From NCBI RefSeq assembly GCF_016097555.1, contig NC_054701.1, forward strand, positions 1,103,049-1,167,048: a DNA stretch of 64,000 nt. The letters are read 5' to 3'. Position 1 is the stretch's first letter. Every line of letters begins with the position of its first letter. This DNA is from Gigantopelta aegis (taxonomy: Eukaryota > Mollusca > Gastropoda > Neomphalida > Peltospiridae). This document shows positions 1-64,000 of this stretch, in pieces. A model generated the notes under the pieces. The model saw only the letters and a program-made list of their open reading frames with translations, did no database searches and was not told the origin of the DNA. Both the position numbers and the translations under genes were made by a program.

Positions 1-580
1 TTTATTTGGTAATAAAAACAACTATTGAATAGTCTGTTCGTGTGCCAATTTGAGAAATTTCTTTACAATTACTGAAATGGTTTTTATTAATGAGGAAAAG
101 TTGTGTTTGCAAAGTATAGAAAAGCAAACACAAACGGCTGCAGTTAAGTATTGTTGTGGGGTTTTTTTTCTTTTATGTTTTCATCGTGGATTAAATATGG
201 TTTGTGCGACCGTATCCCTTTGGGTAGCAATTAGTTAACAGCAATTACTGTAGGAAAAGTATTAATGCTCGCCGATGACGAATTTAATACAATTCTGCGG
301 TGCTCCATCATTAATGGAGGAAATTGCAACGTGGAACCAATTCATAATGGCAGCGTCCATGTTCACATCGTGTGTTTATAAACATGAAATAAGATGGCGA
401 ACCAGCTGGCAAATATTTATTTGTTAGCTGTATCAATGACGGACTCATCGTTTGACATGACTGGCATCGTTTCAGTGTTTATTTTTAGTTCTTGATACTA
501 AAAACAAGTGTGCCTTCATTCCGTTTGACATTGACAGAATAAGAATTTAGAAGCACGAACGTTATATTTACAACAACACA
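1..580. other. 5' flank of MRM1
   Basis: No exon, mobile element or strong repeat is visible here. The segment should hold the MRM1 promoter and 5' UTR, but I see no diagnostic TATA box or initiator and do not assign one. The short open frames have no recognisable protein content. Confidence 0.4.
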
Positions 581-903
581 ATGAATACGAACCCACTGCG
601 TAGGCTACTGTCTGTCAGATGTGTTGCTAGTTTGGTCAGACAGTCGTCAGGATCAATTCCTAGCTATAATCATGGGTTGATGGGGAAGGGCAAAGTGAAG
701 AGGTATCTACAAACATTTGAGATCAAACTTAGACTTCTGTTTTTTATCATTGTCCGTCCCATCCTCCTCCAAAAATACTTTTTGTAAATAATGTCAGTTT
801 GTTTTGACGTAAGAAGAAATGTAAAAGTGTCGTCAAAGGCATTACTTAATATGTTTACTTCCAACATTCAAACCTAGTTTGTTTTGTATTTTCCAAAACA
901 CTT

Positions 904-934
<31 letters not shown>

Positions 935-3900
935 CATTGCTCAAATAAAATATAACTTTTCTTGTTTGTATTAAACATGTATACAAATGGATACAGGTAT
1001 GGGACAAAATAGAGGCTGTTAAAAATACTGTTAAATTACGTTGTACGGTAACTGTCGTAAATGTTTCGTCAATTGGTTTTTCGTACACAACGCGGCTTGT
1101 TTCCTTTGATGTCCAGTGTGCAGACTGATTGTTGGTGTGGTTTTTTTGGTTTTTTATTGTGTGGAAAAAAGTGTACATTTGGAAATAGCAGAGATAGGTG
1201 CTGGAAAATATAGTAGGGTGCAGAAAAATAAAGGAGGGGGGAGAATGTAAAAGGAGGGCGGCAAAATGCAATAGCGGGGCGGGCTGACCTGCTTAAATGG
1301 AGCAGCAAGAACACTGCTTTTTTAAATACTTTTTTCTCATTCTTAAAAGTCGTGGTTGTATCGTGGTACCAGCTACGGCCTCAAGTGAAGTGAATGGAGA
1401 GTTTGTCTGATGACATAGAGCACATACACTACGGCTGTTTGCAACTTATTGTATAAACTATGGCTGTTTGCAATCTATTGTATACACTGGCTGTTTGTAA
1501 CCTATTGTATAAACTATGGCTGCTTGCAATCTATTGTATAAACTATGGCTGTTTCTATTGAATAGCAACAGGGGATCATACATCTCACAGACAGGACAGT
1601 ACATACCACAATGATACATAAATCGTGAGGTTTTGATAGAAAAAATGCAATGGGTGTACCAATAGTGATCCATTTTACGACTCATTATTTCTCAGACAAG
1701 CACTGTCACAGAGTTATGTCATACATCCACCAACCTATAGTGAATACACATTGGGGAGATCTAAGTTCTTAGACCTACCCAATCTAAAGTGGGGAGATCT
1801 AATCTAAAGTGGGGAGATCTACATCCAGTAGACCTCCACCAACCTAAAGTGAATACACAGTGGGGAGATATAAGAACACTAGACCTACACCAACCTAAAG
1901 TGAATACACAGTGGGGAGATATAAGAACACTAGACCTACACCAACCTAAAGTGAATACACAGCTCAGTGAAATCTATGACTACTACTACTACAACTTAAA
2001 GTAAATACACAGTTCAGTGAGAAGATCTATAACCAATACACCACGACCAACCTACTTATTTCACATGCCCCTATACCAGTAAGGTTTCAGGCATGTCCAT
2101 CTCGGGTCCTGTCTCTGGATAGCCAGTGGCCTAACCCGAGACCCTGTAGTGAATACAGTTCGAGGAGATCTATAGCCACTACACCACTACCAACCTATAG
2201 AGAATACACAATTCATATGGAGATCTATGATAACTACTACTCCACCAACCTCTAGTGAATACACAGTTCATATGGAGATCTATAACTACTACTCCACCAA
2301 CCTATACATAGTGCCATGGGAAGGTGCATGCATTTGAGTGAGATTGTTTTACATGCACGTGTACTTAATGAGAAACTGTTTTTTTAATTTCAGACCAACC
2401 CTTACACTGCCATTTTCATACAAGCCACAAGGGGAGATTTTGTTTGGCATCCATCCAGTACTTTTAGCTCTACAAGCCAGGAAACGGAAACATTTTAACA
2501 GAGTTTTTATTAAAACAAACAAGGGAGATAATAAGAATTTGGAAAAGATTGTCCAGTTGTCGTGTGAACATGGAGTTGAGGTTGAAGAAGTGAAGGGTCA
2601 TGTCCTTGACTCTCTGTCAGGTGCACGACCTCACCAGGTAAACCGAAATCTCCGTCAGGTGCACGACCTCACCAGGTAAACCGAAATCTCTCTGTCAGGC
2701 ACGTGACCTCACCAGGTAAACCGAAATCTCTCTGTCGTGTGCACGACCTCACCAGGTAAACCGAAATCTCTGTCAGGTGTACGACCTCACCAGGTAAACC
2801 GAAATCTCTGTCAGGTGTATGACCTCACCAGGTAAAACGAAATCTCTCTGTCAGGTGTATGACCTCACCAGGTAAAGGCCTCCCAGCCATTCCTCCCTCT
2901 TTATTACATATCCATGGTACTTACAAATGTTCGTTTGAGAAAAATTGAAGAATGAAAGAAGAATTTTTATCATTTAATCCAGTTTTAGCTTTTTATGCAC
3001 AGCAGGCTGGTTTTGTTCAGAGATTCCGAAAAATTTCTTTTGAGTATGGTTTTCGAGTGTTAACCTTTGAGTATAGTTTTCAAGTGTTCCCCTTTGAGTA
3101 TGGTTTTCGAGTGTTCAGCTTTGAAAGGAACATTTCAGCTTTTATTTTTAAGTAACGCATCCCTGATAAGAGTCAATTTATTAAGCTGTGTACAGTATTT
3201 AAGTGGGTATGTTTGAATGTTTTATTCAATATTTCAGTGTGTTTTGATGTTTTATACAATATTTCAGTCTTTGAATGTTTTATACAATATTTCAGTGTTT
3301 TGGTGTTTTATACAGTATATCAGTGTGTTTTGATGTTTTATACAATATTTCACTCTTTTGATGTTTTATACAATATTTCAGTGTATGGTTGAAAGATTTA
3401 TACAATATTTCAGTGTATGGTTGAAAGATTTATACAATATTTTACAATGTGTATTTGAATGCTTTATACAGTATTTCACGATGTGTATTTGGTTGTATTT
3501 ATTCAGGGTGTGTGTTTGGATACGAGCAGATTCCCCGTTAAGAGGCTGAGTCTACAGTATCATGTTGAGAGTTTACCGCGGGACCAAGCGTCTCTGTGGC
3601 TCTACCTACACAACATCCAGGTAATGAGAGTTTATCGCGGGACCAAGCGTCTCTGTGGCTCTACCTACACAACATCCAGGTAATGAGAGTTTACCGCGGG
3701 ACCAAGCGTCTCTGTGGCTCTACCTACACAACATCCAGGTAATGAGAGTTTACCACGGGACCGAGCGTCTCTGTGGCTCTACCTACACAACATCCAGGTA
3801 ATGAGAGTTTACCACGGGACCGAGCATCTCTGTGGCTCTACCTACACCAGGTAATGAGAGTTTACTGCAGGCGCGAGCGTCCCTGTGGCTCTACCTACAC

Positions 3901-6900
3901 AACATTCAGGTAATGAGAGTTTACCACGGGACCGAGTGTCCCTGTGGCTCTACCTACACAACATCCTGGTAATGAGAGTTTACCTCGGGACCGAGCGTCT
4001 CTGTGGCTCTACCTACACCAGGTAATGAGAGTTTACAGCGGGACCGAGTGTCTCTGTGGCTCTACCTACACCCGGTAATGAGTTTACCGCGGGACCGAGC
4101 GTCTCTGTGGCTCTACCTAAACCAGATAATGAGAGTTTACCGCAGGACCGAGCGTCTCTGTGGCTCTACCTAAACCAGATAATGAGAGTTTACCGCAGGA
4201 CCGAGCGTCTCTGTGGCTCTACCTAAACCAGATAATGAGAGTTTACCGCAGGACCGAGCGTCTCTGTGGCTCTACCTACACCAGGTAATGAGAATTTACC
4301 GCGGGACCGAGTGTCTCTGTGGCTCTACCTAAACCAGATAATGAGAATTTACCGCAGGACCGAGCGTCTCTGTGGCTCTACCTACACCAGGTAATGAGAA
4401 TTTACCGCGGGACCGAGTGTCTCTGTGGCTCTACCTACACAACATCCAGGTAATGAGATATGGTTTGTCCCTGTTGGAAACGTAACAACCATTTAGAGGT
4501 AACACTAACATTGTCGTCTATAAAAACTGTCATAATTTCTTTACAAGTTATATGAGTTTGGTGTTTGGTTACATTCAATGCATCTGTTGTGTTGAGGGGC
4601 AGGATGTAGCCCAGTGGTACAGCACTCGCTCGATGTGCGGTCGGTGTGGGATCGATCCCCGTCGGTGGGCCCATTGGGCTATTTCTCGTTCCAGCCAGTG
4701 CACCACGACTGGTATATCAATGGCTGTGGTATGTACTACCCTGTTTGTGGGATGGTGCATATAAAAGATCCCTTGCTGCTAATTGAAAAGAGTAGCCCAT
4801 GAAGTGGCGGCAGCGGGTTTCATTTCTCAGTATCTGTGTGGTCCTTAACCATATGTCTGACGCCATATAACCGTAAATAAAATGTGTTGAGTGCATCGTT
4901 AAATAAAACCTTTCTTTCTTTCTGTTGTGTTGAGCAACAACATGCAATTATTTTTAATTGGGGGTAGGACATAGTGGTAAAGTGCTCGGTTGATGCATGG
5001 TCGGTCTGGGATCGATCGCAGTCGGTGGACTATTTCTCATTCCAGCCAAGTGATGTAACAAAGGCCGATGCCATATAACCATAATTAAATGTGTCGAGTT
5101 TGTCTTTACATAAAATAGTTCTTCTTCCTTTATCTTGTCTTTCAGACTAGACTTCAAAGTCTCAACAATACAAGCAGCATATGGTTAAAGTCTGTAGACG
5201 TTAATGGTTTTGAGGCAGACTTTACATTTTGATAAGCATGGGCCAGTGTTAAAGCTTGTTCCCACGATACTGAGTTTTATAGTGAACACAGATAAATGTT
5301 AATGTAACTTTATAAATACAAAACACAAAGTGCACAATATATTTACTTGTATTTAAAGGACCCGATGAATATGGGTGCGATACTGAGAACTTCACATTTC
5401 CTGGGAGTTGATCAAGTCGTTGTTCCATCATTTAACAGGTAAACCACTGAGGGTCTTCTAAACTGGTTAATGGCAGCTAATTGTTAAAACGCTCACCATC
5501 ATCATTATATTGTATACAGTGTATGAAGAAAAGTTTTGTCATTAACTAGTAGAGTTCAGATTATACATTGTACAATAATCAAAATGGCAAACACATTTTC
5601 ATATTCCAAATTGTACTTTATGTCTAGGCAATAGCTTTCAGATACTCCCAAGTTTAGCTGCTATGGAAAAGAATTTTTTTAATTATGTTTTGTTTTTTGT
5701 TAATTTTGTAAATGGTATCTCATTAAAAATATTAGCTAGACAAGATAAGAATAATACAACTGCGGAATAAAATGAAGACTATAATTTGTATTATCAAACT
5801 GGCCTCAGTATTGTAGTGGTTAAGACTTCAAACTTAAAGGAATGCTTAAGCAAGGCTTTTGGACTGATAGGCATATCCAACAATATATAATGTACATTAT
5901 TGCTTAATATCAACAAGCATATTCAATTTAATTAATAAAATGGTTAAATGTGATGACTATTATATATAACAGGTGCAGCCATTTTGTTCCATCCCAGTGA
6001 ATACACTCTGGTGAGCTGGTGGTTACGTAATACTTAACGCATTATGTCAGGAATTAGTCTTAGAACTGAAGAAACAAACGTACCAGATTTTTGTGGGATG
6101 ATGAAACAGGCATACATCACAATGTTCTGTAATAATATCCATCCCAGTAAGCCAGCAATAAGTATATAATATTTAACAATACAAAGTAAATCACCATTGT
6201 CAAAGTGGCTACGAAAAAAGTCCAAATAACTATCGAACAATGTATCATGTTATGTCCATACATTAACCTAAGTCCTGAAATGTGTTTGCTTAGTTAATTG
6301 GCCTATTCTTTTAGTTGCCTCCACTGATGATTCCTGATTGGCAGGTGTATATTTGGTAGATAACCAGACATGGAAATTGCTGCAGTCTAATCACCGGTAG
6401 TATTATTAACATCACAGGGTATTGTGATGTAGCCTATTTATTCCCAATCTGATGGATCATGACGTGTCCTAATACTAGTCTTTGTTTAATGGTGTGGAGA
6501 AAACGTGTGGATCAAAGTGAAGTGCTTTATTGTAAATTACTGCATTTGTTTACACTGTGCATACAGGAGTTGGTAGGAGCTGACATCACTTTCTTCTAAG
6601 CTAGAGTACCAGACACAATGAAAAATAAACAAAATGGCTGCCCCCAGTTAGCACGAATAATCATGTTTTTTTATTAATTATTAACTTACAGGTTTTTCAT
6701 TTCTTAAACAGTCAGTATGTGTTGGTAGTCCAGGACATACGGCTCATATTTGAGTTTGCTTCCCCTTTAAGGCTGGTAGATACTCAGTCCACATACCAGT
6801 ATACTGACTCCCACCCAAAGTATGTTTTAACAATTTGATGGTTAGGTGTAAGGGCAATACACCGACTTCTCACTTAATAACCACCAACATCCTGCTAGCT

Positions 6901-9900
6901 GAGGTGTATGGGCAATACACCGACCTCTCACTTAATAACCACCAACATCCTGCTAGCTGAGGTGTATGGGCAATACACCGACCTCTCACTTAATAACCAC
7001 CAACATCCTGCTAGCTGAGGTGTATGGGCAATACACCGACCTCTCACTTAATAACCACCAACATCCTGCTAGCTGAGGTGTATGGGCAATACACCGACCT
7101 CTCACTTAATAACCACCAACATCCTGCTAGCTGAGGTGTATGGTCAATACACCGACCTCTCACTTAATAACCACCAACATCCTGCTAGCTGAGGTGTATG
7201 GGCAATACACCGACCTCTCACTTAATAACCACCAACATCCTGCTAGCTGAGGTGTATGGGCAATACACCGACCTCTCACTTAATAACCACCAACATCCTG
7301 CTAGCTGAGGTGTATGGTCAATACACCGACCTCTCACTTAATAACCACCAACATCCTGCTAGCTGAGGTGTATGGGCAATACACCGACCTCTCACTTAAT
7401 AACCACCAACATCCTGCTAGCTGAGGTGTATGGGCAATACACCGACCTCTCACTTAATAACCACCAACATCCTGCTAGCTGAGGTGTATGGTCAATACAC
7501 CGACCTCTCACTTAATAACCACCAACATCCTGCTAGCTGAGGTGTATGGTCAATACACCGACCTCTCACTTAATAACCACCAACATCCTGCTAGCTGAAG
7601 TGTAAGGGCAATACATCGACCTCTCACTTAATAACCACTAACATCCTGCTATCTGAGGTGTATGCCCCGGACAGTGTGCTTGAACATGTGACTCCCGTTG
7701 TATTTCAGCTTAACATGACTCGTATTTCAGCTATAACAGGACTCACACTGTATTTCAGCTGTAACATGACCTGCATTGTATTTCAGCTGTAACGTGACTC
7801 CCGTTGTATTTCAGCTGTAACATGACTCCCGTTGTAAGTAAAGCCAGTGCTGGAGCCATGGAGGTGATGAATCCTCTCGGACTGGGACCAGATTCCAACA
7901 GTCTTGTCCAGCTTTTAGAGGTACCACAGAAATATTAAATATCTTTGTCTTATCCAGCTTTTAGAGGTACCACAGAAATATTCAATAGCTGTCTTATCCA
8001 GCTTTCAGAGGTACCACAGAAATATTAAATAGCTGTCTTATCCAGCTTTCAGAGGTACCACAGAAATATTAAATATCTTGGTCTTATCCAGCTTTTAGAG
8101 GTACCACAGAAATATTAAATATCTTTGTCTTATCCAGCTTTCAGAGGTACCACAGAAATATTAAATAGCTTTGTCTTATCCAGCTACTAGAGGTACCACA
8201 GAAATATTAAATAGCTTTGTCTTATTTAGCTTTCAGAGGTACCACAGAAATATTAAATAGCTTTGTCTTATCCAGTTTTTAGAGGTACCCCAGAAATATT
8301 AAATATCTTTGTTGTATCCAGCTTTCAGAGGTACCCCAGAAATATTAAATATCTTTGTCTTATCCAGCTTTCAGAGGTACCCCAGAAATATCTTTGTCTT
8401 ATCCAGCTTTTAGAGGTACCACAGAAATATTAAATAGCTTTGTCTTATCCAGCTACTAGAGGTACCACAGAAATATTAAATAGCTTTACGTCTTATCCAG
8501 CTTTTAGAGGTACCACAGAAATATTAAATAGCTTTGTCTTATCCAGCTACTAGAGGTACCACAGAAATATTAAATAGCTTTGTCTTATCCAGCTTTTAGA
8601 GGTACCACAGAAATATTAAATAGCTTTGTTGTATCCAGCTTTCAGAGGTACCCCAGAAATATTAAATATCTTTGTCTTATCCAGCTTTCAGAGGTACCCC
8701 AGAAATAAATCTTTGTCTTATCCAGCTTTTAGAGGTACCACAGAAATATTAAATAGCTTTGTCTTATCCAGCTACTAGAGGTACCACAGAAATATTAAAT
8801 AGCTTTACGTCTTATCCAGCTTTTAGAGGTACCACAGAAATATTAAATAGCTTTGTCTTATCCAGCTACTAGAGGTACCACAGAAATATTAAATAGCTTT
8901 GTCTTATCCAGCTTTTAGAGGTACCACAGAAATATTAAATAGCTTTGTTGTATCCAGCTTTCAGAGGTACCACAGAAATATTAAATATCTTTGTCTTATC
9001 CAGCTTTCAGAGGTACCCCAGAAATATTAAATAGCTTTGTCTTATCCAGTTTTCAGAGGTACCACAGAAATATTAAATATCTCTTTATGTTGTATCCAGG
9101 TTTCAGAGGTACCACAGAAATATTAAATATCTTCGTCTTATCCAGCTTTCAGAGGTACCACAGAAATATTAAATATCTTTGTCTTATCCAGCTTTTAGAG
9201 GTACCACAGAAATATTAAATATCTCTTTATGTTGTATCCAGGTTTCAGAGGTACCACAGAAATATTAAATATCTTTGTCTTATCCAGCTTTCAGAGGTAC
9301 CACAGAAATATTAAATAGCTTTGTCTTATCCAGCTTTTAGAGGTACCACAGAAATATTAAATATCTCTTTATGTTGTATCCAGGTTTCAGAGGTACCACA
9401 GAAATATTAAATATCTTCGTCTTATCCAGCTTTCAGAGGTACCCCAGAAATATTAAATATCTTTGTCTTATCCAGCTTTTAGAGGTACCACAGAAATATT
9501 AAATATCTGTCTTATCCAGCTTTTAGAGGTACCACAGAAATATTAAATAGCTTTGTCTTATCCAGCTACTAGAGGTACCACAGAAATATTAGATAGCTTT
9601 GTCTTATCCAGCTATTAGAGGTACCCCAGAAATATTAAATAGCTTTGTGTTATCTTTACATCAATATTTCCAGTCTTATCAAATTTTCAGTGGAATCACA
9701 TATATTAAATATAACACTAAAAGGTATATCATTACGTAAATGGTTCCAACGTTTCCCTGTTTTTAGATGTAATGCAGAAATATAAAATGTCTTCCCACTC
9801 CGACATCATCATCCATCTTTCTATTTCTGTCTAATAACCAGGGCTCTCTGGGTGAGCAAAACAGTTTGCCAAATTTTCTATTAAATTTAAAAAATTGCAG

Positions 9901-11340
9901 AAACTGTGAGTTATTTTCTTTAAAAATGTCAATTATTACACAAAAGTATTTCGCCAAACTAAAATAAAATTCGCCAACTGCTTTAAAAATTAGCAATTGG
10001 TGAATTTGGCAAGTGCCATCCCACCCGTCTCGATAACCCACCCCTGCTGTCTCGATAACCCATCCCACCTGCCTCAATAACCCACCCCTGCTGTCGTTCC
10101 TGTCTGTAACTTCATTAAGAGTGTGTATTTCAGTAGTTCTCCCCTAATTTCAGACGTGGAAGGAGGTGGGGGGAGTGGTGGTGGGGACGGCTGTAGAAGA
10201 TCATTATTCTCATCAGGTCCACAGGTACCAGATCAACCAGCCCACTCTCTTGATAGTCGGTTTGTACTACTTTTTATTTCATTGTTAGTAGGTTTGTATT
10301 ACTTTACTGTTGATAGTCGGTTTGTACGACTTTTTATTTCATTGTTAGTAGGTTTGCATTAGTTTACTGTCGATAGTATTATTTTATACTTTGCTGATGG
10401 TGGGTTTATATTACTTTTCACTGTGTTAATAGCGAGTTTGCAATACGTTTTATTCTGCCACATTTTAAACTGGCAGTGTTATTTAACATTTGGTTATTTT
10501 GACACTTGGTTCAGAAAGGAAACCTCCTGCCACCCTATAGGCCAATTCTAGCAAAAACACAGCAAGGGATCTTTTATATGTACTTTTCATAGACAGGACA
10601 CTACATACCAAGGTGTATGATGTGTCATAGGATACAGCTGTTAAAGCCCAATTTTGGTTCTAATTGAAAAACAAACTAGTCATGCCATGGATGGATTTTA
10701 AGATATTCTTCAATGTCAATCTAGTATGTGGTTGTTTTTCTTGCAGGTAATGAAGGTTTTGGTATAGACAGTAGCATTTTAAATCTCTGTGATATTCTGT
10801 TGTCGATCCAGCCTCAGGGTGTTGACAGAGAAAACTTGGTGGCTTCACTCAATGTGTCGGTAGCAACAGGTAAGAACCAGCTGGTTCGGTTATTTCCTTG
10901 ATGTTTATCTACTCCAGTACTTTGTCCCATGATACATGTGAAGAATAACACACAGATCTGTATGGCTGTCTGTGATAGGTCTTGAATCGGGCAGCCGTTA
11001 ATAGTGAAGTGCAGATAAACCCAACATTTTGTTGGGATACAATAATATGCATCCTGCCAAATTAATAAGCTACTGTAAGGATGTTTTTTTGTTTTGGCAG
11101 TGGCAAGTTAAAAGTAGTTAAATCAGTGTCTGTTATGTGTATATGAATATTTTATGTAGACTGCAAAATAAAAAATTACATTTTATAATAATCCATTTTT
11201 TAAAGCAAATGATAGATTAAAAGAACATACATATTTTTCAAATGGTGCCTCAACTCTTTTTTTTCACAGGCATAATTATTCACTCACTCCTCTCATCCAT
11301 GAAAAAAGCCGACTCCAGCCAGGTCCAACAAGCTGTGTGA
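581..11340 (+). CDS. MRM1: MRM1, mitochondrial rRNA 2'-O-ribose methyltransferase (8 exons, complete)
   Basis: SpoU/TrmH-family (SPOUT) enzyme expected to methylate a ribose in mitochondrial large-subunit rRNA using SAM. Coding exons: 581-702, 2394-2637, 3507-3620, 5359-5438, 7815-7920, 10154-10259, 10747-10869, 11270-11340. All junctions are GT-AG, phases agree, and the sum is 966 nt (321 aa plus TGA); human MRM1 is about 353 aa. The N terminus (MNTNPLRRLLSVRCVASLVR) is basic and amphipathic, as in a mitochondrial presequence. Residues about 41-122 form the substrate-binding region (GEILFGIHPVLLALQA, then a final HQ at the exon end). The three SPOUT motifs are present: NMGAILRT in exon 4, LLIVGNEGFGI across exons 6-7, and LNVSVATGI across exons 7-8. 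Introns 2, 3 and 5 begin with tandem copies of the preceding exon end. Only the first donor copy keeps the reading frame. Confidence 0.95.
1429..1555. repeat. short minisatellite, about 30-bp unit
   Basis: About five imperfect copies of a unit containing CTATGGCTGTTTGCAATCTA followed by TTGTATAA, in MRM1 intron 1. Confidence 0.75.
1555..1690 (-). mobile_element. degraded SINE fragment
   Basis: The stretch with GCAACAGGGGATC, ACAGACAGGACAGTACATACCA and a later imperfect match looks like the reverse complement of the middle of the SINEs at 4597 and 45397. Head and tail are not clear. Confidence 0.4.
1730..2312. repeat. minisatellite in MRM1 intron 1, about 57-bp unit
   Basis: Repeated GTGAATACACAGTGGGGAGAT followed by CTAGACCTACACCAACCTAA. 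About three good copies near 1840-1960 are followed by degenerate copies to about 2312, interrupted by an unrelated stretch near 2060-2150. Confidence 0.75.
2600..2877 (+). repeat. tandem copies of MRM1 exon 2 donor junction
   Basis: About seven copies of a 38-40-bp unit made of the last ~25 nt of exon 2 (CTGTCAGGTGCACGACCTC, then ACCAG) plus the first intron bases GTAAACCGAAAT. Every copy keeps CACCAG|GTAAA. The first copy is the true exon end at 2637. Confidence 0.9.
3003..3140. repeat. short tandem repeat, about 30-bp unit
   Basis: Three copies of a unit containing TTTGAGTATGGTTTTCGAGT within MRM1 intron 2. Confidence 0.6.
3190..3500. repeat. tandem repeat leading into MRM1 exon 3 acceptor
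   Basis: About nine imperfect copies of a unit containing TTTTATACAATATTTCAGTG. The true acceptor (TTTATTCAG|GGTGTGTGTTTGG) resembles the unit, so this could be a degenerate acceptor-derived array. That origin is inference. Confidence 0.65.
3567..4450 (+). repeat. tandem copies of MRM1 exon 3 donor junction
   Basis: About 16 copies of a 51-59-bp unit: the end of exon 3 (GAGAGTTTACCGCGGGACC through CTCTACCTACACAACATCCAG) plus GTAAT. Some copies lack the ACAACAT segment. Several carry CAGATAAT, so the donor GT is lost there. The first copy is the functional exon end at 3620. Confidence 0.92.
4597..4920 (+). mobile_element. tRNA-headed SINE, full length
   Basis: The head has a box-A-like TAGCCCAGTGGTACAGC and a box-B-like GGGATCGATCCCC. 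The body is followed by a tail with GTCTGACGCCATATAACCG and GCATCGTTAAATAAAAC, then a CTTT repeat. A 14-bp target duplication, TCTGTTGTGTTGAG, flanks it (4583-4596 and 4921-4934). It lies in MRM1 intron 3. Confidence 0.93.
4961..5132 (+). mobile_element. internally deleted SINE of the same family
   Basis: Head (GGACATAGTGGTAAAGTGCTC, GGGATCGATCGCAG) joined directly to a tail (GATGCCATATAACCATAAT ... TTACATAAAA) with the body missing. No clear target duplication. Confidence 0.75.
5834..6770. mobile_element. possible TTAA-flanked MITE
   Basis: Left edge TTAAAGGAATGC and right edge GCTTCCCCTTTAA are imperfect inverted copies, each including TTAA, the target of piggyBac-type elements. No transposase is visible and similarity between the ends is short. 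Confidence 0.4.
6839..7663. repeat. 58-bp minisatellite, about 14 copies
   Basis: Very homogeneous unit containing GAGGTGTATGGGCAATACAC and CCACCAACATCCTGCTAGCT. Copies differ mainly at GGGCAAT versus GGTCAAT; the edge copies are more divergent. Confidence 0.95.
7681..7815 (+). repeat. tandem copies of MRM1 exon 5 acceptor junction
   Basis: About five copies of a 25-40-bp unit with GTATTTCAG followed by CTGTAACATGACTCCCGT, the first bases of exon 5. The last copy is the true acceptor, with the exon starting at 7815. Confidence 0.88.
7902..9652 (+). repeat. large array of MRM1 exon 5 donor junction
   Basis: About 38 copies of a ~46-bp unit. It combines the last bases of exon 5 (CTTGTCCAGCTTTTAGAG) with the donor and intron bases GTACCACAGAAATATTAAAT. 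Variants (GTACCCCAG, CTACTAGAG, CTCTTTATGTTGTATCC) recur in blocks, which suggests multi-unit duplications. The first copy is the real exon end at 7920. Confidence 0.92.
9653..10153. other. end of MRM1 intron 5 with a hAT-like terminal fragment
   Basis: From about 9839 the sequence CAGGGCTCTCTGGGTGAGC resembles the terminal repeat of the hAT element at 25188-29650. The rest (about 9860-10017) is AT-rich and repeats AATTTGCCAA-like words. A small duplication of CCACCCCTGCTGTC follows. No exon before 10154. Confidence 0.45.
10246..10371 (+). repeat. two copies of MRM1 exon 6 donor junction
   Basis: A ~61-bp unit starting at the exon 6 end, TTGATAGTCG|GTTTGTAC, is repeated once more (second GATAGTCGGTTTGTACGAC at about 10312). 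A third, partial GATAGT follows. Confidence 0.75.
10511..10630 (-). mobile_element. SINE fragment
   Basis: Reverse-strand match to the SINE body: CAGAAAGGAAACC, GCAAGGGATCTTTTATATG, CATAGACAGGACACTACATA. Head and tail missing. In MRM1 intron 6. Confidence 0.65.
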
Positions 11341-12975
11341 TATTCACTGGTGCAGAGATCGGTAGATGTAACCAATTTAATACACACACAACTGATCAGT
11401 TCTCTTATTGTAACCAGTGTGGAGAAATTAATACACACACATCAGCTGATCAGTTGTCTTATCCCTGAAAGATTAATCCATCACTGTGTTGCTAGTTCCT
11501 CATACAGAACACTGACCTTCAAGTCATTTGACCGTAGTACACTGGCACAAGTTGTTCTCTACAGTTATCAAAAACAAACATTCACTTCTCAATAGATGCC
11601 AACTTTAAGATTCTTTGTGTAATGTGCCAACTGTGAATGTCAGCACACTAATGTTTTCAGGTATATCAGTTGGTGAATCTCCATAAAAAAAGTAACTTAT
11701 CTGTTCCATGAACATTGTTTAAGGACAGCAAATATGTATATATATGTGTTCAGGATTCGTGTAATTAAAGTGCACAAACATGAACCAAAATTTGCTTCAG
11801 TTCTATTTATCTTGTTTACATCATGACTAGATTGCCGTCACATTTTGAGGGAACACTGCTGTAATTAACTAGGGGTTGGGGTAGGGGGATATGTAATTAA
11901 CTAGGGGTGGGGGTAGGGGGATATAAACCAACATAGAAGAGCAGTTTTGGGTGTCGTACACCATCAACAAATATCTATTGGTCTGGAATGAGAAAACTGT
12001 TAAACAGTTTGGAGCCAAATTCATTGTTTTATTATAATTTATTTTAAACAGATTTACAGTCTAGGTGGTAAGTAACAATTTACATAATTTTGCCATTGAC
12101 TATCACCAGATTAGAAGACCACAGGCTGGTAATGTCATCAGATGTATGTGAAAGTCAATGAATAACCTAACAACAATGTCGGTTACAGAGGTGGTCATCA
12201 CCTCATCAGACATATGTGAAAGTCAATGAATAACCTAACAACAAAGTCAGTTACAGAGGTGGTCATCACCTCATCAGACGTATGTGAAAGTCAATGAATA
12301 ACCTAACAACGTCAGTTAGAGGTGGCCATCACCTCATCAGACATGTGAAAGTCAATGAATAACCTAACAACATCAGTTACAGAGGTGGTCATCACCTCAT
12401 GACATATGAAAGTCTAACAGTTCAGAGTTACAGAAAGTTAAGAATAACCTAACAACGTCAGTTAGAGGTGGCCATCACCTCATCAGACATGTGAAAGTCA
12501 ATGAATAACCTAACAACATCAGTTACAGAGGTGACCATCACCTCATCAGAAATATGTGAAAGTCCATGACTAACTTAATAACAATGTCAGTTACAGAGGT
12601 GGGCATCACCTCATCAGACATATAAGAAAGTCAATGAATAACCTAACAATGTCGGTTACCTCGGACCAAATGATCAACTGCAGGCCATGAAAGTAGGCAG
12701 TATTATTTTGAGCTTTCATTAAAAAAAAACGACAGAAGCATTTTTACAGTGTGACTAAAACCTGGGGGGGAGGCGTCTTTCTAAATTAAGAAAATATCTG
12801 GAATTTTAAGACATTTCACCAACACAAAACAAACCCAGTTTGTTCAATAGACCTTGAGAATGGGTAGTAAAAAGCAAAATCTGCTGGCCCAAAATGAGTA
12901 TGATACGAAAACATCCATCCCGAATTTCAAAACATTTGTCTTGCTTCAAAACTTCCATCTTGTATTAGTCAACCG
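11341..12975. other. MRM1-DDX55 intergenic region (convergent 3' ends)
   Basis: Holds both 3' UTRs. Reverse-strand AATAAA signals lie near 12030-12050, which could serve DDX55; no decisive MRM1 polyadenylation site was picked. It also contains a small duplication of TTAACTAGGGGTTGGGGTAG (about 11862-11925) and the 12108-12660 minisatellite. Confidence 0.45.
12108..12660. repeat. minisatellite, about 60-68-bp unit
   Basis: About eight copies of a unit with GAAAGTCAATGAATAACCTA, GTCAGTTACAGAGGTGGTCA and TCACCTCATCAGACAT. Some copies are deleted or shuffled. Confidence 0.88.
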
Positions 12976-15900
12976 TCAATCAAAATCATCACCAGCAAAC
13001 TCTTTACTAAATTCATCTTTAGAAATCTGAAAAAAACAAAACAGTTATCTAAATATACAGCATCACGTGAAGATACTTATGGAAAACGTGTATTTCCACT
13101 GTCGAGCCCTGAACATGTACATGACCAGGTGTATTTCCACTGTCGAGCCCTGAACATGTACATGACCGGTTACAATAACCTGACTTCATTGTATCCCATT
13201 TTATATTCAAGATGCTGTTTTGGTGTGTTAAAGCTTTAATATTTAAAACATTTCTTCAAAGTCCTGCCATTCTCACTTCTTTCTACTATATTTTGTTGGT
13301 TAAAATTTGCCCGTTCTGCAAAATTAAAAAGTTGTGACATAATTTTATGACATATATTTTCTTTTATTTAAATTAAATCTTTTGAGAAAATCACAAATGG
13401 AATATATCTTTAAGGATTGTCCGTTATTTCTTTTATGTTCATCTGGGTATGAAAAAGAAAATCATCTGCAAACTGAATAGGCAAAGCCATTCTCACAGAA
13501 ATTTGCAGATTAATGTTTTGTTCAAAACACTGATGAACGTAAAAGTAATAACAGACAATACTTATAATTAAATTTCAAAAATATTTACTATTAATAACAC
13601 TAAAAGTTTTTATTTTGAATTATTTTTTTAGTTCTTCAATAATAACCGTCAGTGAGACAAACTACCAATATAAAATGACATCATCAGATATGACATTCCC
13701 GATGTTATTTTTCCGTTGCCAAGACTGGACCAATGGGACGACATTAAATTGTAATAAATGTAACAGAAATGTAATTATTGGTGCATCACCTTTCCCTTTT
13801 TGAGTTTCTTCAGTAGTCTGGTGTCCTTGTCAAGATCATTTAGATCTTCTTCGTTCAGTTCTGAGTCCAACTTCCTCTTCTTAAGCTCAAGTTTTTCTTT
13901 CTTCTTCTTCTTTTTATCTTGTTTCTCTTTTTGTTTAGACCAAGGAAGTGTCTGTACCCATCACAAATAGAAAAATAATAAACATTTACTGATGGACTGA
14001 ATTACCATCATTGAAATGATTTGTTTTTAATCAATGTTTTAAGATCAGAGAAACCCCAGGTGATCTTTCATCAGTCATTATGTTCGTTTAGCTATACTAA
14101 CAGTGCTGTCAACAGTGTTTTTGACTGGTTGAACGAAAGGTCAAGTTAACAAACAACAATACTGGCTGTGGTAAGATCTTTGATGGAGATTAACTCCTGG
14201 CAATTAGTAAGAGATGTCACCTATTGAAAAGTCGTCTTCAGACTTTTTAACAGCACCATATAAATATTTGACACGACACAACACCAATATTTATCACTGT
14301 GAAATATCCACTTGTGGTGTTACAGTGTCCAGTGTTCAAGATTAACAATATTCCGATATCCCGGGGATACCAGGATTTAATTTTGGATACCAGACTTCAA
14401 TAACCCAGTATCCCATAGGGATATAATGATGATGTTGGTGGGTTTTTTTTTAATCCTGCGTTTTTATTTTTCACTGAAACAATGAAAGTAGTAATTTACT
14501 GATGAAGTTAAGTAACAGCTTGTCCAAGTTTGTTATGGTGTTATTTATGAATTTCATTTAAGTAGGATACTAAATTCTCAGGTGGGATACCAGATTTTGA
14601 AATGTTAGTATCCAACTGGGATACTGCCCAAATGTTTTAATCTTGAACACTGATGTCCCTTATATAGCCTGATAGACCAGTTTTATGTTCCTTGTGATAC
14701 AACATCCATATGACAGATTACATCTTTTTATGCACCAGTTTTATGTTCCTTGTGATACAACATCCATATGACAGATTACATCTTTTTATGCACCAGTTTT
14801 ATGTTCCTTGTGATACAACATCCATATGACAGATTACATCTTTTTATGCACCAGTTTTATGTTCCTTGTAATACAACATCCATATGACAGATTACATCTT
14901 TTTATGCACAGTGTAAAATTCTGATTGAAGACAGTGACTTATTGTTACCTTTGGAGGTCTTTTCACTTTGACTTTTTTACTTTCACGTTCCATCTTCTCC
15001 AATCTGTGCTTCTCCTGATACTTGTCTCTGAAAAACAAGCAGCTAATCTTTGAGGAAAATCAACATTTAATCAATAGATATTGGACAATATAATAATCGC
15101 ATTCACAAGAAACCTAAAACAATTTCAGTTTTTGACAAACTTCAAAAAGCTGTTCACAAGAATGAATAGTTCTGCGTGGTGTACCTGTAACTAATGTTTT
15201 TTACATCAATTTCAACCGGCTGGAAATCTGTTATCACTCTCCCTTTCAGCTCTGGCATCTTGGGTATTTTCAAAAGACCAAATCCTGTTGCCAGCTTTCC
15301 AAAATCAAGGTCTGAAATGATAAGACAATATTTTCTGATTTCTATACAGCAGGGCTTGCGCTGTCGGTAGCCAAATTAGCCATTGGTTGAATTTTTTTTT
15401 AAATGGCTAATAAAATTTGCAAGTGGCTAAAATTTTGGCTAAGCCATTTTCTATCTTCTGATGTGCACAAACTGTTACATAATCTATCCGACACCTCAAA
15501 CATAATAATCGCTCGACCAGTAACGAGAAACGGTGTCATCTAGAATACAGCGTAGGCCCAATGAAGTTTGCTTATTTTAATAATCATGGTTATTAATTTT
15601 AACGGCATGCATTCAACATGTATGAAATCTGTAACTTGTTATTTTAACTTTATAAAGTCTTTGAACCAAAGTAATAAAAACAGACCGACAACATGTGTCA
15701 ATTTGAATACACATGCCAGTTCAGGGCCGAAAGACATTCCATTTGGCTAATATTTTGGCTACAGGTATTTTTGATCCAGGGTGAGCCGTGATACAGTTGG
15801 CAAACAATTATTGTCTCCAACTAAAATTCTAGGTATAATGGACAACACCTTCCATGTCCAAAGAGTCCATAACACTAATATGAAACTGAACGAAACCTTT

Positions 15901-18900
15901 TGGATTCTCTGACTTCTGTTTTTAATGACAAAACAAATTGGCATTGAGACTTTACAAAATTAGGGTAGTCAGAAAAAGGGACAAATTAATTCTACTGACT
16001 TGATTTATACACTACATACAGCTACAGGATACAGCATTTGATTTCATTAGTGGAAACTTACCTTTTACTCGGAAAATCATACTACACTCATGTTTTGCAT
16101 AGGACTGCACAAATGAAACAAAAGCTCTCATTCCTTTTTCATACATAGCTCTGAAATCAGAAAGAAAATTGATTCTAGATTTGTGAAATGCTTGAAACAA
16201 GGGACCTAACAATACTGTCCAGTTGTAGATCATTAAATACACAATGACACAGCCTTTTTAACAAAGATATGTAAAATTAACAATTACTTTTGTAAATCTT
16301 ACAAGAACAAAATGAAGAGTTAAAAGTTAAAGTTTTCTTTTTATAACGACAACACTGGAGCACATTGGCTACTGGACTGACAATTAGTCTCAGAGAGAAA
16401 AACTACTACATTTTTCCATTAGTAGCAAGGGAACTTTTATATGCACCATCCCACAGACAGGATAGCACATACCATGACCTATGATATAGCAGTAGTTGTG
16501 CACCAGCTGGAATGAGAAACAGCCTAATAGGACCACCAATGGAGATCAATTGTAGACCGATTGTGCACCAGGTGAGTGCTTTACCACTGGGCTACGTCCT
16601 ACCCCACAGACAGAATTAATAAATCAGGTGAGTGCTTTACCACTGGGCTACGTCCCACCCCACAGACAGAATTAATAAATCAGGCGGTGCTTTACCATTG
16701 GGCTGTCCCACCCCACAGACAGAATTAATAAATCAGGTGAGTGCTTTACCATTGGGCTACGTCCCACCCCACAGACAGAATTAATAAATCAGGCGAGTGC
16801 TTTACCATTGGGCTACGTCCCACCCCACAGACAGAATTAATAAATCAGGCGAGTGCTTTACCATTGGGCTACGTCCCACCCCACAGACAGAATTAATAAA
16901 TCAGGCGAGTGCTTTACCATTGGGCTACGTCCCACCCCACAGACCCACAGACAGAATTAATAAATAAATCAGGCGAGCTTTACCATTGGGCTACGCCCCA
17001 CCCCACAGACAGAATTAATAAATTAGCTTGAAAACTCTTCATTTTAAAACAAAAATATCAGGAAATGCCCAGCCAATCTTATTGAATGTATATCATGACC
17101 ATTGAATGTATATCATGACCAGTTGTTGTAGAACACAGGAATGAATCTACTTTGATCTGCAACTGATATCTAACAGTATTTTCAACAAACTGAAGACGGC
17201 TGTCCGCCAGTGCTGAGATTTAACAAGTTTTATTCTCAATACAAACCTGTCACTGATGGCGAATGACTGCAATTTGGGCAAACAGTTGATGACTGGAGAA
17301 CGTTTCTCAACCTCTCTCAGTGGAACCTACAATCAAACACAGTTTAACAAATTCAATGTTTATTCTCGTACAAATGAAAATAATATCAGGTTTTAGTTTT
17401 TGGTTCATGCAAGTATGAACCGAGAAAATGATGTGCACACTATATAACTCTTTGTAGATTTTTTCTTTCTTTTCGGTTTGACAAAGATTTGAATGCAAAA
17501 AAAACAGTAAGCATCTCTGGACCAATCCGATTGCTGTAAAGTGTATAGATGCAAAGAAAATTTAATTACAGTATAACCTTGATTTACCGCCAACTAAGGT
17601 ACCAATGCAATTTTGGCCTTATATCGAGTTGGAGGTATAGTGAGGGTGAGGGGGGGGGGGGGGGGGACAAGCTGTGTATGAATCCAACAATTTTTGATGG
17701 TCGTGGCACTTACAATGTCCCAGGCTTGTTTTAATTGGGCATGAAGATAGTGGCTCCCCAAAGCAATTGTTGCCGTCACTCAATAACACAAAGCAGTTAC
17801 TGTATACTACCAGTGGTCATCGGTGTTAGATTTTCACCAATCACCTGGTTAATTAAAGCATTATGATTGATAGGATTTGGGCAGATGGCGAGGGTGGCAG
17901 TAAATCGAGGGAATTAAACCGAGATACAAATGGTACTTGAACAGAGGTTGGTGGTAGGCGGGGTTGGCATTAAATCCTGGGGGGAGGGGGGGCAATAAAT
18001 CGAGGGTACACTGTATTTCAATTTAACTTGGGTATTACAATGGCTGGGTGTTGTAAAACCATTAGCCTGGGGAGCAGTGGGTCACAGGCGTGTATTTTTA
18101 CCATCCCAACCTGTGCCCCACTTAGTATATCAATGGCTGTGATATCAATGGCTGTGGTATGTACTGTTCTGTCTCCAGTAAAATGCTTATATCAAAGATC
18201 CATTGCTGCATTTTAATAGTAATAAGCTACATGTCTGCAGTGGGCTTCCTCTGTGTCGGTCAACCATGTGACAAATATTAATATGTTTACACTCCAAACA
18301 GCTGTAGTTTAAAAGATGCTGAGGTGTTGTTTAACATGTAAACTAAAGAATAAAGTAAGCCCTACCTTTTGATTTATCTGAATAAACTCGATGTATGTAT
18401 CTTCTGTGGGTAGAAGCATTACCAGAGCATTTCCAGCATTACCAATCCTAGCAGTTCTGCCACACCGATGTACAAAACAGCTGAAACATAGACAATCTGT
18501 AGAGAACATCTGACTTTCACACTGATGTACAAAACAGCTGAAACATAGACAATCTGTAGAGAACATCTGACTTTCACACCAATGTACAAAACAGCTGAAA
18601 CATAGACAATCTGTAGAGAACATCTGACTTTCACACCGATGTACAAACAGCTGAAACATAAACAATCTGTATAGAACATTGTGACTTTCACACCGATGTA
18701 CAAAACAGCTGAAACATAGACAATCTGTAGAGAACATCTGACTTTCACACCGATGTACAAATAGCTGAAACATAAACAATCTGTATAGAACATTGTGACT
18801 TTCACACCGATGTACAAAACAGCTGAAACATAAACAATATGTATAGAACATCGTGTCTTTCACACCGATGTACAAACAGCTGAAACATAAACAATCTGTA

Positions 18901-21900
18901 TAGAACATTGTGACTTTCACACCGATGTACAAAACAGCTGAAACATAGACAATCTGTAGAGAACATCTGACTTTCACACCGATGTACAAACAGCTGAAAC
19001 ATAAACAATCTGTATAGAACATTGTGACTTTCACACCGATGTACAAAACAGCTGAAACATAAACAATATGTATAGAACATCGTGTCTTTCACACCGATGT
19101 ACAGAACAGCTGAATCGTAGACAATCTGTAGAGAACATCTGACTTTCACACCGATGTACAAAACAGCTGAAACATAGACAATCTATATAGAACATCTGAC
19201 TTTCACACCTATGTACAAAACAGCTGAAACATAAAGACAATCTGTATAGAACATCTGACTTTCACACTGATACCGGCCTCGGTGGCGTCGTGGCAGGCCA
19301 TCGGTCTACAGGCTGGTAGGTACTGGGTTCGGATCCCAGTCGAGGCATGGAATTTTTAATCCAGATACCGACTCCAAACCCTGATTGAGTGCTCCGCAAG
19401 GCTCCATGGGTAGGTGTAAACCACTTGCACCGACCAGTGATCCATAACTGGTTCAACAAAGGCCATGGTTTGTGCTATCCTGCCTGTGGGAAGCGCAAAT
19501 AAAAGATCCCTTGCTGCCTGTCGTAAAAGAGTAGCCTATGTGGCAACAGCGGGTTTCCTCTAAAAAAATCTGTGTGGTCCTTAACCATATGTCTGACGCC
19601 ATATAACCGTAAATAAAATGTGTTGAGTGCGTCGTTAAATAAAACACTTCTTTCTTTCTTTCACACTGATGTACAAAACTGCTGAAACAGACAATCTGTA
19701 TAGAATATCTGACTTTCACACCGATGTACAAAACAGCTGAAACATAGACAATCTATATAGAACATCTGACTTTCACACCGATGTACAAAACAGCCGAAAC
19801 ACAGACAATCTATATAGAACATCTGACTTTCAAACCGATGTACAAAACAGCTGAAACATAGACAATCTATATACATCTGACTTTCACACCAATGTACAAA
19901 ACAGCCGAAACATAAAGACAATCTGTATAGAACATCTAACTTTCACACCGATGTACAAAACAGTACAAAACAGCTGAAACCTAGACAATCTGTATAGAAT
20001 ATCTGACTTTCACACCAATGTACAAAACAGCTGAAACATAGACAATCTATATAGAACATCGTGACTTTCACACCGATGTACAAAACAGCTGAAAATCATA
20101 GAGAGTGAAACCCTCAGAACTGATCCTCAGTAAACCTGAATTTCCGTAACCTTTAGACTACTGGATTAATTCTTGAGTTTATAATTTTTACTGATATATA
20201 TTCTCTTAAATATTTTAGAAATACATAAAATAAAGTTCATATATGAATCGGTAAGTATTATTTTTGTGGGTTTTTTGTCATTTTTATGATATTTTAGATC
20301 AGTTAATGGCGATTAAAATTAAGCAAATTTTTTAAAAAGTCACGTTTACTTACGGGCATTTGTGGCCAGCTGTCCAGTATTTATGTCCATTATTCCCGAT
20401 AACAGTGGTTTTGTGACCAGAATTTAAAAAAAGAAAAGAACTATGATTCATATTGCAATATTTGGTGATTTTCGTTGCTGATAAAACAATCAAATTTATT
20501 ATCAAATTAGCTGTCACAATCAGCTATCGATCCCTGAAAATGACCGCGACGTGCCGCCATTATTGTTAAGCAAAAATACTTGCCGAAAACCACTTTTTGA
20601 ACTCAAAATTCCAAGCTATTTTCCACAGAAAAACAACAAACCAAAGCTAGCATGCTGTAGAATAAACTGTTTCCTGTTAAGAAAACACGTTTCCGGTGAG
20701 TGTCATGTGCAAAACGGCGGGAAATATGAATTGGGGAATGCACTGTATGCAGTGTACAGTACATGTATGTTGACTGGCATGACGCCGGGTGAGATATCTC
20801 ACCTGCAGTAGTCAGACGGTTAAAACCAGACGTTTTTTCCCAGTGTCTTTTTTAATATCAGTTCAGGACAGAACTTCTTCAACCCAGATATCCTTAAAAC
20901 CAGACTTTTTATTTGGTCCTGTAGGTGTCCAGTTTAGAAAGGTTTCACTATATCTATGTTCAGCTGGGGTAGGAACAAAAGAAGATTCTCTGCTATGAAC
21001 ATGTGATGAGTGATCTGATGACAACAAACCTGGCAGAGCTGGGTGGATCGTACTGTATGACCCAGTGAACGTCGGGAATATCCACGCCACGAGCCATGAC
21101 GTCCGTACACACGAGAATACCACTGTTTAAACCGCGGAACTTGGCAAAAATCTTATTTCTCTTCTTTTTCATCTTCCCGTGAATACACAGAACCTGCTGT
21201 TTCTTCATCAGTCTAGAATGAGGAACAAGCAATGTAGCATATTCCAACTTCTCACATCTTAAGCATAACCTAGATCATACAAATGTCATATTTACTGTTA
21301 AAATTCAATTCCTGGTGAACAATTGTTAAATAGGCAGCTGCCGCCTTCCACATATTTATTACTAAATGACCTGGAAGTAGGACACTTTGACTGAATTATT
21401 GATTTATTCATATACACTAACACTAAGGACAAAGTTGTTTGAATAATGTTCGTCAATTTTGTAAAGTTACCCAAAGACTAATGTATGAATGCTTCTTTTT
21501 TATTAGTATAATGAACTGAAACCATCAATTCTTTATTATTTACAGTGTTATATTTCTTCACTGTGTTACTACCAGGGTTGTTTTATCGCCTTTCACTCAC
21601 TGTTGAATAGCTTTAGTGAAGTAGTCGACACAGGCACATGTACTGAAGAATATCATCACCTTTTCCTTCTTGTGCTGGCGAAGAAAATGTATCAGTTGAT
21701 TGAGTTTGTCGTTTGCATTCACAATCTGTAACACAAGAAATCACCAATATAGTCAAACACTAGAAAACATTCGCAATCCGTAACAGAAGAGATCACCAAT
21801 ATAGTCAAACACTAGAAAACATTCGCAATCCGTAACAGAAGAGCTCGCCAATATAGTCAAACACTAGAAAACATTCGCAATCCGTAACAGAAGAGCTCGC

Positions 21901-24900
21901 CAATATAGTCAAACACTAGAAAACATTCGCAATCCGTAACAGAAGAGCTCGCCAATATAGTCAAACACTAGAAAACATTCGCAATCCGTAACAGAAGAGC
22001 TCGCCAATGCCAATATAGTCAAACACTAGAAAACATTCGCAATCCGTAACAGAAGAGCTCGCCAATATAGTCAAACACTAGAAAACATTCGCAATCCGTA
22101 ACAGAAGAGCTCGCCAATATAGTCAAACACTAGAAAACATTCGCAATCCGTAACAGAAGAGATCACCAATATAGTCAAACACTAGAAAACATTCGCAATC
22201 TGTAACAGAAGAGCTCGCCAATATAGTCAAACACTAGAAAACATTCGCAATCCGTAACAGAAGAGCTCGCCAATATAGTCAAACACTAGAAAACATTCGC
22301 AATCCGTAACAGAAGAGCTCGCCAATATAGTTAAACACTAGAAAACATTCGCAATCCGTAACAGAAAAAATCGCCAATATAGTCAAACACTAGAAAACAT
22401 TCGCAATCAATATAGTCAAACACTAGAAAACATTCGCAATCCGTAATACAAAAAATCACCAATAGTCAAGAAATCATTCACAATCTGTAACAGAAGAAAT
22501 GTTCAGCAGTAACACAACAGAATAGATGTTTAACGACACCCCAGCATGAAAAATACATCGGCTATCTGGTGTCAAACTATGGCAGAGGCAAACAAACAAA
22601 GTGATGATCAACATCAATATAAAAATTGAAGAGGCAAATAAAAACTCAGTGTAAAGAATTGTGCAAAAAATACAAATATCACAGATAGGTAATATTAAAA
22701 TTTAGAATAAAAGTCAGTATCACGTAGAAATTGTAATAAAAGTTTGTTATCCAAATATATCTTTTCTAGCTTCAGATGATTACACTCCATCAAAATGTAT
22801 CATATCATCAGAGTACACTGACAGTGCACACACTGATGTGGAGGATCCTTCTTGAAAATAAATGAATGGGTCAAATATGTATGACTGATGTGAGCACGAC
22901 ACAAGACTATTTCATCCTTCCTGTGCTGCCTATAGGAGGATTGCCACTCTCCCAGAACTGGCTTGACTGCATGAAGCTTATTCGCGACTGCAGCATTTCA
23001 ATCATTTTGCCAAGTCGAAAAGATAAATTGGTTGATACTATGTTTAAAATCTGTATACAGCAAATCAACATTGGCATGAGACAAATCCAAAGCACACTTG
23101 GCAGCTGAATCTACCTTTTTATTACCCCTGATGCACAACAGATGACAGGCAGTTATCAAATTGCCTCTTTTTTTCAATAAAAATGTTCAACAATATTAAT
23201 GTCAAATCAAAGCTTATACCATCAGCTCAAAGACTATAGTGAGATGAATAGCATGTAAAAGTTTTCTAAAATCTACAGTAAAATGAATACCACGTCAAAG
23301 TTTTCTAAAATCTACAGTGAGATGAATACTATGTAAAGTTTTCCAAAATCTACAGTGAGATGAATACCATGTAAAGGTTTTCTAAAATCTACAGTGAGAT
23401 GAATACTATGTAAAGTTTTCTAAAATCTATAGTGAGATGAATACCACGTCAAAGTTTTCTAAAATCTATAGTGAGATGAATACCACGTCAAAGTTTTCTA
23501 AAATCTACAGCGAGACAAATACCATGTAAAGGTTTTCTAAAATCTACAGTGAGATGAATACCATGTAAAGGTTTTCTAAAATCTACAGTGAGATGAATAC
23601 CATGTAAAGGTTTTCTAAAATCTACAGTGAGATGAATACCATGTAAAGTTTTATAAAATCTATAGTGCGATGAATACCATGTAAAGGTTTACTAAAATCT
23701 ACAGTGAGATGAATACCATGTAAAGGTTTTCTAAAATCTACAGTGAGATGAATACCATGTAAAAGTTTTCAAGAGATGCTGGTGTCCTCTGGACAGGTGT
23801 TTTCGAGGACATCTTTTCCTTGACCGTGATTCGAAGAGGATTTCTTAAACCAGCTCTTATCAAACACTCCACCTCCTCAGTCTGTGTGGCTGAAAACAGC
23901 CCCGTCCGTCGCTGTTTGGGCAAGTAACTTAAAATACTGTTGATGCTGAAAACAATAAGAGTGTGTTTTAAGACTTTAACATAAACAGCTGACACACAAC
24001 AGTAGAGGCAGTTTGGGGCTATCTGACGCCAGAGGTGACACACAACAGCAGAGGCAGTTTGGGGTTATCTGAAGCCAGAGGTGACACACAACAGTAGAGG
24101 CAGTTTGGGGCTATCTGAAGCCAGAGGTGACACACAACAGTAGAGGCAGTTTGGGGCTATCTGAAGCCAGAGGTGACACACAACAGTAGAGGCAGTTTGG
24201 GGCTATCTGAAGCCAGAGGTGACTACACAAGTATTAAGTAAATGCCCTTTCATTACAAAGAAATAGAATACTTGTGCCCAGACATAGTGAGAGAAGAGAC
24301 CCAGTGTTACATCAACTCGTAGCACTTCTCCAGACAGTACAGCACATACCACAGCCTTTGATGCATCAGCCATTGTGTGCTGTGCATGCTGGGATGGAAA
24401 AACCCAATGCTGCCCCCAAAGAGGATTGATCCTACAACCCTACACATCCCATGGTGAGCACTCTACCTATTTTACCTGCCCAGCCTGTCAGTGTAAATAC
24501 TACATTTCCTAGTCAGGTCCTGGTTGTCATAGTTACTAGAGCAGAGCTTCTCTACTTGTGTACCAAGTGGTACTACGACACTGATATTCACAAATACAAA
24601 GTTTATTATCCCAGGATACCTCGAGTCAACATTTTGTTCAATAAAGGATTAACACTTACGTATTGCATAATATTCATGATTTCGGATTCATAAACAGTGT
24701 GTCAGTGCTTAACTAGGTTCAACAAAACTGCATGTGACATTTTCACCACGGTTACTGAACGCCTTGTTATGTTATGTTAAAGCCAAACCAACCTGGATTC
24801 AAAACCCATCTCGAGAAGTCGATCAGCTTCGTCTAGCACAAGAACTTCCTGAAATGAGTTGAAATTATGATGACCCATATTGATCATTACACAGACAAAA

Positions 24901-27900
24901 TACACTTAATATACGTAAGTAATCATGTGTAGCTGAAAGCTCAAAATAACTGGGTTTGTGCAATTTTTGAAGTTTAATAGACAATTTGGCGAATTTTTCT
25001 AGCCCTGATATGCCAGTCAAAAGTAGGTCATGGTGACCTAGTTATGGTATGCAACACATCACCATCCCAAGTTGTATTTGCATGCAAGGTTTGATGATCC
25101 TATATGAATTGATAAGGAAGATATGGCCCTAGTAAAGAGTTCCTTTCATGTGCAGTAATGTAAAGTAGGTCATGGTAACCTAGTTATCAGGGCTTGCGCT
25201 GTCGGTAGCCAAATTAGCCATTGGCTAATTTTTACCAAAAGTGGCTAATTAAATCTGCATATGGCTAAAATTTTGGCTAAAGACATTTCCCCCCCGTGTT
25301 TCTTCTTTTTTTACACTGCAAATGACAACTTCAAAACAAAATTTTCATAATAGTATACTTTCCGGTAAATCAATAAATGTCGGCTAATCTCGATACGTAC
25401 GATATGCAAATGAAAATGTCAACGGCAATTTTTTTTTTTTTTCAATATACATATTTTTTTTATTATATAAATATATAATATCACAAAATATAGCATTTAT
25501 TGTTAAAACAAAGACTTTATTTACGCCGTGTAAATTACTGGTGTTCCTTTGAAGTAGGTCTTCAATGCTGATTACAACCAAGCCAAGTTCATGGTCGGCG
25601 GGTCACGTCTGACAATAAACATTGCATGTGTTTAAACGGTCTACGAAAAACCCAATACCTATTATTTTAAAGTACCACAAAGAGGGTCATTAACGCTGTG
25701 GTATTTCATAGTGGCATGTATTGTGTCAGGTAAGTTTGTCAAAACAGATTATTCAGATCAGTGCTCAGCGACATGCAGTACAGTTGGATCAAAATAGTGT
25801 GGGCTCTGTGCACGTGGCCGCCTTGTGATTACAGCATGGTGACCTTGGTTTGGCAGCTAACTTCAAAAGGTGGCCCTGCGGGTATTTAAGCACAATGAAC
25901 TCAAAATAAATAAAAACAATAGATTCAATTATTAATCTTAACATCCTTGATGTCATATTCATTAGGTATATACGTTGATGTCGCAGGGAAAATACATTTA
26001 TTTCTATGCTATTATTGCGAGGTTAACATGAGTCAACGGAAACTCGACAACCGGGGGCAATTATCAAGTCGCAAAACTATCTGCGTTTGGCTTTAAATCT
26101 CCCAATAACATTGATGATTGTGTCGAAAATACTGAAAAGACATCGACATGTGAAGTGACAAGGCCATCAATTAGTGCTACACGAAAATTCAGGGATTGTT
26201 GGATGTTTGGCCGATCGTGGTTAAAATATAATGCTCGTTTAAAAAAGATGTTTTGCACTGTATGCCTTGAAGCTGAAGTAAACAACACTTTCACTATGGG
26301 CTGTAGTGCTATGAAGAAGGACCTGATAACAAAATACGAAACGGCAAACGGTAACTATTTACAAATTTACTACCATTTTGTTATAATACTTATATCTTTT
26401 TTTTTTTATTGTGAAACATATTAAAGTGTCAAAAGTGCATGTATTCCCACCTGTCAATCTACACCGACATCGATTGTTAAACCAATAAGAAATGTGTATT
26501 TGGTACGCTGTTTCTGTCTTTATGGAGTTGTGACGATTGTAACTAATTTTATTTAGTAGAACAAAGAAATACAAATTAAAAAATAGTTTTATTCTCTTTT
26601 AGCTTTGCTTTAGTTGATTATAACAAATCTGTGGAAGTTAAGTCTATTAGTATTTGATTGTATTGTATTTTGTTTGTAAAAGAGACCGTTTTATGCACCT
26701 TTTTTTTTGCAAACTGTATTTTATCTTTTTATTGCCAGGGGTGGGGTATTTAATTTGTAAATAATTTGAATATATAAATGATGTAATTGAATATTATTAT
26801 TATTAGTAGTAGTAGTAGTATTTTATAATAATAATTATTATTATTATTTTGTTGTTGTTGTAGGTGACAACAGCCATGCAGCAGCCGTATGTGCCGTGAA
26901 AGAGTGTGTCAACATGGACAGAGTTAGGGAGATTGCCATGAATAAATCAAAGTCAGCCATTGTTGCAGCCCTCAGAAATGTCCACTTTGCTGCCATCAAC
27001 AACCTTCCAAACACACTTGTTCCTCGATTGAACAAACTGTGTATTGCACAGGTAAATCCATTTGCACTTTACAATAATATATAGGTAATGGATACATTAC
27101 ATTTCAAATTACACAAATAAATAATTAATACATTATGTGTAGATAAAATTTTATTTTTTTAGTGGCAAATTCAGTAATATTAAACATATATGTAGTTATT
27201 TAATTTTGTTAATATTTTTTAATCCAGGGATCAGCTCAGCTGAATGATTTGAATGTTGACGAGCACACGAATTACACACACAACAGCAGTGTCCAGGGAC
27301 TCCAGAAGTCATTAGCCGATGTCATTGAAGATTCATTGCTTGAAAGAGTAAATAAATCTGAACTGTTTAGTTTAATGCTTGATGAATCTACAGATGTTTT
27401 TGTTCATCAGAACATGATTGTGTACATTAGATTTTTAGAAACTATTTGTGGCACATGTACCACCCAGACAGTTTTTAGGCATTAAACAGTTGGATGTTGC
27501 TGATGCTGATAGTATAACAACAGCATTGTTAGAGATGTTGAAATTGAAAGACATAGATGTAGATGGTCTAGTTGGGGTTTCAACAGATGGGGCCTCTGTT
27601 ATGACAGGAGTGAAATCTGGGGCGGTGGTTAGGCTTAGGGAGGTAAAGCCAAGTCTGTTAGCTACTCACTGCATTACTCACAGATTAGCTTTAGGTTGTG
27701 GGAAAGCAAGCAGCTGATAAAGTTAGATATCTTGTCAAATTTCAGGAAGTTTTGAATTCTATGTTCAAATATTTTGACAAATCTCCCAAAAACATGGCAA
27801 AGTTAGAAAATATTCAGGAAGTATTGAAAAGCAGCCAGGGCACCAGACTAAAACCGGTATTTCACACTAGATGGCTTAGTTTTGAAGGTAGTGTTCAAGC

Positions 27901-30900
27901 TGTTGTAGATAACTATAGCAGTATAGTCAGTGTATCCATGGAAGACTGGAGTGCAAAGGCCCTGTCGATGCACAAACCCATTACAACTTACACATTTCTG
28001 TATGTTGCACACTTTCTTGCAGACATTCTGTCACACCTGGCTATACTGTGCAAGTCCTTCCAAAGATCGGAGCTCAATTTTACAGAAGTAAACCCACTGT
28101 TGCACTCCACAGTACAGATAACTGAAAAGTTGGCAGACAGTAAGTCAGGTCCCAATATGTGAAACTTTCTTACCAGAGTACCTACCTCTCCAGTCACCAA
28201 CACTCTTGGATTAGTCTGCTTCGAGTTAAATGGACACACAATCAGGGATGGGGTAAACCAGAGGAAGCAGGGATGGGGTAAACCAGAGGAAGCAGGGATG
28301 GGGTAAACCAGACGAAGCAGGGATGGGGTAAACCAGACGAAGCAGGGATGGGGTAAACCAGAGGAAGGAAGCAGAATCAGCATGTGAGCAGTTTGTGGGT
28401 AATTTGATTGGGAATCTAAACGACCGATTCACAGATAAAGGGGATGTGATGTTGTCAGCTCTAACCAAGCTATTTGAACCATCACTCATTGTTGGTAAGG
28501 AGGAGCTGTTAGATGTCTGCACCACAGAGGTTTCCAAATATTTAGGCAGGTGCGGGGATGGGCCAGTAGGTGTGGCAAAGAGTGAGATACAGAGTTTTTT
28601 GGCATTTGCTAAAATACAAATAAATGAAAATAAAATGATGTTTCAGTCTGTACAGCAAACACTGCAGTTGGCAATCAAGAACAGGGCCACATATCCTAGA
28701 GTGTGTAAGGCTGCGCAGAGGCTGACAGTGGTACCAGTGTCCACAGTGGACTGTGAGAGAGGCTTCAGTTGACAAAACTTTATAAAAACAGATTTACGAA
28801 ACAGCCTCTCCACTCAAACTCTCAAACATCTCATACGGATATCAACAGACAAAACACTAAATGAGCAGTTCAACTACAACATGGCATTTGATAAATGGAG
28901 TGGACAAAAAAAATGCAGAATTCTAACGCAGAAGTATTAATTGATAATGAAAGAGAAAGTGACACTTAAACAATAAAAATTAAATGAACAGTAACAATGA
29001 CTGAAATAGTGCTACCATAGGTGTTTTAGTTTGTGCTATTAATGTACAATGTATATTGTTTTGGATTTTGTGTTTACAGAATGTGTATTTATTATTGTGC
29101 TTCCTGTTATTATTTATGTAGTTATAACTTGTATGTATTTGATGGAGAAACTGAATCAACATAATAATTAAAACGGACCTTAAAACTGATAGTGCTGGTT
29201 TTATTCAACAATTTTGGATACTGTATGTGATTTATGTCCTTGATTTGTGATTTATGTATTGATATGTTTGTGTTGAATTTATGTCCTTGGTTTGTGATTT
29301 ATGTATTGATATGTTTGTGTTGAATTTATGTATTGCTATGTTTGTGTTGAATTTATGTCTTGATATGTTTGTGTTGAATTTATGTCTTATGTATTTATGT
29401 TGTAAACAGTATCGCTGCAGTGATGACTGGTTTTATGTACATGTATATGAAAATGAAAATATGAATAAAATTAAATGATATTTGATCCAAATGGCATCGT
29501 TATATTTTTGATAAGAAACATTGAAAATATACTAAATTAGAGTATTTTAGCTTAATTTAGATTTGGCTAAAGACTTTTAATTTTGACTAATGAAAATCAT
29601 AATTGGCTAAATTTTTGGCTAAAGACATTTTTCACCCAGGGTGAGCCCTGAGTTATGGTAAGTGAAACACCACCATTCCAAGTTGTACATGCATGCAAGG
29701 TTTGATGATAATCCTATATGACTTGATAACAAAGACATGCTCCGAAAATGAAGTGTTCAGATGGATGGACGTCATACCATAATATGACCCGTGACGTCAT
29801 ACCATAATATGACCCATGATGCCATACCATAATATGACCTGTGACGGCATACCATAATATGACCTGTGACACCATACCATAATATGACCCGTGACACCAT
29901 ACCATAATATCACCTGTGACGCCATACCATAACATGACCTGTGACACCATACCATAATATGACCCGTGACACCATACCATAATATGACCCGCGACACCAT
30001 ACCATAATATGGCCTGTGACGTCATACCATAATATGACCCGTGATGTCATACCATAATATTACCCGTGACGCCATACCATAATATCACCTGTGACGCCAT
30101 ACCATAACATGACCTGTGACGCCATACCATAATATGACCTGTGACGTCATACCATAATATGACCTGTGATGTCATACCATAATATGACCCGTGACGCCAT
30201 ACCATAATATGACCCATGACGCCATACCATAATATGACCTGTGACGTCATACCATAATATGACCCGTGACACCATACCATAATATGACCCGTGACGCCAT
30301 ACCATAATATGACCTGTGATGTCATACCATAATATGACCTGTGACGCCATACCATAATCCTGTGACGCCATACCATAATCCTGTGACGTCATACCATAAT
30401 ATGACCCATCAAAGACAGGCATATATGAAAATATAAAGAAATAATTAAATGAAATTCGTGTCTAGAAGTAAATATAATGCAGGTAGCATATCACTGACAA
30501 AGTTGTAACAAACCAGTTCCTTGACATTTGCCGCTAAATTGAGACCGCTCTGTTTTCTACTGAACATATCATCCAGTCGTCCGGGAGTTGCTATCACAAT
30601 ATGTCCTCTGAAATTACACAAATATCTACACGGTTTATTTCAAAAGGAAACCGTTTAACTAAAAACATATAAACAAAGAGGAAAATACCACCCCCTCCCT
30701 CAAATGCTTTCATATCCCATCATTACACAAGGCTTTGGTAATCAAAGAGACCCTGGTATTAAATAGGTAAGTTTTATCTTTCATTTCTAGACCCAACTGT
30801 TGTAATAAGAACTGCCTATGTGACAGTTTTATCTTTCATTTCTAGACACAACTGTTGTAATAAGAACTGCCTATGTGACAGTTTTATCTTTCATTTCTCG

Positions 30901-33900
30901 ACACAACTGTTGTAATAAGAACTGCCTATGTGAGTTTTATCTTTCATTTCTAGACCCAACTGTTGTAATAAGAACTGCCTATGTGACAGTTTTATCTTTC
31001 ATTTCTAGACACAACTGTTGTAATAAGAACTGCCTATGTGAGTTTTATCTTTCATTTCTAGACCCAACTGTTGTAATAAGAACTGCCTATATGACAGTTT
31101 TATCTGTCATTTCTAGACCCAACTGTTGTAATAAGAACTGCCTATGTGACAGTTTTATCTTTCATTTCTAGACCCAACTGTTGTAATAAGAACTGCCTAT
31201 GCGACAGTTTTATCTGTCATTTCTAGACCCAACTGTTGCAATAGCCTTCCTAGATACTAAAGGGCCCTCATTAAACAATTCACTTTCATTTCTAGACCCA
31301 ACTGTTGTAACAGCCTTCCTAGATACTAAAGGGCCCTCATTAAACAATTCACTTTCATTTCTAGACCCAGCTGTTGTAACACCCTTCCTAGATACTAAAG
31401 GGCCCTCATTAAACAATTCACTTTCATTTCTAGACCCAACTGTTGTGACAGCCTTCCTAGATACTAAAGGGCCCTCATTAAACAATTCACTTTCATTTCT
31501 AGACCCAACTGTTGTGACAGCCTTCCTAGATACTAAAGGGCCCTCATTGAACAATTCACTTTCATTTCTAGACCCAACTGTTGTGACAGCCTTCCTAGAT
31601 ACTAAAGGGCCCTCATTGAACAATTCACTTTCATTTCTAGACCCAACTGTTGTGACAGCCTTCCTAGATACTAAAGGGCCCTCATTGAACAATTCACTTT
31701 CATTTGTAGACCCAACTGTTGTGACAGCCTTCCTAGATACTAAAGGGCCCTCATTGAACAATTCACTTTCATTTGTAGACCCAACTGTTGTGACAGCCTT
31801 CCTAGATACTAAAGGGCCCTCATTGAACAATTCACTTTCATTTGTACACCCAACTGTTGTGACAGCCTTCCTGGATACTAAAGGGCCCTCATTAAACAAT
31901 TCACTTTCATTTCTAGACCCAACTGTTGTGACAGCCTTCCTAGATACTAAAGGGCCCTCATTAAACAATTCACTTTCATTTCTAGACCCAACTGTTGTAA
32001 CAGCCTTCCTAGATACTAAAGGGCCCTCATTAAACAATTCACTTTCATTTCTAGACCCAACTGTTGTGACAGCCTTCCTAGATACTAAAGGGCCCTCATT
32101 AAACAATTCACTTTCATTTCTAGACCCAACTGTTGTGACAGCCTTCCTAGATACTACAGGGCCCTCATTAAACAATTCACTTTCATTTGTAGACCCAACT
32201 GTTGTGACAGCCTTCCTAGATACTAAAGGGCCCTCATTAAACAATTCACTTTCATTTCTAGACCCAACTGTTGTGACAGCCTTCCTAGATACTAAAGGGC
32301 CCTCATTAAACAATTCACTTTCATTTCTAGACCCAACTGTTGTGACAGCCTTCCTAGATACTAAAGGGCCCTCATTAAACAATTCACTTTCATTTCTAGA
32401 CCCAACTGTTGTGACAGCCTTCCTAGATACTAAAGGGCCCTCATTAAACAATTCACTTTCATTTGTAGACCCAACTGTTGTGACAGCCTTCCTAGATACT
32501 AAAGGGCCCTCATTAAACAATTCACTTTCATTTGTAGACCCAACTGTTGTGACAGCCTTCCTAGATACTAAAGGGCCCTCATTAAACAATTCACTTTCAT
32601 TTCTAGACCCAACTGTTGTGACAGCCTTCCTAGATACTAAAGGGCCCTCATTAAACAATTCACTTTCATTTCTAGACCCAACTGTTGTGACAGCCTTCCT
32701 AGATACTAAAGGGCCCTCATTAAACAATTCACTTTCATTTCTAGACCCAACTGTTGTGACAGCCTTCCTAGATACTAAAGGGCCCTCATTAAACAATTCA
32801 CTTTCATTTCTAGACCCAACTGTTGTGACAGCCTTCCTAGATACTAAAGGGCCCTCATTAAACAATTCACTTTCATTTCTAGACCCAACTGTTGTGACAG
32901 CCTTCCTAGATACTAAAGGGCCCTCATTAAACAATTCACTTTCATTTCTAGACCCAACTGTTGTGACAGCCTTCCTAGATACTAAAGGGCCCTCATTAAA
33001 CAATTCACTTTCATTTGTAGACCCAACTGTTGTGACAGCCTTCCTAGATACTAAAGGGCCCTCATTGAACAATTCACTTTCATTTGTAGACCCAACTGTT
33101 GTGACAGCCTTCCTAGATACTAAAGGGCCCTCATTGAACAATTCACTTTCATTTGTAGACCCAACTGTTGTGACAGCCTTCCTAGATACTAAAGGGCCCT
33201 CATTAAACAATTCACTTTCATTTGTAGACCCAACTGTTGTGACAGCCTTCCTAGATACTAAAGGGCCCTCATTAAACAATTCACTTTCATTTCTAGACCC
33301 AACTGTTGTGACAGCCTTCCTAGATACTAAAGGGCCCTCATTAAACAATTCACTTTCATTTCTAGACCCAACTGTTGTGACAGCCTTCCTAGATACTAAA
33401 GGGCCCTCATTGAACAATTCACTTTCATTTCTAGACCCAACTGTTGTGACAGCCTTCCTAGATACTAAAGGGCCCTCATTGAACAATTCACTTTCATTTC
33501 TAGACCCAACTGTTGTGACAGCCTTCCTAGATACTAAAGGGCCCTCATTGAACAATTCACTTTCATTTCTAGACCCAACTGTTGTGACAGCCTTCCTAGA
33601 TACTAAAGGGCCCTCATTAAACAATTCACTTTCATTTCTAGACCCAACTGTTGTGACAGCCTTCCTAGATACTAAAGGGCCCTCATTAAACAATTCACTT
33701 TCATTTCTAGACCCAACTGTTGTGACAGCCTTCCTAGATACTAAAGGGCCCTCATTAAACAATTCACTTTCATTTCTAGACCCAACTGTTGTGACAGCCT
33801 TCCTAGATACTAAAGGGCCCTCATTGAACAATTCACTTTCATTTGTAGACCCAACTGTTGTGACAGCCTTCCTAGATACTAAAGGGCCCTCATTGAACAA

Positions 33901-36900
33901 TTCACTTTCATTTGTAGACCCAACTGTTGTGACAGCCTTCCTAGATACTAAAGGGCCCTCATTGAACAATTCACTTTCATTTGTACACCCAACTGTTGTG
34001 ACAGCCTTCCTAGATACTAAAGGGCCCTCATTAAACAATTCACTTTCATTTCTAGACCCAACTGTTGTGACAGCCTTCCTAGATACTAAAGGGCCCTCAT
34101 TAAACAATTCACTTTCATTTCTAGACCCAACTGTTGTGACAGCCTTCCTAGATACTAAAGGGCCCTCATTAAACAATTCACTTTCATTTCTAGACCCAAC
34201 TGTTGTGACAGCCTTCCTAGATACTAAAGGGCCCTCATTGAACAATTCACTTTCATTTCTAGACCCAACTGTTGTGACAGCCTTCCTAGATACTAAAGGG
34301 CCCTCATTGAACAATTCACTTTCATTTCTAGACCCAACTGTTGTGACAGCCTTCCTAGATACTAAAGGGCCCTCATTGAACAATTCACTTTCATTTCTAG
34401 ACCCAACTGTTGTGACAGCCTTCCTAGATACTAAAGGGCCCTCATTAAACAATTCACTTTCATTTCTAGACCCAACTGTTGTGACAGCCTTCCTAGATAC
34501 TAAAGGGCCCTCATTGAACAATTCACTTTCATTTCTAGACCCAACTGTTGTGACAGCCTTCCTAGATACTAAAGGGCCCTCATTAAACAATTCACTTTCA
34601 TTTCTAGACCCAAATGTTGTGACAGCCTTCCTAGATACTAAAGGGCCCTCATTGAACAATTCACTTTCATTTGTAGACCCAACTGTTGTGACAGCCTTCC
34701 TAGATACTAAAGGGCCCTCATTGAACAATTCACTTTCATTTGTAGACCCAACTGTTGTGACAGCCTTCCTAGATACTAAAGGGCCCTCATTGAACAATTC
34801 ACTTTCATTTGTACACCCAACTGTTGTGACAGCCTTCCTAGATACTAAAGGGCCCTCATTAAACAATTCACTTTCATTTCTAGACCCAACTGTTGTGACA
34901 GCCTTCCTAGATACTAAAGGGCCCTCATTAAACAATTCACTTTCATTTCTAGACCCAACTGTTGTGACAGCCTTCCTAGATACTAAAGGGCCCTCATTAA
35001 ACAATTCACTTTCATTTCTAGACCCAACTGTTGTGACAGCCTTCCTAGATACTAAAGGGCCCTCATTAAACAATTCACTTTCATTTGTAGACCCAACTGT
35101 TGTAATAGCCTTCCTAGATACTAAAGGGCCCTCATTAAACAATTCACTTTCATTTCTAGACCCAACTGTTGTAATAGCCTTCCTAGATACTAAAGGGCCC
35201 AACTGTTGTAATAGCCTTCCTAGATACTAAAGGGCCCAACTGTTGTAATAGCCTTCCTAGATACTAAAGGGCCCAACTGTTGTAATAGCCTTCCTAGATA
35301 CTAAAGGGCCCAACTGTTGTAATAGCCTTCCTAGATACTAAAGGGCCCTCATTAAACAATTCACTTTCATTTCTAGACCCAACTGTTGTAACAGCCTTCC
35401 TAGATACTAAAGGGCCCTCATTAAACAATTCACTTTCATTTCTAGACCCAACTGTTGTAATAGCCTTCCTAGATACTAAAGGGCCCAACTGTTGTAATAG
35501 CCTTCCTAGATACTAAAGGGCCCAACTGTTGTAATAGCCTTCCTAGATACTAAAGGGCCCAACTGTTGTAATAGCCTTCCTAGATACTAAAGGGTCCTCA
35601 TTAAACAATTCACTTTCATTTGTAGACCCAACTGTTGTAACAGCCTTCCTAGATACTAAAGGGCCCTCATTAAACAATTCACTTTCATTTCTAGACCCAA
35701 CTGTTGTAATAGCCTTCCTAGATACTAAAGGGCCCTCATTAAACAATTCACTTTCATTTCTAGACCCAACTGTTGTAATAGCCTTCCTAAATACTAAAGG
35801 GCCCAACTGTTGTAATAGCCTTCCTAGATACTAAAGGGCCCAACTGTTGTAATAGCCTTCCTAGATACTAAAGGGCCCTCATTAAACAATTCACTTTCAT
35901 TTCTAGACACAACTGTTGTAACAGCCTTCCTAGATACTAAAGGGCCCTCATTAAACAATTCACTTTCATTTCTAGACCCAACTGTTGTAATAGCCTTCCT
36001 AGATACTAAAGGGCCCTCATTAAACAATTCACTTTCATTTCTAGACCCAACTGTTGTAACAGCCTTCCTAGATACTAAAGGGCCCTCATTAAACAATTCA
36101 CTTTCATTTCTAGACCCAACTGTTGTAAAGGGCCCAACTGTTGTAATAGCCTTCCTAGATACTAAAGGGCCCTCATTAAACAATTCACTTTCATTTGTAG
36201 ACCCAACTGTTGTAATAGCCTTCCTAGATACTAAAGGGCCCTCATTAAACAATTCACTTTCATTTCTAGACCCAACTGTTGTAACAGCCTTCCTAGATAC
36301 TAAAGGGCCCTCATTAAACAATTCACTTTCATTTCTAGACCCAACTGTTGTAATAGCCTTCCTAGATACTAAAGGGCCCTCATTAAACAATTCACTTTCA
36401 TTTGTAGACCCAACTGTTGTGACAGCCTTCCTAGATACTAAAGGGCCCTCATTAAACAATTCACTTTCATTTCTAGACCCAACTGTTGTGACAGCCTTCC
36501 TAGATACTAAAGGGCCCTCATTAAACAATTCACTTTCATTTCTAGACCCAACTGTTGTGACAGCCTTCCTAGATACTAAAGGGCCCTCATTAAACAATTC
36601 ACTTTCATTTCTAGACCCAACTGTTGTGACAGCCTTCCTAGATACTAAAGGGCCCTCATTAAACAATTCAGCCTTCCTAGATACTAAAGGGGACCCAACA
36701 TAGCCTTCCTAGATACTAAACCCAACTGTTGTAACAGCCTTCCTAGATACTAAAGGGCCCTCATTGAACAATTCACTTTCATTTCTAGACCCAACTGTTG
36801 TGACAGCCTTCCTAGATACTAAAGGGCCCTCATTGAACAATTCACTTTCATTTCTAGACCCAACTGTTGTGACAGCCTTCCTAGATACTAAAGGGCCCTC

Positions 36901-39900
36901 ATTAAACAATTCACTTTCATTTCTAGACCCAACTGTTGTAACAGCCTTCCTAGATACTAAAGGGCCCTCATTAAACAATTCACTTTCATTTCTAGACCCA
37001 ACTGTTGTAACAGCCTTCCTAGATACTAAAGGGCCCTCATTAAACAATTCACTTTCATTTCTAGACCCAACTGTTGTAACAGCCTTCCTAGATACTAAAG
37101 GGCCCTCATTAAACAATTCACTTTCATTTCTAGACCCAACTGTTGTGACAGCCTTCCTAGATACTAAAGGGCCCTCATTAAACAATTCACTTTCATTTCT
37201 AGACCCAACTGTTGTGACAGCCTTCCTAGATACTAAAGGGCCCTCATTAAACAATTCACTTTCATTTCTAGACCCAACTGTTGTGACAGCCTTCCTAGAT
37301 ACTAAAGGGCCCTCATTAAACAATTCACTTTCATTTCTAGACCCAACTGTTGTGACAGCCTTCCTAGATACTAAAGGGCCCTCATTAAACAATTCACTTT
37401 CATTTGTAGACCCAACTGTTGTGACAGCCTTCCTAGATACTAAAGGGCCCTCATTAAACAATTCACTTTCATTTCTAGACCCAACTGTTGTGACAGCCTT
37501 CCTAGATACTAAAGGGCCCTCATTAAACAATTCACTTTCATTTCTAGACCCAACTGTTGTGACAGCCTTCCTAGATACTAAAGGGCCCTCATTAAACAAT
37601 TCACTTTCATTTCTAGACCCAACTGTTGTGACAGCCTTCCTAGATACTAAAGGGCCCTCATTAAACAATTCACTTTCATTTCTAGACCCAACTGTTGTAA
37701 CAGCCTTCCTAGATACTAAAGGGCCCTCATTAAACAATTCACTTTCATTACTAGACCCAACTGTTGTAACAGCCTTCCTAGATACTAAAGGGCCCTCATT
37801 AAACAATTCACTTTCATTTCTAGACCCAACTGTTGTGTAATAGCCTTCCTAGATACTAAAGGGCCCTCATTAAACAATTCACTTTCATTTCCTAGATACT
37901 AAAGGGCCCTCATTAAACAATTCACTTTCATTTGTAGACCCAACTGTTGTAACAGCCTTCCTAGATACTAAAGGGCCCTCATTAAACAATTCACTTTCAT
38001 TTCTAGACCCAACTGTTGTAATAGCCTTCCTAGATACTAAAGGGCCCTCATTAAACAATTCACTTTCATTTCTAGACCCAACTGTTGTAATAGCCTTCCT
38101 AGATACTAAAGGGCCCTCATTAAACAATTCACTTTCATTTCTAGACCCAACTGTTGTAACAGCCTTCCTAGATACTAAAGGGCCCTCATTAAACAATTCA
38201 CTTTCATTTCTAGACCCAACTGTTGTAGCCTTCCTAGATACTAAAGGGCCCTCATTAAACAATTCACTTTCATTTCTAGACCCAACTGTTGTAACAGCCT
38301 TCCTAGATACTAAAGGGCCCTCATTAAACAATTCACTTTCATTTCTAGACCCAACTGTTGTAATAGCCTTCCTAGATACTAAAGGGCCCTCATTAAACAA
38401 TTCACTTTCATTTCTAGACCCAACTGTTGTGACAGCCTAGCCTTCCTAGATACTAAAGGGCCCTCATTAAACAATTCACTTTCATTTCTAGACCCAACTG
38501 TTGTAACAGCCTTCCTAGATACTAAAGGGCCCTCATTAAACAATTCACTTTCATTTCTAGACCCAACTGTTGTGACAGCCTTCCTAGATACTAAAGGGCC
38601 CTCATTAAACAATTCACTTTCATTTCTAGACCCAACTGTTGTGACAGCCTTCCTAGATACTAAAGGGCCCTCATTAAACAATTCACTTTCATTTCTAGAC
38701 CCAACTGTTGTGACAGCCTTCCTAGATACTAAAGGGCCCTCATTAAACAATTCACTTTCATTTCTAGACCCAACTGTTGTGACAGCCTTCCTAGATACTA
38801 AAGGGCCCTCATTAAACAATTCACTTTCATTTCTAGACCCAACTGTTGTGACAGCCTTCCTAGATACTAAAGGGCCCTCATTAAACAATTCACTTTCATT
38901 TCTAGACCCAACTGTTGTGACAGCCTTCCTAGATACTAAAGGGCCCAACTGTTGTCATTAAACAATTCACCTTCCTAGATACTAAAGGGACCCAACTGTT
39001 GTACTAAAGGGCCCTCAGCCTTCCTAAACAAGGGCCTTCCCTAAAGGGCCCAACTGTTGTAAAGCCTTCCTAGATACTAAAGGGCCCAACTGTTGTCATA
39101 GCCTTCCTAGATACTAAAGGGCCCAACTTTCAGCCTTCCTAGATACTAAAGGGCCCTCATTAAACAATTCACTTTCATTTCTAGACCCAAGACCCAACTG
39201 TTGTAACAGCCTTCCTAGATACTAAAGGGCCCTCACTGTTGTAACAGCCTTCCAGATTTAAACAATTCACTTTCATTTCTAGACCCAACTGTTGTAACAG
39301 CCTTCCTAGATACTAAAGGGCCCTCATTAAACAATTCACTTTCATTTCTAGACCCAACTGTTGTGACAGCCTTCCTAGATACTAAAGGGCCCTCATTAAA
39401 CAACACTTTCATTTTAGACCCAACTTGTGACAGCCTTCCTAGATACTTCATTTCTAGACCCAACTGTTGTGACAGCCTTCCTAGATACTAAAGGGCCCTC
39501 ATTCATTTCTAGACCCAACAATTCACTTTCATTTAAAGGGTAGACCCAACTGTTGTGACAGCCTTCCTAGATACTAAAGGGCCCTCATTAAACAATTCAC
39601 TTTCATTTGTAGACCCAACTGTTGTGACAGCCTTCCTAGATACTAAAGGGCCCTCATTAAACAATTCACTTTCATTTCTAGACCCAACTGTTGTGACAGC
39701 CTTCCTAGATACTAAAGGGCCCTCATTAAACAATTCACTTTCATTTCTAGACCCAACTGTTGTGACAGCCTTCCTAGATACTAAAGGGCCCTCATTAAAC
39801 AATTCACTTTCATTTCTAGACCCAACTGTTGTGACAGCCTTCCTAGATACTAAAGGGCCCTCATTAAACAATTCACTTTCATTTCTAGACCCAACTGTTG

Positions 39901-42900
39901 TGACAGCCTTCCTAGATACTAAAGGGCCCTCATTAAACAATTCACTTTCATTTCTAGACCCAACTGTTGTGACAGCCTTCCTAGATACTAAAGGGCCCTC
40001 ATTGAACAATTCACTTTCATTTCTAGACCCAACTGTTGTGACAGCCTTCCTAGATACTAAAGGGCCCTCATTGAACAATTCACTTTCATTTGTAGACCCA
40101 ACTGTTGTGACAGCCTTCCTAGATACTAAAGGGCCCTCATTGAACAATTCACTTTCATTTGTAGACCCAACTGTTGTGACAGCCTTCCTAGATACTAAAG
40201 GGCCCTCATTGAACAATTCACTTTCATTTGTAGACCCAACTGTTGTGACAGCCTTCCTAGATACTAAAGGGCCCTCATTGAACAATTCACTTTCATTTGT
40301 ACACCCAACTGTTGTGACAGCCTTCCTAGATACTAAAGGGCCCTCATTGAACAATTCACTTTCATTTCTAGACCCAACTGTTGTGACAGCCTTCCTAGAT
40401 ACTAAAGGGCCCTCATTAAACAATTCACTTTCATTTCTAGACCCAACTGTTGTGACAGCCTTCCTAGATACTAAAGGGCCCTCATTAAACAATTCACTTT
40501 CATTTCTAGACCCAACTGTTGTGACAGCCTTCCTAGATACTAAAGGGCCCTCATTAAACAATTCACTTTCATTTCTAGACCCAACTGTTGTGACAGCCTT
40601 CCTAGATACTAAAGGGCCCAACTGTTGTAATAGCCTTCCTAGATACTAAAGGGCCCAACTGTTGTAATAGCCTTCCTAGATACTAAAGGGCCCAACTGTT
40701 GTAATAGCCTTCCTAGATACTAAAGGGCCCTCATTAAACAATTCACTTTCATTTCTAGACCCAACTGTTGTGACAGCCTTCCTAGATACTAAAGGGCCCA
40801 AATGTTGTAATAGCCTTCCTAGATACTAAAGGGCCCAACTGTTGTGACAGCCTTCCTAGATACTAAAGGGCCCAACTGTTGTGACAGCCTTCCTAGATAC
40901 TAAAGGGCCCAACTGTTGTAATAGCCTTCCTAGATACTAAAGGGCCCAACTGTTGTAATAGCCTTCCTAGATACTAAAGGGCCCTCATTAAACAATTCAC
41001 TTTCATTTGTAGACCCAACTGTTGTAATAGCCTTCCTAGATACTAAACGGCCCTCATTAAACAATTCACTTTCATTTGTAGACCCAACTGTTGTAATAGC
41101 CTTCCTAGATACTAAAGGGCCCAACTGTTGTAATAGCCTTCCTAGATACTAAAGGGCCCTCATTAAACAATTCACTTTCATTTGTAGACCCAACTGTTGT
41201 AATAGCCTTCGTAGATACTAAAGGGCCCAACTGTTGTAACAGCCTTCCTAGATACTAAAGGACCCAACTGTTGTGACAGCCTTCCTAGATACTAAAGGGC
41301 CCAACTGTTGTGACAGCCTTCCTAGATACTAAAGGGCCCAACTGTTGTAATAGCCTTCCTAGATACTAAAGGGCCCAACTGTTGTGACAGCCTTCCTAGA
41401 TACTAAAGGGCCCAACTGTTGTGACAGCCTTCCTAGATACTAAAGGACCCAACTGTTGTAATAGCCTTCCTAGATACTAAAGGGCCCAACTGTTGTAATA
41501 GCCTTCCTAGATACTAAAGGGCCCAACTGTTGTGACAGCCTTCCTAGATACTAAAGGACCCAACTGTTGTAATAGCCTTCCTAGATACTAAAGGGCCCTC
41601 ATTAAACAATTCACTTTCATTTGTAGACCCAACTGTTGTAATAGCCTTCCTAGATACTAAAGGGCCCAACTGTTGTAATAGCCTTCCTAGATACTAAAGG
41701 GCCCTCATTAAACAATTCACTTTCATTTCTAGACCCAACTGTTGTAACAGCCTTCCTAGATACTAAAGGGCCCAACTGTTGTAATAGCCTTCCTAGATAC
41801 TAAAGGGCCCTCATTGAACAATTCACTTTCATTTGTAGACCCAACTGTTGTAATAGCCTTCCTAGATACTAAAGGGCCCTCATTAAACAATTCACTTTCA
41901 TTTGTAGACCCAACTGTTGTAATAGCCTTCCTAGATACTAAAGGGCCCAACTGTTGTAATAGCCTTCCTAGATACTAAAGGGCCCTCATTAAACAATTCA
42001 CTTTCATTTCTAGACCCAACTTTTGTAACAGCCTTCCTAGATACTAAAGGGCCCAACTGTTGTAATAGCCTTCCTAGATACTAAAGGGCCCAACTGTTGT
42101 AACAGCCTTCCTAGATACTAAAGGGCCCTCATTAAACAATTCACTTTCATTTCTAGACCCAACTGTTGTGACAGCCTTCCTAGATACTAAAGGGCCCTCA
42201 TTAAACAATTCACTTTCATTTCTAGATCCAACTGTTGTGACAGCCTTCCTAGATACTAAAGGGCCCTCATTAAACAATTCACTTTCATTTCTAGACCCAA
42301 CTGTTGTGACAGCCTTCCTAGATACTAAAGGGCCCTCATTGAACAATTCACTTTCATTTCTAGACCCAACTGTTGTGACAGCCTTCCTAGATACTAAAGG
42401 GCCCTCATTGAACAATTCACTTTCATTTGTAGACCCAACTGTTGTGACAGCCTTCCTAGATACTAAAAGGCCCTCATTGAACAATTCACTTTCATTTGTA
42501 GACCCAACTGTTGTGACAGCCTTCCTAGATACTAAAGGGCCCTCATTGAACAATTCACTTTCATTTGTAGACCCAACTGTTGTGACAGCCTTCCTAGATA
42601 CTAAAGGGCCCTCATTGAACAATTCACTTTCATTTGTACACCCAACTGTTGTGACAGCCTTCCTAGATACTAAAGGGCCCTCATTGAACAATTCACTTTC
42701 ATTTCTAGACCCAACTGTTGTGACAGCCTTCCTAGATACTAAAGGGCCCTCATTAAACAATTCACTTTCATTTCTAGACCCAACTGTTGTGACAGCCTTC
42801 CTAGATACTAAAGGGCCCAACTGTTGTAATAGCCTTCCTAGATACTAAAGGGCCCAACTGTTGTAATAGCCTTCCTAGATACTAAAGGGCCCAACTGTTG

Positions 42901-45900
42901 TAATAGCCTTCCTAGATACTAAAGGGCCCTCATTAAACAATTCACTTTCATTTCTAGACCCAACTGTTGTGACAGCCTTCCTAGATACTAAAGGGCCCAA
43001 ATGTTGTAATAGCCTTCCTAGATACTAAAGGGCCCAACTGTTGTGACAGCCTTCCTAGATACTAAAGGGCCCAACTGTTGTGACAGCCTTCCTAGATACT
43101 AAAGGGCCCAACTGTTGTAATAGCCTTCCTAGATACTAAAGGGCCCAACTGTTGTAATAGCCTTCCTAGATACTAAAGGGCCCTCATTAAACAATTCACT
43201 TTCATTTGTAGACCCAACTGTTGTAATAGCCTTCCTAGATACTAAACGGCCCTCATTAAACAATTCATTTTCATTTGTAGACCCAACTGTTGTAATAGCC
43301 TTCCTAGATACTAAAGGGCCCAACTGTTGTAATAGCCTTCCTAGATACTAAAGGGCCCTCATTAAACAATTCACTTTCATTTCTAGACCCAACTGTTGTG
43401 ACAGCCTTCCTAGATACTAAAGGGCCCAACTGTTGTAATAGCCTTCCTAGATACTAAAGGGCCCAACTGTTGTAACAGCCTTCCTAGATACTAAAGGACC
43501 CAACTGTTGTGACAGCCTTCCTAGATACTAAAGGGCCCAACTGTTGTGACAGCCTTCCTAGATACTAAAGGGCCCAACTGTTGTAATAGCCTTCCTAGAT
43601 ACTAAAGGGCCCAACTGTTGTGACAGCCTTCCTAGATACTAAAGGGCCCAACTGTTGTGACAGCCTTCCTAGATACTAAAGGACCCAACTGTTGTAATAG
43701 CCTTCCTAGATACTAAAGGGCCCAACTGTTGTAATAGCCTTCCTAGATACTAAAGGGCCCAACTGTTGTGACAGCCTTCCTAGATACTAAAGGACCCAAC
43801 TGTTGTAATAGCCTTCCTAGATACTAAAGGGCCCTCATTAAACAATTCACTTTCATTTGTAGACCCAACTGTTGTAATAGCCTTCCTAGATACTAAAGGG
43901 CCCAACTGTTGTAATAGCCTTCCTAGATACTAAAGGGCCCTCATTAAACAATTCACTTTCATTTCTAGACCCAACTGTTGTAACAGCCTTCCTAGATACT
44001 AAAGGGCCCAACTGTTGTAATAGCCTTCCTAGATACTAAAGGGCCCTCATTGAACAATTCACTTTCATTTGTAGACCCAACTGTTGTAATAGCCTTCCTA
44101 GATACTAAAGGGCCCTCATTAAACAATTCACTTTCATTTGTAGACCCAACTGTTGTAATAGCCTTCCTAGATACTAAAGGGCCCAACTGTTGTAATAGCC
44201 TTCCTAGATACTAAAGGGCCCTCATTAAACAATTCACTTTCATTTCTAGACCCAACTTTTGTAACAGCCTTCCTAGATACTAAAGGGCCCAACTGTTGTA
44301 ATAGCCTTCCTAGATACTAAAGGGCCCAACTGTTGTAACAGCCTTCCTAGATACTAAAGGGCCCTCATTAAACAATTCACTTTCATTTCTAGACCCAACT
44401 GTTGTAACAGCCTTCCTAGATACTAAAGGGCCCAACTGTTGTAACAGCCTTCCTAGATACTAAAGGGCCCAACTGTTGTAATAGCCTTCCTAGATACTAA
44501 AGGGCCCAACTGTTGTAATAGCCTTCCTAGATACTAAAGGGCCCTCATTAAACAATTCACTTTCATTTCTAGACCCAACTGTTGTGACAGCCTTCCTAGA
44601 TACTAAAGGGCCCAACTGTTGTGACAGCCTTCCTAGATACTAAAGGGCCCAACTGTTGTAATAGCCTTCCTAGATACTAAAGGACCCAACTGTTGTAATA
44701 GCCTTCCTAGATACTAAAGGGCCCTCATTAAACAATTCACTTTCATTTCTAGACCCAACTGTTGTGACAGCCTTCCTAGATACTAAAGGGCCCAACTGTT
44801 GTAACAGCCTTCCTAGATACTAAAGGGCCCAACTGTTGTAATAGCCTTCCTAGATACTAAAGGGCCCAACTGTTGTAATAGCCTTCCTAGATACTAAAGG
44901 GCCCTCATTAAACAATTCACTTTCATTTCTAGACCCAACTGTTGTGACAGCCTTCCTAGATACTAAAGGGCCCAACTGTTGTGACAGCCTTCCTAGATAC
45001 TAAAGGGCCCAACTGTTGTAATAGCCTTCCTAGATACTAAAGGGCCCAACTGTTGTAATAGCCTTCCTAGATACTAAAGGGCCCAACTGTTGTAATAGCC
45101 TTCCTAGATACTAAAGGGCCCAACTGTTGTGACAGCCTTCCTAGATACTAAAGGGCCCAACTGTTGTGACAGCCTTCCTAGATACTAAAGGACCCAACTG
45201 TTGTGACAGCCTTCCTAGATACTAAAGGGCCCAACTGTTGTGACAGCCTTCCTAGATACTAAAGGGCCCAACTGTTGTAATAGCCTTCCTAGATACTAAA
45301 GGGCCCAACTGTTGTAATAGCCTTCCTAGATACTAAAGGGCCCTCATTAAACAATTCACTGAGATGTTATTAAGCTTTCTTTTCCTTTATTTGTTTGGGC
45401 GGGACATAGTCCAGTGGTAAAACGCTCGCTTGATGTGCGGTTGGTGTGGGATCGATCCCCATTGGTGGGCCCATTGGGCTATTTCTTGTTCCAGTCAGTG
45501 TATCATGACTGGTATATCAAAAGCTATGGTATGTGCTATCCTGTTTGTGGGAAAGTGCATATAAAAGATCTCTTGCTGCATGAGGAAAGACATAGCAGGT
45601 TTCCTCTGATGACCACGAGTCATGACCAAATGTTTGACATCCAATAGCCAATGACTGATTAATCAATGTGCTCTACTGGTGTCGTTAAACAAAACAAACT
45701 TCTTCTTTTTCTTTATTTATTAATATATCATTTCAGATTTTGCTTACAGATATATTTTTTTTAAATTATGATAAATTATCCTTTCCCACATTATAAGGAT
45801 CTTAAAAAAGCAATGCAACACTGTAAAAAATATTTTACAAAGTTTAACATAAATCAACAGGTTGTGGGTAAATCATGTATAAAATGATACATAAATATAT

Positions 45901-48900
45901 CTACCCATGGTCTTGAAACTTCTTAATGTCATCGGAAATACTCGAACCTCCAATACAAAGAATGGAAGTGAACTGGGTAAAATTTGTCAAGAAGTGGTCA
46001 ACAACTTCCGAGATCTGAAACGCCAACTCTCTTGTTGGAGTCAAGATCACTGCACCAATCTGAAATATGAAATAACAGGCATATTACAAGTGGTCCAGGT
46101 AGCAAATGCAGGTATTCCATGGACTAATTTGTAAACCAAGTTAGTAATTCAATGTGCAGTGTTATCGTTATCTCTAAAAGTAAGAGACTGTTTGAGAATA
46201 GCTACTGGCACAGTGAGATGTATAGTAGTATATATAAAAAATAGATGCCAGTGACCAGTGTATTATCCCAGCACTTGCCACTGCATATTTAAAGCAGACG
46301 TATTTTATATCATACTGCATGACCGATAAATAACAACACACAAACATGAAAACACTGTGGCCTCAATATATATTTCATTTTAATGGTGTCATAGGAACAG
46401 TCACAGCCTTGTCAAATCTTCCTATTGCCTTGGCCTTGTGTAGAGATGTGATTTTGTCACTAACCACCACAAAAGAGCACTTCAATTCAAATTATGTCAT
46501 TGTTTTAGCCATTACTTAAATCTTTGTTTTAAGTGAACACTCGTCTATTGGTGAGAACATTGTGTATTATTTATCATAACGCGCCAATGACACAAGTGTG
46601 TTATTCATTTAGAGACGTGATTGGCTGTTCCTACATGTAGGTGGTGATCCTGTCACCACTGCTATACCATCTAATGAAATGAGCACAGTCGAAATTGATT
46701 GCTCTGTGATGTACAAATTAACCTGAAACTGACTGCATAGGTTAACTACATTCACAAAATACAGTAAATATGATTTAGTTGAAAAAGAAATAAAATCCGC
46801 TTATTTGGATGTGCCTCATGCAAAAATATATATATTCAAATAAACAGCATATACAATAAACCGAAGTTACGATTTTGACATACGATATACCCAATTAGAA
46901 CCTCTTCATGATTTATGCAAACCCAATTTTGATTCTCCCAATTGGAGCCTCTTGACATGTGCAATTTTCATCGGAAACAGGTATGTATTTTGTGTTAATA
47001 AAATACTGATTCAAAGTTCCATATTGTGACTTCCGTTATCATTATCAAGTTTGTTTACAAACAAAATAAATACAAAAGGCAACAATTAATGCCATTTGTA
47101 GCGCCTAGACTTAGAACTGACTTGACTTGCGAAAGTCGTCCATATTTATTATGTGTTTGAACCCTTGTATGTACCCGTACTTCAGCCAAGGTAGTTCCAG
47201 TGGGTTTCCAATTTTGGCTATTTACGTAAATTTCAGAGAAAAAAAGTCAATTCTCTATTAACGTGGTGATCGGTAAATGTTTTCTTTGTATCAAAATGTG
47301 AATCAAAATAAAATGTTTGTTAAAGTTAATCCAGGTTACAAATGAACACAATTATCATGATGTCGGCCGTTCTTATTGTATTGTGTGATATTACCCGAGA
47401 ACTTCCGGTATTGACCCATTTGAAACAACTCTGCCATCTGATTCGTACTCACACTTTGGCCCAGTTTGTTTTAACTGCAGACAAATAGTTTTATTTTATA
47501 TATGGTAAAAATTATTTTAAAATTTTAAGGAAAGAATCTCAGGCTAGTGATAATATCTGTAGGCTAATGTATTTTTATATTTACTAACCTGACTGACTAT
47601 TTTTTGTTTTGTTTTCTTTGGTGTTTTGGGGGGTTTTTTTAATCGACCCATAAGGCTGGAACATGATAGTTCTACAAACTGTCCTTTTTTATTTTTGCAA
47701 AGTTTTCTTATTGCCAAACCAAATTTCATTAAAATTTCAATAAAAAACGAAATCAACAACCGAAAACTCTACTCTTTTGTCCAAACCGAAACTGAAACCG
47801 GAAACCAAAGCCAAATTTCATAACCGCACATCACTATATAAGATTAAGGGATGCCTGCTTACGAAACACACGTGGCCACAGACAAGGCGGTAAAGGCCGG
47901 CTTTGAACATTGATTGTCCCCCATTGTCTCAGTCATTGGGTCACATTTGAGATGAATCTCTCAGTTACTGAATTAATTAGTGTAATTAGAAAATGTATTG
48001 ATTAATACCTAGTCATCCGAAATCAATTAAGAAACAAGAAAACAAGTTTATTATAAGTCTTTATTTTATTTTAACAATGAAATTAAATCAAATTAATAAA
48101 AGTATTTATTTCAGCACGTAGGATAGTTCAGTATTACGTACGACCATAAATTTTTGGAAAACGCATCAAGTAGATCGGTCCATTACACAAAGTTTCTTAT
48201 GTTTTACATGCAGCTGTCACTCGACAAAGAAAATTTATATTCAAATATAAAATTAAAAAAACATTAAAAAATACAACCAATTAACCGCCGTCGTGGTTAG
48301 GCCATCAGTCTACAGGCTGGTAGGTACTGGGTTCAGATCCCAGTTGAGGCATGGGATATTTAATCCAGATACAGACTCCAAACCCCGAATGAGTGCTCTG
48401 CAAGGCTCAATGGGTAGGTGTAAACCACTTGCACCGACCAGTGATCCATAACTGGTTCAACAAAGGCCATGGTTTGTGCTATCCTGCCTGTGGGAAGTGC
48501 AACTAAAAGATCCCTTGCTGCTAATCGGAAAGAGTAACCCATGTAGTGGGGACAGTGGGTTTCCTCTCAAAATCTGTGTAGTCCTTAACCATATGTCTGA
48601 CGCCATATAACCGTAGATAAAACATTTCTTTCTTCTTTTTTTCCCCAATTAACTGTTGAATTTTTGTATTGTCATAATGGCAAATTGTTCTATCAGGACA
48701 AACATATTTAAATATCCGAAATATACAATAATCTGATATCCAAATATGTGGATCTGACTGTATTTTAAACATGGTTTTTTTAGGATAAGTAAGGAATAAC
48801 TTATTACATTCATATCCATTAGATACAGGGCAATTCCGTGGTCAAGTAAACCAATATGTCATTTTTAGAAACTCATTCAAGTAAGACAAGTTTGGTATCA

Positions 48901-51633
48901 TTTGAAAGGTTATTATCTCTAGTGTCAAATATTACATTAATCCTTTCTCAGTAGATGTGTTTTAGTCACTTATAATGCAACTAATGCACCAACCATGAAT
49001 GCAGCAATATTTTACGAAAAATTCTATTAACACATTTATCAGCATATTTTTTATACATAAGTGAGTAGAAATAAAAATCTTTACACATGTCCTTTGTTAA
49101 TTGACATAATATATAAAAGACAAATTTATATTTCAAGCAGACTTTTATCCATAATATTTACATGTTACTCGTGTGTACGTCCGACACCAAAATATAAAAA
49201 AAATTAATCTCCACTTCTGCTAACTGGTTGTAAAATGTTACTGAGATGCAATGTTTATTTTATATGGTTGATTAAAAAATATAAAAACAATTACTGAATA
49301 TGTAACAATTGGCATGCTACTGTGGTGCTGTTATAGTGTACGTCCGACACCATAAAGCATGTTTATTTTTTCCAATTTTGAAGCAAAGTATTGATATTTA
49401 TGCAATGCCAGTATGATTTTATGAGACATCTTTTATGACTAGAGACAATTATGAATACCAGTATTATTTTTTTTTAACCGTATAAGTGGATTAAGAGGCA
49501 TTTATCAAAGTGTGCAAATGGCAGCTTCCCCCCAAAAGTCTTGATTATGTTTTAAAAGGTAAAAATTATACTTTCAGCTAACTGTTCATCTCCATAACAA
49601 AATAACAAACCCAGTATTTGCATTTACTGCCAGAATTATACAAATTGGAACATTTGTAAAGGATCACAACTAACATGATAAATGTGACGTCACATTTGAG
49701 GAAACCACTTTTACATTCATTGGCAGCACTTTACTATTTTGAAATTTTCTAGTTAATTTTACAGAGATTATGTGTGGAATCAATAAATATAAAGTTATTT
49801 ATCACAAATAAATGCAAAAATATTAAAATATATCTCTTGCACCTTATTCACATCCCTAGTCACTGGGGGCTGCCACAGCTACAGTTACCCCATCTTATAT
49901 GCCTTTAATTTTAGAATAATGAAATTTTTCTGTGGAGATGTCACCTCATAGTCATACATGTAGCTAGTGGCAATTTTTCTTGTGTCACTTGTCATTTGTA
50001 GGTGTACACTAGTCACAAGGTGGCCACTTTGCCCCCCACCCCACCCCACCCCATCATAGGTGTTATCTTGAATTTTTGAATGGTGTTCATCTTAATTTGC
50101 ACTGAACTAGTTAAGTTTACGGCTAATATTTAAGAATTCTTTAAAAACAAAGACAGAAAAAACATGACCCCACCCCCTGAACCCCCATCCTGTGATGCAC
50201 ATGGTAACTGTTTTTCATTTTCTTCAAACAAAAATAATAAATCCTAGCTCAAACTGTGTTTTTGTTTTTAATATCATCTTGTTTGTTAATTATAATGACT
50301 GTTTTACAAAACTTGTAAAGTTGTATTTCACACGAATACGTCCGACACCAAAAAAATGTACGTCTGACACCAAGCATGTTTATCTCTATTGTTTTAGTGT
50401 GTGATTAAAACACAAACTCTATAGGAATAGGACACAATATTTCTAATATGCCCTCACATCACAGAGAATTAGACATAACCATGTGTGGGTGAAAAATTGC
50501 AGTTTGTGTGCATATGTCTGACACCATGCATATTTCCCCCTGTACACCTAAAGCGACATAAGGATGGAATAAAGTTTATATATAATAATGGTGCCCTAGT
50601 TGGTTCTTACAATGTATAACAATAAAAAGTTGTGGAACTTTTTGTACATTTATGTAATACTTGGCTGAAGTGTCTGAAATGTATGTCCGACACCACGGAA
50701 TTGCCCTACAATTTATTTTACAACTTGTTTAAAAACATATCCAACTTGCTTCAATTCACTAGATTTATAAATGGTATCGAACACCCACTTATGTCGTATT
50801 CTTACTGTCTATATATTCAAAATTTCAGTGACTGTTTACACTTGATGATGGCAAAATGAAAGTCTCTACCAGACGATAAATGACAAGCCGCCCACCTCGT
50901 GTTTCCTGATTGGGATCTCGCGCCTCTGTAACATCTCGAGTAGTGGAATGACAAATGCGAGTGTCTTCCCGCTGCCAGTCACTGCCTCCACCGCAACATC
51001 CTTGTTACTCATAAACTGAGGGATACACGCACACTGCAATAGAAACATGTCACTATGTTACTCATTGAGAACTCAGAGCATATCTCCCAGAAAATATGTG
51101 ACCCTTTAGACAATCAAATACAAACATTTTACTTATGGGCTAAAGTTATAACATGTGTCAAAACATCCAAGAAATGTTTATCCGGACGGTATATCATAAA
51201 TGTCTTTTGTGAAACCTTTTGCTATCATAGGCCTTAAAATAAATGTAATAAATAGTAAACATTGTTTTCCTGTCAAGGTGGAGGGGCTTCACTACCATCG
51301 AATCCATATTATTGAGTCGCCTAAGACATGACAAGATACTGCAGATTTAGGACATTCTCACGCAATGAAGCACTTACGGGTTGACAGTTCACCTTGATAT
51401 TGCATTCAGTAATATTTGAAAATATATTTAAATCTGGACACAAAATAACATTATTTATAAAATCAAGATAATTTCTAACCAAGAAAATGACCTGTTTTAT
51501 GTGATTATATTCCAAATAATTAAGGTGAATCGAATACCTGAACAGGAGTCATTTTGTGAAATCCAAGCTGATCTACAGAAGTCAGAGATTTCTCACTCAG
51601 TAGTGTCGGCAAGTTCTTCCAGGTTTCATCCAT
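12976..51633 (-). CDS. DDX55: DDX55 (Spb4-family) ATP-dependent DEAD-box RNA helicase (15 exons, complete)
   Basis: Nucleolar helicase of pre-60S ribosome assembly (known for yeast Spb4 and human DDX55). Exons in transcript order: 51633-51538, 51033-50896, 46059-45905, 30607-30514, 24848-24793, 23945-23756, 21725-21601, 21212-21030, 18480-18366, 17326-17247, 16150-16062, 15311-15185, 15027-14949, 13951-13790, 13026-12976. Phases agree; total 1740 nt, 579 aa (human 600). Visible motifs: Q motif GFHKMTPVQ (exon 1); Walker A AVTGSGKT (exon 2); TPTREL and GG (exon 3); TPGRL (exon 4); DEAD (exon 5); SAT (exon 6); FFSTC (exon 7); [11 protein letters not shown] (exon 8); HRCGRTAR (exon 9). The DUF4217-type region is in exons 10-12 ([13 protein letters not shown], then IPKMPEL), followed by a lysine-rich tail. 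The ATG sits in GCAAAATGG. Intron 3 contains a ~14.5-kb satellite. Confidence 0.96.
13027..13789 (-). other. DDX55 intron 14
   Basis: AT-rich intron. It contains a two-copy ~38-bp duplication (TGTATTTCCACTGTCGAGCC and CTGAACATGTACATGACC) at about 13090-13166. Nothing else recognised. Confidence 0.5.
14330..14652. mobile_element. hAT-like MITE, CAGTGTTC ends (copy 1)
   Basis: Inverted ends CAGTGTTCAAGATTAA, with internal repeats of GGATACCAGA and GGGATACTG-like words. It is related to 57259-57810. Flanks GTGTC and ATGTC suggest a 5-bp target duplication with one mismatch. No transposase. Confidence 0.75.
14680..14908. repeat. 58-bp minisatellite, four copies
   Basis: Unit containing GCACCAGTTTTATGTTCCTT and ACAACATCCATATGACAGAT, nearly identical between copies; in DDX55 intron 13. 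Confidence 0.93.
15350..15790. mobile_element. non-autonomous hAT element, 441 bp, 6-bp TSD
   Basis: Starts CAGGGCTTGCGCTGTCGG and ends CCAGGGTGAGCCGTG, the same ends as the 4.5-kb hAT at 25188-29650. Both also repeat TGGCTAA words near the ends. Flanked by ATACAG on each side (15344-15349 and 15791-15796). No transposase; in DDX55 intron 11. Confidence 0.9.
16333..16608 (-). mobile_element. SINE, reverse orientation
   Basis: Read on the minus strand it has a head with a box-A-like segment (plus-strand GCTTTACCACTGGGCTACG), the body (GCAAGGGAACTTTTATATGC) and a tail related to GTCGTTA. The tail is of the type seen at 45397. Its head is also part of the adjacent array. Confidence 0.75.
16560..17024. 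repeat. array spanning the 5' edge of a SINE
   Basis: About eight copies of a ~56-bp unit: the SINE head (GAGTGCTTTACCACTGGGCT, ACGTCCCACC) plus flank CCACAGACAGAATTAATAAA. The unit crosses the element boundary. Confidence 0.88.
17569..18013. mobile_element. TA-flanked MITE (Tc1/mariner- or pogo-like)
   Basis: Left end CAGTATAACCTTGATTTA and inverted right end CAGTGTACCCTCGATTTA, each next to TA. It holds a run of about 17 G near 17650 and further ATTAAATC / GGTATAGT-like echoes of the ends. No transposase; DDX55 intron 9. Confidence 0.75.
18035..18300 (+). mobile_element. degenerate SINE
   Basis: Matches the SINE body with gaps (TGGCTGTGGTATGTACTGTT, AAAGATCCATTGCTGCA, GGGCTTCCTCTGTG). The head is poorly preserved and TATCAATGGCTGTG is duplicated internally. 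Confidence 0.5.
18470..20092 (-). repeat. array of DDX55 exon 9 acceptor junction
   Basis: About 22 copies of a 53-60-bp unit. In transcript sense each has TTTCAG|CTGTTTTGTACATCGGTGTG, the acceptor plus the first 20 nt of exon 9, followed by GAAAGTCAGATGTTCT. The copy at 18480 is the true exon start. The array is interrupted by the SINE at 19272-19657. The two copies next to the exon are exactly 57 bp and stay open in the DDX55 frame. Confidence 0.93.
19272..19657 (+). mobile_element. SINE with a second head type, inside the exon 9 array
   Basis: Head CCTCGGTGGCGTCGTGGCAG with box-B-like GGTTCGGATCCC, an extra middle segment (CTCCGCAAGGCTCCATGGG, CACTTGCACCGACC), then the same body and tail as the SINE at 4597. 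Target duplication CTTTCACACTGAT on both sides (19259-19271 and 19658-19670). Confidence 0.93.
20099..20952. mobile_element. outer TA-flanked MITE carrying a nested element
   Basis: Left edge TAGAGAGTGAAACC and right edge GGTTTCACTATA are inverted. Internal AACCAGAC and CCAGTGTC-like words fit pogo/Tc1-type MITEs. It is split by the 20150-20819 element. Confidence 0.6.
20150..20819. mobile_element. piggyBac-like MITE (copy 1)
   Basis: Left end CCTTTAGACTACTGG; right end, inverted, CCGTCTGACTACTGCAGG. The right flank is TTAA and the left is GTAA. Strongly similar over its length to 60131-60813. No transposase ORF. Nested in the 20099-20952 MITE. Confidence 0.82.
21716..22500 (-). repeat. array of DDX55 exon 7 acceptor junction
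   Basis: About 15 copies of a ~52-bp unit. On the plus strand: CATTCGCAATCCGTAACAGA, then AGAGCTCGCCAATATAGTCA. In transcript sense it contains GTTACAG|ATTGCGAATG, the exon 7 acceptor plus its first bases. The true acceptor copy (exon start 21725) is at the edge. Confidence 0.92.
22521..23165 (-). mobile_element. 5'-truncated non-LTR retrotransposon (jockey/RTE-like RNase H tail)
   Basis: The minus strand encodes the end of a LINE polyprotein: [18 protein letters not shown] is a typical RNase H C-terminal segment, followed by [32 protein letters not shown] and a CX2C-like HQCVHC. One in-frame stop interrupts it after FSTWQND. The 3' UTR ends TTTGACACCAGATAGCCGAT ... GGGGTGTCGTTAAAC. The clade is uncertain. 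Confidence 0.8.
23222..23765 (-). repeat. array of DDX55 exon 6 donor junction
   Basis: About 14 copies of a 37-39-bp unit. In transcript sense: GAAAACCTTTACATG|GTATTCATCTC, the exon 6 end plus donor, then ACTGTAGATTTTA. The first transcript-sense copy, at 23756, is the functional donor. Read-through hits an in-frame stop a few codons past it. Confidence 0.93.
24000..24225. repeat. minisatellite, about 46-bp unit, five copies
   Basis: Unit ACACAACAGTAGAGGCAGTT / TGGGGCTATCTGAAGCCAGA in DDX55 intron 5; it does not overlap an exon. Confidence 0.9.
24226..24792. other. remainder of DDX55 intron 5 with a SINE remnant
   Basis: About 24320-24460 has reverse-strand SINE similarity (ACAGTACAGCACATACCACA, then CCTTTGATGCATC). 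The rest shows nothing recognisable. Confidence 0.45.
25022..25187. repeat. dispersed repeat copies interrupted by the hAT insertion
   Basis: One copy begins at 25022 (GTAGGTCATGGTGACCTAG ... CATGCAAGGTTTGATGATCC). A second starts at about 25163, is split by the hAT element after TAGTTAT, and resumes at 29651-29740. A perfect AGGTCATGGTGACCT is at 25025-25039. A stretch ending TCTAGCCCTG at about 25009 looks like a hAT right end. Confidence 0.7.
26028..28940 (+). pseudogene. hAT transposase (ZNF862/KIAA1586-like), degraded
   Basis: Three coding exons: about 26028-26350, 26864-27051 and 27228-28940. The junctions G|GT and CAG|GGA join in frame. N-terminal zinc-finger-like segment [19 protein letters not shown]. 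Then hAT hallmarks: SLMLDESTD (first acidic residue), [35 protein letters not shown]. The C-terminal dimerisation part has [13 protein letters not shown]. Broken: a frameshift soon after the ATG (about 26060), one near 27475 (a base lost in a T run), one near 27705 (small insertion in a GCA stretch), a stop after 28159 followed by a 25-bp minisatellite in the coding region, and TGA at 28770. It is therefore not expected to be active. Related proteins are often annotated as host genes, but the TIRs and target duplication show a transposon. Confidence 0.9.
28228..28370. repeat. 25-bp minisatellite inside the transposase frame
   Basis: Five copies of GAAGCAGGGATGGGGTAAAC CAGAG-type units (GAGG/GACG variants) interrupting the transposase coding region. 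Confidence 0.93.
29228..29405. repeat. short tandem repeat near the hAT 3' end
   Basis: About six copies of a unit with GATATGTTTGTGTTGAATTT and ATGTATTGA-like words. Confidence 0.8.
29772..30410. repeat. 25-bp minisatellite with CRE-like palindromes
   Basis: About 25 copies of CATACCATAATATGACCYGT plus GACGY. Five copies contain the exact TGACGTCA palindrome (about 29792, 30017, 30142, 30242, 30384); most others have TGACGCCA or TGACACCA. In DDX55 intron 4, about 100 bp from exon 4. Confidence 0.93.
30779..45358. repeat. giant satellite array in DDX55 intron 3 (69-bp and 37-bp units)
   Basis: About 14.5 kb. From 30779 to 31210 the units are about 53-59 bp (CATTTCTAGACCCAACTGTT plus GTAATAAGAACTGCCTATGT). 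From 31210 the main unit is 69 bp (CCCTCATTAAACAATTCACT, TTCATTTCTAGACCCAACTG, TTGTGACAGCCTTCCTAGAT, ACTAAAGGG). From about 35.2 kb a 37-bp unit lacking the CTCATTAA...TCTAGA segment appears, and it dominates after 40.6 kb. The block at 31.2-35.2 kb is about 58 uninterrupted 69-bp units; 38.9-39.5 kb is scrambled. Because 69 = 3x23 the array is open on both strands for over 1300 codons; this is a repeat effect, not a gene. Confidence 0.97.
45397..45714 (+). mobile_element. tRNA-headed SINE, second tail type
   Basis: Head GGACATAGTCCAGTGGTAAA and GGGATCGATCCCC, body as in the 4597 copy, but the tail reads TTTGACATCCAATAGCCAAT ... GGTGTCGTTAAACAAAAC. Similar T-rich flanks (TCCTTTATTTG / TTCTTTATTTA) suggest an imperfect target duplication. 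Confidence 0.85.
46060..48285. other. DDX55 intron 2, proximal part
   Basis: AT-rich intronic sequence with no exon or clear mobile element. A 46860-46970 stretch repeats CCCAATT(A/G)GA(A/G)CCTCTT. 47590-47830 is pyrimidine-rich and then has runs of ACCGAAAC-like words. Confidence 0.5.
48286..48644 (+). mobile_element. SINE with the second head type
   Basis: Head GCCGTCGTGGTTAGGCCATC and GGTTCAGATCCC; the middle and body match the SINE at 19272. The tail ends at GACGCCATATAACCGTAGAT AAAAC with the GTGTTGAG segment deleted. Target duplication CCAATTAAC at 48277-48285 and 48645-48653. Confidence 0.9.
48828..50706. mobile_element. orphan TIR DNA element, 1.88 kb, 4-bp TSD
   Basis: Perfect terminal repeat GGGCAATTCCGTGGT at both ends (inverted), flanked by TACA (48824-48827 and 50707-50710). 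Inside, the motif GTCCGACACCA or GTCTGACACCA occurs at about 49171, 49341, 50338, 50358, 50517 and 50684, all in one orientation. It contains a C-rich CCCCACCCC stretch near 50035. No transposase-like ORF; superfamily not assigned. Confidence 0.8.
51034..51537 (-). other. DDX55 intron 1
   Basis: About 500 bp between exon 1 donor (CAG|GTATTCG) and exon 2 acceptor (ATTGCAG|TGT). No repeat or mobile element recognised. Confidence 0.6.
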
Positions 51634-51753
51634 TTTGCTATTTTTAAATTCTTCACAGTAAATGTCTGAAGAAAAATTGTTAAAACAAATTTTAAATCTT
51701 TCAGACACTAGAACACAGATTAACGACTGAACAAAACCAGTGGGTCTGCTGCA

Positions 51754-53592
51754 ATTTGTTTTCTATACATATACAGGGCTTCTAGCATTTGTATAACATC
51801 CACTAGCCATGGGATCGTTGGTTTTCTATACATATATAGGGCTTCTAGCATTTGTATAACATCCACTAGCCATGGGATCGTTGGTTTTCTATACATATAC
51901 AGGGCTTCTAGCATTTGTATAACATCCACTAGCCATGGGATCGTTGGTTTTCTATACATATATAGGGCTTCTAGCATTTGTATAACATCCACTAGCCATG
52001 GGATCGTTGGTTTTCTATACATATACAGGGCTTCTAGCATTTGTATAACATCCACTAGCCATGGGATCGTTGGTTTTCTATACATATATAGGGCTTCTAG
52101 CATTTGTATAACATCCACTAGCCATGGGATCGTTGGTTTTCTATACATATACAGGGCTTCTAGCATTTGTATAACATCCACTAGCCATGGGATCGTTGGT
52201 TTTCTATACATATATAGGGCTTCTAGCATTTGTATAACATCCACTAGCCATGGGATCGTTGGTTTTCTATACATATACAGGGCTTCTAGCATTTGTATAA
52301 CATCCACTAGCCATGGGATCGTTGGTTTTCTATACATATATAGGGCTTCTAGCATTTGTATAACATCCACTAGCCATGGGATCGTTGGTTTTCTATACAT
52401 ATACAGGGCTTCTAGCATTTGTATAACATCCACTAGCCATGGGATCGTTGGTTTTCTATACATATATAGGGCTTCTAGCATTTGTATAACATCCACTAGC
52501 CATGGGATCGTTGGTTTTCTATACATATACAGGGCTTCTAGCATTTGTATAACATCCACTAGCCATGGGATCGTTGGTTTTCTATACATATATAGGGCTT
52601 CTAGCATTTGTATAACATCCACTAGCCATGGGATCGTTGGTTTTCTATACATATACAGGGCTTCTAGCATTTGTATAACATCCACTAGCCATGGGATCGT
52701 TGGTTTTCTATACATATATAGGGCTTCTAGCATTTGTATAACATCCACTAGCCATGGGATCGTTGGTTTTCTATACATATACAGGGCTTCTAGCATTTGT
52801 ATAACATCCACTAGCCATGGGATCGTTGGTTTTCTATACATATATAGGGCTTCTAGCATTTGTATAACATCCACTAGCCATGGGATCGTTGGTTTTCTAT
52901 ACATATACAGGGCTTCTAGCATTTGTATAACATCCACTAGCCATGGGATCGTTGGTTTTCTATACATATATAGGGCTTCTAGCATTTGTATAACATCCAC
53001 TAGCCATGGGATCGTTGGTTTTCTATACATATACAGGGCTTCTAGCATTTGTATAACATCCACTAGCCATGGGATCGTTGGTTTTCTATACATATATAGG
53101 GCTTCTAGCATTTGTATAACATCCACTAGCCATGGGATCGTTGGTTTTCTATACATATATAGGGCTTCTAGCATTTGTATAACATCCACTAGCCATGGGA
53201 TCGTTGGTTTTCTATACATATATAGGGCTTCTAGCATTTGTATAACATCCACTAGCCATGGGATCGTTGGTTTTCTATACATATATAGGGCTTCTAGCAT
53301 TTGTATAACATCCACTAGCCATGGGATCGTTGGTTTTCTATACATATATAGGGCTTCTAGCATTTGTATAACATCCACTAGCCATGGGATCGTTGGTTTT
53401 CTATACATATACAGGGCTTCTAGCATTTGTATAACATCCACTAGCCATGGGATCGTTGGTTTTCTATACATATACAGGGCTTCTAGCATTTGCATAACAT
53501 CCACTAGCCATGGGATCGTTGGTTTTCTATACATATACAGGGCTTCTAGCATTTGTATAACATCCACTAGCCATGGGATCGTTGATTTTTAA
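51754..53592. repeat. 63-bp minisatellite upstream of DDX55 with dimeric order
   Basis: About 29 copies of a 63-bp unit: TTTTCTATACATATA, then CAGGGCTTCTAGCATTTGTA, TAACATCCACTAGCCATGGG, ATCGTTGG. Over the first ~22 units a single base (TACAGGG / TATAGGG) alternates strictly, giving a 126-bp higher-order repeat. Five TATAGGG units and then three TACAGGG units follow. 63 = 3x21, so it is open in one frame for 600 codons without being a gene. Confidence 0.96.
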
Positions 53593-53870
53593 GATTTACT
53601 AGCCATGATTAAAAATTCACTAGCCCAACTTTACTTTAAGTTAATACAATTTTACTAAATAATAGTAATAATCGGATATGTCACCTAAAGAGGGAGATGG
53701 AGCTTAAAAACACTAACATTGGGGTGTGGGCAGGATATTCATATTTACAAAATAGAAATTGCAACATTTGACAAAATATTTTCACTAGCCATCAGGCAAG
53801 GCAATAGTAGTTATTTACTAGCCCAGCAATGAATATCACCAACCATCGGAGTGGGGATTTTATAATGTAG
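51773..53870. mobile_element. hAT-like terminal region whose left end was amplified
   Basis: Each array unit holds CAGGGCTTCTAGC, a hAT-type end. The last unit runs on into sequence with further ACTAGCC words (about 53598, 53620, 53787, 53817), as expected for the subterminal part of such an element. A matching right end was not found. Confidence 0.45.
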
Positions 53871-54032
53871 ATATTTCTAGTGAACTGAAAATTGATTAGC
53901 AACTACTGTTTAATGTTTTAAATTTGTGCAGCGATCTCTAAAACTTGTTAACTTTACACTTACAGTTTCTGAATCCCAGTTTTTTTCCTCATGCACGACT
54001 ATTGATCACTCCAATATATATATATCCATATA

Positions 54033-54474
54033 CAGGGCTAGAAAAAAAATAAAATCTATATGCACCAGGTGCATGCTGAAAAAAAAGTTACATGCACCAT
54101 TAAAATTCTGCATGCACCAAAAATAAGCAACTTCGTTTGTTTTTTTATACGAAGCTATTCGGAATTATTCGGCAATACCTATATTTATTTATTAACAGTA
54201 CCGGAACGTTATACAACTGCGTTTATTACGGATTCTTGATCAAATTTGAAAATTTCACCCAACGTAAACGCCTTACAGAAATCTATAATAGGCCTATTAC
54301 AAAAACGTACGAATATTTGTGTTTTGTATTAAGCAAGTTATCAACTTTTTTACGCAATACACAGTACTTGAAAAATATTAGCATGCACCGCGTGCACCCA
54401 GTTTTAAAAGTTACATGCACACGCAAAAATCAGCATACACCGGTGCATGTACTAACACTGCATTTCGAGCCCTG
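54033..54474. mobile_element. hAT-like MITE, 442 bp, 5-bp TSD (copy 1)
   Basis: Ends CAGGGCTAGAAA and, inverted, CAGGGCTCGAAATGC. Flanked by ATATA on both sides (54028-54032, 54475-54479). Subterminal TGCACCAGGTGCATGC palindromes and GCATGCACC repeats at both ends. No transposase. Confidence 0.92.
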
Positions 54475-54479
54475 ATATA

Positions 54480-55308
54480 GTATTGACTCCCACCCCACCC
54501 TAGTTTGGCCCCATACAAAATAATTTGGTTTAAACTATTTACTTTCTGTAATAATAAACAGTTTTGGGATTGGCCAACAGGCATCAGCCTATATTTCAGC
54601 CTTTTCCAGCATTTAATAAATATATTACACGTCTAGTCAGCATCAGCATGACATAGTTTCTCATGCATTTTTAACATTCTTAGAGAAAAGGAGAAAAGCT
54701 AAAGAATAGTTAACGTAATTCGGGTGGCCCTTGTATGTATGATTATAAACTAAAACAATTACGGTTTTGGCTCATTGTATTTTAACATAATGCTAACACT
54801 TGCGAAACAGTTATTTTCATTTAGATCACACTTATTGCGTGCAACATGTGGTTACACCAATCTCATGGTTCTGTGTACATAGACCAACATGACGTTTGGA
54901 CGTAACACATCTTGGGAAAACGGTCATAGCAGGTGCTTGGTTATTTATTATCATTCCGCCTACTACAACAAATATGCTGTTTCATCCATCAAGAATCAAT
55001 AAAAATTAATTCTAATATATTATGTCCGACACAGTTAAACTACATCACAATATATTATCATTATTGCATTTCTAAAAAGACCGATTAGGACACTTTTGTT
55101 ACGCGGAATAATGCTATACTTGTGGCGTTGTGATCAGGCACGAATTGGTTGACTACCAGTATCAGACGATAAGCGAGTGCAAAGTTGTTACCTGATTTCC
55201 GGAATGTAACCTTGAAGTGTAAAACTAGTGGTGTTTATAATAATAAGATATATTGAAACTGTTATCTGCACTAAGTAAAACTAGTAAACGTGTAAGATAA
55301 GTCTTTAT
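54480..55308. promoter_or_regulatory. likely promoter interval of GGNBP2 (head-to-head with DDX55)
   Basis: Largely unique sequence directly 5' of the GGNBP2 start codon and distal to the DDX55 start. Placement is by gene order only; no core promoter element was identified. One ATGTCCGACAC at about 55020 matches the motif of the 48828 element. Confidence 0.35.
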
Positions 55309-58300
55309 ATGGCTCGTTTGGTGGCAGTTTGTCGATCGGACGAGTACAAGTTCGAAAGACGTCAAATTCCTTTGACTGTTGAATCCCTGACTGTAAGTTG
55401 TTGTGTATATAATTATTAAAGGATTATTTTTATTGTAATAGGAGATGTTATTCAGTATTGTTCTCTGTAACATATGGCAATGTGCATTACTCCAAAAGTT
55501 TCGATACTGCAACAAGTTGCGGCAAATTCCAACATGAGGAGATAACTCTAAATGGAACGTAGAATGACGTTTAACCGGATTTTACAGTTTGTTTAAATGT
55601 GAAAAAATAGCAATACAAAAGATGAATAAAGAGCATCCAACAATATATAAGCCTATCAACCTTTATTTTTTAAGAATATATTCATGACAGTTGGTTAAAT
55701 ACAGCATAGCCCTGATCCCATAGCCCAGATTTCAGGCCCTACTTGCTGCCTCAAATGTAAGGTTTTGGTGGGCAATATAATAAGTTTAATATAGATATTT
55801 GATGCACTGTCATTTGGCTTGTACACAATAATTTGAATAAATATATTTTACTGTAATGTCATGTCCATATCCATATTTCAAACAAGCTCTGACTGTAGAT
55901 CTAAAGATTTCAGACATTTACAAGAATATTCAATGGATCAAATCAAATCAGTTTATTCATAAATATATGAACAGTATAAATGAGTTGTGTGATGTTTTGT
56001 GGTACATAAATTAAAAAAATTATAATACGAGGCTTTCCAGTCAATTCGTCCACTGGACAATTCGTCCACCGGGCGATTTGTCCACTCACCTCGGACAATT
56101 CGTCCACTCGTTGACTGCATTTTTTTCAAACATATTAATAGTTATTTCTTTGACATTGTAATCGTTTCTTAACATTATTTTGTGTATACTATAACCAAAA
56201 AAGTAAAATAGAGTTTGAATTCAACTTTACTATCCAGTTTTTATTAACTGTTTGTATTCATTATCATGCGGATGATTCGTCCACGGACGATTCGTCCACT
56301 CGCTCGTACACAATGTGGTAAATAGGTAATGCAAGCCTCCGCGTCGGAATACTTTATTACCCCCCCCTCCCGTCATGTTGTCCTTCAATGGCGTAAATTC
56401 TATCCACTGTACCCTCCCTCGTCACGTTATGCCTAATAACCTCGAAATAAAATAAAAACGTGTTGTCTTCAATTCCAATTTAATTAAATGTACATTAAAA
56501 AACAATTCAACAAACCATAGTTTGACACCCAATAGCCGATGTATTTTTCGTGCTGGGGTGTCGTTAAACATTCATTCATTCATTCATTCATTCCGTCAAT
56601 ACAGGTAGTTAGCGGTGCAGCTTTGAAATAAGGCCTGTTGTTTTAGACGCTACTGGATCCAACTTGGTGAAACAAGCTTAAGCAGTAATGAGCCTGCACT
56701 GCTAATTACGATATCACAATAGAGTACACCAGTACACTTAATTGGTAAAGCAAACAGAAACCAAACAAGTTGAAAGGGAAAACATCCTACGACACTCGCT
56801 CAGTACATTATCTCACATGTCACGATGTGGTAAATAGGTGATTCAAGCCTCCGCGTCGGAAGACTTTATTACCCCCCTCACACACACACACACACACACA
56901 CACACCCCATGTCATGTTCTCCTTCAATGGCGTAAATCACATGTTATCCCCATATGCCTAATAACCTCGAAATAAAATTAAAATGTGTTGTCTTCAATTC
57001 CAATTTAATTAAATGAACATTAAAAAAAAATTCAACAAAACAACAAATGTCATTCAAATATCCATTCAAATATAAAAATTCAAAAATATGGGGTAATAAT
57101 GGACGAAATAAAAACCCAGTGGACGAATCGTCCGGTACTGATTTTTTGTAGTGGACGAATCGTCTCGAGTTCCTCAGTGGACGAATTGTCCAGTGGACGA
57201 ATCGACTGCATCCCAACACAAGTTGTTATCCAGTATGGTTCTTTGTAATTAAAGGGCAATGTTCGAGATTAAAAAATTTGGGGCAGTATCCCAGCTGGAT
57301 ACTAACATTTCAAAATCTGGTATCCAACCTGAGAATTTAGTACCTCACTTTTAGATATGGTTACCTGACATTCAAATATAGAAAGCAAGCCAATTTTAAT
57401 TTTAATATAAATAAAACAAAAGGCTGTATTGGTTGAAAACATTTTATAACATTTGGCTCCTTGCCTCTTCAGTGTTTTTATCAACTTTGGAATTACTAGG
57501 CCTAATTAAGGAAAACTTAGACTGGAAAGAAACATCCCAACAAAAATACTAGTGGCTTAGCAGTTCGCAGTCTTTTGCTATGCCGCTATTGCTCCAGTGT
57601 AGCATTAGACTGTATGAACTCGAAAATGTTGTTACTTAACTTCATCCGTAAATGACGACTTGCGTTGTTTCAACAAAAAATAAACACTCAGGATTAAAAA
57701 ACACAACATTATATAGTATCCCAGCGGGATGCTGGATTCTTGAAGTCTGGTATCCAAAATTAAAATCTGGTATCCCCGGGATATTGGGATACCGTTAATC
57801 TCGAACACTGAAGGCGCAGGACATAGCGATCGGTCTAGTATCAATGACCGTTGGTAGGCCTGGCCCATTGGGTTATTTCTTGTTCTAACCAGTGCACAAT
57901 GACTGGTATATCAAACAAACAAAATTTCAGTAGCAGTTTTGCATTAAAAGTTTTTCAGTGTTCTAAAATGGGAAGTATTGTGCACCAATTTATTGTTATT
58001 GTAAGGTGATGCAAAGTGACATCATTCATTTCAAATTCAAAAACATTATATTATTACCAATTCTTATGGTTTGACGCAATTTCTGGATTTGCTCAAGGTT
58101 TTCTGAATAACCTATGTTTTTTCATTGAGAACATCACATGCAGTTCCATTATCGGCCGAGATGAATCGAATGTCTCCTGTTTTGTAGTTTGATCATTTGT
58201 TCTTGTGTTTTCTTTTGTTGATTTAATATTTTTATTATACTTGTGTCAAACATTTATTAACCCATGTATTGTAACATAATACACGGTTGCTCTGATAACA

Positions 58301-61300
58301 AAATATTGCCATGTAGGCCTCGATCAATTTTGGGGTATTGTAAGTGTGCACAGGGCCTGCAGAGTGTATTTAAAGTAGGGGTGGGGGCACTATAAGTGCA
58401 ATGTATTTGAAGGTCCAAATCTGTTACAGGGTTCGGGGGCATGTTTCAGCGAGAGAAAAAAAAATTCAGGTCTTAAAATACAGCATTTCAAAACTTCTGG
58501 GCACAGTAACGGAAAAGGGGGGAGAGACGTGGCCCCCGCTCCGAGGCCCCTGCTATGGGTGTTGGCGATTGGAGTCACACAGTGTAGAAACTTCTAGAAA
58601 GTTGCACATGCAGAAATTTACCAAGTGCTGTAAATGTTATCCTAGAAAGAATTGCTGATGGTACACCAAATTGAATCTCTGTTTCAAAAAAAAAGGTCTG
58701 ACCCTCTTCTCTTCAATGTAGACAACTTGTACCTTTTGTAAGTGCAGTTATTTCACTTCTTTGTTTTAATCACATGCCTTCAATAACTTGAACTTTACTT
58801 TAAGATAGATACATCTAACAACACCTCGCAGATTGTTTTCCCCATCTGGACACTGAGAGCAATTGCTTTCCTACATAATTTCACGAGCAATTTATTGCTC
58901 ACAATCGATTTTCAAACCATAAGCACTGTTATTACTATGTTTCATCACATTGAAAACAAAAGGTAGACCTACTTATTTTCACCCCAATCAAAATAGTTTT
59001 GAGTTCCACACTAACAAGACAACGTTGTTTAGACATTGGTATGTTTTTATGTTTCATAATTAGACAAAATATTAACAGATTTTTAAGCTTTTTATCTGAT
59101 TTCAGCTTTTTTGTGGGTGTAAATTGGATCCGAAGTGCTGACAAATAACCTTTATTTAGACATATGACAAAGGCTTCAGCTTTTTAAAGATTGATAATTT
59201 TTTTGCTTTTATTTCTACATGGGTATGACATTCTGCCTCCCAACTGGATGGTATGGTAGACAATACAATCACACTAATGCTGGTTTTATTTGCATATCAC
59301 TGAATCTTTTTGGGATATTTGTTCATCTTTCAGATTGTGATTCGGTTCATTGAAAACAGCGCTGACTGATATGTATCAAACTGCAATAATTAATACTAAA
59401 TGTTTTTTCTTGTTTTTGTTTCTTCAGATGGTGATACAGTTCAATGAAAAGTGTATTGACTGTGAATATGTGTGTGGAATCAAACAGAAGGAACTGGAAC
59501 ATTTCGTGCAGAGGTTTGACATTCTTACCAAGGATGAACTCGCAGTGGCACTGATGGTGACCAGCAAAGACATCATGAACCAGCTGACTCACATGGTCAC
59601 TTGTGTGGGCTGCAGAAGAAGGTGCTGTCACGTTTACTATGTATTTTAGATGGATTCCCTTTTAATCTTTATAGTAAAATTGTGTATTTTGCAATTCACA
59701 CTCTTTTCAAAAACTGTGATAGACATGTCTCTGTTAATGTGTTTATCTTGTCTTTAAATACACGTATAGATTGCAGCCCTTGCAGTGTTTAATGTGTGTT
59801 TGTCTCGTCTTTAAATACACGTATAGATTGCAGCCCTTGCGGTGTTTAATGTGTTTGTCTCGTCTTTAAATACACGTATAGATTGCAGCCCTTGCGGTTT
59901 TTAATGTGTGTTTGTCTCGTCTTTAAATACACGTATAGATTGCAGCCCTTGCGGTTTTTAATGTGTGTTTGTCTCGTCTTTAAATACACGTATAGATTGC
60001 AGCCCTTGTGGTGTTTAATGTGTTTGTCTCGTCTTTAAATACACGTATAGATTGCAGCCCTTGCGGTGTTTAATGTGTTTGTCTCGTCTTTAAATACACG
60101 TATAGATTGCAGCCCTTGCGGTTTTTTGAACCTTTAGACTACTGGATTAATTTTTAACAAAAACCACGTTGAGTGGGTACAAGTTTATAATTTTTACTCA
60201 CATATATTCACTTAAATGTTTCATAAATACATGAAATAAAGTTCATATATGAATCGGTAAGTATTATTTTCGTGTCTTTTTTTGTAATTTTTATTATTTT
60301 AGATCGGCTAATGGTGATTAAAATTAGGCAAAAAATCGAAAAAGTTGCGTTTACTTTCGGGCATTTGTGGCCAGCTGTCCAGTATTTATGTCCATTATTC
60401 CCGATAACAGTGGTTTTCTGACCAGAATTTTTTTTAAAACCCGAACTACGATTCATATTGCAATATTTGGTAATTTTCGTTGTTGGTAAAACGATCAAAT
60501 TTATTATCAAATTAGCTGTTACAATCAGCTATCGATCCCTGAAAATTACCGCGACGTGCCGCCATTGTTGTCAAGCGAAAATACTTGCCGAAAACCACTT
60601 TTTGAACTCAAAATTTCAAGGTATTTTCAATTGAAAAAATCAAAACAAAAACCACCATTTTGAAAAAAAATCTTTTTTCTTTAATTATATTTCCGTTTCC
60701 GGTGAGTGTCGTGTGCAAAACGGCGGGAAATATGAATTGGGGGAATGCACTGTATACAGTATATCGACTGACGTGACGTCGGGCGAGATATCTCGCCTGC
60801 AGTAGTCAGAAGGTTAATGTGTTTATCTCGTCTTTAAATACACGTATAGATTGCAGCCCTTTATCTCGTCTTTAAATATACGTATAGATTGCAGCCCTTG
60901 CGGTTGTCTCGTCTTTAAATACACGTATAGATTGCAGCCCTTGCGGTTTTTAATGTGTTTGTCTCGTCTTTAAATACACGTATAGATTGCAGCCCTTGCG
61001 GTTTTTAATGTGTTTGTCTCGTCTTTAAATACACGTATAGATTGCAGCCCTTGCGGTTTTTAATGTGTGTTTTGTTCAACGACCACTAGAGAACATTGGT
61101 TTATTAATCATCGGCTATTGGATGTCAAACATTTGGTAATTTTGACAGTCTCAGAGAGGAAACCTATTACATTTTTTTATTAGTAGCAAGGGATCTTTTA
61201 TATGCACCATCCCACAGACAGGATGGCACATACCACATCCTTTGATATACCAGTCACCCTTGCAGTTTGTGTCTCTTTTCAGAAGTGCCAATTCAAAAGC

Positions 61301-61622
61301 TAAAATAAAACTGATTAACATCAGCAGTATTGTTTTGTTAACACATCTTTAGTGAAGATATTTAAAATAAAAATGTTGTAAGGAAAATATATGTTAGCTG
61401 AATCAAACTAGTTTTTCCTCAGTAATTTTTTGTTAAAAAAAACAAAAACAAGTTAGATTTTATTGATTTTATTTTCAGTGTTGAACGTCTCTTCAGTCAG
61501 TTGGTTGAGTCAAGACATCCCGCCCTGGAACCGCTGTTAATAACAAGTCGAGCCGAATTATCCCTCAAACATGAATACCTGTTTGATCCACGGGCACTCT
61601 ATGCACTTTTTTATATTCATGG
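55309..61622 (+). CDS. GGNBP2: GGNBP2 (gametogenetin-binding protein 2), 5' three exons, continues past window
   Basis: Exons 55309-55392, 59428-59621 and 61479-61622, with GT-AG borders and matching phases: 28 codons, then to about codon 93, then about codon 141. Exon 1 MARLVAVCRSDEYKFERRQI is close to the start of human GGNBP2. Exon 2 has MVIQFNEKCIDCEYVC, ELEHFVQRFDIL, ALMVTSKDIMNQL and ends in TCVGCRR. Exon 3 has SVERLFSQLVESRHPALEPL and LYALFYIHG. Human GGNBP2 is about 700 aa, so most of the protein (cysteine/histidine-rich core, basic and acidic tails) lies beyond 64000. Human GGNBP2 binds gametogenetin and is linked to spermatogenesis; its molecular role is poorly defined. Introns 2 and 3 carry MITEs, a SINE, a minisatellite and a LINE. 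Confidence 0.93.
55393..56037 (+). other. GGNBP2 intron 1, first part
   Basis: AT-rich intron from donor GTAAGT. No element recognised before the TIR element at 56038. Confidence 0.5.
56515..56594 (+). mobile_element. extremely short LINE/SINE 3'-end insertion
   Basis: CATAGTTTGACACCCAATAG, then CCGATGTATTTTTCGTGCTG, GGGTGTCGTTAAAC and (ATTC)n. It matches the 3' end of the LINE fragment at 22521-23165 and falls inside one copy of the duplicated segment of the TIR element. Confidence 0.8.
56877..56905. repeat. (CA)n microsatellite
   Basis: About 13 CA dinucleotides inside the second copy of the internal duplication. Confidence 0.9.
57259..57810. mobile_element. hAT-like MITE, CAGTGTTC ends (copy 2, longer)
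   Basis: Ends CAATGTTCGAGATTAA and, inverted, CAGTGTTCGAGATTAA. GGTATCC and CTGGGATACT-like words are shared with the copy at 14330, whose orientation is reversed. Flanks AAGGG / AAGGC suggest a 5-bp duplication with one mismatch. Confidence 0.75.
57811..57905 (+). mobile_element. SINE head fragment
   Basis: GGCGCAGGACATAGCGATC ... GGCCCATTGGGTTATTTCTT ... CAGTGCACAATGACTGGTAT, i.e. head and start of the body; 3' part absent. Confidence 0.65.
57911..59427 (+). other. GGNBP2 intron 1, last part
   Basis: AT-rich, with a purine-rich patch around 58500-58550. No coding, RNA or mobile feature that I can support. Confidence 0.5.
59740..61070. repeat. minisatellite in GGNBP2 intron 2, split by a MITE
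   Basis: Unit of ~55 bp with GTCTCGTCTTTAAATACACG and TATAGATTGCAGCCCTTGCG, then GTTTTTAATGTGTTT. About seven copies lie before 60130 and five after 60819. The 60131-60813 MITE sits at the TTAA within the unit. Confidence 0.92.
60131..60813. mobile_element. piggyBac-like MITE (copy 2)
   Basis: Left end CCTTTAGACTACTGG; right end, inverted, CCTTCTGACTACTGCAGG. The right flank is TTAA; the left flank is a mutated TTGAA. Highly similar to 20150-20819, including ACGATTCATATTGCAATATT and CCGCGACGTGCCGCCATT. Confidence 0.85.
61071..61256 (-). mobile_element. truncated SINE, reverse orientation
   Basis: Plus-strand GTTCAACGACCACTAGAG, ATCGGCTATTGGATGTCAAA, AGCAAGGGATCTTTTATATG, GACAGGATGGCACATACCAC. 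The tail is of the second type (as at 45397); the tRNA-like head is missing. Confidence 0.82.
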
Positions 61623-62149
61623 GTACGTTTGTTAATTTTTCTTATTTTACATTTTTTCTCATTTTAACTTTCAACTGAAAGCATAATGTAGGAAATGTCT
61701 TACCTCCAAACTGAAGTATGTTGGTTAATATGATTAGCAATTCTTCACTGAACAGACAATATTCCAGCAGTACATGGTGGATGAAACTGAGCGTGTGATG
61801 GTATGCAGCATGTGTATACTATATTGAAACTAACAGTTCTGCAAAACGATATTTGTTTACTTAAGGAATGTTTGAAAGATCATGGCATTCAAAAGATATT
61901 TTGATGACATTTATCAAATCACTAACATTGATGTCACAGGCCCAATCTGATTTAAAATTAGCTCTACTGGGTCTAGCCAATAGATCAAACAGCATTGCGT
62001 GGACTCCCATGTCCAGGTAACATTTCATCTATAAATAACAAATTAAATATCAACTAATTACACTTCGCCTTTTATAGCGTTATTCGGGAGCATACAAATT
62101 CTAAAAATATCGGGCGAGACTATTTATGTAATAAGTCGATAACTCAGGT

Positions 62150-64000
62150 AACTTTATTGCATTAGACATTACCATAGAGGAAGCGCGAATAACATTTATA
62201 AATATATATGGACCAAATAACGACAATCCACAGTTTTTCTTACATATTTTAAATTGTATTGAAGAGTTCAAAAACGACCTGTACTTAGTATGTGGTGATT
62301 TTAATTTGGTATTGGATCAAGATCTAGACACAAAAAACTATTTACATATCAACCATCCTAAAGCTCAAAAAACTATTTTGGAAAATATGGAAACTTTTGA
62401 TATGAAAGACCCTTTCAGAGAACTGTATCCTACATTAAGGAGATATACGTGGAGGAAATGAATCCATTAAAACTAGCTAGATTAGATTTCTTCCTGCTTT
62501 CTAATAATTCAGGGCTAGAAATGGAGAAAAAAAATCTACATGCACCAGGTGCATGCTGAAAAAAAAGTTGCATGCACCAAAAATAAGGCAGCTTCGGGTT
62601 TTTTTTATACGAAGCTATTCGGAATTATTCTGCAATACCTATATTTATTTATTAACAGTACCGGAACGTTATACAACTGCGTTTATTACTGATTCTTGGT
62701 CAAATTTGAAAATTTGACCCAACGTGAACGCCTTACAGAAATCTATAATAGGCCTATTACAAAAACGTACGCATATTTGTGTTTTGTATTAAGCAAGTTA
62801 TCAACTTTTTTAACTCGATAAGATCTGTTGGTATAATATAAATTAGCCTACGGAATTCGACGAGAAGTTGCGATTGAAATAATCACTGGCTGACTTTGAG
62901 TCAACTACGCGAGTAACGCACCTGCACGTTCGCAATCATCTGATCAAGTGCCCATATCTGAGGTCGAAAATGTTCAAGGCAGTTACGGTACTTTGTATTG
63001 ATCACAGATCTGGCGGAGTTCAATTTGTCAGTGACGACAACAGCTGTGTTATGCGCGTGGATACCCCAAAGTCGGTCTCGACCACCTTCCCTAATACCGT
63101 TCACGGATATAACCGAGATATTGCCGGCAATTTTCGCAAATATATTTCACGGAAATGACCGAAAGGGCGCCATTGTTATAAGTAGGATTATGGGATACAA
63201 AATGGATGTGCCCATAAGATAAAAGTTATCGTTTTCATGTGGCGAACAGATTACGAAATGCATACGCAAAATTCAACAACTTGAGTCTAAATCTGGTAGA
63301 CAACAGGATACTAGTATACGCAATACACAGTACTTGAAAAATATTAGCATGCACCGCGTGTACCCAGTTTTAAAAGTTACATGCACACGCAAAAATCAGC
63401 TTGCACCGGTGCATGTACTAACACTGCATTTCGAGCCCTGTAATTTAATGCCATACATTCAAAATGTTATAATAGAGAATAGCTATAGGTCTGATCATTC
63501 CGGAGTGGTTCTCTGCCTCAAATTAAATACAATCCAAAAAGGTAAAGGATTATGGAAATTCAACAATTCACTTTTAACTGATAAAGAATATGTAAAAATC
63601 ACACAAAAAATATGCTGTTCCAATATACAATCCAGATAATGTTATGACCATTCCTAAATATGAAATACAGTTTGTAATAAATGATCAACTTTTACTTGAA
63701 ACATTGTTAATGGAAATAAGAGGGAAAACTATTTCATACTCAACATATAAGAAATATAAAGCTAATGAAATAGAAAATAAACTGTCGGGATATAAAAGAA
63801 TTAGAAGAAAATAATAACACTAACCATAACATATTAGAGGACAAAAAGCAAGAACTAGAAGAATTAAGAAAACAAAAACTCAAAGGTCATTTCATTCAAG
63901 CGAGAGCAAAATGGGTAGAAGATGGCGAAAAGCCAACAAAATACTTCTGTAATATGGAATCTAGAAACTACTATAATAAATTAATAACAAGAATAGAATT
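62150..64000 (+). mobile_element. Tx1/L1-like LINE ORF2, 5'-truncated, runs off the window
   Basis: Apurinic endonuclease C-terminal half: FINIYGPNNDNPQFF, LVCGDFNLVLDQDLDTKNY, DPFRELYPTLRRYTWRK. After a frame slip comes LARLDFFLLSNN. The hAT-like element at 62510-63440 interrupts it here. The LINE then resumes with IENSYRSDHSGVVLCLKL (endonuclease SDH motif) and GLWKFNNSLLTD. After further frame breaks comes GHFIQARAKWVEDGEKPTK, the linker before reverse transcriptase. Inactive; in GGNBP2 intron 3. Confidence 0.88.
62510..63440. mobile_element. hAT-like element, 931 bp, 5-bp TSD (copy 2, long form)
   Basis: Same ends and subterminal GCATGCACC repeats as 54033-54474. Flanked by TAATT (62505-62509, 63441-63445). 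It carries about 490 bp (62812-63305) absent from the short copy. Short ORFs in that segment have no recognisable domain. Confidence 0.9.

Follow-up and report, generated by a model that had tools for sequence, protein, structure and literature searches.

Minisatellites made of splice junctions in MRM1, DDX55 and other genes of the mollusc Gigantopelta aegis

Why should two unrelated genes on opposite strands carry tandem repeats whose unit is the gene's own exon–intron junction? The question is raised by a 64,000-nucleotide stretch (the window) of the 1.15 Gb assembly of Gigantopelta aegis, a deep-sea vent snail. A preliminary description, made from the letters alone, proposed two routes to such arrays, namely repair linked to R-loops or pausing, and retention of arrays that still splice. 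The present analysis partly supports that interpretation.

Junction arrays in MRM1 and DDX55

In gene models built from the sequence, MRM1 (mitochondrial rRNA methyltransferase 1) occupies 581–11339 on the + strand with coding exons 1–8, the last of which (11270–11339) was assigned by eye from the gene-model output, and DDX55 occupies 12976–51633 on the − strand with coding exons 1–15. Both translations are 100% identical, over their full length, to annotated G. aegis proteins (mitochondrial rRNA methyltransferase 1 and DDX55-like isoform X2, respectively). We defined a junction array as a Tandem Repeats Finder array extending 5 bp or more to either side of a splice junction. By this definition, 8 of the 42 MRM1 and DDX55 junctions (19%) sit inside tandem arrays: the donors of MRM1 exons 2, 3, 5 and 6, the acceptor of MRM1 exon 5, the donor of DDX55 exon 6, and the acceptors of DDX55 exons 7 and 9. 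The list is identical to that of the preliminary description, which had claimed at least eight arrays of true junctions. A copy-by-copy listing shows that all eight repeat an authentic junction, in which the end of an exon is joined to its donor or an acceptor to the start of its exon. Units measure 28–60 bp, and copy number, previously put at 2 to about 38, runs from 2.1 (MRM1 exon 6, 60-bp unit) to 38.2 (MRM1 exon 5 donor).

Five arrays lie in MRM1, all on the + strand. The exon 2 donor array (2609–2876; exon 2, 2394–2637) holds about seven copies of a 38–40 bp unit consisting of the exon end and a donor beginning GTAAA. At exon 3 (3507–3620), the donor array (3566–4437) holds 15–16 copies of a 53–59 bp unit that includes 55 bp of exon, and its two edges, one in the exon and one in the intron, match over 5 bp (TGAGA). 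Exon 5 (7815–7920) is flanked on both sides, by an acceptor array of four to five 28-bp copies (7688–7836) and a donor array of 38 copies of a 46-bp unit (7901–9654). The exon 6 donor array (10250–10377; exon 6, 10154–10259) has five copies, several of them diverged, in units of about 32 and about 60 bp. A possible ninth array, acceptor-like but very diverged (3212–3478, + strand), ends 28 bp before exon 3; it is a weak candidate, its best 28-mer match to the real exon 3 acceptor having 10 mismatches.

The three DDX55 arrays lie on the − strand. Twenty-one copies of a 57-bp unit were found at the exon 9 acceptor (18461–20094; exon 9, 18366–18480), in an array broken at about 19272–19657 by other DNA, apparently an interspersed (SINE-like) element. 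The exon 7 acceptor array (21716–22441; exon 7, 21601–21725) has 13–15 copies of a 52-bp unit, and the exon 6 donor array (23234–23770; exon 6, 23756–23945) has 14 copies of a 39-bp unit. A further array in intron 10 (16569–17025) seems by eye to contain the head of an interspersed element.

Two explanations would deny these arrays an origin in the genes themselves. That mis-assembly of long reads made or inflated the repeats is very improbable. PacBio subreads corrected with Canu and assembled with wtdbg2, the procedure described for this assembly, can misjudge copy number; however, the same description gives selected fragments of 8–50 kb (PMC7895826), and each window array is shorter than 2 kb. 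Moreover, substitutions among the copies recur in higher-order patterns, other DNA stands inside the DDX55 exon 9 array, and exon sequence is part of the unit at 18 junctions distributed over several chromosomes (see below), all of which argue against an artefact. We give almost no credence to the second explanation, that dispersed minisatellites or transposon-derived repeats were inserted beside exons by chance. The apparent element head in the intron 10 array would suit it, but junction units carry exon sequence of their own gene. In addition, DNA searches for two of the 18 arrays, those of the MRM1 exon 5 donor and the DDX55 exon 9 acceptor, each with a query of two units, found no copy at other loci, so these two arrays represent no dispersed element.

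Frequency of arrays at junctions

Arrays of authentic junctions recur in other genes. In CCT, kinesin and myosin genes on several chromosomes, three unrelated families, 10 of 206 junctions, as called by our own script alone, are straddled by such arrays, with units of 44–158 bp. From the family searches we kept 68 of 90 CCT, 111 of 131 kinesin and 65 of 86 myosin rows, leaving out contigs numbered above 15, isolated or single-exon rows (CCT), and also one kinesin and two myosin rows; 180 of the 244 kept rows had sequence in the final sample, which was extended once after a first look, from 188 to 206 junctions (18 added). Searches for the Aldedh (14 rows) and Sec1 (29 rows) families went unused because they yielded too few exon rows. 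In taking the arrays for repeats of true junctions, mutually different and recurrent across genes, the preliminary description was right.

An excess at junctions had been predicted, and it appears by one measure and not by the other. By coverage there is none. Ordinary arrays are abundant, and 19% of window junctions compare with 51% of window intron bases in arrays, or with 29% when a single 14.6-kb array (30769–45360) is left out. Outside the window, arrays cover 12% of the sampled regions, and 9 of 188 junctions (4.8%) are straddled as against about 15% of points 200–350 bp into introns. The proposed test, array overlap at junctions above that at random intronic positions, thus fails by coverage.

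When every array is collapsed to one unit and births are counted, the result is reversed. The window has 8 births at junctions against 1.26 expected, a number reached in 0 of 5000 simulations, but the window was chosen for this pattern. At the 206 outside junctions there are 10 births against 3.5 expected (2.9-fold, P ~0.002; at a period of at least 25, 3.5 expected, P 0.0033), as compared with 9 at 188 junctions against 3.4 in the first look (P 0.008). Up to 200 bp from exons, array density in this sample is elevated, and part of the excess is owed to this general rise: against the local density, 5.3–5.9 births are expected and the excess of the observed 10 is marginal (P 0.04–0.08). The roughly two- to threefold excess of births at exons or in their neighbourhood is suggestive.

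One candidate cause is targeting, in which paused polymerase, R-loops, nucleosome edges or transcription nicks would favour founding duplications at junctions. Besides the outside births, array edges point this way, with 1.68 per kb at 0–25 bp and 1.52 straddling, against 0.42 at 200–440 bp from the junction, although the bins are noisy (0.43 at 25–50 bp, 1.12 at 150–200 bp). The perfect donor motif CAGGTAAGT likewise has more close tandem partners (701 pairs at 9769 sites) than its reversed control (386 at 9124). A few long arrays dominate these motif counts, however, one array supplying 85 of 100 pairs among the matches listed, and a shorter donor word, GGTAAGT repeated at 14-bp spacing, shows the opposite of an excess (34 against 87 in the control). 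Junctions are depleted by coverage. Across window and outside arrays, donors and acceptors are struck about equally (10 and 8, n = 18), so the targeting by R-loops or pausing put forward earlier finds no specific support. We consider junction-targeted birth unlikely. Framed more broadly, exon edges or junctions might be true hot spots for founding duplications, through breaks or slippage linked to transcription or splicing, in which case about 1 in 20 junctions would carry such an array and the arrays together would be a lasting supply of new splice sites and introns; this too we hold to be unlikely.

Probable tolerance, and the surplus copies

Probably, these 'mirage'-type minisatellites arise as passengers where local tandem duplication is frequent, and are tolerated through use of the exon-proximal splice site. 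Short local tandem duplications would be frequent in the G. aegis genome, some founding duplications would by chance run from an exon into the adjoining intron, or the reverse, and unequal exchange or slippage would expand the unit into the intron. Selection would discard duplications that break coding sequence and tolerate those at junctions, because the copy beside the intact exon would still be used and the others would leave with the intron. Exon definition predicts such exon-proximal choice, and we infer that it accounts for the tolerance. By comparison of protein annotations, the annotated MRM1 and DDX55 proteins are those expected from use of the exon-proximal copy, which fits the earlier suggestion that arrays that still splice are retained. 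The births count against the passenger model, as uniform births predict 3.5 straddled junctions outside the window where 10 are found. Exon-touching arrays may be harder to lose by deletion, which could be one cause of the surplus. Longer life predicts older exon-anchored arrays, and none were seen: identity among copies is no different in junction arrays (medians 89 and 90.5) from that in the others (89 and 89; P 0.89). A greater age or longer life of junction arrays is accordingly unsupported.

Three MRM1 arrays, that of the exon 3 donor and both of those at exon 5, have founding ends with 3–8 bases in common, consistent with slippage or with microhomology-mediated duplication. The end-overlap estimate is positive in 4 of the 18 arrays, with the MRM1 exon 2 value set aside (its last copy was missed), and negative in 14, mostly those with diverged copies or varying unit length, so microhomology is not established as the rule.

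The surplus copies bear on a possible selective advantage of the arrays, whose tandem splice sites might act as backups, in regulation, or as stock for alternative isoforms. An intact GT or AG is kept in 135 of 165 surplus copies, and the annotation 'isoform X2' implies, by name alone, another DDX55 isoform. But the two core splice positions show 11 distinct changes where adjoining positions imply 8.2, a rate near that of their neighbours, so the surplus copies look neutral. Pooled offsets of the surplus sites occupy all three frames, so splicing at these sites would in many cases cause a frameshift. In two arrays, moreover, the core dinucleotide is gone from almost every surplus copy: in myosin C1 (5 of 5 copies) and at DDX55 exon 7 (AG to GG in 12 of 14). 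We therefore think selection for the arrays quite improbable, and the arrays presumably have no function. The near-total loss in these two arrays could hint at selection against decoys; as a general process, inactivation of decoys by selection is not convincing on 11 changes against about 8.2.

Known counterparts

Mirages, in the accounts cited here, have been an oddity of a handful of genes in amphioxus; they now appear in unrelated mollusc genes, at 10 of 206 sampled junctions. So many natural cases open two old questions to testing: by what rule the spliceosome settles on one member of a row of as many as 38 nearly identical donors or acceptors, and how frequently new introns draw on material provided by tandem duplication. 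Repeat masking ahead of gene prediction could conceal real exon ends.

The preliminary description knew of no described process aimed at junctions. The pattern is in print, as amphioxus mirages and a human CBS repeat; the mirage papers call the generation of these repeats unclear. Mirages are described in amphioxus Adh3, the globins BflGb6 and BflGb9, troponin C and PGBD5, with units of 10–72 bp in Adh3 and 150–160 bp in the globins, 3–6 copies in BflGb6, and regular splicing reported as undisturbed (PMC3087553, PMC3902484). In both animals the unit crosses an authentic exon–intron boundary. Amplification can affect the 5' as well as the 3' boundary of an intron in amphioxus, as in G. aegis, and the G. 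aegis units fall within the published range. A unit private to its locus, on our own reading a further mirage trait, was found in both G. aegis arrays searched, of 18. The host differs, a cephalochordate versus a mollusc, as do the copies (up to 38 here against 3–6 in BflGb6) and the several arrays per gene (five in MRM1). Amphioxus mirages have been studied for length polymorphism and splicing, whereas the G. aegis arrays are known from one assembly.

The human CBS 31-bp VNTR, c.1444_1467+7(16_21), is polymorphic and, by the title cited, tied to reduced enzyme activity (PMC2630376). Its name describes 16–21 repeats of a donor unit with 24 exonic and 7 intronic bases, which is the layout seen in G. 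aegis, at a single polymorphic human locus rather than many junctions of one assembly. In human duplicated genes, minisatellites of about 30 bp at exon–intron boundaries are described as altering splicing patterns (PMC2812944); these are tied to segmental duplications and new introns, and G. aegis shares the boundary minisatellites. Intron gain through tandem genomic duplication has also been described, with splice signals copied (PMC4974935, PMC2891723), as they are in G. aegis, where the arrays lengthen introns. This kind of repeat is thus already known as the mirage, though rarely reported, and G. aegis adds cases from a mollusc.

Splice junctions as repeat units in MRM1 and DDX55

The window maps to G000:C3:1103049-1167048 of the 1.149-Gb Gigantopelta aegis assembly (whole-genome search), a genome reported as 1.15 Gb in 15 pseudo-chromosomes from PacBio reads (PMC7895826). 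The gene models read from the sequence translate to proteins identical over their full length to the annotated G. aegis mitochondrial rRNA methyltransferase 1 (MRM1, + strand) and DDX55-like isoform X2 (− strand), and Pfam domains agree with both models, so the gene names and strands assigned in the preliminary description are correct. Tandem Repeats Finder returned 85 rows in the 64-kb window, and 8 of the 42 splice junctions of the two genes fall within an array. These arrays had been described as built from true splice junctions, and copy-by-copy comparison bears this out, as the true junction is the repeated unit in all eight. The unit consists of exon end plus donor at MRM1 exons 2, 3, 5, and 6 and DDX55 exon 6, and of acceptor plus exon start at MRM1 exon 5 and DDX55 exons 7 and 9. 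The annotated protein requires the exon-adjacent copy of the splice site, leaving the remaining copies intronic. A diverged ninth junction array is possible ahead of MRM1 exon 3.

The window holds other repeats. Most of DDX55 intron 3 is occupied by a 14.6-kb array (30769-45360) that combines 69-bp and 37-bp units, shows higher-order structure, and contacts no junction. Another array, of 29 near-identical 63-bp units (51758-53589), precedes the DDX55 start codon by ~125 bp and is open for 622 codons in one frame per strand. In DDX55 intron 10, the unit of the array at 16569-17025 comprises the head of an apparent interspersed element, possibly a tRNA-type SINE, together with its flank; thus, arrays may form at element edges too. 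The head resembles sequence near 4597. Intron 4 contains, on the + strand, open frames resembling the remains of a transposase gene (26032-28769), of which 28332-28769 matches the hAT dimerisation domain and 27695-28159 has no Pfam match.

Recurrence and chance expectation

Exons of chaperonin, kinesin, and myosin genes outside the window were located by Pfam searches of the genome. Surrounding sequence covered 180 of the 244 exon hits that were kept (50 gene groups). Using reading frame and splice signals, we identified 206 junctions there, and 108 of these were called in donor-acceptor pairs that agree with the profile. Arrays with at least 8 bp on either side straddle 10 of the 206 (paired 5/108, single 5/98; chaperonin 4/94, kinesin 1/61, myosin 5/51). 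The junction itself is repeated in all 10, two of which have one surplus copy only. Junction arrays are therefore not confined to the window and recur across unrelated genes on several chromosomes. Separately, chaperonin matches on small contigs (C758, C861, C950, C1023, C1076), like kinesin and myosin matches on further small contigs, contain internal stops (loci L011, L020, L022, L025, L029, L030, L034, L038); the stops may reflect short introns, pseudogenes, or foreign sequence that entered the assembly.

The preliminary description proposed comparing junctions with intronic positions by base coverage, and the excess at junctions that it anticipated does not appear. Arrays straddled 9 of 188 junctions (4.8%) in a first sample, where they covered 28/188 intron points at 200 bp, 29/186 at 250 bp, and 30/183 at 300 bp; in the window, the values are 19% for junctions vs 29-51% for introns. 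In part this is expected, as arrays cannot expand into exons. In a birth null, every array was collapsed to one unit and the units were placed randomly outside exons. Outside the window, 10 straddled junctions were observed against a mean expectation of 3.49 (P = 0.002 in 2000 simulations, 206 junctions; at first look 9/188 vs 3.4, P 0.008). The window, picked for its pattern, gave 8 vs 1.26. Array starts are denser near exons, at 0.87 per kb within 0-200 bp vs 0.42 per kb at 200-440 bp, and when a local density of 0.8-0.9 is assumed, 5.3-5.9 straddled junctions are expected vs 10 observed (P 0.04-0.08).

Motif counts made without annotation are mixed and dominated by long single arrays. The perfect donor motif CAGGTAAGT forms 701 tandem pairs vs 386 for its reverse (single sites, 9769 vs 9124), while GGTAAGT at 14-bp spacing runs in the opposite direction (34 vs 87 for its control). 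One long array (G000:C1:29524681-29528149) holds 85 of the CAGGTAAGT pairs among those listed, spaced mostly at 31 bp; by eye, a tandem consensus donor pair surrounds an apparent collagen exon end at G000:C1:22592170-22592228. The coverage and birth nulls disagree, and a verdict must take in both. With the local density and the motif counts, they make array enrichment at or near exon edges likely and leave junction targeting unproven.

Origin and fate of the copies

Donor and acceptor sides are affected about equally among the 18 arrays. In a genome search with two units, those of the MRM1 exon 5 donor and DDX55 exon 9, each matched its own locus only. In 3 of 18 arrays, a readable overlap of 3-8 bp links the exonic end of the founding segment to its intronic end (TGAGA in the array of MRM1 exon 3); no overlap was obtained in 14 of 18. 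Such overlaps would be the expected start of slippage or microhomology-mediated duplication, although three cases are few.

GT or AG is kept by 135 of 165 surplus copies. Changes at these core positions are neither clearly commoner nor rarer than at adjacent positions, and within-array identity equals that of other arrays, so the surplus copies fit neutral passengers. Exon definition predicts that an exon-proximal site beats many identical sites, and the exon-proximal copy would win on this basis.

Boundary repeats in other animals

Junction arrays are a real, recurrent, and little-known feature. Among the papers listed in our mainly open-access literature survey, none reported molluscan arrays of this kind; in abalone, an intronic 27-bp minisatellite is described, with no boundary mentioned in the part of the source available (PMC6905558). 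Boundary-spanning minisatellites, named 'mirages' in amphioxus, are carried there by Adh3 and also by globin genes, troponin C, and PGBD5, where regular splicing is reported as undisturbed (PMC3087553, PMC3902484), and boundary repeats have been described for human duplicated genes (PMC2812944). The snail arrays thus belong to an already described kind, to which they add a mollusc and a rough frequency. The 31-bp repeat of human CBS, written c.1444_1467+7(16_21), has the same arrangement as the snail arrays, at a donor (PMC2630376).
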